From Limonium bicolor (taxonomy: Eukaryota; Streptophyta; Magnoliopsida; Caryophyllales; Plumbaginaceae): a stretch of DNA of 64,000 nucleotides. The stretch is from assembly GCA_023374045.1 (NCBI GenBank), contig CM041777.1, positions 486,367,594 to 486,431,593 of the forward strand. The letters run 5' to 3'. Under the pieces are notes generated by a model. It saw only the letters and a list, made by a program, of their open reading frames with translations. It was not told where the DNA came from and ran no database searches. Shown piece by piece: positions 1 to 64,000 of this stretch (positions within the stretch are counted from its first letter, which is position 1; each line of letters begins with the position of its first letter). Made by a program: the position numbers and the translations under genes.

Positions 1-448
1 GTTTATTGCACTTTCTATTATGTTGTGCATCTAATCAACCTCCATGCTATCGACAATTAGTCGTCGTAGCCACGTTAGCTTGGGGGCAATGAGAGGATCG
101 TACCAGCATTTTTGCTGACCCCTTTTGGGGGATGTTTTTACTACACAGGTGAACGTCAGAAGGCGGCCGTCACGAGAGTAAGATGGGGTAGACGTGATAC
201 GGGTTAAGTGTGGCCTACGAGATGTGCATGTACACTCGTATGGCATCTTGAGTTAGTAAGATGTATAGGATGTGAGGGGATCGTAAGAAGGATATGTATT
301 TGGTTAAGACTTGTAAGTACTAATGTTCGATATATTCTGTTAGTCAGACTGTGGCAAGGTCCTGGTATGTGTTTGAATCCGCTGCAGTATTTGTATATAT
401 GGTGATAAGATTGTGGTAACCACAATTGGATCGAGACGGGGTGTTACA
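1..448 (+). mobile_element. 3' end of a Gypsy LTR, cut by window start
   Basis: The stretch ends in GGGGTGTTACA at 438-448, the same terminus as the three chromovirus LTRs further right (10544, 20632, 56317). About 330 bases earlier it has the same landmark as those LTRs: a short GC-rich C-run/G-run palindrome followed by a T-run and an ACAGGT or GCAGGT motif (118-150; compare 10000-10027). No tRNA-Met primer site follows the terminus, so it is a 3' LTR or a solo LTR rather than a 5' LTR. Its start lies outside the window. Confidence 0.6.
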
Positions 449-695
449 GATAACAAGAGATAGATAGTAGTTCGCAATTCTAAATACAGTCCATAATACA
501 ACCCGTGCACGTGATAGTCTAAAGAATAAATACAACCTTGGTTTACAAAACCCGAGTGCGAAATCATAACGCTTATATCAAACCCTAAAAGGTATACCGC
601 TATCAAAAATCCGCGCCTCTGCGTCGGCAATCATCTACGCTTCTGTAGAATTATTTTGTATTGTATGAAAGTAGCTCCTGCTGAGTATGTTATTA
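449..695. other. Unassigned spacer between two LTR-like blocks
   Basis: AT-rich sequence between the LTR terminus at 448 and the TGTAACC at 696. I see no coding frame, primer site or repeat in it. Confidence 0.4.
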
Positions 696-3600
696 TGTAA
701 CCATCATGCCCCCTCGGACCCCACAGTTAATTGGTCGAGATCATGCAATTCATTTTACATGCAATACCATTTAAATTATAAAATTGTAAATTATACATAG
801 TATAACCAACCATAATGTTAACACATAGCTCATGCTTTTCACATAACACATCACAATATAATTCAAGCAAACTAAACAACAAGGCGGAATAATATGAGAG
901 TTATAAATTTTCAATTCATTCTCGTTACTTGGCCTTAAAGCCCTAAATAATGTTTGCCAACTATACAAGCATTCTAGCTGTTCGTATTATTGTTTAGCCG
1001 AGAACTGTCCCATGCCTAATGACAATGTCTCGTTATAGATCGACGTGTCTATACTTCATACCCCTATATTTGGTGGGTCACCAACCACAGTAGCCACCTC
1101 CAACAATGGAGTATCCGACCAACAAAACATCTGGGATCGTTGGAATTTATATTAAAAGAGTAGGACCCGTACGCGGACATCCTTTCAATAGCTTGTGATC
1201 ACAGCTCGCACCAAGAGCCACATCCTTGTGGATTTCTCTATACACTTCCTCCATATACATGTCACTGATTGTTAAGGTCATTTAATCAAAATCCTAAGTA
1301 TCAACTTAGGTCTCAGTGACTCACATTATGAATATGTGTCATCAAGGTCTTATACCTAGAATCTCTAGGTGATTTATACCATTCATATGTAATAATAGTA
1401 AGAGCGGCTTTTATTGAGCCGTTGCTCTACATCTAAGTATGTTCTTAGAAGTCTCAGATAATATAAGTCATTATTATCCTATGCTGTGACGTTTTATTAC
1501 TATGTCTCTTATCTTTATATAAGATAGCATTACTTTGCCTTAGTTCCGTTTATAAATACGAACAATTAATATTGCATAACATAGCAATAAATTAGGCAAC
1601 AATATAATCTACAACCATGCATATTAAATCACACAATCAAAAGCAACTAATCTTGTCATATATTTCATGTAAATCCAAACTGAGGAACCCTTAGAGACAA
1701 TTAGATCACATAACAACATACCATTTACTGATAGTGGATGTGCAGAAGTCCCGTCCTGGGTCCACACTCTATTGACTAAGATCTGATAAACACGTAACAC
1801 TACGTATTAATATCCTATGATCTTAAGCCACTACGGTAATTCCTAATAAACGCTTATTCCTCTAGTATTCAACCCCGTGATTAACTAGTCATTGTTACTC
1901 AGGTTTTTGAAGTGGTTCGGGATTACTTATAGCAATACATGTACTCATGTATTACCGACATTGTTGTATGTCTTAGAACTTAGGATATCACCCTAATAAT
2001 CTATCTCATAAATCATAGGTTTATAATATACATACAAGAATGTATATATATTAATATATTTGTGTATTTATATAGTTTGTCACTATATGTTGTTTACATA
2101 ATTTGTCTTATAATATTTACTTCTCTCCCAAGTTCCATCTTACTTAAGAGTTTGACAATCTTGACTCTCTTGGTCAACTGAGTTGACCTGGTTAATTTAG
2201 TTGACTTGATTTAGGTATTCAAGTTAATATAACTATATAGTTCACAATTTAATTCCTTAGAATTATATAATTCTTTCTTTAGACTAACTCTTCATATATT
2301 AACATAGACTTTTATGTCTAATATGTTATAATATGATTCTCTCTTATATTAAGCTCTTTTCATAATATATTAAACTTCTCTTCCAATATATATATATTCA
2401 TTTACAACTTTAGTATATAATTGTAACACTTCATAAAGTCACTCATAATTCAAGGTGCAGTTAAAGGTTCCTTAAACTTCGTACTAACTTTAATTAGCTA
2501 GTAACTTATTATTTGTTGTCACACAATAACATTCTGCACTTATTATAAATTCAACAATAAGTTTTGTATAATCTCGCACAGCAGCTCAAATTTTCCTTAA
2601 TTTACATTCTCACCCATTATCTCTTATAACATTACAACCTTAAATTATAAACCATATAATAATATATTCCTCTCTTATTTAATTATAACCCTAAGTTTCC
2701 AACCATTGTTTTTAAATTTCAGAACAAACCCCACTCTGTTCCAAATTTGTTTCACTTACTCAAATCTTTTGGTAATTATAATTTGACCACATTTGTTATT
2801 TTAATATTACAATTTCATCCTTAAACTTTATGTTGTACATTACTTATAAATATAATTCCAGAATCAACCCAATATTTTCCTATAAATCAAAACACCCCTA
2901 GGCTGCTCTAAATCACATTTTTGCCCCAATATTGTCATAATTTACACTTTAGCCCATAAGTTTATAAAACTTACAATTCGCTTATAAACTTCATTAAAAT
3001 TGATAATTTGATTATTTCTTCACCTAACTTGGTCAACAATCATTCCTTATTCAAGGTTGACCACCACAATCTATTTTGACCAGTGTTTCCTCATATTTAT
3101 GGTTTTACCACACCTTTTTCCTACAACTTTCATTTAAGTCCTTAACTTTACTAAAACTTATATTTTGCATCTTAAATCCTTTCAAGGCGTAGCTTTCGGT
3201 CATTATACAAATTACACTCCAAACATTGTTTATTTATACTCACACGCTCACATTGCACTCATAAACTCACTAGAACATGCCTTAAATTACTTTACACCTT
3301 TAATGTGATTTTTGTCACTTAACACGCACTTAATGTTACCCATTTCTTAAGTATTTTCATCCACACTTCCTCGGATGAATTCACTCATTTAAAGACCTCT
3401 TTACAGCAGGTTTCTTCACTAAACCAAATACTAATCAAAAGCTTAAATCATTAAGCACAAAAAGCACTTAAACACTTAAAACTTGGCCAAATGACATGGC
3501 CTTATTACAAACCTCAACACAACTTAAAATTACACATAAATATGCATAAAAACACATATCACTCATGGATTTTTTCTGTTTTACCCTGAATTTTATGGAA

Positions 3601-5446
3601 ATTTCCAAATCACCCCATAACATTTTAAACTTGACAATTAAGTCATTAATTCACTTAAGTGATTATCCAAAGTTGACCATATTAATTCCTAGTCATTTTA
3701 AGGTCAAAATTAACCATTTTTCCACCTCGCTCTTGGCTTTAATTTAATACACAAGTTAAAATGCCTTAAAGCATGAAAAAGCCCATTAAGAGTTTACCTT
3801 CAAATTTGAAGCTCAAACTTTGATTTCCTCTACACCACTCTCGGTTATAAACATCAATATGGTGCTTGATTAGATTTTTACACAAATCTAAGGGTTAAGT
3901 GGTGATTAACAAGGTTTAGGGTTTAGATTTGTTCTCACCCTTCAAAGATGACTTTTTACACTTGATTTTCAACCTTGTTGCTCTCGACTATTTAGGGGAG
4001 TTTTGCTCAGGCTCTTGACATGGATTTGAAAAGGAGAATAAGGTAGGATTAAGTTCTAGGAATAGACTAACATAAAAAGGAATCATAAGTCATAAAGATG
4101 AACTATAAGAGATGATTTCACCTTTGATTTTCAAGGAGATTCTCTAGCTTTTTTGTTGGCCTATTTTTGCACAAGATGAAGTGAATTAGTTCTCATCTAA
4201 ATTAGTACTTAAGGAGTTTATTTAGGTACATAAAAAGCTGTAATTTGACTTACCCTTGAAGTTTTTCTTAAGGGATGATTCCCTCTTATTTTTGGCCAAC
4301 CCTTCGAAATTAAGAAGAGCTAAAGCTCTAGCATGGAAAGGGAAGAAAAATGAGTGGAAATACTCATAGATTTTGGCCATTAATGGAATAAAAAGAAAGA
4401 TGGAAGCTTATAGGACATGTTTACTTCTTTGACTAGCTTTGCCTTCCTTGGCTCTAACACTTATTTTTGCCAAAATATCACCAATCTTTGTTGCTGCTTG
4501 TTTCAGCCTGATTTGAAGGTGGAAAAGAGTTGGTATTGTGCTCTTTGTTTAACTAATGAAAAGGGGAAGAATAAATAAGGTAGAAGGAGTTAAGCGTTTA
4601 CCTTGAGTTTTTGGAGTTCTTCCTTGCTCAAGAACAAAGAAAAGCTGAAAACGAATAGTGGATGGAGAAGGAAACTCGGCTGGAAGGAGGATGGATGAGA
4701 GAGAGTTTCAATTTTGTCATCTTATATCTTACCAAGTAAAGGATGACTAAGGTGACTAGTATTAGATAACTAGGCTAGTTTAAAGAGATATTTTGACAAA
4801 TTTGGCAAGGTGTTATCCACCTCGTTGGAGTTTGCTGCTTAACTTTTTATATAAGGGGCAAATATATCTTTTTACTTCATTTGTAACATCATGACTTATA
4901 TGTTGTACACTTGGACTTATATCATGTGAGAGTTTGTTTACAACATGATTCCTTTTGTCCTAAAGTGTGTTAATTATTTTTGAGTAATTGACATACTTTA
5001 GTGTTCATTGCGACTAGTAAAAATATATTCTTTGATTTACTCTTGATATTGGTGTTCTTTTTGTACATGTTTTACATTATGGACTTGTTTGATGTGTAAC
5101 CCATGTATTTAGTTGTCCTGAGGTGTATACACTTGTGTTTCAAGTGTTTATTTCACCAACAAGTCATTAAGACTTCTTAAGGTATTTTATTTACCTTAGT
5201 TCTTTGTGTTCTTTGTTCATGTAATAATGTATAACATGATAAATCAACTTATAAGTTGATTTCCACCTTTAATAATGCTCCACTTATGTCCATGTGTTTA
5301 TAAAAGTTTTAATAACCTTCATGGACTATATATATATTTATATAAGTATGAGGAGTTTTCATTGTTATTAATTCATTAAGGCTCATTAGCCTTTATAATT
5401 CCATGATTTGTCTTTAGTTAGGTTTATAAACCTTTGGGGTTTTTCA
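696..5446 (-). mobile_element. Probable reverse-strand Gypsy-type LTR (about 4.75 kb)
   Basis: Read on the minus strand, the block opens TGAAAAACCCC (5446 downward) and closes GGGGGCATGATGGTTACA (696). These ends resemble the TGAAATACCCC...GGTGTTACA ends of the other chromovirus LTRs here. The internal layout also matches: a TATATAAAAAG box (plus 4845-4855), then a CT-rich leader with CTCTCTCTCATCC (about 4690), then several CAAGGTAAA-like sites (for example near 4600 and 3800). No open frame above 60 codons is credible. No target-site duplication is visible at these ends, and no primer site follows 696 on the minus strand. It may therefore be a solo LTR with eroded ends, or my boundaries may be wrong. 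Confidence 0.4.
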
Positions 5447-5484
5447 CTTAAGGATACCCTTCTCACTCTTGTGAGTGATTGTAA

Positions 5485-6364
5485 TGGGCTGTTGTGAAAG
5501 GTCGTCTCATCTATGATAACATCTAGTTGTGCTCCTCCTTGATAAAACACTACCAAAGGGCCCACATTTCCCCTCGCCGCATGATGAAGATGGATATTAG
5601 TAAGGCGTTTGACTCGTTCAACTGGACCTTTCTTCGGGATACTCTCACCTTTTTAAACTTCCCCAACTTTCACCAACTTGATTATGTAATGCGTAATGAC
5701 CACATCATACTGAATAAACACAAATGTTCCCCCCGTATGGTTTCTTTAAAGGCGATGAGGGATTACGTCAGGGGGGCCCATTTTATCCTTATCTTTTTGT
5801 GCTAGTCATGGATATGCTCTCCCGCAAGCTTGACTAGCTCCATTGCATACCTACCTTTTGCTATCACCCTTCTTGTAAAGGTTTCCACATATCCCATATT
5901 TTCTTTGTTGATGATGTGCTCCTATTCAGTAGGGGATACCATGAGTCTATCTCCCTTATGATCAATCAATTTAACCTTTTCTTCTAGGCTTCGGTATTAA
6001 GCTCAATTCATCCAAATCCGACATCCTTCTTGGTGGGGTCTGCCCCTTCAAAAGCGAACCGGATCCTCCACTCCACATGTTTCAATAAAGAATCCTTCTG
6101 CTTTCACTACGTGGGTGTCCCCATCTCTACTAAGATGCACATAAGAGCACACTTTAATCCTTTGACTGATAGCGGTCACAAGACCATCACCACTTGGGGC
6201 GGTAAGATTCTTTCGTTTACAGGTCACCTGTCCCTCATCCAAAACACTCTATATGACGGTTTTTGGTTTTTTTGGCTTTCGTCCTCGTCTCTAAGAATGA
6301 TATAAAAAGCATTGCAATAGATTTCACTCCTTCATTTGGGCTAGAGAACCTAACGATAGTAGCC
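5485..6364 (+). pseudogene. LINE-A, 5' part: decayed L1-type reverse transcriptase
   Basis: Three frames together carry the order of an L1-type RT: KGRLIYDNI (about 5495-5522), then MDISKAFDSFNW (5590-5625, the FDxxxAFDS/W block around the first catalytic Asp), and downstream YVGVPIS and the KI-SFTGHLSLIQ region (about 6110-6240), then FHSFIWARE (about 6320-6345). Stops and frameshifts make it non-functional. The FADD block is recognisable only as FVDDVLLFS near 5905-5930. The 5' part (endonuclease, ORF1) is absent. The RT thumb breaks off at about 6364, where the LARD LTR begins, and resumes at 20633. Confidence 0.8.
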
Positions 6365-9300
6365 CCGAAGAAAACGGATCCAAATAATGTATTAAAACGC
6401 TAATAGAGCTTTAACGCACGTTTTTCGAGAAGACCCGAAAACGTGATTTTAAGTGGTCAAACGAACCCGTGAAAAAAAAATTATAAGTCATTAAATAAAT
6501 ATTATTAAGCATTTATGAAAGCTAAATAACCAATAAAAATAAAGAAACGAGAAAATTCCGGAAAACGGGCCCGGTTAGTGAACAATACCTAAACCGGGTA
6601 AAATAACGAGCGTTTTCTGTAAAAGACGAAAAAATGCTCCAGCTAGTGTAACAGTGGGGGGCCGGTTTTTACTGTTGTAGACAGCTCTCCCTCACACACA
6701 TACACAAGAGACAAATGAGTAATAAAGTAGCAAAAAAGTAAAAAGTAGTCCTCTCTCTCCTTATTTACTTAACTCTCTCATCTCTCTCTCCAATCCCCTC
6801 CTCTCTCTCACGGTGGACTCCCCCTCCTGAACCTCTCTTCTTCCTCCTCTGGTGGGGGGCGATTTCTTGGAGCTCCACAAGCCTCCCATGGCTTCTCCTC
6901 TTCCTCCACATGCTCTAGCTCCACTTGAACTCCAAAGGTAAAAATAATTACATATTTGAACTCCCCTCATCCTCCTCTATCATCCTCTCTTTTCAAAATT
7001 CGAAAAGGATGAGTTTCATCTCCATGGGTTTTCCCCATTTGAAGAGAAAAGCACACTATTATGGAGCTTGGAGTCTCCTCTTTCCAACAAGGTAAAAATC
7101 TACATGAAAAACTCATGTTTTCTTCACCTCCCTTCATAACCGATTTTTGCCCCATTTGTAATGCTCTATTTTTCTCTCTCTTTGGAGCATAATATCAACC
7201 TTGCAATGGTGGTGGATTCACCTTCTTGAACCAAGGGCTAAAACCCTCCTAAAAGCTTCAAAAGGTAAACCCTAGAAATTTGTTTAAAACCTCTCAATGA
7301 GTTAGTATAAATCTAAGGGTTAGCATATTAATTATACTTGTTTTGTATGCTTTGGGTGATGGGAATGGATTTTGGCAACTCCATTCCCAATGTGGCCGAT
7401 TTGGGCAAGGAAGAAAGGAAGAAGAGAATTGAAAAGGGAATGAAGGAATTGTAAGCTCAAGGTAAGAGCTCTTTAATAATTTTAATTTAATGCATTAGAC
7501 TAAGGGAATGGGCAACTAACTAAAGAACCCAAAACTTTTTATTGGTATTGTAGTATTGGAGGTTTAAGTATTTGTGAGGAAGTTTGAGTATTTGTGAATT
7601 GGTATGTGAATTGTGGGCCTTGGAGCCAAAGGATTGTGTATGAGTATTAGTATTGGTATTTGAAGAAGTATTGGTGAATGTACATTGTATTGATTTCTGG
7701 TAGGACCCTTGTATGGGTGTGGCTAGTTTAGGAATGAATTTGGTGAGATTTGGTATGTGTGGCCAAGTAAGAAAAGTAGATGAACTATGGCCAATTTTTG
7801 GTAGGAATATGCACATGTATGAATGACTTGGTAAATGGGAAAACCAAGGTGTGTATTGGAGTTAGTAGAGATGTTTAGTAGCTATGGAATGGTAGTAGTA
7901 GTATGAGAAGTAAGAAGTGCAAAATCTGTAGCAAAGTGTATTGATATGCATTAGAGAAGTTAGGAAAGATTAGTGTGCAAGAATTGGTAAAAAGAGTGTT
8001 GGACTTGGGTATAGGTATTGCAATGGCTTGGAAGTGTATTTGGAATGCTAATGGTGGCATTGGTTGAGAAGTAATGGATGGTAGAATGGAGTATGAAAAT
8101 CTGTAGCATAAGAGGAAAGGAAACTATTGTAAGTGTTGAAAGAAAGTGAGAGGAAATTGTGTAAGATGGTTGATGGATTTAGTAAGGAACTTGTTGAATG
8201 GACTAAGGGGTATTAGGAGGTTTAATTAGTGTTAAAACATGTGGGATTAAGTGTAGGAACAATGGGGAAGTAATGGGTAAGAAGAGGGACTAAAAACAGA
8301 AATAAAAATGTAATTACTGGGCCGGACCGACCTTGGGACCGGACTTGCAAGGTCGGTCGAGCCCAGATTTACAAGGGACGGAAACCTTCTGGAATGGACC
8401 GACCTTGGGACCGGACATGCAAGGTCGGTCGGCCAGAAGAAATTCCCGTAATGTAACTTACTGGAATGGACCGACCTTGCGATCGGACTTGCAAGGTCGG
8501 TCGACTCAAAATTTTCCCGTCTTGTAACTTTCTAGAATGGACCGACCTTGCGACCGGACTTGCAAGGTCGGTCGGGCAAAAATTTTCCGTCCGTAACTCA
8601 CTGGAATGGACCGACCTTGGGACCGGACTTGCAAGGTCGGTCGGCCCTAAAATTTTCTAGCGCATTTCCCTACTGACTTCGACCGACCCTGGGACCGGAC
8701 TTGGGTAAGGTCGGTCGAGTCAGACAAAAAAAAAATAATAAAAAAAATGTGTAATTAAATTAATTAATTATATATATATGTATGTGTATACCCACATATA
8801 TATATATGTGCACACATGTAAGTATACCAAGGTTAAGTAAGGGAATAAACTTGAAGTAAGTAAACAAAGTGTAAGTATAAGAACAGCAAGTGAAACCGAA
8901 ACAACGGGACAACGGGGTAAGTACGGGAGTAGCAATTATGTATGTAATGTAATGCGTAGTATTGATTGAACCGTTTGGCATGTAGCCGGGGGTTCAAGAA
9001 TAGGACTCGAGGAGCAAATAAGGACTAAAGAACGAGAAGGCACCGGTAAAGTAAATTACAGAAAAAGGTATGATTTCTTCATGCTCTGTATCCTAACCTG
9101 GTTACCCCGATTTGTGTGCTTATGTGATCACCAATAAGATAAATGCACGAATCGGAATTTTAATGCACTTAATTGTGTTTGAACTATTTTGTTCTTGATT
9201 GTATCTTCTTGAACATTTAGTTTGTATAATTCATGAAATGTATGAATGAGAATGAAGGGTATGTGTATGTAATGTGTACTTGTGTATTGTATGGATGCAT

Positions 9301-10544
9301 GGAAATGAAGTACTGACTTCTACTAATTCCTAACAATTTAACTCCTGACTTGAGTAATGAGTAAAATGGAATGAGTAGAAGTCCGATATAGTTTCGGCCA
9401 CGCGTGAGGATAAGGAAACACAAGAGGTTGGATCCGAATCCTGGCTGTAATCTTTTCCATGGACCAATTCCCTTGAATGGGTAGCATCCTGGATTAGGGG
9501 CCACCCTAAAGCCCGGTGGTGGGATGTAGTAATCCCTGCCCGGAGGTCATACCGACTTAACTGGAAGTAAAGTATGTAAGAAGTAAGTATGGCATGTGTA
9601 TTGGTCTTGACTATCGTAAGTCATTGACCTGGAGCAAAAAGTATTGAACACCCGATTAACCCGGGTGTGTAATGAAGCTAACTAGACCTTTGTATGTAAT
9701 GGAGAATTGTATCTCCATATTGCGTATTGAGTATGTAATGAGTATGTATTGTGTATGTGTATTCTGGAAGATGGTAAGTAAGTATTGGTTGACTTGTATT
9801 GTCTTCCAAGCATGTATTGTACTGTGCGTATGTATGTATACCTTGTGTAGTATTGTAGTATCGTGAATGAAAGCATGTAAGTATGTATGTATGTATGTAT
9901 GTATTGCAAAATGAATTGCATGTATTCGACCAAGTGGTCGGCGTACCCTCGCTAGTACGCGGGGTATGCGGTTATCATATTCAGCGTAAGCTGACCCCCT
10001 AGGGGGAACGTTTTTAGTGTGCAGGTACCCGAAGCAGACCTAGTCACCGAAGAGACCGGTGGACATGCCTAGATTACTAGGAACGAAATGTAGATTGTAG
10101 TAAATGGTATAAGGCTTGTAGCCTTGAATGTAGAAATGTACCAAGGGGTACACTGTTACGTAAGTGGCAAGTATGTAGTGGTGAGAAATGGGTAGTGGTT
10201 AGACTTTTAAAGAGTATGTAAGAACTTGGAGGAAGTATCATATTTGTGAATGGAACTTAGTAAACTCGGTATGTGTAGTGTATTATCTTGTATTGAATGG
10301 AGTATTGTATTGAAAGGAGTATCGTAGTACTCATTAAGTAATGGGAGTATGTATTGTATTTGAGTAGTACTCGGATATCCCGGTCCATCAGACCGATGTT
10401 GTATGTATTAGTAGCCTTGTTAGTCACGTGGGTGGCTAAAGGCATTGTATCACCCGCCGTTGAGTAAGAATGTATCCGCTGCGTGAGTACGTATGTATAA
10501 GGAGATTGGACGGTAATGACGGTATTAGCAGTAGGGGTGTTACA
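6365..10544 (+). repeat. LARD 5' LTR (5'-truncated)
   Basis: It aligns with 16505-20632 along its length, from CCGAAGAAAACGGATCC (6365) to GGGGTGTTACA (10544). The first 224 bases present in the 3' LTR (16281-16504) are absent. It holds a CT-rich leader (6740-6840), four AAGGTAA-type splice-donor-like sites (6938, 7092, 7265, 7462), a hairpin array (8321-8721) and a GTATGT-rich stretch (9700-9905). Differences from the 3' LTR are mainly one-base indels. Confidence 0.85.
8321..8721 (+). repeat. Six-unit hairpin array in LARD 5' LTR
   Basis: Six direct units of about 68-74 bases. Each contains arms GACCGACCTT and AAGGTCGGTC (10 bp, perfectly complementary in the best units) around a 14-base loop that includes CCGGAC. 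Units begin near 8323, 8397, 8468, 8538, 8609 and 8680, and are linked by short non-palindromic spacers with CTGGAATG just before most units. Confidence 0.9.
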
Positions 10545-10549
10545 AAAAG

Positions 10550-10575
10550 TGGTATCAGAGCGAAGTATCGCTCTG
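10550..10575 (+). promoter_or_regulatory. LARD primer-binding site with overlapping hairpin
   Basis: TGGTATCAGAGC at 10550-10561, six bases after the LTR end, is the standard site complementary to initiator tRNA-Met. Its last bases form the left arm of a perfect stem CAGAGCGA / TCGCTCTG with loop AGTA (10556-10575). Confidence 0.85.
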
Positions 10576-13500
10576 ATGACTGGAAATACCGAGCTCAGGA
10601 AATACCGAGTTAGGAATTAGAAGCTTAGGGCTCTGGGCTGAGTGATAGCACTAGAGAGGCGCTAGATAGGAACTCCCGGTGAGTACCGGATACCTACAAC
10701 ACCAGTCCCGCCCACCGCAAACCCCATTGTATAACTTGGGAAAGGACGCCAGAGAGAAGAAAAGTCTTCTCACACTCGGGGAAACCCCGATCTGGCAGTT
10801 GTGACGCAATCACACAGTAAACAAGAACCGACGTATGGTAGATTCCATGAAATGGAAGGCCCGGAAATGGATCCCGGTTGAACAACAATAACCGCACTTA
10901 ATAGCGGTAGTATAAACACTCCAACCACAAGGAGGCTATAACTTGCAAGCATGGGGCGACATGCTTACAGTCGCAGAACCTAGCTAAACAACCAGCAACA
11001 GAAAGAAGCACTATCCGTGCAACGAAATGGAAAATCGGTAATGGAACCCGAGACACGAGTCTGCGGGCAGCGTAACTAGATAGTACCACCAATGGTATAC
11101 CAACTGACTAAGGACATAGTCAGGAGTGATTAACTCCAAACTACAACGCCAAAAACTTACAATACCTGGCCGACATAGCTTACACACTACAAGGATATCC
11201 ACGGGATATGAACCGATAGGACTACAAGGGTAGTGCCTAAACCAGTTAAGGCCCAATCGCCACGGTAAACCAGTGGTGAGCAACAGGAAAAACACAAATT
11301 ATATAAATGGGATCTCCAAGATTGGAGAAGTACCCGATCAATGACAGTCATGTCAGATCACAGAGGAACTATTTAAAAGATCAAGTATCCAAAACATGGA
11401 TCAATAAGATCAAGGGAAGAGTCAACAAGACTACCCAAATACGAGTGGAAACCACACCGTGACCGGCATAGGGATACCCAAAAACCACCAGTACCACGCA
11501 CTTGCCACGGCAAGTGCAATAAGAACAGGAACATGTGAGGACCTTACATACCACAGTACTTAGTAATGTACCGTGAATGCAATGAAGCAACTATAGGAAT
11601 AAACAGCCTAACAACTGTAAGCATGGAAACTTGGAAGGGCCTAACGGCCTGACCACCGTGTTTAGAACATACCAGTCAGCAAGAAGCCAGACTCGGTTAG
11701 AACCAACCGGCAGGGAGATGCCATGAAGATTTCTGATTTCTATAAAACCCAAATTTGCTTTCAAAACCACAACCTTTCTTTTAAACCTTGGATTTTTAAA
11801 ACAAAACCAACAGAATTACGATGAGTATCATAGATTGATACAAGAGGAGTTAACAATAGAATACTTCACCTAGGCGTGTGACGAACACTACGAGTGTACC
11901 CAATTACGGGATGTGGGACAACCACACTCCGAAGGAGCTTACGGGCCTGACACATAGTTAGGTAAGTGGTAACGTATCAACACGGTACCCCACGTATGTA
12001 TACATGTAGTGTGCGACGCACGGGAAGTAGTCAACTCCGTTCTACGGACCATGAGTGAGTTCAAATCAGAACAGCTGGACACCTCAGACGATCAAGTATA
12101 AAGGAACTCAGAGAATCCATCTGAAGATGAGGAATAAGAACTAGGGAGTGCAAAGAGCACATACTAGTAAGTCTAGACATTGGATATGTCTCAGGACATC
12201 AAGAAAATACATGGCAGCTGGAAAGTATACCCAGTCTAAACACAGTAAGGCAACCGCCTAACGTGGACACCGGAATGCTCAATAAATGGGACAGAGTTCC
12301 CAAGAGCAATTACAAGATTACCTCAAATATAATCCATCAACAAAAAGGACATTTAAACCTAGTCTCAAGCACTAGGAGTAAGTATAGACGGTCTACCCAA
12401 CGACGGGAGACGTTATAACCCAGAGGGAATAGCTTAAATATAATACCACAAGGTGGTATAGTGATGACGTATCATAAACGCTAGCCGGATGTAACGGCAT
12501 AACCTAACAACACCCAGGAGCAACCCTCGAAGGGTGTCTGAGTTAACACAATCGAACAAGTGTCATGGAGAGAGCACGACAACCAGAACGGATATTCGGT
12601 TAGCATACCGAAGGGATTTCACTTAATAGGAAATACCCTAAATTGCAAAGGGCACTGATTAGCATCAACTTGCCTAAAGGGCCTCCTATGAACGGAAGCG
12701 TGATGTCACGACTTACCATGGAGCCCAGTAAATACCTCCAACCTATGGGGTTCACAAAGAATGGAAACATGTATAAGTAGCTTGCAAAGAGCATAGCTTG
12801 CAGCAATAAGGCTTAAAAGCCACCAACCAACTACGTTATGGGAACTCAAACGGTGGCAAAACCCACACCATTACTAATAGGGCTTGCAAGAGATCTTGTC
12901 TCATACGACAAGAAATCAACAACTAGACCATCAGTTTTAACCCAACATCCTGAGTGGCTGAGAGTAATGGCCATCTCAGTGTTGCTGTCACTAGAGCATC
13001 AGTCTAGTATACAGTTGACAAGCTTTTAATTACCCTACATGCCTTTTGTAGCAATGGCAGCACAGAGGCATAAGAATCGTAATAACGCCAACAATGGCCT
13101 AGTCCATGCTTGGACACTACGAGAAACTTGAGGGAAGATACCTCTCATTAACAAAAAACCACCCATGCGGTGACGATGGGAACCCTTAGAAAGAGGCTTC
13201 CGTCTACCATAACAACAAAACTTGTGCATATAGATATTGCCAAGAGAAACAACGAATAAGGAAATGAGATTTCCAAACCACTACGCCTACGAGAGGCTGT
13301 GGACTGTAGGAGCACATCGCTTAAGAGCATCGAAGCTCGAAGGAGTGAGTATACTCCTTATGCACCCAAACACGTGGTGAACCATTGTATAAATGGAGGA
13401 GGTACATAAACAAAGACTAACATAGTAAACCTCGTCACGAGACCTACGAGTGGAGATAACCCCTCAACAAGAACCTTCAATTGTTAGTGATTGAATACCC

Positions 13501-16264
13501 TCCAATTGGAGAACGGGACCAGAAAACCCTTGAAGTTTTGGGGGATGTCCCGGTAATGTGCATGCAAAAGTAAAACCGCATAGCTAGAGCCTATGATCAA
13601 TGCTCAGCACTATAGAGACAGTAATTGTCAAAACAATCAATGAGGGTGCACATTGCACACCATGAATGACCGGCGCTCAAGAGAACTTGTAACCCGATAA
13701 ACCACTTCATCTGTGGTCAACCAAGTTATTTGGCAAACTATATCATGAATGAGGAAGTAATGTGAGGTAAGCTAACCTACACATGAAACCTAAATTGAAA
13801 CAAAACATCCCCACAATGGGAAGATAATAGTATTTTGGTACGCTACGGCAACCGTCATACATATGAACTAGGAACCTCCTAGTGTATTTACACCATAAGG
13901 AAATGGTACAAAGAGTAAGAATACAGTGCGCAACAAGCGACCGCTATGAGGAAGTAGTAGACAATGACATGAAGAATAAGTATGGAAGACAGTCAGAAAT
14001 ATTCCTTCCTATCACATAAGTGACTTACTGTCAAGCGTTCACGCCTCTGCACTCTGTATGACTGAGTGTTTTGGTATTGCACTTGTACAGCTAATGATCT
14101 AATGGGATGGCTATGGATATGGAGAATGTAAACAGTAGTAAATCCTTCTTCTCACCACAAACATGGCATAAGCCAGTCAAACATTCTTAGCAACAAACCA
14201 TGCGGCCTAAGGCCAAAGAAGCACGAAGAGTGTAAGCACACTAACAATCACAAGATGTGAATTCCATTGGAATAAAAGGTGAAAGAAGACTGAAGAAAGT
14301 CACTTGGACCGACGCATTGAGAATGCAAGGTCATACAAGCAAAGAACACTTGTACTGAACCAGAAGAACTGGTATTATTCAGAAGCTGGTGACAATAGAG
14401 GAGGCACTGCAACTAGGTAGTGACTTAACCTCGCCCGACAACAAGTCGGAGGAACTTAGTGAATAACCGGGGAGTACGAATAGTACGGGTAATAGATTAC
14501 CAGAGAGCTGGTCATTGAGTTCAAACAGCGGTAAAGAATACCACACTGTTAGTAACCTTATTTCCACAATAGAGGGATAAAAGAGGTGATGTATAGCACA
14601 TTAAGGATAACATGAAGGGTGAGTAACCCCAATTTATCAGGGTCACGCAGCAGAGCTAGGGGCCCTAGCTAGGAAATATAATACACCTAGTAAGTATGAA
14701 AGAATGGCTATTAACGCCTTAAGCCTAACAGGCTAGAAACTGAATTAATTATGAGTTAAATAAACTCATATAGGAATCCTCGGTGCAAGGACTAACCATT
14801 GGTATGGCTAAGACCCTTTTGACCAGAGCATATTGTAGGTATATCGTAGTGAACTAAACGCTTCTGATTGCCCAAATCGAGTAAACAATGTAATAGTAAC
14901 ATATGGTAGATTATGTGGGTGTAATCCCTTTTAAGGGGGGAGAGCGAACCGCTTAATGTAAGTTTGCACGAACAAAACACAGAAATATAATGTGCATAGC
15001 ACAAATGAACGAATTGATGATGGTACTGTTAAATAAACATATGTATTCATTCATCTTGTAACTGTGGTAATTGGGCACAAGAGATGCGAATACCATAGGA
15101 TGAATATACCCATTTATAAACCCCAGTGTACAGTTAGTAAAGAGGGAGTATAGTAACTCTTGGGGAAACAATAATCCCTGAGTGGTGCCTTTGAAGTTAG
15201 AACATGGCGTTATGATGCATGAGTCGGTATAAAACCCGGTATAACCTAGAGGAAATTGAGTTCCCTAGGTGACTGTCTTGAGACAATGAAATGAGTAGTG
15301 GACGGAGCTCCACAAGTATGGTATTCTTAAAGAAGTAGTACGGATTGACTATGAGTAGTAGAGGAATGTAACCACGAGTGGTGTATTCGTAAGTACGATT
15401 GGAAGTAAATTGAGACAGCTGAATTTCATAAGTACGGTATTCCCTAGCCGAATAGTAGAGATAATAGAGGATAATGGAAGAACGTGGAGAAGGTTGATGA
15501 AATGAGCACTTAGGCATCGAATTCCGAGGAAAGTATTTGGAAGTAGATTGAGAATGTTGATGGATTGATTCCATCCTTGAGAATGTATGAATTCGTAATC
15601 ACGACTCGAAGAGAGTAAAAAGATGGAAAATGAAAACAATTAAATATTTGTTTGGTTCATCTGACGTGGGAAGTCGAACTGATCCTGATCAGATCAAGGG
15701 AACCGAACACAATTGGAGTGGAAAGATAGTTCAACACTGGTGCGATCACATCAGGGTCGAACGATTCTTGAAGCTCCCCTCAAGTGGTCACAAGAATCAC
15801 GCATAGGAAAGATGTAATGAATATGAACTGGAATTTGGCGTTGTATGTTTAGAAGGATTTCCAAGTAGCCCGTTGGGAAGGATTTCTTAGCCTGGAGATG
15901 AATGATTTGTTAGAAACTTATACCGGAGAAGATAGTAGTGTAGCATTTGTGGTATTCCAAGGGCAACAGGACATAAAGGAGTCCCTGTGTCTAGATGACC
16001 TGAGTGCCGTGGATTATATGTCTATGCATTGCCTTGGGAATAGCTTTGCATTGTATGATGTATAATTGGTAATGAGGAACCGGATGGTCGGTGGTAAGCG
16101 GATTGGAGTAATTATCGTGCATTAGTATGATGGTATGGTATAGTATGTAGGAACCTTGAGTGACGATTTGGGATTGGTAAGAGAAGAACGTATGGCTTTG
16201 GCATTAGATAGTCTGGGAGTAAGTATAGTAATCCCAGGACCTCGAGCAACTTTGAGACAAAGTT

Positions 16265-16280
16265 CTTAAGGGGGGTAGAT
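16265..16280 (+). promoter_or_regulatory. LARD polypurine tract
   Basis: CTTAAGGGGGGTAGAT lies immediately before the 3' LTR start TGAAATAC (16281). It primes plus-strand DNA synthesis. The element at 33185-56317 has nearly the same sequence at 52483-52496. Confidence 0.8.
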
Positions 16281-19200
16281 TGAAATACACCCGAACTTAA
16301 GTTAGGGATTAAAATTAATCTATACGTATTTAAGGGCCAAAGTACCTAATTAATACTGGTGGGGAAAAAAAATCCAAAAGAATAAACGCTTAAAAAGCGG
16401 AAAACGCTAAATAAGCGTTAATAACCATAGGAGGTATGAGACCTCGGTTAGAGTATTAATGGATCCCAAAGGTTTAAAGACCTAAATAATATATGGGAAC
16501 ACTCCGAAGAAAACGGATCCATAATGAATAAAAACGCTATATAGAGCTTTAACGCACGTTTTTCGAGAAGACCCGAAAACGTGATTTTAAGTGGTCAAAC
16601 GAACCCGTAAAAAAACTTATAAGTCATTAAATAAATATTATTAAGCATTTATGAAACCGTAATAACCAATAAAAAAAGAAATGAGAAATTCGGAAAAGGC
16701 CCGGTTAGTGAACAGTACCTAACCGGGTAAAATACGAGTGTTTTCTGTAAAAGACGAAAAAACGCTCCAGCTAGTGTAACAGTGGGGGGGCCGGGTTTTA
16801 CTGTTGTAGAAAGCTCTCCCTCACACACATACACAAGAGACAAATGAGTAATAAAGTAGCAAAAAGTAAAAAAGTCTCCTCTTCCTTATTACTTAACTCT
16901 CTCATCTCTCTCTCTCTCCAATCCCCTCCTCTCTCTCACGGTGGACTCCCCCTCCTGAACCCTCTCTTCTTCCTCCTTGGTAGGGGCGATTTCTGGAGCT
17001 CCACAAGCCTCCATGGCTTCTCCTCTTCCTCCACATGCTCGCTCACTTGAACTCCAAAGGTAAAAATAATTACATATTTGAACTCCCCTCATCCTCCTCT
17101 ATCATCCTCCTTTTCAAATTCGAAAAGGATGAGTTTCATCTCCATGGGTTTTCCCCATTTGAAGAGAAAAGCACACCATTATGGAGCTGGAGTCTCTCTT
17201 TCCAACAAGGTAAAAATCTACATGAAAAACTCATGTTTTCTTCACCTCCCTTCATAACCGATTTTTGCCCCATTGTAATGCTCTATTTTTCTTCTCTCTT
17301 TGGAGCATAATATCAACCTTGCAATGGTGGGGATTCACCTTCTTGAACCAAGGGCTAAAACCCTCCTAAAGCTTCAAAGGTAAACCCGAAATTTGTTTAA
17401 AACCTCTCAAGAGTTAGTATAAATCTAAGAGTTAGCATATTAATTATACTTGTTTTGTATGCTTGGGTGATGGGAATGGAGTTTGGCAACTCCATTCCCA
17501 TGTGGCCGATTTGGGCAAGGAAGAAAGGAAGAATGAATTGAAAGGGAATGAAGGAATTGTAAGTTCAAGGTAAGAGCTCTTTACTAATTTAATTTAATGC
17601 ATTAGACTAAGGGAATGGACAACTAACTAAAGAACCCAAAAACTTTTTATTGTATTGTAGATTGGAGGTTTAAGTATTTGTGAGGAAGTTTGAGATTTGT
17701 GAATTGGTATGTGAATTGTGGGCCTTGGAGCCAAAGGATTGTGTATGAGTATTAGTATTGGTATTTGAAGAAGTATTGGTGAATGTACATGTATTGTTCG
17801 GTAGGACCCTTGTATGGGTGTGGCTAGTTAGGAATGAATTTGGTGAGATTTGGTATGTGTGGCCAAGTAAGAAAAGTAGATGAACTATGGCCAATTTTTG
17901 GTAGGAATATGCACATGTATGGATGACTTGGTAAATGGAAAACCAAGGTGTGTATTGGAGTTAGTAGAGATGTTTAGTAGCTATGGATGGTAGTAGTAGT
18001 ATGAGAAGTAAGAAGTGCAAAATCGTTAGCAAAGTGTTAATATGCATTGGAGAAGTTAGGAAAGATTAGTGTGCAAGAATTGGTAAAAAGAGTTGGACTT
18101 GGGTATAGGTATTGCAATGGCTTGGAAGTGTATTTGGAATGCTAATGGTGGCATTGGTTGAGAAGTAATGGATGGTGAGATGGTAGAATGGAGTATGAAA
18201 ATCTGTAGCATAAGAGGAAGGGAAACTATTGTAAGGTTGAAAAGAATGTGAGAGAAATTGGAAGATGGTTGATGGATTTAGTAAGGAACTTGTTGAATGG
18301 ACTAAGGGGTATTAGGAGGTTTAATTAGTGTTAAAACATGTGGGATTAAGTGTATGAACAATGGGGAAGTAATGGGTAAGAAGAGGGACTGAAAACAGAA
18401 ATAAAAATGTAATTACTGGGCCGGACCGACCTTGGGACCGGACTTGGCAGGTCGGTCGAGCCCAGATTTACAAGGGACGGAAACCTTCTGGAATGGACCA
18501 ACCTTGGGACCGGACATGCAAGGTCGGTCGGCCAGAAGAAATTCCCGTAATGTAACTTACTGGAATGGACCGACCTTGCGATCGGACTTGCAAGGTCGGT
18601 CGACTCAAAATTTTCCCATCTTGTAACTTTCTGGAATGGACCGACCTTGCGACCGGACTTGCAAGGTCGGTCGGGCAAAAATTTTTCGTCCGTAACTCAC
18701 TGGAATGGACCGACCTTGGGACCGGACTTGCAAGGCCGGTCGGCCCTGAAATTTTCCAGCGCATTTCCCTACTGACTTCGACTGACCTTGGGACCTGACT
18801 TGGGTAAGGTCGGTCGAGTCAGACAAAAAAAAATAAAAAATAAAAAAAAATGTGTAATTAAATTAATTAATTATATATATATGTATGTGTATACCCACAT
18901 ATATATTTGTGCACACATGTAACTATACCAAGGTTAAGTAAGGGAATAAACTTGAAGTAAGTAAACAAAGTGTAAGTATAAGAACAGCAAGTGAAACCGA
19001 AACAACGGGACAACGGGGTAAGTATGGGAGTAGCAATTATGTATGTAATGTAATGCGTAGTATTGATTGAACCGTTTGGCATGTAGCCGGGGGGTTCAAG
19101 AATAGGACTCGAGGAGCAAATAAGGACTAAAGAACAAGAAGGCACCGGTAAAGTAAATTGCAGAAAAATGTATGATTTCTTCATGCTCTGTATCCTAACC

Positions 19201-20632
19201 TGGTTACCCCGATTTGTGTGCTTATGTGATCACCAATAAGATAAATGCACGAATCGGAATTTTAATGCACTTAATTGTGTTTGAACTATTTTGTTCTTGA
19301 TTGTATCTTCTTGAACATTTAGTTTGTATAATTCATGAAATGTATGAATGAGAATGAAGGGTATGTGTATGTAATGTGTACTTGTGTATTGTATGGATGC
19401 ATGGAAATGAAGTACTGACTTCTACTAATTCCTAACAATTTAACTCCTGACTTGAGTAATGAGTAAAATGGAATGAGTAGAAGTCCGATATAGTTTCGGC
19501 CACGCGTTAGGATAAGGAAACACAAGAGGTTGGATCCGAATCCTGGCTGTAATCTTTTCCATGGACCAATTCCCTTGAATGGGTAGCATCCTGGATTAGT
19601 GGGCCACCCTAAAGCCCGGTGGTGGGATGTAGTAATCCCTGCCCGGAGGTCATACCGACTAAACTGGAAGTAAAGTATGTAAGAAGTAAGTATGGCATGT
19701 GTATTGGTCTTGACTATTGTAAGTCATTGACCTGGAGCAAAAAGTATTGAACACCCGATTAACCCGGGTGTGTAATGAAGCTAACTGGACCTTTGTATGT
19801 ATTGGAGAATTGTATCTCCGTATTGCGTATTGAGTATGTATTGTGTATGTGTATTCTGGAAGATGGTAAGTAAGTATTGGTTGACTTGTATTGTCTTCCA
19901 AGCATGTATTGTACTGCGCGTATGTATGTATACCTTGTGTAGTATTGTAGTATCATGAATGAAAGCATGTAAGTATGTATGTATGTATGTATTGCAAAAT
20001 GAATTGCATGTATTCGACCAAGTGGTCGGCGTACCCTCGCTAGTACGCAGGGTATGCGGTTATCATATTCAGCGTAAGCTGACCCCCTAGGGGGAACGTT
20101 TTTAGTGTGTAGGTACCCGAAGCAGACCTAGTCACCGAAGAGACCGGTGGACATGCCTAGATTACTAGGAACGAAATGTAGATTGTAGTAAATGGTATAA
20201 GGCTTGTAGCCTTGAATGTAGAAATGTACCAAGGGGTACACTGTTACATAAGTGGCAAGTATGTAGTGGTGAGAAATGGGTAGTGGTTAGACTTTTAAAG
20301 AGTATGTAAGAACTTGGAGGAAGTATCGTATTTGTGAATGGAACTTAGTAAACTCGGTATGTGTAGTGTATTATCTTGTATTGAATGGAGTATTGTATTG
20401 AAAGGAGTATCGTAGTACTCATTAAGTAATGGGAGTATGTATTGTATTTGAGTAGTACTCGGATATCCCGGTCCATCAGACCGATACTGTATGTATTAGT
20501 AGCCTTGTTAGTCACGTGGGTGGCTAATGGCATTGTATCACCCGCCATTGAGTAAGAATGTATCCGCTGCGTGAGTACGTATGTATAAGGAGATTGGACG
20601 GTAATGACGGTATTAGCAGTAGGGGTGTTACA
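16281..20632 (+). repeat. LARD 3' LTR (complete, 4.35 kb)
   Basis: Runs TGAAATACACCC...GGGGTGTTACA, with near-inverted ends. Internal landmarks repeat those of the 5' LTR: CT-rich leader at 16880-16970, splice-donor-like sites near 17060 and 17212, hairpin array at 18420-18821, and GTATGT-rich stretch near 19800-19990. The following base pairs resume LINE-A coding sequence. Confidence 0.9.
18420..18821 (+). repeat. Hairpin array in LARD 3' LTR
   Basis: The same six-unit GACCGACCTT / AAGGTCGGTC array as at 8321-8721. A few arm substitutions (GGCAGGTC in unit 1, CCAACCTT in unit 2, GGCCGGTC in unit 5) weaken single stems. Confidence 0.9.
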
Positions 20633-21664
20633 CTCAAGGATATTCATAAATGGAACACGTTCTTTCTTCTTAAGACCATTTCGGTTATAGTTAATAAGAG
20701 AGATTGTGAATATAATGGATTCATAACGTGTACTTGGGTAACCTTTGGGAATCTACCCTAAAGGGGGTTAATCCTTGGGCTTGCCAATCCTTTATCCATT
20801 CTAGAGATTGGTGGATCCAAAAGTGTGGCTGCACTCCTGATGCCATATAACTCATTCTCTTCAATCCTTTGTGCCCTCGGGTTAGTATCTTTTATCAATG
20901 ATGTTTCTTGCCCTCCCCACCCTTTTCCTTGGATCAAAACATGCTGGAGGTCCTGCGTGATCCCTAAAGTCATTTTTGTTTTATGGGTTAAACTTAAAGG
21001 TAGGCTCAAAACTTGTGAATAGCTCCAAACCTGGGGTATTTATCTAGCTAACCGATGCTGGCTCTACAAGCGTGCTCTAGAGACGAATGGCCACCTATTT
21101 TTTCTTTGCAGCGTCTCGCGCAAGATTTGGTGGACAATATGTGACTGGTTCGGGATCCCAACCAACAGGTTGAGCTTTTAAAGTTGTGTTTCCTGGATTT
21201 TCCCTTACTAAATGAGAAAGAGACATACGGACCTTGTTAGAAGTGCAGTCATGGCTAACGTGGTTTACTTCACCTAGATTGAGCATTGCATGCAAGCCAT
21301 GGTGAACTAAGCGAGAGATCCCTCCCAAATTGTAGCATACTTCAGCAGAGCAACAATATCAGGTATCTAGACGAAGATAGGGGCTTCCTCCGTGATTTTG
21401 ATTGGCTTGACCGGATCCTATGCTCCTAGACTGTGGGATTTTTATATCTTTGCCCCCCCCCCCCCCCCAAATTGTATGATGGGTATTGTTGTTTGTTAGC
21501 TTATTGGCACATTTTTGTGTTTTGTTCTTATATAATGCTAAGTGCCCCGTACAACTTAGATTGCGCCCTATTGTTCTTTTAGGTATCTGATATCCATGTC
21601 TTTCTACGTATAAACTTTGCTATAGAGTTCTATCATTTATATATATCATTACCTTTAAAAAAAT
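20633..21664 (+). pseudogene. LINE-A, 3' part: RT thumb, zinc-binding domain and tail
   Basis: Translation resumes with LKDIHKWNTFFLLKTI (about 20634-20681), the segment that in L1-type RTs follows the RRFIW block left at 6345. A decayed RT zinc-binding domain follows, with RKIWWTICDWFG (about 21119-21154) after the expected Cys region. Numerous stops are present. The 3' end is taken at the A-rich run at 21654-21680. A C homopolymer lies at 21453-21468. Confidence 0.75.
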
Positions 21665-21793
21665 ACAGTAAAAGAAAAAATGGAAGTATTTGTACTTTGC
21701 CTATTAAAATGTACCCCCAATGCATGCTCCAAAAATTAACTAAATTAATAATGAGGAAACTAAACAAATTGAAATTTTACCAACTGAATGATC

Positions 21794-23032
<1,239 letters not shown>

Positions 23033-23481
23033 TTTGATCTGATAGATAGTAATATGAAATGATTGGCGCCGAGATCATTGCAATAGAAGGAGTTGATCAT
23101 CATATAGCCTCTCGTCCATGCAATGAGAGTATCTAGATATAGTTGACTTTCGAAGAGGTGGGAGGCCATGAGAATGTCACCACTGATTCAATTAATATTA
23201 TTATGTGGGGAAATGAGATACAAGCTTATGGCCACGACTTATAAATGTGTTTTATATCAACAATGGCTCGTTATAAACAAATATATATGTATAAATGATC
23301 ATATTTATATAGTAATGTTCTAATCTTTATTTTACGAGTTTATTATCGCCAATGATGTTATAACTTGGACAAACGTTCTCAAATTGGCAATTATTTAATT
23401 CCCCAACCTTAGGATATCATTAAGCGCTGTTGTCTATTTAAAATAATATTCCCTTTTCCAAGTTTCTGTCTTAAAAGCTAC
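23033..23481 (-). promoter_or_regulatory. ATL upstream region, possible TATA boxes
   Basis: On the minus strand, TGATATAAA (plus 23251-23259) and ATTTATAAG (plus 23237-23245) lie about 205-230 bases before the first ATG. Either could be a TATA box. LINE-B inserted at 23482-23498 separates this proximal part from sequence now at 27492 and beyond. No other motif is called. Confidence 0.35.
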
Positions 23482-23498
23482 AAATCCTTTCTAATAAT
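23482..23498. repeat. Left target-site duplication of LINE-B
   Basis: AAATCCTTTCTAATAAT, identical over 17 bases to 27475-27491. Such lengths are typical of target-primed LINE insertion. Confidence 0.93.
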
Positions 23499-26400
23499 TT
23501 TATTTTTATTTTTAATGGTTGGCGCCAGGCCTTGTATAGATGAGTGGTAGTAAATAATGTATGTACAAAGTAGCAAGAAAGGGAGGGAGAAAGGAGAAAA
23601 CAAAAAGGAGAATACAACAAGCCTAACACATTATACTACTAGGACCAGAAACAAGATAGCCTTCGCACATAGACCAATCAAGAAAAAAAACAGACACAAA
23701 CAAACCTCACAGCAGAGCTTTCCATCGATGAAATAGGCAGTCATCATGGAGAAACGAGTGCATAGCAAGTGGGGGGGGGGGGGGTGATCCCATTTAAGTT
23801 GCACCATCGCCAAACGTTAAGCTTCATTGTTTCAAACGGATCCCAAGTCGTCGAGGCATCCGGATTAAAGGTTTTCCTATTTCTATCTTCCCATGCCACC
23901 AAGCAGAGAGCTCTAATTGTTGCCCTCCAAGCCCATTTAATTTCTTTACCACGGATCCAATCATCCCATGCCATGAAAATCTCTTTTATCTCATACGGAA
24001 GTGTAACGACTATTCCCCACCACCTCATTGTCTTCCTCCAAACAGCATGGAACTCCTTACACCACACTAACGCATGGCTTAGTGATTCCATGCCCAAATG
24101 ACATCTTGGACATAACGATCCTGAGATGGTCACCAAACCCCTGAAGAAAAGTTGGTCCCTTATGCACACTGCATTGCGGTGAATTAGCCAGCAGAAGAGC
24201 TGGCCACGTGGTGAAACATGTGTAGACCATACCGGGACAAACTCCTGTAGAGTCGAGTTCTGTGCATCACCTTGCAGGGCTTTTACACCTCTGTTCACAG
24301 AGAAAATGTGTGTCTCATTTGCACCCCATGTAAGCAGGTCGCGCCCCCTGAGAGTAGTATGAGCATGCTGGAGACATATCATCATCTCGTTGAGTAAAGA
24401 CTCCTCGTAGAGGAATAGCTCTCTTCTCCATTGAAAATGCCAGCATACGATCCCATCTTAAATCCGACAGCTCACCCACTGTGGCATCTTTCTGATCTGT
24501 TAATTGGAAAAGCCTTGGAAATAGATCATACAGCCTGCCTTCTTTCAGCCACACATCTTTCCAAAATCTCACCCTCGAGCCATCACCTACTCGCCATCTA
24601 ATGAGGCCATGGACAGAGTTCATCAATTCCAATCTCCAAGAGAATACCGCACATACCTCTTTCCAAATCCCCACCTCTGTCGAAGAAGCTATAGCTCTCC
24701 AATCTAGGGAAGCTGAAGGATCGAATCCATAGATTGACCCTAAGAGTTCCTTCCAAGCCATTCTCCGATCATTATGATATCTAAACCACCACTTCATTAG
24801 GAGCGCAGTGTTCTTTATCTCCAGATCCACTAGTCCCAATCCACCGGCATCTTTTGGTTTAAGCACCTCCTTCCAAGAAATGAGGGCCAGTTTCCTTCTA
24901 TCCGTGCTGCCCCAGAAGAAATTTCTTTGCATGGATTCGATTTGCTTGAGAACTTTCTTCGGCATCCGAAATAGGCTCATATAGTAGGTGGGGATAGCCT
25001 CAAGGACCGCTCTGATCAACACTAGTCTTCCAGCCCTTGATAGACAACGTACCTTCCAACCACTTAGTCGAGCTTTGATCTTGTCAATCACCGGCTTCCA
25101 GGTAGCGCATCTTTTTGGGTTCGCACCCAGGGGGAAACCCAAGTACGTACATGGGAGCATATTTCTTTCGACCTCCAGCCATTGGCACACCTCATCTGTC
25201 TCGACCTCAGTCATGTTTATGCAGAAGATCTTTGATTTCTCCCAATTTATGTGTAGACCGGACATGCCCGCAAACAACGCCACCACTCCCTTTGTCATAA
25301 TGACCTCCTCAATCGCCGCATCACAGAAAATAAGTGTGTCATCTGCAAACTGTAGATGTGATATGGATTTATCATCTCTTCCCACTCTCATTCCTTTTCT
25401 TGCCCCAGCATCTAGCCCAGAGAGTAAGAGCCAGCTCAAGGCCTCAGCAACCAACACAAATAACAGGGGGGAGAGTGGATCCCCTTGTCTCAGTCCACGC
25501 CTGGCTCTAAAGGGTGGAGTAGGTACGCCATTCACAAGCACCGAGAGAGAGACCGAGCTAATGCATGTCATAACCCAGCTCCTCCACTTCCAACCAAAGC
25601 CCATTAATCTCCCCATCGTGTCAATGAATTCCCATGCAACCGTATCATATGCCTTTCTGAAGTCGATCTTCAAAAGAATGCCTTTCTTGCGATGTTTCTT
25701 CAACCATCTGATCACCTCGTTTGCAATGAGCGGTCCATCAAGGATACTCCTACCTTTCACAAATGCCGTCTGTGTCTCCCCAATAAGCTTCGGTAATACT
25801 AGACTCAATCTCTTTGCCATCACTTTCGAGATGATCTTGTATACACAGCCCACCATGCTGATTGGTCTGAAATCATTCATCTCACTAGCACCATTCTTTT
25901 TTGGAATGAGCGTCACCCATGTCATGTTGCAGTCCAGTGGTATAACACCAGTAGAGAAGAAAGATATTACCTCATTAATGAAATCAGGTCCGATGATACT
26001 CCATGTATATTTGATGAAGTTGAAATTGAACCCATCGAACCCTGGTGCCTTTGAGCCATTGGTTTCCCATACAAGCGTGGTGATTTCTTCAGCTGATGGA
26101 AGGGTTTCGAGTGCCGCTTCCAATACCGTGAGTCTCGGTCGTCCGACGCTTGGTGGTACCATGTGCGAAGTATCTCGATAGGCGAATTGCCTTCTAAACT
26201 CTCCACAGATCGCTCTTTTTATTACCACGGGGTCCTCCACCCACTCATTATGCACCTTCCATTTCATGATCGATTTATACCGTCGGTTCATACAGGCCTT
26301 CAAGTGGAAGTACCTCGTATTTCGGTCCCCCATAGCCAAGTGCTTCTCGCGTGACAGTTGTTTCCAAAACCGCTCTTGTAGTCTCCAAGCTTTGTACAGC

Positions 26401-27474
26401 TCTGCCTGTGCTTCTCTCCTTTGCATCAACTGATGGTGGGACAACCCACCCGTCACTGCTGCATCATCAAGAGACTTTATGGATCCCTCAAGTTGTTCGA
26501 TTATTCTATCAACTGAACCGAATACATCCCTGTTCCATGTCCGGATAGGTTCCTTCAGGGCTTTCAGCCTCTTAGACAGCGAGTCACCAGATGTGTTTGG
26601 CCATGCCTCTTCAATAAGTTTCTTGAACCCCTCGTTTTCATGCCATATGTCAAGGTTTCTAAACGGTCTCCGGCCCCATGTGCAGTCAGGTTCAGTTACT
26701 ACCATTAACATTCTGTGGTCCGACACCAGCCATGGTCGCACCACAAGATGTAAGTCACCAAATGCCATCACCCATTCAGACCCAAAGAAAGCGCGGTCTA
26801 GCCAGCTCATCCTACTGCTGCGCTTCCATGTGAATTGCACACCCTGGCAAATCAGTTCCGTCAACCCCAAGTCATCTATCCATCGTTCAAAAACTCTAAT
26901 TCCCTGAGACATGGACCGCTGGATATCCACCTCTGTATTAACACGGTGCATGGGGCATCGCACTTCATTGAAATCGCCAAGGCACAACACTGATCGATTG
27001 CCTTGGTTAAACCACACTCTCAGTTCATCAAACATAACCCTTCTCTCTTCAGCAGCAGTCGGTCCATAGACAAATACAATATGACCAGAAAAACCAAAGT
27101 ACGCAGTACTACCTCTACTACCACCCAACGTGGTCTGACCCAGGATTGAATTACCTGCACTGTCTCTTCCTCCCAGAGTAGAATAATCCCACCCGATCGT
27201 CCCACAGCCTTCTCCTCGATGACGCCCTGTCCACTTCCAGGACTCCAAAGGTTCCCGATGGCGTCAGCAATCCCGCTGGAGCTTTGTGTTTCTACTAGAG
27301 CTATCATATTTATCTTGAGATCCCGTACCTCTTTTTTGATTCTCCATCTCTTCCCCTGCCTTCCCAACCCTCCTATGTTGAGCAGTGCTATCTTGGTCAT
27401 GATAGTTTGCTGGATGCATGGAAGCCAGTCTAGAAGACCGACGGACAACGTTTGCTTTGAGGATATTGTGGAGG
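23499..27474 (-). mobile_element. LINE-B, 5'-truncated L1-type element
   Basis: A minus-strand L1 bounded by perfect 17-bp duplications. Its 3' tail is A-rich (plus-strand T-rich run 23498-23513). The body carries an apurinic-type endonuclease, RT and RT zinc-binding domain. ORF1 (gag-like) is missing and the element starts almost at the endonuclease start codon, so it was truncated at insertion, as is common. It lies upstream of the ATL gene in the same orientation. A run of 14 G at 23771-23784 is a likely sequencing weak spot. Confidence 0.93.
23744..27448 (-). pseudogene. LINE-B ORF2: endonuclease, reverse transcriptase, zf-RVT
   Basis: Nearly intact, in three overlapping frames. The endonuclease N-terminus (KIALLNIGGLG, VETQ) is at 27448 to about 27120. 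After a one-base shift the frame opened at 27248 carries GDFNEV, the SDHRML catalytic block, then the RT with KIDFRKAYDTVAW, QGDPLSPLLF and the catalytic LQFADD motif. A second shift near 24380 leads to the C-terminal zinc-binding domain (SPRGQLFCWL...CPRCHLGMESLSHALVWC). The product would nick target DNA and copy the LINE RNA on site. Two frameshifts and no internal stops indicate a fairly young copy; some shifts may be sequencing errors. Confidence 0.92.
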
Positions 27475-27491
27475 AAATCCTTTCTAATAAT
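27475..27491. repeat. Right target-site duplication of LINE-B
   Basis: An exact copy of 23482-23498. Confidence 0.93.
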
Positions 27492-27921
27492 AGTAACTCT
27501 ATTAGCGTGCGATTGGATAAAAGCTAAAATTACTTACTCTGGAAGTGAAAACAAACAGTTGGGTAGAAAGTAGGCACTTCCATTACAATATGAAGAGGGA
27601 AATCTGTCTTTGAACGCCAACAAAAGAATAACCCGAGGTAGAAGAAGACGGTGCGGTTAAATTATAATCAGCATTGTTCCTTTTTAACCAATCATGCTTT
27701 GCTGAAACCAAACAATTCTTCCTACTATCCCTTGAAAGCCACAGGGTTGCATTATCAAGACTTGAAGATTTCTGAAGAACCATTGAAAGAAGATATAATT
27801 AATTCTTTGTGAACAGAAGTGGTTTGGTGAGCATAATCTCCAACTGCATGGAATTTTGAATTTAACTGATTTGATCAAAACACGATACCTTTGTAAATGT
27901 ATATTTACCGAAGGTTTTTGA
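27492..27921. other. Unassigned AT-rich flank
   Basis: The continuation of the ATL upstream region beyond the LINE-B insertion. I see no gene, repeat or element end in it. Confidence 0.4.
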
Positions 27922-28452
27922 TGTGACAAAATTACCAGACCAAGGCTTGCCTATATTATCTCAACAACCTCTACAATCAGTCTTTAGAAGATCTTAACAG
28001 AATATTTACTCAATAATTAGAAGGAGTAAAATCAAAGGCGCCAGCATTATACTAGGAAACAGTTTAGAGATATTTTAGGATCTTGTATTTTGTATTTATA
28101 TTAGCTTTAGATAAAGATTTTTTGTAGATATTTAGAAGGTTGTTATCTGCCTCCAAGGTAGTATAAATGTACAGCAAAAACATCAGAAAAGGCAGAGCTT
28201 CTACCGTAAAAAATAGTCTTTGAGAGAAAAGAGAGTTGTCGATAGTAATCAACGTTTTGTCTAGAATTAGACGTGAGAGTGATTGTTCAAAGTGTTGCAC
28301 AGATCAGGTGAGGAGTTTTCAAGTTATCAATAATAAGATTGGTAGCAGAGTTTTTCTTCTATAACACTTTTTGTCTCTTTCTCTGTTTCTCTGTTTCTGC
28401 TCTCTGTCAGTCTCGTACTGAGGCTTATGATTTTATACATTACAAACTTACA
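27922..28452 (+). repeat. Probable Copia 5' LTR
   Basis: The right end is fixed by a terminal CTTACA (28452) two bases before a tRNA-Met primer site. The left end TGTGACAAAA (about 27922) is a guess from the TG...CA rule. A TATA box (AGTATAAATGTA, about 28160) sits about 290 bases before the LTR end. No second copy was found to confirm the limits. Confidence 0.5.
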
Positions 28453-28454
28453 AG

Positions 28455-28466
28455 TGGTATCAGAGC
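28455..28466 (+). promoter_or_regulatory. Copia primer-binding site
   Basis: TGGTATCAGAGC, complementary to initiator tRNA-Met, lies 48 bases before the gag start codon. Confidence 0.85.
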
Positions 28467-28513
28467 AGGTTTACCCAATATAGAGGTTAACACTTCTGGG
28501 TAGATCGTGAAAG

Positions 28514-30364
28514 ATGAGTTCGTATTATGTAAAAGCACCAAGGTTGACGAAATTCAATTATCCCAAGTGGTGCGAGCAGATGGAAGCTCAGTTGATGTCC
28601 GTAAATTACAAGGTTTGGAAGGTGGTGATGCAAGGTGATTACAAACCTACTGTCGTTGTTGAAGGTGAGAGACAGGCCAAACCTGAGGATCAATGGACAG
28701 AAGTCGATGAAGATCTCTTAAGCAAAAATAAACAAGCTCTTCGCATTCTTGTCTCCTCCTTATCCGACGAAGATCAAGGAAGGGTCTTGGGTATAAGAAC
28801 GACAAAAGGAGTATGGTACTTTCTGAAGATTGCTTATCAAGGAACAGAATCAATCCGCAAAGCTAAGGAGAAACAGTTTCAACTAGAGTTTAACAACTTC
28901 AAGATGTCAGAGGGTGCGAGTCTAGCGCTGACGGTGGAAAGGTTCAATCAAGTGCTTATGGAACCCAAAACGGTTGGGGTAACTCTTTCTAATGAGACTA
29001 TTAATGATAAATTTCTTGACTCACTAACCAAGGATTGGCTTAACTATACCTCACTTCTTGAGAAAATGAAAGAATTTTCATATATGTCATTTGAAGAATT
29101 GTGTTCAGATCTGATAGTTCATGAAAGCATGAATGAACAAAATGTAGTGGTGCACAAGGATCTCGCACTCATGGCAAAGCAATCTGTCGAAACGCTAGAC
29201 TGGGACTATGATGATGACATGGAGAATGAGATAACTATACTAGCACAAGGACTAAAGCGCATTCTTAGTAGAAAAGGTTATCAAGGTGGAAAGTCTAGAC
29301 GTGAGTATTATACCAGCAAGTATGAATGTTTTCGATGTCACAAAACAGGACATTTGATAAAGGATTGCCCTTTACCATCGAGATCTTCACAACATCGAGG
29401 ATGTGAGTCATGCATGGAAACTTCCGTGTGGGGTGAGGATGATGCTGAACTAGATGGCAAAGATAGCAATAAAGCACATTTTTGCATGCCTGCAATCCAT
29501 CAATCTCATACTGACACTACAAAATATGATGAGACTATGAGTTTGATGGCTGGAGATAAGGTACTTCAATACCTCATAACGGATCAGGTAAGTTCTCAAA
29601 GCTTGAATGATTTTTATGATAGTTCTACTAAGTCACAAGTGTTTGATATGTTGAAAGATGCTCTTTCAAAAATTAGGGATTTGGAAGCGAAACAGGAACA
29701 TACCACGGAGACTCTTATTATGGTTAGTAAACTACAAGAAGAGATGGTTGTTTTGAAAAAAAAATAAGGAGTTGGCATCTTAGTTAGTCTTAAACTCAGC
29801 TAAGGTTGTTCAATCCACGTTTACTGTACCTGTCAGTACTAAACTGAGTTCTATTCCTAAGTAGGCAGAAAAAGAAATTCAATCTCTCAAAGCTAATAAT
29901 GAGTGGATACGTCAGGATAATGCTGATCTACAAAGGCAGTGTGATGCACTTAGTAGAAAATTAGACATTATGACTTTGGAAAATCCCTCTTGGTATAAAG
30001 GAAAAGATAAACTTAATGAAATGGTAGGTCGACCTAATCAAGGACGTGCTGGTCTAGGGTTTTATGGCACTACTTCGTCAACGTCTAATGTTTTACCTCA
30101 AAAACAAAATTCACAGACTAGGGCTGATCCTACAAGATATCCTAGTGTTTCTAATTCACGAACTTCATATACTACTGCTATGAATGTTACTTCACACGTA
30201 AGGGTAGAGTGTAGTTCCTGTCATATACATGGTCACCATATTCGTTCATGTCATAAGCTTCAACGCAAGAATGCTCGACTTGCTCAGTCTAATACTGTTA
30301 AATATGCTCAGCTTTATATCAATCTTAGACGTCCCAGACAACAATGGGTCCCTAAGCGGCACTA
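28514..30364 (+). pseudogene. Sirevirus-like Copia gag, broken
   Basis: A 417-codon frame (28514-29767) opens as a UBN2-type Copia gag (PRLTKFNYPKWCEQMEAQL). It carries a zinc knuckle CFRCHKTGHLIKDC (CX2CX4HX4C, about residues 272-285) and a charged coiled-coil-like tail. It stops in an A-run (29754-29767); a one-base change there would let it read on. Further gag follows to 30364, with a second CX2CX4HX4C knuckle (CSSCHIHGHHIRSC, about 30211-30252) and a terminal WVPK. Two knuckles plus a coiled coil fit the Sirevirus/Maximus lineage better than other Copia groups. Confidence 0.8.
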
Positions 30365-30499
30365 ACTGTTTTATCTTCTCAGGATAATAAAGTTCCAAAC
30401 TGGCGGCTGATGGAGTTTGGATGTTCTTGTCATATTAAAGGAAATATTCATATTCTACTAACTTTGGTTTGGTTTTTCATGTAGGATCTGCCTTCTTCC

Positions 30500-30985
30500 T
30501 AAGGGCTTTCACAGATCGAGACTGATAAAAAAAAGAAAATTTATTTCTGGTTCTGCCCCAAATTGGTCATTTCAAGCCCGGTGTCTTGGTTCTTCTAAGA
30601 GGCAATCACATATTGCACTCTCCCACATTGAAGCGGTACATATCGTTGCTACTGTTTGATGCGCCCACATCCTCTACCTTCAATATCAATTGGCTGACTA
30701 TGGTGTTCTTTAGTCTCATGTGGCAATCTACTACGATACTCTCTTCAGTATTGCACTGACGAAGGATTCAGTTCAACATTCCATGATTACACATATTGAG
30801 ATTCGTCATCACTTTTCTCAAAATCAAGTTGGCAAGAATATTGTGGATCTCCCTCATTTTGCCACTGATCAACAATTGGAAACACTTTCACCAAAGCTCT
30901 TCCACATGAAACATTATCCTCATTCAGTCTTGCACTGTGGATGCTCAATGTTGACAAAGGTGTATTCTTTTTATTTATCGTATTG
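30500..30985 (+). pseudogene. Copia RNase H remnant
   Basis: Short frames give FTDRD-like, SWSSKRQSHIALSHIEA, LQYQLADYG, then IYYDTLFSIALTKDSVQHS and HIEIRHHF. This is the C-terminal RNase H order of Copia pol. Stops and shifts make it inactive. Protease, integrase and RT are missing between it and gag. Confidence 0.8.
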
Positions 30986-31821
30986 ACTTCTATTGTGTGC
31001 ATCAAAATTGGTACTTTAGAGTGAGTGAGCGTGACGTATATTTTATTATTTCATTTAACTCCATAATAAAGTGAGGATTACTTTTCTTTCCGTGGCATTT
31101 CTTGATTATTAATTTGGCTGATCTGGATCAAATTCTAAGTTGGAACATTGAACATCTGGTGGCACTATCCATTTATTACCACCACTTATCTTTCCGGTTT
31201 TCTCTAGCTGACCAACTGTCCCCTCAACATAGAACCCACTTTCGCTGGTCACTTTACACTCACCATTTTTTCTACAAGTTTCCCGTACCATTTTGCCAGT
31301 TTCTTTGTTGCACACATTTTACCTCACCAATGGCTTTCATACTGGTCAAGGATTCTCAAATAGTAACATAAAAAAAAATGATTCACTTCTGGTTGTACAA
31401 GTATCATCCAACTTCAGATGCTAGCTTTGCCTCAGCACAAGACTGATCAACCCTGTCCAAGGCTAGAACTGAGGTTTATATGGAAAGAAATAAAGGAATT
31501 ATGCAACCCTCTACTATTGGAGATTCGTATCAGTCTTACCCACTTATGATATACCATATGTTGCACGAGATTACACAAATCATTCTCCATGTTGTACCTC
31601 TGGATGATGTCATGTCTCTGCCTCTGGATCATAAGCATGATTGGATCCATAACTCTCTCCAATATGGGTCCTGGACTGAACGATGATCAGTGCATTGTTA
31701 AACAACCACTAAAGGCTTTGGGTGTGTCTTCACAACCCTCAGAGCTTCTAGTCTATCTACCTCAGCAGATGAAGAAATTTGAAGAAGCTATTCTAGAAGG
31801 CGTAACCTAGAGTGTCACATG
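30986..31821 (+). other. Copia 3' region, unrecognised
   Basis: After the RNase H relic comes about 830 bases with several frames of 60-90 codons, none resembling a known domain. Sireviruses often have extra sequence here, sometimes an env-like frame, but I cannot support that. No copy of the putative 5' LTR is seen, probably because the Athila element interrupts it. Confidence 0.3.
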
Positions 31822-32044
31822 ATAAGTGTGAAACATATAGGCTTTTTAGGGTTTAATTACCTTATAATCTGTGACAGTTTAGGCAATGTTTCCCACTTAT
31901 TATGCGTTTTTCCTAATATTGATGTTTTGATATGAAATAACGCATTTTATGTGTTAAATACAGGAAAAACCCATGGAAAGGAAGATTTTACATCATAAGG
32001 ATTACAATGCAACAAACGGGGAACAAATCAGAAAAAAAGATGCA

Positions 32045-32262
32045 AAAATTGGTCACGTCCGGCCATATTTACCGGACGCAAATCCAAACGTCCGTTAAAG
32101 GACACGTCCGGATCCGGACGCAAAGCCGGACGTGACCCGAGATTCGGATCCAAAAGTTCCGTCTCACGTCCGGATCCGGACGTGACCCGAGATTCAGATC
32201 CAAAAGTTCTGTCTCACGTCCGGATCCAGACAGATCCGGACGTCACACAGAGACGAAAAATA
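32045..32262 (+). repeat. TCCGGA palindrome cluster in Athila LTR
   Basis: Two tandem units of about 55 bases share CACGTCCGGATCCGGACGTG followed by ACCCGAGATTC. The copy at 32165-32184 is a perfect 20-bp palindrome. Partial units flank it on both sides. Confidence 0.9.
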
Positions 32263-33179
32263 AAAATGCATCGCGCTGGTAATTAGGCTTTCGGCGCAAT
32301 TATCAACCGAAAGCAGAAGTTTATCCCATGCTCAATCAGTTTAGCCGATGCCCATGCTCAATCAGTCTTACCCAACTCACCATTAACCAATATTTTTACT
32401 TTCAAAACCTATTAAAACTCTCATTCAGCTCCTAATTCAAACGCACCAGATGCTCTCGTCTACTCATACACACTCTCCCTCTCCACTTCTGCTTCTGTTC
32501 ACGATAAATCCCATCTCCAGTCATAAATCTTTCTCCATAACCCTTCTCCCTCAGTTACAGACATAACCCGTGCTCACGCCCTTCATTTAGCCGTGTCCGG
32601 ATCTACGTCCGGATCCAGACTGACCTTGAATAGCGTGTCCGGATCGACGTCCGACCCCAGATACCCGGACATGACACAGATAAGAGTGGAAACTGCAGAA
32701 TCGGTGACACCTTCTAAAATAAGTTTTTCTGCTAAATCCCTCTATCCTTATGCTGTTTATATTGAGCATTGTTATTATGTCTATGGCTGAGTAGTCACTT
32801 TTAATTTCGGTTTAATATGTATCTCTAGATTAATTATTTCCGAACCTTTGTGATTTTCTGCAGTACAATAGAATAAAGTTCTTTTCCCTTTTGAATTCCT
32901 AAACTTTCTTTAATCTGATAAATTATTGAGTTTATCAGTTTGTTAGCTTATAAGTGGGAACTGCGGCTATCAATTGACTACAGGCAAAGAACCAGTTAGT
33001 ATAGAGATGGTAATTCCTCTAAACCACTAGCTGACCATTAATCTATACTATGCTTAAAGCAATTAGTAAACAGTGGATTCATAACAAGAGTTAGGATTCG
33101 GTCTTTGCTAATTAGAATTCGTTGAGCGGGAGACCGAATACGAGTTGTCCTTATTCTAGGGTTTTATTCAGAATTCTAT

Positions 33180-33184
33180 AGAAA
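33180..33184. repeat. Left target duplication of Tekay-type element
   Basis: AGAAA directly before TGAAATACCCC; matches 56318-56322. Confidence 0.9.
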
Positions 33185-35040
33185 TGAAATACCCCGTAAT
33201 TAAAAATAGCGATTAATTAGGCTAATAAGTAATTTAGAAGCTTAATTATACATAAATAATCATGAGGGAACAAATCCCGAAGGAAACGGATCCTGAAAAC
33301 AGATTAAAAACACTAACAAACCTTAAAGCACGTTTTTTGAGGAAACCGGGAAAACGTGACTTTAAGCGGGTCAAATAGACTCGTAATAATTTTGGTCAAC
33401 TAAATAGTCATTATAATTATTAGTGAAGCTTTAGAACCAATAAAATCAATAAAACGAGAAATTAGTAAAAACTGTAAAAAACGGGAAGTTGTGGGGTAAA
33501 AGCATAAATAACTAGAACTAGTGTGTCCACTTTTAAAATAAAGTGTAGAGTTGGTGTGTGTGGGCTGTTTCAGCCGATGGCCTTCCCCTCTCTCACACAC
33601 TCTATTAATTCTTCTTATGTACAAAAGAACAAAACAATTAAAAGTCAAAAAGCAAACTTACTTTACCTCACCACTCTCTCTCCTAACCTCTCATTCTATT
33701 CACTCACGTACACCCCTTCTCCCTCATTCTCTATTCTTTTCTTCTTCCTCAACCGGACAGCAATGGTGAAAGGAGAAACCCACACAAAAACTCAACTTCT
33801 CTCCTCTTGTTAACCCCTTGAACCTCCATCAAAATTACAAAAATTATACCATTGAAATCCCCACACCAAGGAGAACATATCTATCCTTTCAAAATTCGAA
33901 AACAAGAACTTTCATCTCCATGGGTGTGTAGCATTTGGAGCTTCAGGACTACCATTAGAACCACCTCTTTCTCCTTGTTATTTGAGGTAAAAATATTCTT
34001 GAAAACTTGCCTTTTTCTAGCCCTTGTGGGCAAAACGAAATTTGGAAACTAAACCCTTGTTGTTCCTTGCACTCTAGCCGATTTTGGCTTCTTTGGAGGG
34101 TGAGAAATCTTGCTCTTGAGCTATTCTAAGCCTCATCTACATCCTTGCAAGGTAATGAAATTTCTAAACCCTAAAACTTAAAGATGGTTAGGGTTAGTTA
34201 TTGGTATTAAAATGGAGTGTATATGTGGGGTGTAGTGTTAGAGAAATTAATCTACAAAACCGGTGGGAAGGAAAGAAGGAAGAAGGAAATAAGAAGGAAG
34301 AAGAAAAGAGAAGCTAGTAAAGAGACAAGGTAAAATACATTCTTTTGTGTGGTTTAGTAATGTACTATGTAACAGATTTTAGTAGTGCAAATGAGTATTG
34401 AATATGGTATTGAGTAGTAGTGTAATGTGTATGAGAATCCTAGTGTTTTAAACCTTTAAAGGACATGTGAAAGCTTGTTGAAACCTAGATGGGAATTAAT
34501 GTTTAAGTGCAGGAATTTAATGTTGTTTAGTGTGGTATTTATGTATGAGAGTTGGGTATATTTATATTGGTTATAAACAGGTGGTATGGATCATATATGT
34601 GAGTGAAACAATGTGGTGAGAGTGTAAAAATATAGGGGAGGTTATGTCAAAATTTACCTAGGACTAGAACATTAAGAGACTAGAAACTAGGTAAAAATAT
34701 ACCTTGTAACAGATTTTGATTTGGTTTAGTTAGTGGGTAAGATGGAGAGATGTCTATGCATTAGAAGTTTTAGAAATGACATTAGAAGTGGGAGCTATAG
34801 AGGAGAGAGCTAGAGTCAAAATCTGTAGCAAATGCAACTAAGGAAGATTAGTGTAAGTGCTGAAATGGAACTTAGGAAAATGAGTGTGAAATTAGTGTAG
34901 AGATGAGTAATGGGTAATGGATGAACTAAGAGTATTAGGGAGCTTAATTAGTGTTAGAACATATAGGAATAGTGTAGGAACAATGGGTAAGTAATGGGTA
35001 AGAAGAGGGACTGAAAACAGAAATAAAATGCAAATACTGG

Positions 35041-35439
35041 GCCGGACCGACCTTGGGACCGGACTTGCAAGGTCGGTCGAGACAAGATTTATAAAGGACG
35101 GAAACCTTCTGGAATGGACCGACCTTGGGACCGGACAAGCAAGATCGGTCGGCCAGAAGAATATCCCGTAATTTAACCTACTGGAATGGACCGACCTTAC
35201 GAACCGGACTTGCAAGGTCGGTCGACTCAAAATTTTCCCGTCATGTAACTTACTGGAATGGAGACCTTGCGACCGGACTTGCAAGGTCGGTCGGGCTAAA
35301 TTTCTCGGTCAGGTAACTCACTGGAATGGACCGACCTTGGGACCGGACTTGCAAGGTCTGTCGGCCCTGAAATTTTCCAGTGTTTCCCTACTGACTTCGA
35401 CCGACCTTGGACCGACCTGGGGAAGGTCGGTTCGAGTCA
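35041..35439 (+). repeat. Hairpin array in Tekay-type 5' LTR
   Basis: Six units with arms GACCGACCTT / AAGGTCGGTC and a CCGGAC-containing loop, homologous to the LARD array. Unit 4 has lost CCGACC in its left arm and unit 2 has a mismatch (AAGATCGGTC). Confidence 0.9.
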
Positions 35440-35477
35440 CAAAAAAAAAACAATTACAAGTATATATTATATAGATA

Positions 35478-35482
<5 letters not shown>

Positions 35483-35526
<44 letters not shown>
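35483..35526. repeat. (AT)n microsatellite
   Basis: An uninterrupted AT run of about 44 bases. The 3' LTR has only a short version near 54740-54755, so it expanded in the 5' copy or contracted in the other. Confidence 0.9.
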
Positions 35527-35529
<3 letters not shown>

Positions 35530-36996
35530 CACATATATAAGTATACCATTACTAAGTAAGTAAATGAACTTGAAGTAAGTAATAAAGAGTAAGTAAACAA
35601 TGTGTAAGTATAAGAATTGTAGGGACTTAGTACGTATGAGTTAGGAAACATAAAAAGGTATACGAGTTAAGTTAATTGTAGATAATTAACACTCGATCAC
35701 ATGTATATTATAGGACTTGATTTGTGAACACCGGAGGAAAGTCGGATACAAGGACACGGTGAACGGTATGAATACTCATGCCCGTATGCTACCTTGGTTA
35801 CTCTGATTTGTGTGTTGTGTGCTAATTGATCACCAAATAAGATTAAATGCACGAATCGGAGTTATCATGTTTACTTGTGAATATGTAGTGGTATTGTGAA
35901 GGTATCTTAAATCATAGTTGTATAATTCATGAAAATGTATGGATGAATATGAGTGTGGTGTATGTATGATATATGGTATTGTGCCCGAATGTGTTTGTGA
36001 TTGGACTTCTAACTGATTCCTAACAAGCTAACCAATCTGACTTATAAATTGGTAATTAAATTGGAATGAGTAGAAGTCCGATATAGTTTCGGCCTCGCGT
36101 GAGGATGCGGAGACACAAGAGGTTGGATCCAAGTCCTGACTCTTAAGCTGGTCCACGGCCCAAACCCCTTAAATGGGTAGCCTCCCGGATTGGTGAGTCA
36201 AGTAAATCCCGGTGGTGGGACGGTGTAGTCCCCGGGCCGGAGGTCACACCGACTTAACATGAGTAAAAGTAAGTAAGTAAGAATGAGTAATAAGTATGGA
36301 AAAGTAAGTAAGTGTAAGTAAGAGTAAGTAAAGTGTAATGAGTAAAAGAGTAAGAAGCATTCCGATTAACCCGGATGCGTAATTTGGCTAACCCTTGTGA
36401 AGGTAAGGATTGTGTATGCTATTGTATTGTTGCCTTGGATTATGTATTGTGTTGAGCATGATCGTATGATGTATGAAAAGCATGTATGTGTGCAATTAAT
36501 GAACCGCATGTACAGCCGACCTTAAATAGTCAGTGCGCCCTTGGTAGCACTCGGTATATGCGGAGTTCATGCGAAGCTTTTGCTGAGCCCCTTGGGGCAC
36601 CGTTTTTAATATGAATGCAGGTACATGAGAAGGGTGAAGATGACGAAGAGTTTAGTTTGATTTCTTTTTGTCTGTAAACAATGTTGTGGAAGTTGTACTA
36701 TGTTGTACACGGCTGTAGGTTTGTTAGCCGGGTACCATAGGGTACACCCTTTGGATAATGAAAGCATGGGATTGGTATAGACGGGTAGCTTGTACAAATC
36801 ATTATTTTTGGGAGATTGGAAAAGGGATGTAATTAACTATGCATTAAATACTCGGGTAATCCAGGAATGCAAGATGTTTCTTTTGTAATCGGTATGTAAT
36901 GTAGTAGCTCGGTATACTTAGGCATCATACCGTCACTGTAAGTAGTAATAGCCTTGCTAGCCGTTATGGGCGGTTAGCGGCTTTGTACCACCCGCC

Positions 36997-38770
36997 TGTA
37001 TACCCAAAATTTTGACCCCCTGGTTAAGGTCTACGAGGTTGTGAGAGCCATCTCCATCAAACAGTAAGAGACTCCGGCCCGATCGGCGTGTTCCAGGGCC
37101 TGAGGAGCAGTTTCGTCATTGTCAGGGGCGTTTTCGTAATTTTTAAGGCTTCTGAGTTCTCCTATAGGCTTTCTCTCTCCTCCAAAGGGTGCCCAAATCA
37201 GCTCGAAATGCTTTGATATTTTAACCCATGATAGAGGATGACATTTTAAGCATAATGGCGTTGGAATTTTGATTTTTCGAATTTCCAATAATTTTCTAGC
37301 AATTTCTGACTGAATCTGACGAGAAATTCAATTTAAAAATGCTCCAGCATTTAAAAAATTCGTTTCCACCTCAGAAAATTCATAATATCCATTCTTGACA
37401 TGTGGTTAAAATTTCATAGCAAAATTCCTTTGGGAAGTTACTTAGTTAAAATATCGAAAAATCTTACTTTTACTAGATTTCTTTATCTTTAAGAAAGTCT
37501 ATATAAAGGGATAGGTTTTTGGATAAAATCAGAACCTCACATACTCAAGAACCCTAGAGAGTCAGAAAAGGCAGCTTCCTCTCTCTCTCTCACGTTTTCC
37601 AACACCCGGCCACCCAAATCATACCGAAAATCCCCCGAAACCACTATCTAAACACGTTTTCCGATCCCCAAAGCACAAATAATCATCAAAACCCCACAAA
37701 AACACCACCAAAACGTGAAGAACAGCAAGAACAACCAACAACCAGAAGCTTGGTTCGAAGTCCTTTCGGGTCTACCATCAACGGAGCACTCGACGAATCC
37801 CGGTGTGAAGAAACGTTGTGAATCCGAAGGTAAAACAGGTAGAAACTCAGCTTCCCTAATTCTCCACGGTATTATCTGTCTTGCCTCGAAATTTGAGCTC
37901 AAACTAACCTTCGTGGGCTTCTGTATTGCTGTTTGTTTAAGCCTCTGTCAGATAACTTGTTTGCTAAGTTTCGTGCTTAATTCGAATTCAAATTGAAAAC
38001 TTTCAATCACTAACGTCTTGTACATCTTTCAGGCTACACACCCATAAAATTTGAGCTCAAAACACCCTCGGGAACCTTCTGAAAACCCCTGTCCGTGGGT
38101 GGTCCGTGACCTCGGACCTATGGTCCGGGACCTCGGACGCGTTGTCCGAGACCACGGACACCCACGGACGGCGGCGGGATTTTAAAAATTCAAAATTTAG
38201 GTTTTTCTAATGATGTCCGGGCCCACGGACAGCCTGTCCGTGGCCCCGGACTTTGCAAATTTTTGTTTTCCTTTAATTTCGACTTTTCTGTGTATTTAGG
38301 TTAACTGGGGTCCGTGGTTTCGGACATTAGGTCCGTGGCTACGGACGGAAATGAAATTTGACCTAATTCTGCCTCCGAAACCCTAGTTTAGGTAGCTTTC
38401 AATTTCACTTTTTTTCTGTCAAAAAATGCTAAAAACACAAAAAAACAGAAGCGCGCACTTAGGTTAAAAACGACTTTGTAGTAAGCCGTAAATAAACTGA
38501 GTAGAGGAAAAACGACCTAGGAAGGGTAATGAAAGTAATTGAACCCTAATAAAGTCGTATATCAAGCCCCCGAACCCGAACTCTCCTTTCCTAATTTGAT
38601 CTAGGTTAAAATTAGGTGGCGACTCATAATAGGTCCAGTGAGCTAGCTTAGGTTTTAATAATTGTTGTTTATGACATAGTTATTAATCTTAGGTTATAAG
38701 TGGACCTAAAACCCGATTAGATCCTAATCAGCTTTAAAACATAGGATAGGGTTTAAAATCGAGGCTCACA
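36997..38770 (+). repeat. TR-GAG 5' LTR
   Basis: 1774 bases. A TATA box TCTATATAAAGG lies at about 37498-37509. A GTCCG/CGGAC-rich segment at 38091-38350 includes a large imperfect inverted repeat. One T is missing from the terminal TGTTATACCC relative to the 3' copy. Confidence 0.92.
38091..38169 (+). repeat. Large imperfect inverted repeat in TR-GAG LTR
   Basis: The left arm 38091-38117 and right arm 38144-38169 pair over about 26 bases with few mismatches. Both arms are built of GTCCGTGG / CCACGGAC and CCTCGGAC / GTCCGAG blocks. The loop holds a further GGTCCGGGACC palindrome. The 3' LTR copy (about 45180-45255) is eroded by indels in the left arm. Confidence 0.85.
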
Positions 38771-38773
38771 GAC

Positions 38774-38792
38774 TGGCGACTCTGCTGGGGAC
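38774..38792 (+). promoter_or_regulatory. TR-GAG primer-binding site
   Basis: TGGCGACTCTGCTGGGGAC, three bases after the LTR. It is not the tRNA-Met type seen in the neighbours. Sites of this kind occur in Tat/Ogre-like Gypsy elements and are usually assigned to tRNA-Arg; I did not check the tRNA. Confidence 0.75.
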
Positions 38793-39638
38793 TTACTTCT
38801 TAATTTTAACTTGTTTAATTTTAAGAAAGAGGGCTTAACTCAAAATGTTTATTTATGGCTTTTACTATTTTGTTTACTTCTGTGCGCACTTTAATTTTTG
38901 CACCCTTGCATCATATGAGAGCGAGGGTCCACGCAAACCAATTCCACCGGGACCCGTTTGAGGGTCCCCTGTCAGGGACTCACACCTTTTAGGTGATGTG
39001 AATAAGTAGGGGAAAAGAGGAGGGTGTCGTCTAACCACACCCCCTTAATACCTGGGCTTTAGCCCCAAGCATTTTCCTGGCAGTACCCTTACCAAGCCCA
39101 TTGTTTGGTCAGTCAAAGACCCGACCGTAGACGCACACCTTTAGGTGATGTGAAAAAGTGGGGTGGCCCAAAGAGAATAGCGTGCAAGCCCTATTCCTTT
39201 GTGGTGACCTGGGCCCGCGCCCCAAGCACCTCTCCGGATCGACCTATACCTGTTGGACTGAGTCATCTTGTGAGGGCATTTGCATCACCGCCTTACGTAA
39301 GACTTCTGAGTATGTGTTCTCTTTCACCTGGGCCTCAGGCCCAATGTCTGCATCGACCCATCAATCTCCCCAGCCCGATTAAAATGCTTGAATGTTTCAA
39401 ACGGCCCAAATAGTCCGAAGAAGCAAAAGAGTCCCGTAATTAGAACACAAGGGCCCTCATAGGAAAACCTTTCCACGTCACTAAAAGCCCGTGCCCTAAT
39501 ATTTCTTTTTATGTTCCAAAACAGAAAGAAGGCAAGATTTCAGAAAGGCGCTGGGACAGAAGTTCCGGACGTTTGACCCGACTGCCTACTCCCCCACCTC
39601 CGTTATTTCAACCCGAGGCAGACTCTAGCTCATCTGAC
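38793..39638 (+). other. TR-GAG leader
   Basis: Untranslated region before gag. No long frame belongs to a known domain. A short direct repeat carrying GACCCGACCGTAGACGCACACCTTTAGGTGATGTG-like text occurs near 38980 and 39120, and GGGCC-rich phrases recur. Confidence 0.4.
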
Positions 39639-41176
39639 ATGTCGGTCCAAGCACATGACGATATCTCTCAGGAGGATCAGCCAGCGGGGGGAGAAAACCA
39701 GAACACTTCTGTTGAAGAACTCATGAAAAACTTTGATTTGAAACACCAGGAAGCGATCCAGGCGCTCGAGAATAAGTATGTGGACACAATCGCCAAGCTA
39801 GAAGATAAGTTGGCTGCATTGGAAACGGCAGCCCAAAGCAGGGCCACTGAGGGTCCGACAGGGAGCAGGATCAAATAGCCAGCCTGGTACGGAAACATCA
39901 AGCCGCCATTGAAGCCTTGGAGGCACGGCATACGGCAGCAACAGTTGAGCTCCATGAGAAAATAGGATCTTTGGAGGCGGCAAGACAGGAAAGACCGCTA
40001 CAAGGATTTGTCAATCCTTTATACGGCATGGACAATATCTCCTTAGAAGGACATGACACCCAAGTTGGATACGGTGGTGGTGCTCCTGGGAACCAGCTAG
40101 CCACCGAAGTTCAGAGGGCTTTGAGGCGCATTGAGCGCATGGAAAAGGCCGGTAAACCCGCTGGATTTGATTATCTTTCCATGGGATCCTATCCAGATGT
40201 CGAGCTACCCGCGAAACTGAAGCTCCCTACTTTGGCTCTCTACAAAGGCTCAACCGATCCCCAAATTCATTTGGCGATGTTTGATCGAGAGATGTCTATC
40301 CTGAGGCTCAATGATATGCAGAAGGCCAAGGTCTTCGCCCGATACCTAGATGAGATCCCTCAACGATGGTATCTAACTCAGAGGATGAACACCAAGACCT
40401 ATGAGGAGATATGCGAAGCTTTCCTGACTCACTTTGAGTATGCTAAAAATCTGGAAATCACCCGATCCGACCTTGCTAGCACACGCCAAACGGGAAGTGA
40501 GTCCATGTCCGATTTTATAAAGCGGTGGAGGAGGAAGGCAGCAGGCATGCCTACAAGGATGGATGAGCAGGAACAAATCCGCATGATTGTTGAGAACATG
40601 CAAAAGCAGTACAATGATGAATTAAAGTATATGTACTTTCCAAGCTTTGATATGCTCATGGGCCAGGTGGGGGTTTTGGAGGAGAAAATCCACAAGGGAG
40701 ACCTAAAGCTTGGATACCCCCGAGGATCCGGGGGAAATTCGAAGTTCCCAAAATCTGAAACAGCAAAGGCTTCCTACTCAAGCACAGCTTATGCACAGAG
40801 CGCACCGCAGAGATACGCGGGACAGTACGAAGTAAATGCGGTCCAGCAGCCAAGGGAACAGGGGAGGAATTATCGAGCAGTACCACCCCCAAGACAGGAT
40901 TTCAGTCAACGAGAATTCACAGATATTGGTCGGCCATTGAGTCATGCTCTGAAAAAACTCCAGGAGCAGAACATCTTACAGCCTCTTCCGCCCCGACCAG
41001 GAGTCACCTGTTTGGGCAGGAACCCAAATCAGTTCTGTCTCTACCATCAGTTGCCAGGTCACGACACCGATCATTGCAGGGCCCTACAGCATAAGATCCA
41101 AGACCTGATTGACCAGGGGCTTCAGTTCTCAGAGCGCGGAAACATCTTCGGGAATCCTATGCCAAAACACCATTAA
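39639..41176 (+). pseudogene. TR-GAG gag, one frameshift
   Basis: About 510 codons. The N-terminal part (from ATG 39639 to about 39860) is a coiled coil of Glu/Lys/Leu heptads. A frameshift near 39860 leads to the frame ending at 41176. That frame has the Gypsy retrotransposon gag core (LPTLALYKGSTDPQIHLAMF...RYLDEIPQRWYLTQ...SMSDFIKRWRRKA) and ends with a zinc-finger-like CLYHQLPGHDTDHC, CX2HX4HX4C. A His in place of the second Cys is common in Tat/Ogre gags. The product would form the capsid and package RNA. The frame from 39917 is open for 419 codons, so capsid function could still be under selection or the copy is young. Confidence 0.85.
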
Positions 41177-42768
41177 GGATCACTATTGTTTTTCTTCTCC
41201 CTTTTGTTGTTTTGCGTAGCATTTGTTTTGTCTTTTCTTTTAGTTCTTTAGCTAGTTTAGTTGTTTCTCCCTTTTAGATGGTACTCATTGTCGTTGTTAC
41301 TCCTTTTGATTATCAATAAAATTTCTTCCTTGATTCGTGTTCTAATGAGTATACTTCCGTTCATATGAAGAAAAAAAAAAAAGAAAAAAACACACAAAAT
41401 ATAAATCACTCAGCAATCACCCCATCACTACTCACCACCATTGTTTACCACCACACGTGCAGTCACCCTCCACAAATAACTTGGGCATTCTAAGGTTTGT
41501 CAAGTAAACCCCACAACATACTGGGGGCAATCTGAGTTAAGGAACGGTAACGTTTATTTCTTTTGTTTAAATGCGCAAACAAGTCTCTGAGTGTACACTT
41601 CGTGAGAGTGCCTTGAGCGGTAAAACCAAGCGAACGGCGTGTCATTTTTACACGGCTCCAGAGAGGTCACGTACAAAGGTAAGGCAAACGGCATGACTCC
41701 GATCGAAGGAGATAATTTGTAAATTTACGCTTAAACCTGTGAAAAGTAACAAAGAACGGATACACAACTATTAGGGATGACGAAGCACCTAGGTACAGCA
41801 CCACACAGCCAAAAGCCTATAACCCAGCATTAAACCTAGGCACCCCCGCTGAGCTTTTCATATATGACCTCTTTTACAACACTACGAACTCCACAAAATA
41901 AGCCAGCCAGTGATGAATAACCAATCCGGTGACCAAAGGAAGCAAGGAGCCCGACTTCTTGAACAACAACTTCACAAGTCCAAAGAAGCAAAACCGCTAC
42001 CAGCATGACAAAGCGATCCGCAAATGGTCCCAAAGTGACACAGGATCCAAATGAGCCAACATCAAAAAGCTCTCAAAGTTCAAAACCGGGAAACACAAGA
42101 ACCCCGAGAGGAAAGAAATCCAAAGAAAGGCAAACCTGAAAAGCCTTGAAGAAACCCAAAATTGGAAGAAGGAGAAAGGATGCAAGGAACAATTCAAAAA
42201 TCCAGAGTTCCAAGCGAAGTCATCACGAAGTAGCCAGAACGACTTCAGGACAAAGAAAGCAAGTCCGAGAGAAGGTGCAAGTTGCAGCTTTGGTCACCCT
42301 TATAGCTCCACATATCCTAAACATTCCTCCATCGTCCCATTGTCTTTCATTACACCCCATAGCCATGTTATAAGCTCAAAAGACTTCCGACTTAGTAGTT
42401 GTGTATCCAATCACGTGAAAGTAACAGGTTGAACGCGTAAATCGAACAAATGTCAAATTCAATGGTTGAGATGTCTTGACCCAAAAGGAGAGTACGAGCG
42501 CAAGCATCAAATACTTTGAGTGTAGATAGAAAGCACCACATCAAGATAAACCCTGACCTTGTGAGAGTGAGACTTGTTTTGTGCAGTTAATCAAAGAAAA
42601 TACTAGGGGCAATCGATCGTTCCGATCGAATGCCATAAAATCCTAAAAAACTCGGATTGCCTTAAGGAAAAATACTGGGGGCAATTGTTGGTCCCAACAA
42701 TTGCAACAAAGACACCGATTGAGTCCCAAAAATCCAAAACCCAAAGGGTCAAACCCTCTTCATATCAC
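41177..42768 (+). other. TR-GAG non-coding region after gag
   Basis: About 1.6 kb where pol would be expected. Translations show no protease, RT or integrase motif. An A-rich tract lies at 41370-41400. AATAAA (about 41315) could be a poly(A) signal for gag RNA. Confidence 0.6.
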
Positions 42769-43010
42769 ACAGGCCCGTCTTGAGCCCTACCTCCACATCA
42801 AATTTCCTCAGGCCCGTCCTAAGCCCTACCTCCACATCAAATTTCCTCAGGCCCGTCCTAAGCCTACCTTCCACCAAACATCCAGGCCCGTCCTAAGCCC
42901 TACCTTCACACTCAAACATCCGCAGGCCCGTCCTAAGCCCTACCTTCACACTCAAACACCCGCAGGCCCGCCTTGAGCCTTACCTTCACACTCAGGCCCA
43001 TCTTGAGCCC
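42769..43010 (+). repeat. Tandem repeat R1 in TR-GAG 3' region
   Basis: About seven units of 30-37 bases with the core AGGCCCGTCCTAAGCCCTAC. Units differ by small indels and by CTTGAG for CCTAAG. Confidence 0.9.
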
Positions 43011-43095
43011 TACCTTCTCTAGTTCGACATAAACCCTAATCCTTCTACATCCTTTTGGACCCACCATACACTCGGCTCACTTTCACTTAGATCCA

Positions 43096-43395
43096 ACCTT
43101 TAGGCTCGTCATAAGACCTAGTTGCATTCCTTAGGCTCGTCATAAGACCTAGTTGCATTCCTTAGGCTCGTCATAAGACCTAGTTGCATTCCTTAGGCTC
43201 GTCTTAAGATCTAGATCCCACTTTAGGCTCGTCATAAGACCTAAACTACCCTTAGGCTCGTCATAAGGCCTAGTTGCATTCCCCTAGGCTCGTAGTAGAA
43301 TAGCATTACCTTTTAGCTTACCCACTCTCATCAAACACATTGCATTCATCTCATTCATATAGGCTCGTCATAAGACCTAGTTGCATTATCCGGGC
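43096..43395 (+). repeat. Tandem repeat R2 in TR-GAG 3' region
   Basis: About eight units of about 31 bases with the core TTAGGCTCGTCATAAGACCT followed by AGTTGCATTCC. The core of R2 (GGCTCGTCATAAGACC) resembles that of R1 (GGCCCGTCCTAAGCCC), so R2 and R1 probably share an origin. Confidence 0.9.
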
Positions 43396-43616
43396 CGTCA
43401 CAAGACCTGGCGACAGAAAGTTGGCGAGGTGATGGCAATAAATCCTCCTTTTGCAATGTCAACTTATTTTTGGGATCAACGAATGGTGGGCAAAGGCAAT
43501 AAGTCCCCAGGGTTTTTACCAGGAGTTATCCCTGCACACCGGCTTGGGGGGCGATGGCAATAAGTCCACATTGGGTCCAGCCAGGAGCATTAGCACGGGT
43601 TTCGGTCCCCCTGAAG

Positions 43617-43684
43617 CATCCGAGCATCATCAGCATCATCAACACCATCGGCATTATCATCAGCATCAGCATCATTTTGCATCA
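43617..43684 (+). repeat. CAT/CAG trinucleotide microsatellite
   Basis: Imperfect CATCAG/CATCAT runs between R2 and R3. Confidence 0.85.
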
Positions 43685-43727
43685 TTAGCATTTCAGCATT
43701 CTTGCATTTGCATCCAGTTTTCACATT

Positions 43728-43985
43728 CTAGGTAGTCAACGCCTTAGAATAGCTTGACATCATTATTACCTTAGGTAGTCAGCGCCTTAGAATAGCTCGA
43801 CAGCATATCATCATTTTAGGTAGTCAACGCCTTAGAATAGCTTGACATCGTATCATCCTTATAGGTAGTCGCACCTTAGAATAGTCTGACATTACCTCAT
43901 TATTACCTTTAGTAGTCAGCGCCTGAGAAAAGCTCGACAATGCTTTTAGCTTAGGTAGTCAGCGCCTCCGAATTGCTGGGCATCG
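43728..43985 (+). repeat. Tandem repeat R3 in TR-GAG 3' region
   Basis: About six units of 43-48 bases with the core AGGTAGTCAACGCCTTAGAA followed by TAGCTTGACATC. The last units are more diverged. R3 ends about 120 bases before the 3' LTR. Confidence 0.9.
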
Positions 43986-44101
43986 TTAACCCGGTTTCAC
44001 ACAACGTGGAGGATTCTGTGGAGTCCAAAATTTTGGGGCACCACTCAAGCATCAACCAGACTTTTCACATTCGTTTCAAATCCAGTTGACGGGGGGCAAT
44101 C

Positions 44102-45851
44102 TGTTATACCCAAAATTTTGACCCCCTGGTTAAGGTCTACGAGGTTGTGAGAGCCATCTCCATCAAACAGTAAGAGACTCCGGCCCGATCGGCGTGTTCC
44201 AGGGCCTGAGGAGCAGTTTCGTCATTGTCAGGGGCGTTTCGTAATTTTAAGGCTTCTGAGTTCCCTATAGGCGTTCTCTCTCCTCCAAAGGGTGCCCAAA
44301 TCAGCTCGAAATGCTTTGATATTTTAACCCATGATAGAGGATGACATTTTAAGCATAATGGCATTGGAATTTTGATTTTTCGAATTTCCAATAATTTTCT
44401 AGCAATTTCTGACTGAATCTGACGAGAAATTCAATTTAAAAATGCTCCAGCATTTAAAAAATTCGTTTCCACCTCAAAAAATTCATAATATCCATTCTTG
44501 ACATGTGGTTAAAATTTCATAGCAAAATTCCTTTGGGAAGTTACTTAGTTTAAATATCGAAAAATCTTACTTTTACTAATTTTCTTTATCTTTAAGAAAG
44601 TCTATAAAGGGATAGGTTTTTGGATAAAATCAGAACCTCACATACTCAAGAACCCTAGTGAGTCAGAAAAGGCAGCTTCCTCTCTCTCTCAGTTTTCCAC
44701 ACCCGGCCACCCAATCATACCGAAAATCCCCGAAACCACTATCTAAACACGTTTTCCGATCCCCAAGCACAAATAATCATCAAAACCCCACAAAAACACC
44801 ACCAAAACTGAAGAACTGAAGAACAACCAACAACCAGAAGCTTGGTTCGAAGTCCTTTCGGGTCTACCATCAACGGAGCACTCGACGAATCCCGGTGTGA
44901 AGAAACGTTGTGAATCTGAAGGTAAAAACAGGTAGAACTCGCTACCCTAATTCTCCACGGTATTATCTGTCTTGCCTCGAAATTTGAGCTCAAACTAAAC
45001 CTTCGTGGGCTTCTGTATTGCTGTTTGTTTAAGCCTCTGTCAGATAACTGTTTGCTAAGTTTCGTGCTTAATTCGAATTCAAATTGAAAACTTTCAATCA
45101 CTAACGTCTTGTACATCTTCAGGCCTACCACCCATAAAATTTGAGCTCAAAACACCCTCGGGAACCTTCTGAAAACCCCTGTCCGTGGTCCTGACCTGAC
45201 CTATGGTCCGGACCTCGGACTCGTTGTCCCGAGACCACGGACACCCACGGACGGCGGCGGGATTTTAAAAATTCAAAATTTAGGTGTTTAATGATGTTCC
45301 GGCCACGGACAGCCTGTCCGTGGCCCCGGACTTTGCAAATTTTTGTTTTCTCTTTAATTTCGACTTTTCTGTGTATTTAGGTTAACTGGGGTCCGTGGTT
45401 TCGGACATTAGGTCCGTGGCTACGGACGGAAATGAAATTTGACCTAATTCTGCCTCCGAAACCCTAGTTTAGGTAGCTTTCAATTTCACTTTGTTTTCTG
45501 TCAAAAATGCTAAAAACACAAAAAACAACAGCGCGCACTTAGGTTAAAAACGACTTTATAAGCCGTAATAAACTGAGTAGAGGAAAAACGACCTAGGAAG
45601 GGTAATGAAGTAATTGAACCCTAATAAAGTCGTATATCAAGCCCCCGAACCCGAACCTACTCTCCCTTTCCTAATTTGATCTAGGTTAAAATTAGGTGGC
45701 GACTCATAATAGGTCCCAGTGAGCTAGCTTAGGTTTTAATAATTGTTGTTTTATGACATAGTTATTAATCTTAGGTTATAAGTGGACCTAACCCGATTAG
45801 ATCCTAACAGCTTTAATCAACATAGGATAGGGTTTAAAATCGAGGCTCACA
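44102..45851 (+). repeat. TR-GAG 3' LTR
   Basis: 1750 bases, TGTTATACCC...GGCTCACA. It is very close to 36997-38770; most differences are one-base indels in homopolymers. Confidence 0.92.
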
Positions 45852-45947
45852 CACCGCCCGTAGTAGTAGTAGTATTTCCGCTGCGACGTAGTAGGATTAT
45901 CAGGACGATTAGACGGTAAGCATAGGATTAACGGTAGGGGTGTTACA
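45852..45947 (+). repeat. Tekay-type 5' LTR, right part
   Basis: Continues the LTR interrupted at 36996 and ends GGGGTGTTACA. It matches 56222-56317. Confidence 0.88.
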
Positions 45948-45952
45948 AAAAG

Positions 45953-45978
45953 TGGCATCAGAGCGTAGTTACGCTCTG
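45953..45978 (+). promoter_or_regulatory. Tekay-type primer-binding site with overlapping hairpin
   Basis: TGGCATCAGAGC (45953-45964) is the tRNA-Met site with one substitution. It overlaps a perfect 9-bp stem CAGAGCGTA / TACGCTCTG with loop GT (45959-45978). The LARD has the same 20-base structure with a compensating base-pair change. Confidence 0.8.
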
Positions 45979-46853
45979 ATGTCCATAGTTACCGAGCATA
46001 GGGATTACCGAGTTAGGATTTCAACCGTCTTAAGACGGATACTTAGAAACCTAACTAGGATTTACCGTTGATAATAACGGATACCCTTGACGTTCTTGCG
46101 AACGATACCTTGCTGAAATTTGACACCATTGGTCACTTACCACCTGTCACAATGTCATATGTTACAAGCCTAATGCAAATGTTAAATATTCAGATGTCAG
46201 GAAGAGATCCAGGTCACCGAGGGGCCAATGACGGACCGGGCGCGCAGACGATAGCTGAGATCGTCGCCGCCACGGTAGCGTAGATGCTACCGCAAGTAAT
46301 CACTGCAATGCAACAAAACCAGCAGAATCAACAAACTCAAACGGGACCAACCCCTCCCCCTTCACCCAGAGAAGTAAACTGGGTAAAAGCTATCGCAGAT
46401 CTCCGACCTCCATGCTTTAGAGGTGAGAGCGATCCTACTAAACTTGAAGCTTACATCTCCGAAATGGAGACTGCGTTTGAGACTCTCGAATGTCCTGCTG
46501 GAGTTCGAGTGAGACTAGCCGCCTACTACCTCAAGGATGCAGCCATGGATTGGTGGAAACTAATCAAGCACGACCATACTGATGACCCCACCTTTGACTG
46601 GGTGGCTTTCATAGCCCTTCTCCGATCCAAATACTATCCCGAACACGTCAAAACCAGAAAAAGACTTGAGCTGGGTGCTTTGAAAATGACAGAGAAGATG
46701 TTTGTCAATGAGTACTACCGCACCTTCACCTCTCTTCTCCGTCTACTACCCGACCTTGGGTACACCGGCCAGGTGTTGGTCGATCGCTTCTATGGCGGTC
46801 TGAGCCATCGCCTTCGGTACGGTATGGGCTATACCAGGTTTACCTCCCTTCAG

Positions 46854-46955
46854 GTAAATATCGGTTAAACCCTAGTACCATTGTAACTCCTTAAATTCTT
46901 CATTTTTACCTCCATATCTTTAAATAAGAATCCCGGCTAATACCTGAAACTTCAG
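46854..46955 (+). other. gag intron 1
   Basis: 102 bases, CAG|GTAAAT...CTTCAG|GAG, phase 0. It contains stops; removing it joins FTSLQ to ECYHAA, a natural continuation of the gag domain. Confidence 0.75.
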
Positions 46956-47235
46956 GAGTGTTATCACGCGGCTTCTCGCGTTGAGATCACTTGCCAGCTA
47001 AGGGATGAAGAAACCGCGCTGAAGCGCAAAGCTAACAACAAAAACACCAGTTCTGAGGAGCAGAACCAAGGATAGAGTTGGAAGAAGAAGAAGGGAAGGT
47101 TCTTCAATCAAACTCAAAAGAACTTCCCAAGTGAGAGCAGTGCCCATGCTGAGAAGGGCAACCCGGTTGAGATTCTTCAGCTAGGTTCATCTGCACCGGT
47201 GGATGCGAAGCCACTGAGATCACACCCACCCAAGG

Positions 47236-47353
47236 GTAAACTTCTATTCCTAATTCGTATTCGTACAAGTATCATATCTAGTATATCCACGCACAAATGT
47301 GCTTAGCCTCTAAACCTTAGGTTTTGGCTCCGGTTTCACCAAGAACTTCTCAG
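47236..47353 (+). other. gag intron 2
   Basis: 118 bases, AAGG|GTAAAC...TTCTCAG|AT, phase 1. Joining makes codon GAT and connects the basic linker to the zinc knuckles in one frame. Confidence 0.72.
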
Positions 47354-47665
47354 ATGGCCGCATATATGTGTGCCGGAAGTGCAATCAAGACCATCCCGGC
47401 AAGGATTGCCAAGGGAGAGAAATCCGGTGCTACAACTATCAGAAGCCCGGACACCGAGCCAACATGTGCCCCGAAAATGCTAAACCTAGAGGGAACTTCC
47501 AAAGCTATAAGCAAAGGAAAGGCAAGGAGGTTGCATCTGGCGATGCACCGACCCAGCAGGCACCACAGGGACAGGGATCCCGGGGTCCTCAGAGGGGCGC
47601 ACCCCAGAGGCAGCCTGTCTTGCATGTGATTGACCGTGACGGGTCCGGTTCTAAGTCCGGCCCAG

Positions 47666-47819
47666 GTAATTAATCTAAACCTTGAATCATGTGAAGCATG
47701 TCTAAGTAATGAAGTAACTGTTTGAGTGAATGCATGAGCAAATGAATTGGAGTGTGTAATGAGCATGAAAAGAAGTAGTTAAAACTAGTACTCACCGTAG
47801 ATGAAATTTACAACCTTAG
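47666..47819 (+). other. gag intron 3, short form leading to AlkB
   Basis: 154 bases, CCCAG|GTAATT...CAACCTTAG|GA, phase 1. It joins the end of gag to the AlkB frame without a stop. The nearer CCGTAG (47800) would give the wrong frame. The long form, 47666-48699, ends TTCAATAG|GA and joins gag to pol in frame, skipping AlkB. Confidence 0.6.
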
Positions 47820-48559
47820 GAAGCTTTAGTATCTGTTATCCGATACCTTCGAAACCGAATCAAGAAGAGACCGACATCACCAAACACTACTACACCAACG
47901 AGCAGTGTCAGGTCATCCGACCAGGTATGATTTTATTGAGGGGATACCTGACACCTGAAGCACAAATCTCAATCATTCGACGATGCATCGAGCTAGAAAC
48001 GGGTCCAGGAGGATTTTATACACCCAAATTCCCCGGTGGAGCGAAGATGAAGCTGAAGATGATGTGCTTGGGAAAGGATTGGAATCCTTATACCAAGACA
48101 TACCAAGAGACACGAACACAAGACAGAGTGATGCCACCGACAATACCTCCAGAATTCCAGACACTTGTCACACAAGCAGTAGAACTTGCACAACAATGTG
48201 AATATGATCCGATCCCCGCACTTGAAGCGGACCTTTGTATCGTCAACTTCTATGAGAAAGAAGGACGACTTGGGTTACTCAAAGACAAGGACGAGACAGC
48301 GGAATCTCTTGAACAAGGAGTTCCTGTAGTGTCTTGGTCCATTGGTGATGACGCCGTGTTTATGTATAGCGAGCAGAAGCGTGTGGACCTCGCACAGAAA
48401 TTGGTATTGAGATCAGGAGATGTCCTAATCATGGGTGGAAACTCTAGGATGCTGTATCACGGGATCAACAAGATCAAGTTGAATATGGCACCACCGGCAA
48501 TAATTAATGCCACACACATGAAACCAGGACGCCTGAACCTTACCTTTAGGAAGTATTAA
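47820..48559 (+). CDS. AlkB-like 2OG-Fe(II) dioxygenase exon captured by the retrotransposon
   Basis: An uninterrupted frame of about 245 codons; it also has its own ATG at 47801. The order is that of plant ALKBH1-like proteins: an N-terminal lid region (RPGMILLRGYLTPEAQ), GPGGFYTPKF, KLKMMCLGKDWNPYTKTY, then the jelly-roll with CIVNFYEKEGRLGL, PVVSWSIGDDAVFMY, LRSGDVLIMGGNSRMLYHGI, and RPGRLNLTFRKY-like KPGRLNLTFRKY at the C-terminus. Known role of the fold: oxidative removal of methyl groups from nucleic acids using Fe(II) and 2-oxoglutarate. Residues counted from 47801: the HxD motif reads L160-K161-D162, so the first iron ligand is Leu. The distal His (H220) and 2OG-binding Arg (R244, R250) are kept. 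Catalysis is therefore doubtful in this copy; nucleic-acid binding is possible. It ends in TAA, followed by an AATAAA. Confidence 0.9.
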
Positions 48560-48628
48560 ATTCGTAGTACCATGTAATGTATTAGTAACGTGTATTAGAG
48601 ACACGGTATGTATGATGGTTGGTTTATC

Positions 48629-48634
48629 AATAAA
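48629..48634 (+). terminator. Possible poly(A) signal after the AlkB exon
   Basis: AATAAA, 70 bases after the AlkB stop and 65 before the pol splice acceptor. It could end a short Gag-AlkB transcript, or be a remnant of the captured gene's 3' UTR. Confidence 0.45.
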
Positions 48635-48699
48635 GAGCAGTGTTAATTTAATTCCACTTGTGTCCACCATCATTACTTAACCACTTATGAATTCAATAG

Positions 48700-51600
48700 G
48701 ATGTGGACTCGGTACCGAAGGTAACCTGAGTATCCTCACCGAAGCACAAGCCGGTAAGAGTGGCACCATCTTAACGGGAACATTCCCAGTGAACGGCATT
48801 AAAGCCTCAGTGTTATTTGACTCCGGTGCCTCTCACACCTTCGTATCACCATCTTTTGTGAAGAGGTTGAAGCTAGATGCGGATGAGCTACCGAATTTTC
48901 TGGTTACTCTCCCATCGAAGGAGCGAGTACAGTGTACCAAATACTATAAGGCAGCCACGATCCAAATCAAAGGTGAAGCGTTTCCCATCTCCTTCATCGA
49001 GTTTAATGGATTGGGATTTGACTTGATAATCGGAATGAATTGGTTGGAGCGGCACAAGGGTAGAATCCTCTGCGCCGAGCACCGTTTGCTGCTCAAGAGT
49101 CCTTCTGGGGTTACAGTATCTTACCGCCAGAGACCGAGAGAGCCTTCAACCACAGTCATCTCCGCTATGGCCATGCACCGGGAGCTCAAAAAGGGCAAAG
49201 AAGTGTATTTGTGCTATGTACAAGACCTGGAGAGAGATCCAGAGTTTAACCCTGAAGTACCCATTGTATCCGAATTTCCCGATGTATTCCCTAAGGAGTT
49301 ACCTGGCATGCCACCTCAGAGAGCGGTAGAATTTGAAATTGACCTCTTGGCAGGTACCGGTCCTATCGCTAGGGCACCATACCGTATGACACCTGCTGAA
49401 ATGACAGAATTGAAGGAGCAATTGCGAGACCTTCTCGACAAAGGGTTCATACGCCCGAGCGTATCACCTTGGGGAGCACCGGTCCTCTTTGTGAAGAAGA
49501 AGGACGGTAGTCTCCGACTTTGTATTGACTACCGCGAGTTGAATGCGGTTACAGTCAAGAATAAATACCCATTGCCACGCATCGACGACCTATTCGACCA
49601 GCTGAAAGGAGCCTCAGTCTTCTCCAAGATCGACCTCCGTTCTGGGTATCATCAGATTGCTATCAAAGAGCAAGACATAGAGAAAACGGCATTCCGTACC
49701 AGATATGGCCACTACGAATTCACCGTCATGCCATTCGGTTTGTCAAACGCACCAGCAAAATTCATGGACCTCATGAATCGACTATTCGGTGAGCAGTTGG
49801 ACACTTCGGTTGTTGTCTTCATCGACAACATCCTTGTATACTCAAAATCAGCAGAGGAACGTGAAATTCATTTGAGGAAGTGCTTGAGACATTGCGCGAA
49901 ACCATTTGTATGCGAAGTATCTCCAAATGCGAGTTCTGGCGATCAGGTATCATTCCTTGGTCATCATCTCGAGCGTAGCTATCTCAGCTGTCCCTTCTAA
50001 ATTGAAGCTGTAATCATGGCCTAGACCCAAGAATGTTACCGACATTAGGAGCTTTCTTGGTCTAGCCGTTTCCTACCGAGATTTGTAAGGACTTCTCAAA
50101 AGTCGCCAAGCCCATGACTACAACTAATGAAGAAAGATGCACCGTTTGTATGGACAGACGAGTGCGAAGTATCATTTCAGAGCCTAAAAGACTCATTGAC
50201 CTCAGCGCCCATCCTTACCTTCCAGAGGGCACAGAGGATTTGAGGTATATTGTGATGCATCAGGCAAGGAATAGGATGCGTACTCATGCAGCATGGCCAA
50301 GGTTGTGCTTATGCCTCCCACCCGCTGAAAAAGCATGAGGAGAATTACCCGCACAAGCTACTTAAGTTATGAGCCATTGTCTTCGCCTTGAAGATATGCG
50401 ACACTATCTCTAGGGGTAAGCATCACCACTACTCCGACCATAAGACTTAAAGTATGTATTCACACAGACAAGAATTGAATTTGAGACAGAGATGGATGGA
50501 GTTTCTTTCAGATTACGACATCAATCTACAGTATAAGAAGGGAAGGAAAATGTGGTAGCCGACCCCCTGAGCCGTCGAGCATACTCGCTCCATTCACTAC
50601 TCGCTTCTTCTAGCTATTGACGGTACGAGACGCTCATTGAGCGACCCTTACCTAACCGAAATCAGACAGAAGATCACAGATGGTACATTTGAGAAGAAGA
50701 AATATGATTTTAAGTTGCTGAAGATGGTCTGATCGGCTTAATGCAGCTATGCGTCCCCCGAATCACGTGGGATGCAATCCCGCGAGAGTCACACAGTTCG
50801 ACATTGTCAGTCCATCCAGGAGCCTCCAAGATGTACAAAGACATGAAGGTACTTCTGGTGGTCTGGAATGAGGTCAGATGTGATAGAGTCATATTGAGAT
50901 CTTAACATGCCAGAAAGTGAAGTTTGAACATCGTAGACCGGGGGAATGGTACATCGATGCCATTCCGGAGTGGAAATTTCATGATATCCATGGATTTTGT
51001 TGTAGGACTCCCACCTGCCAGGGGAGGACTCAACATGATCTGGGTTGTAGTCGATCGCCTCACCAAGATGGATAGATTCATACCGATGAAGGACACCTGG
51101 AAGGTAGTGAAGCTCGTAGAGCTATTCGACAAGGAGATTATCAGAAACCACGGAGTCCCAAAGACCATAGTATCTGACTGTGACACCAGATTTCTTTCGA
51201 GATACTAGAGAGCTACACGGGAAGCGTTGGGTACAGAATTGAAGCTGAGTACCGCCTTCCATCCTCAGACCGACGGTCAGACAGAAAGGACCATCCAGAC
51301 ACTGGAGGACATGCTTAGAGCATGTGCCTTAGACTTTCAGGGGAGTTGGTTAGACAAGCTTCATCTTATCGAATTTCCATATAATAATAGTTATCATGCC
51401 TCGATTAAGATGTCGCCTTTCCAAGCTCTATACGGTAGACCTTGCCGTACACCCTTGTGTTGGGATGAGTCAAGTGAAGCGGTCATCATAGGACCGGAGT
51501 ACCTTGAACAAGTGCAAGCTGAATTTCAGCAGATTCGAGTGAATATGAAGGCAGCCGAAGATAGACAGAAATCCTATGCGGATGTGCGACGACGCGACCT

Positions 51601-52042
51601 TGAGTTCACCGTGGGCGACCAAGTGTTCTTGCCCGTTTCACCTATGAAGGGTGTTTTCCGATTTGGCCAGAAGGGCAAGCTGAGCCCAAAGTTTGTAGGG
51701 CCGTATGCTATCACCGAAAGAGTTGGAGTTGTAGCCTACAGGTTATCATTACCTGAGGACTTGGGACGTGTCCATGATGTATTTCATGTGTCACAACTCA
51801 AGAAGTATATTGCTGATCCTTCTCATGTCCTAGAGCCCGAGAGACTATCCATTAAGCCGACCATAAGATATGTTAAAACCCCAGTGAGAATCCTGGATAG
51901 GAAGACCAGAGACACTCGCCATAAGTCTATACGAATGGTGAAGGTCCTATGGTCAAACCATGATGTCGAAGAAGCGACATGGGAGTTGGAAGATGCCATG
52001 AAGGCGAAGTACCCACAGTTATTCATAGACGAGATAGTCTAG
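48700..52042 (+). pseudogene. Chromovirus pol: protease, RT, RNase H, integrase, chromodomain
   Basis: The first frame (from 48687, exon from 48700 if spliced) has the protease motif DSGASHTF (Asp codon 48819) and RT with [44 protein letters not shown] and the catalytic block FIDNILVYS. The second Asp of FIDD is Asn (49827-49829), which should abolish polymerisation. The frame shifts near 49905. RNase H (50000-50580) survives only in pieces. Integrase core resumes at 50924-52042 with WISMDFVVGL, VSDCDTRF and HPQTDGQTERT (D, D and E), and one TAG at 51207. The C-terminus (VRILDRKTRDTRHKSIRMVKVLWSN...ATWELEDAM) is a chromodomain, which guides insertion to heterochromatin in this group. Confidence 0.93.
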
Positions 52043-52482
52043 TGTTTAGTAGACACGGGTACGGGGCGTACCCCTTTTAAGGGGGGTAGAGCCTTTTGCT
52101 TTTGCATTGCTTCAGGTGAGCATTGCATAGTGTGTAGGTATTGTAATATATGTTGATGGCACATGTAGTGCGAAATGTGTGTTTGGTATGTGAATGTATG
52201 TATGTGTAATGTGTAGTGTATGGATGTGTATGTGCAGTGTGTGACGTATTGGTGTAATTTGTATTGTGAATTGCAGTGATGTATTGTGTAACGTGGATAT
52301 GATGTGTATGGAAATGTGGATTGTGTATGTGAATTGTGTAGGGTACTTGAATTGTGTATGTTTGTAATGTGGAAGAAGTAAACACCTCATAGGTGGTAGA
52401 AAGACACATTAAGGCAATTGGTGCGCCTAATGAGTAGGATTATTAAACTATTCACCTTGAGCAACTTTGAGGGCAAAGTTTC
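52043..52482 (+). other. Tekay-type 3' untranslated region
   Basis: Between the pol stop and the PPT. TGTGTA/TGTAT-rich low-complexity sequence occupies 52120-52360. No frame on either strand looks real. Confidence 0.7.
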
Positions 52483-52496
52483 TTAAGGGGGTAGAT
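52483..52496 (+). promoter_or_regulatory. Tekay-type polypurine tract
   Basis: TTAAGGGGGTAGAT directly before TGAAGTACCCC (52497). It shares about 40 flanking bases (GAGCAACTTTGAG...AAAGTT) with the LARD. Confidence 0.82.
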
Positions 52497-55400
52497 TGAA
52501 GTACCCCGTAATTTAAAATAGTGATTAATTAGTCTAATAAGTAATTTAGAAGCTTAATTATGCATAAATAATCATGAGGGAACAAATCCCGAAGGAAACG
52601 GATCCTTAAAACGGATTAAAAACACTAATGAACCTTAAAGCACGTTTTTCGAGGAAACCGGAAAAACGTGACTTTAAGCGGGTCAAATAGACTCGTCAAT
52701 TTTGGTCAACTAAATAGTCATTAATAATTATTAGTGAAGCTTTAGAACCAATAAAATCAATAAAACAAGAAATTAGTAAAAACTGTCAAAAACGGGAAGT
52801 TGTGGGGTAAAAGCACAAATAACTAGAACTAGTGTGTCCACTATTAAAATAAAGTGTAGAGTTGGTTTGTGTTGGCTATGTCAGCCGATGGCCTTCCCCT
52901 CTCTCACACACTCTATTAATTCTTCTTATGTACAAAAGAACAAAACAATTAAAAGTCAAAAAGCAAACTTACTTTACCTCACCACTCCTCTCTTATCCTC
53001 TCATTCTCTTCACTCACGTACACCCCTTCTCCCTCACTCTCTATTCTCTTCTTCTTCCTCAACCGGACAGCAATGGTGAAAGGAGAAACCCACACTAAAA
53101 CTCCACTTCTCTCCTCTTGTTAACCCCTTGAACCTCCATCAAAAATTACAAAAATTATACCATTGAAAACAAGAACTTTCATCTCATGGGTGTGTAGCAT
53201 TTGGAGCTTCAAGACTACCATTAGAACCAACTCCTTCTCCTTATTATTTGAGGTAAAAATATTCTTAAAAATTCGCCTTTTTCTAGCCCTTGTGGGCAAA
53301 ACAAAATTTGAAACTAAACCCTTGTTGTTCCTTTACTCTAGCCAATTTTGGCTTCTTTGGAGGTGAGAAATCTTGCTCTTGAGCTATTCTAAGCCTCATC
53401 TACATCCTTGCAAGGTAATGAAATTTCTAAACCCTAAAACTAACCTTAAACTTAAAGATGGTTAGGGTTAGTTATTGGTTTTAAAATGGTGTGTATATGT
53501 GGGCTTTAGTGTTAGAGAAATTAATCTACAAAACCGGTGGGAAGGAAAAAAGGAAGAAGGAAAGAAGAAGGACAAAGAAAAGTGAAGCTAGTTAAGAGAC
53601 GAGGTAAAATACATTCTTTTGTGTGGTTTAGTAATGTACTATGTAACAGATTTTAGTAGTGAAAATGAGTATTGAATATGGTATTGAGTAGTAGTGTAAT
53701 ATGTAAGAGAATCCTAATGTTTTAAACCTTTAAAGGACATGTGAAAGCTTGTTGAAACCTAGATGGGTATTAATGTTTGAGTGCAGGAATTTAATGTTGT
53801 TTAGTGTGGTATTTGTGTATGAGAGTTGGTTATATTGATATTGGTTATAAACAGGTGGTATGGATCATATATGTGAGTGAAACAATGTGTTGAGAGTGTA
53901 AAAATATAGGGGAGGTTATGTCAAAATTTACCTAGGACTAGAACACTTAAGAGACTAGGAACTAGGTAAAAATATACCCTTGTAACAGATTTTGATTTGG
54001 TTTAGTTAGTGGGTAAGTATGGAGAGATGTCTAATGCATTAGAAGTTTTAGAAATGACATTAGAAGAGGAGCTATAGATGGAGAGAGCTAGAGTCAAAAT
54101 CTGTAGCAAATGCAACTAAGGAAGATTTAGTGTAAGTGCTGAAATGGAACTTAGGAAAAATGAGTGTGTAAATTAGTGTAGATATGAGTAATGGGTTAAT
54201 GGATGAACTAAGGAGTATTAGGGAGCTTAATTAGTGTTAGAACATATGGGAATAAGTGTAGGAACAATAGGTAAGTAATGGGTAAGAAGAGGGACTGAAA
54301 ATAGAAATAAAAATGCAAATACTGGGCCGGACCGACCTTGGGACCGGACTTGCAAGGTCGGTCGAGCCCAGATTTATAAAGGACGGAAACCTTCTGGAAT
54401 GGACCGACCTTGGAACCGGACATGCAAGGTCGGTCGTCCAGAAGAATTTCCCGTAATGTAACCTACTGGAATGGACCGACCTTGCGACCGGACTTGCAAG
54501 GTCGTCGACTCAAAATTTTCCCGTCATGTAACTTACTGGAATGGACCGACCTTGCGACCGGACTTGCAAGGTCGGTCGGGCTAAAAATTCTCCGTCAGGT
54601 AACTCACTGGAATGGACCGACCTTGGGACCGGACTTGCAAGGTCGGTCGGCCCTGAAATTTTCCAGTGTATTTCCCTACTGACTTCGACCGACCTTGGGT
54701 AAGGTCGGTCGAGTCACAAAAAAATAATAATTACAATACATATATATATATATGCACATATATAAGTATACCATTACTAAGTAAGTAAATGAACTTGAAG
54801 TAATAAAGAGTAAGTAAACTATGTGTAAGTATAAGAATTGTAGGGACTTAGTAAGTATGAGTTAGGAAACATAAAAAGTATACGAGTTAAGTTAATTGTA
54901 GATAATTAACCACTCGATCACATGTATATTATAGGACTTGATTTGTGAACACCGGAGGAAAGTCGGATACAAGTACAACGGTGAATGGTATGAATTACTC
55001 ATGCCCCATATGCTACCATGGTTACTCTGATTTGTGTGTTGTGTGCTAATTGATCACCAAATAAGATAAATGCACAAATCGGAGTTATCATGTTTACTTG
55101 TGAATATGTAGTGTTGTATATTGTTGTAGGTTATCTTAAATCATAGTTTGTATAATTCATGAAATGTATGGATGAATATGAGTGTGTGTATGTATGATAT
55201 ATGGTACTGTGACCGAATGTGTTTGTGATTGGACTTCTAACTGATTCCTAACAAGCTAACCAATCTGACTTATAAATTGGTAATTAAATTGGAATGAGTA
55301 GAAGTCCGATATAGTTTCGGCCATGCGTGAGGATGCGGAGACACAAGAGGTTGGATCCAAGTCCTGACTCTTAAGCTGGTCCGCGCCCCAAACCCCTTAA

Positions 55401-56317
55401 ATGGGTAGCATCCCGGATTGGTGAGTCAAGTAAATCCCGGTGGTGGGACGGTGTAGTCCCCGGGCCGGAGGTCACACCGACTTAACATGAGTAAAAGTAA
55501 GTAAGTAAGAATAGAGTAATAAGTATGGAAAAGTAAGTAAGTGTAAGTAAGAGTAAGTAATGTGTAATGAGTAAAAGAGTAAGAAGCATTCCGATTAACC
55601 GGATGCGTAATTTGGCTAACCCTTGTGAAGTAAGGATTGTGTATGCTATTGTATTGTTGCCTTGGATTATGTATTGTGTTGAGCATGATCGTATGATGTA
55701 TGAAAAGCATGTATGTGTGCAATTAATGAACCGCATGTATAGTCGACCTTAAATAGTCGGCGTGCCCTTGTTAGCACTCAGTATATGTGGAGTTCATACG
55801 CAACTTTTGCTGAGCCCCTTGGGGCACCGTTTTTAATATGAATGCAGGTACACGAGAAGGGTGAAGATGATGAAGAGTTTAGTTTGATTTCTTTTTGTCT
55901 GTAAACAATGAGTTGTGGAAGGTGTACTATGTTGTACACGGCTGTAGGTTTTGTTAGCCGGTGTACCATAGGGTACACCCTTTTGGATAATGAAAGCATT
56001 GGGATTGGTATAGACGGGTAGCTTGTAGAAACTCATTATTTTCGGGAGATTGGAAAAGGGATGTAATTAACTATGCATTAAATACTCGGTAATCCAGGAA
56101 TGCAAGTATGTTATCTTTTGTAATGAGTATGTAATGTAGTAGCTCGGTATACTTAGGCATCAGACCGTCACTGTAAGAAGTAAAAGCCTTGCTAGCCGTA
56201 TGGGCGGTTAGCGGCGTTGTACCACCGCCGTAGTAGTATTAGTATTTCCGCTGCGACATAGTAGGATTATCAGGACGATTAGACGGTAAGCATAGGATTA
56301 ACGGTAGGGGTGTTACA
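52497..56317 (+). repeat. Tekay-type 3' LTR (3.82 kb, uninterrupted)
   Basis: Full copy of the LTR at 33185-36996 plus 45852-45947. It preserves the empty target of the TR-GAG insertion near 56222. Hairpin array at 54326-54715. Confidence 0.93.
54326..54715 (+). repeat. Hairpin array in Tekay-type 3' LTR
   Basis: Six GACCGACCTT / AAGGTCGGTC units. Unit 3 has lost one G-G step in its right arm (GGTCGTCG). The last unit is shorter and lacks the CCGGAC loop. Confidence 0.9.
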
Positions 56318-56322
56318 AGAAA
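56318..56322. repeat. Right target duplication of Tekay-type element
   Basis: AGAAA, identical to 33180-33184. Confidence 0.9.
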
Positions 56323-56648
56323 TCACTTAGGGAAAGAAATTGCAGATCTAGAGAGAAGTAGTAAACCGGAATTTCCGTTATCAATCAAATTCAAATCAGT
56401 TAGTTACCTGTTATTTATTGCTTATTGAAGTCTTTTACAGCATTCACCATCACATACAAAAACCCCCAATTTCCTGTTATTTTTATATTATTCTAGTTTT
56501 GTGTGTAAGTAGAAATTAAACTCGACACAGTCTCCTCTGGTTTGATACTCAGGGAATACTCCGAGATTTAAACTTGCTATAATCGACCGGTACACTTGCC
56601 GTTAGGTTAAACCCCCAACAATTTACCGTTAGGTTTTTAACCAACAAG
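56323..56648 (+). repeat. Athila 5' LTR, right part
   Basis: Continues the LTR broken at 33184 and ends near TTTTTAACCAACA, a few bases before the Athila primer site. Confidence 0.65.
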
Positions 56649-56652
56649 TTTA

Positions 56653-56670
56653 TGGCGCCGTTGCCGGGGA
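56653..56670 (+). promoter_or_regulatory. Athila primer-binding site
   Basis: TGGCGCCGTTGCCGGGGA is the well-known Athila-type site, distinct from the tRNA-Met sites nearby. It is followed by T-rich leader sequence containing TTTTATTTTATTTTATTTTA repeats (56755-56785). Confidence 0.9.
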
Positions 56671-56908
56671 GGCACGGTTATTTAGTTTAATTTTTATATT
56701 GGTATTATCTTATTTAATTTGGTTTTGCTTTTGCTTTTTAGTTTATTCTTGTTTTGTTTTATTTTATTTTATTTTATTTTATTTTGTTCATTTTCTTAGC
56801 TTTGTGCGATTTGTTTCTTATTTTTGTTTTTGGTTTATTTTGGTTTTATCCGATTGAGTTCATTTTTACAACTACACAAAATTACTCTCAGTTATCTGAT
56901 TTCGGTTT

Positions 56909-58565
56909 ATGGTTAAAACTCGTTCTGAAGCCAACCCTGAATTTGAGCTTGAACTTGAGATAGAGCGACTTGCTAGAAGAAGATGTCAAGGATTAGTACT
57001 GGATTCTGCAGTTGAACCAGAAGTGTTTATCAAGGATTCACCAGGTGATACATTTGTTCTAAAAGAGGAGTGTATTATGGCAGGTGACGATAACAGCCAA
57101 GAAAGAAGGATGAATGACTACACTCGTCCGAATGTGGAGGGACTCACATCACCGATAGTAATCCCTGCACTACCGGCAGGGGTAGAGTGGCAGTTCAAGA
57201 CCCATTACGTCACGATGGTCCTGAATGCTCCACAGTTCAGTTGAACAGTTACTAAAGATCCAAATGTTCATCTGACATCCTTTCTACGGTTGGTTGGAGC
57301 TTGTTCATCCCATGCATCTCAGGGGTAGCAAGGCTGACTTTGTTTCCCTTCTCCTTGAGGGATAGAGCTACAGAGTGGTTGAATTCCTTGGCACCGAACA
57401 ACATTGCTTCTGGGGCTGAGCTCGCAAATGCATTCCTGGCGAAGTACTTCCCACCATCTCACATGCTGACCATGAGAGGTGAGATCACCAATTTCAAGCA
57501 ATTTAGTGGAGAAACTCTTTCAGAGGCTTGAGAGAGATTCAAGGGTATTGTTCGAAGAGTACCGCACCACGGTCTGGGAGAGGAAGTCGTGCTACAATCT
57601 TTCTACAAAGATCTCGATCCCCAAAGCTGTATTTTGGTGGATACTTATGCAGGAGGTAGTCTGATGGAGCTTCCAATCACTAGGATGAAAGAGCTGCTCG
57701 AGACACTGACTAACTCAGCTAATCAGTGGGGAGGTACTAGGGCTGCTACTGAGGTTCTCCCAAGGAAGACCGCTGGAATGTATGAGGTAGATTCTAACAC
57801 TCTTTTAGCTGCTAGGATGGATAGCATGTCTAAGCAATTCGAGAAGATGTGTGCAATGATGAATCCACAGTCAAGTGCAGCTGTTATGACTGATTCTTTT
57901 CCACAATGTGAGTATTGTGGTAGAAGTTCCGACATGTGTCAGTGTACTTCTCAGCACAATGAAGAGGTAAATTATCTGGGAAACAGGCAAGGCAACTTCT
58001 ACAACAATAAAAATAATCAAGGATATCAGCAGCAGAGGTTCCAGGGAAATAACTATAGTCAGAGGCCTCCACAGCAGAACAATCATCATTTTTTTCAGAG
58101 ACCTCATCAGAATCAGTAAATACAGAACCAGCAGACATAGAATCAGCCAGCTGGTGTTAGTTCAAGTTTGGAGGATATGATGCGGGAGTTCATCTTGTCG
58201 ACTAATAGGAAACTCGAACAGCAAGAGAACACGAACCATGAGAACAAGACATTCATCTTGGAGCAGAAAGCTTTCAACAAACACCTTGAGACTCAGATTG
58301 CCCAACTGAATGAAAAATTTTCTGATAGACCTACGGGGGCTCTACCTAGCCAGCCAGAGAAGAATCCTCGCGAATATGCTAAAGCAGTGACTTTGAGGAG
58401 TGGTAAGCAGCTTGATCCTTCGATCCCTGAAGCTGAGAACACTCCAGCTGAACCTGAAAAAGACAAGGTTGTTGGTCAAGAGGTAGAGATCATTGAGGGA
58501 CCAGTATCAGGAAGCTCTCCAATTGGTAACAATGCACAGAAAGATAGTGAGCTGCCCGGCGAAGC
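56909..58565 (+). pseudogene. Athila gag, broken and truncated
   Basis: Starts MVKTRSEANPEFE at 56909. TGA at 57242 and a shift near 57310 lead to the capsid core LFPFSLRDRATEWLNSLAPNNIASGAELANAFLAKYFPPSHM (57330-57470). Another shift leads to FYKDLDPQSCILVDTYAGGSLMEL (57595-57670) and then a Cys-containing segment CEYCGRSSDMC (about 57907-57939). After a stop at 58117 comes the typical late gag with YAKAVTLRSGKQL (58375-58412). It is cut at 58565 by the next element, so no pol is present in the window. Confidence 0.88.
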
Positions 58566-60772
58566 TGTTATAACCCAAAGTTTAGTGCGGAATTAATTTC
58601 GTGTAACGTTTTCTTAAAGGGGCTTATTAGGTGATTCAGGACATGGATGTCCTTTGCTTTAAAGAAGAGGACGAGATGGTCTTTTCGCCTTTCTATGTTC
58701 GTAAGGGATTATTACTTTGATTATTTGAGTTATTTTAATAACTCTCTCTAATCACGTTCCTCACCACGATCTAATTCTCAACCCTTATTCTCGATCAGTT
58801 CCCCGAGACGTTGAGCCTCCCTTATCCCTTCTCTCTCTTATTCTTCAGAGTATCCCTTCTTTCCTATGTTTGCGTTTTGCTGATTCGTTCATTGTGCTGT
58901 GCTGTTGGTGGATTCTGCATTTGCTTCGTCTTCTCCATCGCGATCAGGTTTGTGAATTGTATAAGGATAATACAATTCAGTTCGAGGTTTTAGGTTTTGA
59001 GAACTTCTTCTTTCTAATTTCCTCCTTTGCGATTTGTTTATGAATCAGCTGTTGTTCTCGATTCCTCTAGCAAGTTCTTCTACTATGGCGTGTTTTGCAA
59101 ATCAGTGGTCAGAATCAGGTAATGGTTAGAAATTGTGTTTCGTCGTTGGCAGTTCCTGGTTGGTGAATTTCTCTGTTCTGAATGGGGAATTGTCCTGCGT
59201 TTGCGTTTTGTTCAGAGGTTTGGGGTTGCTTGTTGGTCTGCGTTTCGGGGCCTGCATTGGTTTGGACTATGCTATTCGGATTGGGTCTCCGTTTGCTGAT
59301 AATTGAGGTAGGTGGCTTTCGGATTCGGCTAGTGTGTTCAACCTTGGGGAGTTTCGTTCCGGTTCTGAATTTTGATTGTGTTCTGTCTTTGTGTGGTGGT
59401 TGCGAACTGTCTGTTTAATGTCGTTTTAATGCTTACAAACCCCCAAGGTTGTTTTCTGCAAACATATAATGTTTTGACGTTGTTTTGGTGTTTGTTCGTG
59501 TGAAAATCGCTTCTGTAAACTGAGTTTTTCGGCTCGTCCGAGCTTAGAAGTTCGGAAACGCTCTGTTGCGCCAGTGTTTTCTGAGGTTTAAACCGTGTCC
59601 GAACTTCCGTCCGAGCTTTGATGTTCGGACGGGGTGCGAGGACGAGTCTGACTTACAAGTCTCGTATGGTGTCCGAACTTGTAAGTCCGGACATAAGTTC
59701 GGACACACCCGTCTACTTCCTCTGATTTTGGTTCGACATGTGTCCGAACTTTGACACTCTGACACATGTTTGGGACATTACGCGTGTTTGATTTCCGAAA
59801 ACCGTCCGAACATCCGTCCGAGCTTGGATGTTCGGACACCTCTGTTTAAAAGTTCGACCTGTGTCTGAACTTTTATGTTTGGACACATGTCCGAACATGG
59901 TGCTGTTTTGACCATAACTTGCATGTTTGGGCTCTGTTTTGACTTCCGTTTGCGGGGTTGGATTCCCCTTCTGATTTCCAAGCTACCTATGTGATTTCTG
60001 GTGCCATTGGTGCACATATGCTTAACTGTATTTAAGCTTCTGTTTTGGGACCTAGTTATCTCTATATCCGAACCTTTGGATGGCTGGTTTAGCTGTCTCG
60101 TAGCGCGCTATGTAGGATATCCTTCTGTTCCACAGGTGATGTTCCCTGTTCTGTTCACAGGTGTTCCACCTGTTATGTTTACGAGTGAGGTTTCCTTGTT
60201 CTGTTCACGAGTTAGTTACTCGTTCTGTCTGTATGCTGTGATCAACTAGTGTCCCCCTCTGTTTTCTGACTCCGTCTGTTGCTAATTCTGTTTAGTCCCT
60301 TTCATGGTTGGACTTCTGCTTCTGATTTATGACATGGTTTCCTTCAGTCATACTCTGATTTGATAATATTCTATAAATGTTTTGAGCATGCTGGTTGTGA
60401 AGTTAGTCATCTACTGGGCATAATTGTTTGCTCATTCCCCTACTTTATCTAATATTGCAGATTGATCAGCGAGGATCTCTTTGCTCAGCTTTGGAGGATG
60501 CTTTTGATTTGTTTAGTCCTTTTGAGACTTCTGCGTTTGATAGTTGTAGCCTTTGGGCTTTTGAAGTTAGCTTCCGCTTCTGATTACTTTTGAGGATTTT
60601 GTATTTGCATTTGGAATCTCCAACAGTTTGTATATACTTATTTAGATAAGTATTCTGTTTTGGGCCTTTACATTGTTTATTTTCATGCATTAGTTAGAGC
60701 CTTGCGTTATTAAGTAATAATACGCGGCGTATAATACCCCTAACTCCTAGGCTAGTGTTTGGGGGTGTTACA
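58566..60772 (+). repeat. 5' LTR of a second chromovirus
   Basis: The left end TGTTATAACCC (58566) abuts Athila gag; the right end GGGGGTGTTACA (60772) is six bases before a tRNA-Met primer site. The length of 2.2 kb fits one LTR. It has no credible coding frame. A GTCCGA-rich hairpin cluster lies at 59540-59900. AAGC or GAAGC (to 58565) would be the target duplication; the right copy is outside the window. Confidence 0.75.
59540..59900 (+). repeat. GTCCGA hairpin cluster in second chromovirus LTR
   Basis: Several inverted repeats of GTCCGAACTT type. The best is 59671-59704: arms GTCCGAACTT and AAGTTCGGAC (10 bp, perfect) around a 14-base loop with GTCCGGAC. Others lie near 59598-59630 and 59808-59840. 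Confidence 0.88.
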
Positions 60773-60777
60773 TTAAG

Positions 60778-60789
60778 TGGTATCAGAGC
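60778..60789 (+). promoter_or_regulatory. Primer-binding site of second chromovirus
   Basis: TGGTATCAGAGC, tRNA-Met type. The bases after it do not form the CAGAGCG stem seen at 10556 and 45959. Confidence 0.88.
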
Positions 60790-60895
60790 TCCGGTTTCTA
60801 ATATGATGGGAATTTGGCGTTAGGCAGTCAGTCACTCAGTCAATTCCTGTGCGTTGAAGTTCAAGTCTGAGTTGCTTGCCCTGTGGATTTTTAGA

Positions 60896-62662
60896 ATGCC
60901 GCCAAGAAGAGCTCCAGTTACTCCTCAGGGTGAGGTCGCTGAGGCTGTCTAGCAATTTATGACGCAGCTACTTCAGACAGTGGCAGCAAGAGGAGCCCCT
61001 GGAGGAGGACCAGCTGGGGGAGCAGTTGGTGGTGTAGCTAGAGCTGCTGAGGCGGGAGGTCGAAATGTGAAGGCGCTTCAGGAATTCATGAAGTTAAAGC
61101 CTCCATCTTTCGATGGGGCAGGAGACCCCTAGGAGGCCAGTCATTGGTTGACTGAGGTGGAGGATCTGCTGCGGGTCATGGGCTCCGAGGAGGAGCAGAA
61201 GGTCGACTTTGCCATATTTCTTTTCAAGGCTGAGGCTAAGGAGTGGTGGAGGTCTGTGATGGGGAGGTTCCTACAGCCTTGGACTTGGGACCAGTTCACC
61301 GGGGAGTTCAACAAGCAGTTCTACCCCGACGTCTATAAGGACCAGCGCATCCTGGAGTATAATCGGCTTCGCCAGGGCCGAGATATGAGCGTGGAGGAGT
61401 ATGTCAAGAAGTTCATCAGTTTGTCCAAGTTTGCACCTGAGCCCGCCGAGCATAGGAAGGCCAGGAAGTTCGAGAGCGGTCTGAGGCCCGACATCCGCTC
61501 TGCTGTGACGCCTCTACGTCACAAGACGTTCAGGGACGTTGCTGACATTGCCCTATTGGTGGAGGCGGATTTGAGAGGTCACTAGTCTGGAGAGAAGGAC
61601 CAGAAGAGGAAGCAGAGGTCCGACGAGAGCGACAGGAGGGATCAGTCTGCTTCTCAGAAGAAGCAGTCTACTGGAGACCGATCTGGGGACCGTCAGAGCC
61701 CGAGAGATAGAGGTGGTTCTTCTTCGTCATCTTCCGCTCCAAAGTGCCAGGTCTGTGGCAAGTTTTACCGAGGCCGGGACTGCTACAAGAAGTCTGGGGC
61801 TTGCTTCAAGTGTTGATCCTTGGAGCATAGGATTGCTGACTGCCCTTAGGCCGAGAAGAGCAGAGGTAGCTCTGGAGGTAGAGCTGGAGGATCTGTTTCA
61901 GAGTCCAGGGACCGAGACCGGGCTGAGCAGAAGAAGTCCCAAGGCCAGGCCAGAGTGTATGTGATGGCTGGAGAGGGAGACCGATCTACTGACAGAGTTG
62001 TCACAAGTATTCTCCAGCTGTCCTCTCGTTCTGTTTTCTGTTTATTTGACTCTGGAGCCACCCACTCTTTTATTTCTGCTGATTTGGTGGGTGAGCTCGG
62101 TTTGCCTGTTGTGCCCTTGGGTGTTGAGCTGTGTGTGCATAGCCCATTGGTTAGGGACTCTTCTATGCTTTTGAATTTTGTGTGTAAAGATAGTCCTGTG
62201 TTAGTCAGAGATAGGACTCTGTATGCTAACCTCATCCCCATGGAGATGACTAATTTTGATGTGATTCTGGGTATGGATTGGCTTGCTGCCCACCATACCC
62301 ATATTGATTGTGCTGCATCGAGGGTTACTTTTGAGGAGCCGGGTCAGCCCTGCCTAGTTGTAGCAGGGAATGGAATCCTGTGCTCGCCGCCGGTCATTTC
62401 AGCCATGCACACGTTTCGCCATTTGAGGAAAGGATGCCAGGGATTTCTGTGCTACATCCCTGAGGTTCACAAGGATGCGAAGTTAGAGGACATTCCAGTG
62501 GTCAGAGACTTTCCCGACTTGTTTCAGGACGATGTGCCTGGGCTTCCTCCTGTCAGAGAGGTGGAGTTCTCGATCGAGCTCGCACCTGAGACTCAACTGA
62601 TTTCTAAGGCCCCATACCGGATGGCGCCTGCTGAGCTTAAGGAGTTGAAGGTCCAGTTGTAG
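60896..62662 (+). pseudogene. Second chromovirus gag and protease
   Basis: One frame runs from ATG 60896 through gag and protease to TAG 62660. Gag core: FAIFLFKAEAKEWWRSV...FNKQFYPDVYKDQRILEYNRLRQG. Two knuckle-like motifs follow (CQVCGKFYRGRDC; CFKC-SLEHRIADC, broken by TGA at 61814). Protease has CLFDSGATHSF (Asp codon 62048). Premature stops: TAG at 60950, 61130, 61583, 61847 and 62660, plus the TGA. The frame is otherwise unbroken, unlike the spliced gag at 46068. Confidence 0.88.
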
Positions 62663-64000
62663 GAGCTGTTGGATAAGGGCTTTATACGCCTTAGTGTGTC
62701 GCCTTGGGGTGCGCCCGTTCTGTTTGTTAAGAAGAAGGACGGTAGCATGCGTTTATGTATTGACTACAGGGAGCTCAATAAGGTTACCATCAAGAACCGG
62801 TGTCCTCTCCCGCGCATAGATGACTTGTTCGACCAGCTAGCAGGAGCTAAGGTGTTTTCTAAGATCGATCTGAGGTCCGGTTATCATCAGTTGAGGATTA
62901 AAGCAGGCGACGTGCCTAAGTCCGCTTTCAGGACTCGTTTTGGACATTATGAGTTCCTAGTGATGACATTCGGTCTGACGAATGCGCCTTTTGTATTTAT
63001 GGACATGATGAACCGAGTGTTCAAGCCGTTTTGGACCAGTTCGCTGTGGTGTTTATTGATGACATCTTGGTGTATTCCAAGAGTGCTGAGGAGCACGAGG
63101 AGCATTTGAGGAGCGTTCTCCAGACTCTAAGGGAGAAGGAGCTGTATGCGAAGCTGAAGAAGTGTGAATTCTGGTTGGACCAGGTGGTATTCTTGGGACA
63201 CGTGGTCTCCAAGGATGGTATCTCCGTGGACCCGAAGAAGATTAGAGCTATCACGGAGTGGCCAGGCCCACTAATGTTGGGGAGATTCGTAGCTTCCTTG
63301 GACTAGCAGGCTACTATCGTAAGTTTGTGGAGGGCTTCTCAAAGCTAGTGATCCCTTTGACTCATCTGCTGCAGAAGAATGTGAAGTTCGAGTGGAGCGG
63401 GGCCTGTGAGCAGTGTTTCCAGGATTTAAAGAAGAGGTTGACGTCTGCGCCGATTCTAACCCTTCCAGAGGGTACTGACGGAGTAGAGGTTTTCTGTGAT
63501 GCATCCCATAAGCGACTTGGATGTGTTTTGATGCAGCAGGGGAAGGTAGTAGCGTATGGCTCCCGTCAGCTTAAGCCATACGAGAAGAACTACCCGACCC
63601 ATGACCTGGAGTTAGCTGCTGTGGTTTTTGCGTTAAAGATTTGGAGACACTGCCTGTATGGAGCAGCGTGCAAAGTGTATACGGACCACAAGAGCCTCAA
63701 GTACCTGTTCACTCAGAAGGAGTTGAACTTGAGGCAGAGGAGGTGGCTGGAATTGCTACATGATTACGATTTGGAGATCCTCTACCATCCTGGTAGGGCG
63801 AATGTGGTTGCTGATGCGCTCAGTATGAGGGGTCTGTCTTGAGCTGTTTGCGCCTTATTTGGTGCACAAGGTCTGCTCTTGAGTTACAACGTATGGGTGT
63901 CTGGGTCGTCCATCCAGAGAGGTCAGGGATGTTGGCAGCGTTGCAGATTCAGCCTACCTTTATCGACCGGATCAAGGCCAGTCAGGAGCTCGACGCCGAG
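62663..64000 (+). pseudogene. Second chromovirus RT, RNase H and integrase start
   Basis: RT begins [25 protein letters not shown]. After a shift near 63020 it has an intact FIDDILVYS (63050-63076). A second shift near 63260 leads to the RNase [38 protein letters not shown] and [10 protein letters not shown], and ends at TGA 63840. Integrase is only beginning when the window ends. The domain order is Ty3/Gypsy; lineage within chromoviruses is likely but the chromodomain is not in view. Confidence 0.88.

Follow-up and report, generated by a model that had tools for sequence, protein, structure and literature searches.

An ALKBH1-like dioxygenase in a Ty3/gypsy retrotransposon family of Limonium bicolor, predicted to be an alternative terminal exon of gag

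Introduction

A plant retrotransposon with an AlkB-type dioxygenase of its own has been described from orchids. The Tat/Ogre element Gypsy_Pa_2799 of Phalaenopsis carries an ALKBH5-like ORF2, for which the accessible part of the study reports m6A RNA demethylase activity in vitro; the element has a length of 25 kb, its gag-pol forms one ORF and its AlkB a separate ORF of 565 aa (PMC9289625). In the same accessible text, a screen of 121 genomes recovered the AlkB domain in Phalaenopsis only, and AlkB domains are named in plant RNA viruses of the Alphaflexiviridae, Betaflexiviridae, and Closteroviridae (PMC9289625). Plant LTR elements are said to be generally intronless, with Ogre and EVADE as exceptions, and m6A can hold the RNA of the LTR element ONSEN in stress granules, from which ALKBH9B releases it (PMC12786077, accessible part). 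In EVD, a Ty1/copia element, premature polyadenylation was found to be coupled to splicing (PMC8892269, accessible part).

Here, we describe an AlkB-bearing Ty3/gypsy family from Limonium bicolor. Like Gypsy_Pa_2799, it is present in high copy number and has captured an AlkB-type 2OG dioxygenase with conserved HxD...H / R residues. In comparison with the orchid element, it displays a chromodomain-like integrase end, three gag introns, and an exon of the ALKBH1 type between gag and protease; this contrast takes the Tat/Ogre lineage of the orchid element as reported rather than from a joint tree. An initial annotation of the locus, made from the letters alone, had named no precedent for a chromovirus encoding an AlkB. 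This agrees with the open-access literature, in which we found no such chromovirus and the orchid elements as the sole AlkB-bearing retrotransposons, but an AlkB in a Gypsy element as such was already known from the latter.

Structure of the AlkB-bearing element

The window, a stretch of 64,000 nucleotides, contains a full-length Ty3/gypsy element at 33185-56317, and the AlkB exon sits inside it. As had been annotated, the element is bordered by matching target-site duplications AGAAA at 33180-33184 and 56318-56322. A nested LTR element divides its 5' LTR into a left part (33185-36995, + strand), which is 93.7-95.3% identical to the 3' LTR by piece, and a right end (45852-45947, +) with the last letters TGTTACA; the 3' LTR occupies 52497-56317 (+). 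The nested element, at about 36996-45851, has LTRs of its own (36996-38770 and 44101-45851) with a length of about 1.75 kb and a K2P of 0.028. Since the two LTRs of the AlkB element differ by a K2P of 0.02-0.04 by piece, its insertion is, judged by this divergence, not among the youngest.

All internal features lie on the + strand. The primer-binding site, which we take to be of the initiator-tRNA-Met type, is found at 45953-45964 and reads TGGCATCAGAGC in the window and TGGTATCAGAGC in other copies. It is followed by gag exon 1 with the capsid domain (46194-46853, PF03732; the start was placed with the help of copies from subfamily S2, see below), intron 1 (46854-46955, GT-AG, AT 0.67), gag exon 2 (46956-47235), intron 2 (47236-47320, GT-AG, AT 0.65), and gag exon 3 with the CCHC zinc knuckles (47321-47665), whose 3' border is the shared donor. 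Intron 3a (47666-47819, phase 1, AT 0.67) leads from this donor to the acceptor of the AlkB exon (47820-48559), and intron 3b (48560-48699, AT 0.67) from the AlkB stop to the pol acceptor. The latter includes, at 48629-48634, an AATAAA that is the predicted poly(A) signal of a Gag-AlkB mRNA. Pol, with protease, RT, RNase H region, integrase, and a putative chromodomain, extends over 48700-52042. Signs of decay are evident in this copy, namely an in-frame stop immediately upstream of 46284 in gag exon 1, an internal stop in gag exon 2, and several broken frames in pol.

Upstream of the AlkB, the gag match of the window reached an E-value of 1.5e-14 with PF03732, and the CCHC stretch gave a weak score below the cut-off (E 0.0045); downstream, PR+RT and SH3/chromo matches were obtained with Pfam. 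This domain order confirms the annotated position of the AlkB, in sense orientation between the zinc knuckles of gag and the protease. The gag-PR-RT-INT order, the LTRs, the primer-binding site, and the target duplication are all present and give the element a chromovirus-type layout. At the C-terminus of the integrase, the chromodomain PF00385 was matched with E 8.7e-05 in the window and about 2e-04 in two other copies, and the 21.5-22.8 bits lie below the Pfam cut-off of 25.1 in all three. Of the annotation as a chromovirus, the Ty3/gypsy assignment and the layout stand, and the chromodomain is a candidate with E-values that are significant.

Over most of its length, the PR-RT region shows 57-59% identity to its nearest continuous matches among those listed, which stem from Cuscuta europaea and one ENA contig; Tanacetum models outscore the others only via repeated RT pieces with an identity of at most about 69%. 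None of the 120 pol relatives listed, candidates being limited to at most 1.75 times the query length, revealed an AlkB match.

Other elements were noted in the window. A second large LTR element at 6365-20632 (LTRs of about 4.1-4.2 kb, K2P 0.036) contained no gag-pol match and no gag-pol-like frame of at least 120 aa, and it looks like a non-autonomous relative of the AlkB element, with whose LTR it shares 93% identity over 500 bases of its own LTR. Tandem repeats of about 72 bases within the LTRs (54313-54697, about 8300-8720, and about 35035-35431) are common to the autonomous and the non-autonomous element. At 61061-63842, there is another Ty3/gypsy element with a pol 48% identical to that of the AlkB element; the matches to gag and to protease are separated by only about 500 bases there, and none to AlkB was seen.

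The AlkB exon and its domain

The frame at 47801-48559 (+) encodes an AlkB-type 2OG-Fe(II) dioxygenase, which in the window copy covers 194 of the 194 profile positions of PF13532 (Pfam, E 3.5e-41); the AlkB of copy L023 reached E 1.2e-49. The predicted exon starts at 47820, coinciding with the start annotated at the outset, and has a length of 740 nt, as in eight of the nine copies compared. By sequence, the nearest solved protein to the AlkB of copy L002 is OsALKBH1 (5xeg, E 5.9e-71), and an AF2 model of the window AlkB (pLDDT 88.6) also had OsALKBH1 (5xoi) as its first pdb match, with TM 0.83/0.91 and E 1.7e-27. The proposal that the frame holds nearly the whole ALKBH1-like fold is thus borne out.

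Fold and active site are common to OsALKBH1, plant ALKBH1, and the element AlkB, but many host plant ALKBH1 proteins have a long N-terminal part that is absent from the element protein. Many of the AlkB relatives bear the database name DNA N(6)-methyladenine demethylase. With the bacterial AlkB equivalogs NF011930 and TIGR00568 of NCBIfam (cut-offs of 267 and 231 bits), the AlkB of the window (103 and 86 bits) and that of L002 (112 and 91 bits) both scored below either cut-off.

Copies, subfamilies, and selection

The AlkB-bearing family occupies at least 150 places in the 2.92 Gb genome. All 150 scored AlkB protein matches showed an identity of at least 90%, and 120 of them were stop-free, a count that is biased, as are dN/dS values within subfamilies, by the selection of all copies through AlkB similarity. 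Loose, unscored candidates from a first look (53,153 with the AlkB protein as query, 38,325 with the Pfam family) show only that the family is very large. On contig C1, four AlkB copies lie about 10.1 kb apart between 497439466 and 497470353, as in a tandem array with common LTRs.

Twenty copies with wide flanks were drawn from the Pfam match list. The order zinc knuckle-AlkB-PR/RT-INT was kept in every one of them, and gag exon 1 was present in 19 (not in L032). The one-off insertion that the initial annotation had weighed, with other family members lacking the AlkB, is contradicted by its position, which is the same in 20/20. Searched by exact pattern, an LTR start after the polypurine tract was recovered in 18, the primer-binding site in 17, and an LTR end before the primer-binding site in 16 of these 20 copies. 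The initial annotation had suggested looking for copies with other target duplications, and one was found, namely the S1 copy L017 with TTAGC, unlike the AGAAA of the window. It is one of two among ten S1 copies for which both LTR ends were found; in the other, L002, the duplication did not match, its supposed 5' end being that of a different 3' LTR, as shown by the polypurine tract in front of it. Of the other eight S1 copies, seven showed one LTR end only and L010 none, and for the S2 copy L023, no LTR end was found in L061/L062.

Forty copies fall into three subfamilies, S1 (window-like, 20 copies), S2 (16), and S3 (4). S2 and S3 share about 70% AlkB protein identity with S1, and at the nucleotide level, the AlkB exon is 69-71% identical among the subfamilies (two copies per subfamily). 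The AlkB is under purifying selection. Pairwise comparison gave a median dN/dS of 0.143 for S1-S2 (320 pairs) and of 0.116 for S2-S3 (64 pairs, partly saturated), S1-S3 being saturated; these values between subfamilies are less affected by the AlkB-based choice of copies than those within S1 (0.05-0.46) and S2 (0.03-0.96). Differences between S1 and S2 per codon position were 0.21/0.15/0.46. Between S2 copies and the window, pN/pS was 0.27 for AlkB, 0.34 for gag, 0.155 for PR-RT, and 0.13 for INT, and within S1, it was 0.24 for AlkB, 0.15 for gag, and 0.16 for PR-RT. By these values, the AlkB is constrained to a degree between gag and pol among the subfamilies and less than gag and PR-RT within S1.

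Splice structure and a predicted Gag-AlkB protein

The exon borders are conserved. The introns of the window have an AT content of 0.65-0.67 vs. 0.43-0.54 in the exons. The donor of intron 1 was present in the 14 copies examined, from all three subfamilies, and its acceptor was visible in S1 and most S2 copies, the S3 sequence examined ending before it; for intron 2, GT and AG were seen in the seven copies examined, again from all three subfamilies. The third gag donor faces two candidate acceptors of equal phase, that of the AlkB exon at 47819/47820 and that of pol at 48699/48700. Its GT is kept in 38 of the 38 donors located in the 40 copies (L003 differs at the base preceding the GT), and AG is found at the AlkB acceptor in 40/40 copies and at the pol acceptor in 39 of the 39 located (of 40). 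An AATAAA stands behind the AlkB in 36 of the 40 copies (S1 19/20, S2 16/16, and S3 1/4), given here as a raw count without a chance baseline.

We predict a Gag-AlkB protein made through an alternative terminal exon because no upstream start codon is available outside S1: in none of the 20 S2 and S3 copies does an in-frame ATG precede the AlkB acceptor, and the first internal Met comes 26-76 codons into the exon. The database proteins P0002 and P0003 start at the same internal Met, as expected for an exon that has no start codon of its own. The donor behind the zinc knuckles would be joined to the AlkB acceptor in an mRNA ending at the AATAAA, which would give Gag-AlkB; the same donor, skipping the AlkB and using the pol acceptor, would give Gag-Pol, and unspliced RNA would serve as the genome copy. 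Gag-AlkB may be carried in the particle beside the RNA and cDNA of the element, and the packaged AlkB would strip methyl marks from the element RNA or the new cDNA, candidate substrates being m6A or m1A in RNA or 6mA in DNA. To the reading as a whole, that of a conserved ALKBH1-like family gene which is a predicted alternative terminal gag exon and whose Gag-AlkB product would erase methyl marks on element RNA or cDNA, we assign a probability of roughly 0.7; the splicing, the catalytic activity, the substrate, and the packaging of Gag-AlkB are parts of it that we infer from sequence. A padded search admitting longer gene models gave 352 matches, and among the 120 that were listed, no protein combined a gag with an AlkB domain.

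An unlikely alternative is an AlkB that is translated by itself, with a start codon of its own and from RNA that is either unspliced or separately initiated, and that acts in trans as in the orchid, whose ORF2 is reported in the accessible text to be expressed independently of Gag-Pol (PMC9289625). In 16 of the 20 S1 copies, the window included, an in-frame ATG does lie six codons before the acceptor, but its absence from S2 and S3 disfavours a free-standing ORF, and conservation between the subfamilies starts at the acceptor rather than at the ATG of S1. The initial annotation is upheld in regarding the AlkB as a gene of the element; we favour an alternatively spliced last exon of gag over a free ORF.

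Conserved splice sites and an internal AATAAA at the gag/pol border are the sequence feature known from EVD, where alternative splicing near this border and an internal poly(A) site lead to a short gag mRNA. The short mRNA of EVD, a Ty1/copia element, yields Gag only according to the accessible text, whereas in the Ty3/gypsy element described here, a predicted dioxygenase would be added to Gag (PMC8892269).

Active site

Catalytic residues are intact in most copies. Over the 40 copies, the first His, the Asp, the second His, and the first Arg of the iron/2OG site are each present in 39, and the second Arg, the Asn, and the Tyr of the AlkB active site in all 40. S2 and S3 copies keep every Fe/2OG residue, with His at the first ligand in 20/20, and S1 copies have this His in 19/20. 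The window copy carries Leu in place of the first iron-ligand His of the HxD motif, and one further active-site residue is missing in each of L002, L004, and L010. Judged by the conserved residues, the family apparently encodes an intact enzyme, and single losses scattered over four S1 copies are as expected from decaying copies. The window copy itself, having lost an iron ligand, is most likely unable to catalyse, and with frames disrupted in both gag and pol besides the change from His to Leu, it is probably dead.

The Leu of the window copy could also point to an AlkB retained as a non-catalytic, nucleic-acid-binding extension of Gag, and according to the accessible text, an H-to-A mutant of the orchid protein still binds RNA (PMC9289625). 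We consider this improbable, given that each Fe/2OG residue is kept in 39 or 40 of the 40 copies, with no exception in S2 and S3, and that the losses are single ones spread over different S1 copies; an AlkB inactive by design, as the Leu taken by itself might suggest, is ruled out by the His of nearly all S1 and all S2 and S3 copies.

Origin of the AlkB

Gag exon 3 and the AlkB lie on the same strand and in order, and the AlkB might in principle be reached from this exon by read-through or frameshifting, with no splicing involved. This seems highly improbable: a stop precedes the acceptor by 0-17 codons in the AlkB frame in 40/40 copies, and the AT-rich spacer at 47666-47819 can hardly be aligned from one subfamily to another (identity of introns 3a/3b 0.37-0.43 vs. 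0.27-0.36 for shuffled sequences, two copies per subfamily). A one-off insertion of a host gene or processed pseudogene, hitch-hiking without function, would suit the listed relatives with names, which apart from P0001-P0004 are host plant proteins, several of them called ALKBH1, but it is already contradicted by the copy number, the same position in all 20 wide-flank copies, the second target duplication TTAGC beside AGAAA, and the purifying selection on three subfamilies.

A tree, one of the checks proposed at the outset, was built from 12 copies (of the 40) and 76 database proteins (of the 120 listed). In this unrooted tree of 88 rows, the element copies together with P0001-P0004 form one side (SH-aLRT 100, branch length 1.38), split from 72 other database proteins, plant where named. 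P0001-P0004 are AlkB proteins from ENA/Logan contigs with 60-71% identity to the element AlkB, and because they group with the latter, other genomes probably hold the element family too. The simplest reading would be a single capture, common to these other sources. P0122-P0126 (Smallanthus, Artemisia, Rhamnella, and Aegilops) were rejected as relatives of the element, as their high scores come from two AlkB stretches with about 39-50% identity in one protein; one of these proteins also has an RRM domain, and they represent either host genes in tandem or gene models that were fused. In viral contigs, 303 pattern stretches were found and none was confirmed.

Discussion

The element-encoded nature of the AlkB, as proposed in the initial annotation, is backed by the number of copies, the constant position of the exon, its conserved active site, the purifying selection on it, and the presence of three diverged subfamilies. 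The capture looks independent of that in the orchid, to judge from the other lineage, the other AlkB subfamily, and the other layout. With plant RNA viruses, the family shares a parasite-encoded AlkB thought to target the parasite's own RNA, but those are RNA viruses and there is no Gag fusion. Their AlkB domain is embedded in the replicase.

In its most specific form, our proposal is that a chromovirus gag with one donor gives rise to two proteins, Gag-Pol and Gag-AlkB, and that an ALKBH1-type eraser is thereby brought into the particle. No earlier retroelement demethylase would have been targeted to particles, and the capture would be separate from that in the orchid; we see even odds for this version. 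If the prediction is true, the AlkB element is a Ty3/gypsy case of regulated splicing. The predicted fusion to Gag also sharpens the question of whether the eraser is packaged and of what is erased, and the very many copies with their natural active-site variants form a natural experiment in gene retention.

The apparent capture of two AlkB subfamilies by two Gypsy lineages suggests repeated selection on retrotransposons for erasing methyl marks. This agrees with the ALKBH9B-dependent mobility of ONSEN, as described in the accessible part of that work (PMC12786077). If our reading is true, an epitranscriptomic (or cDNA 6mA) eraser encoded by the element itself reaches exactly the nucleic acid that the element replicates.
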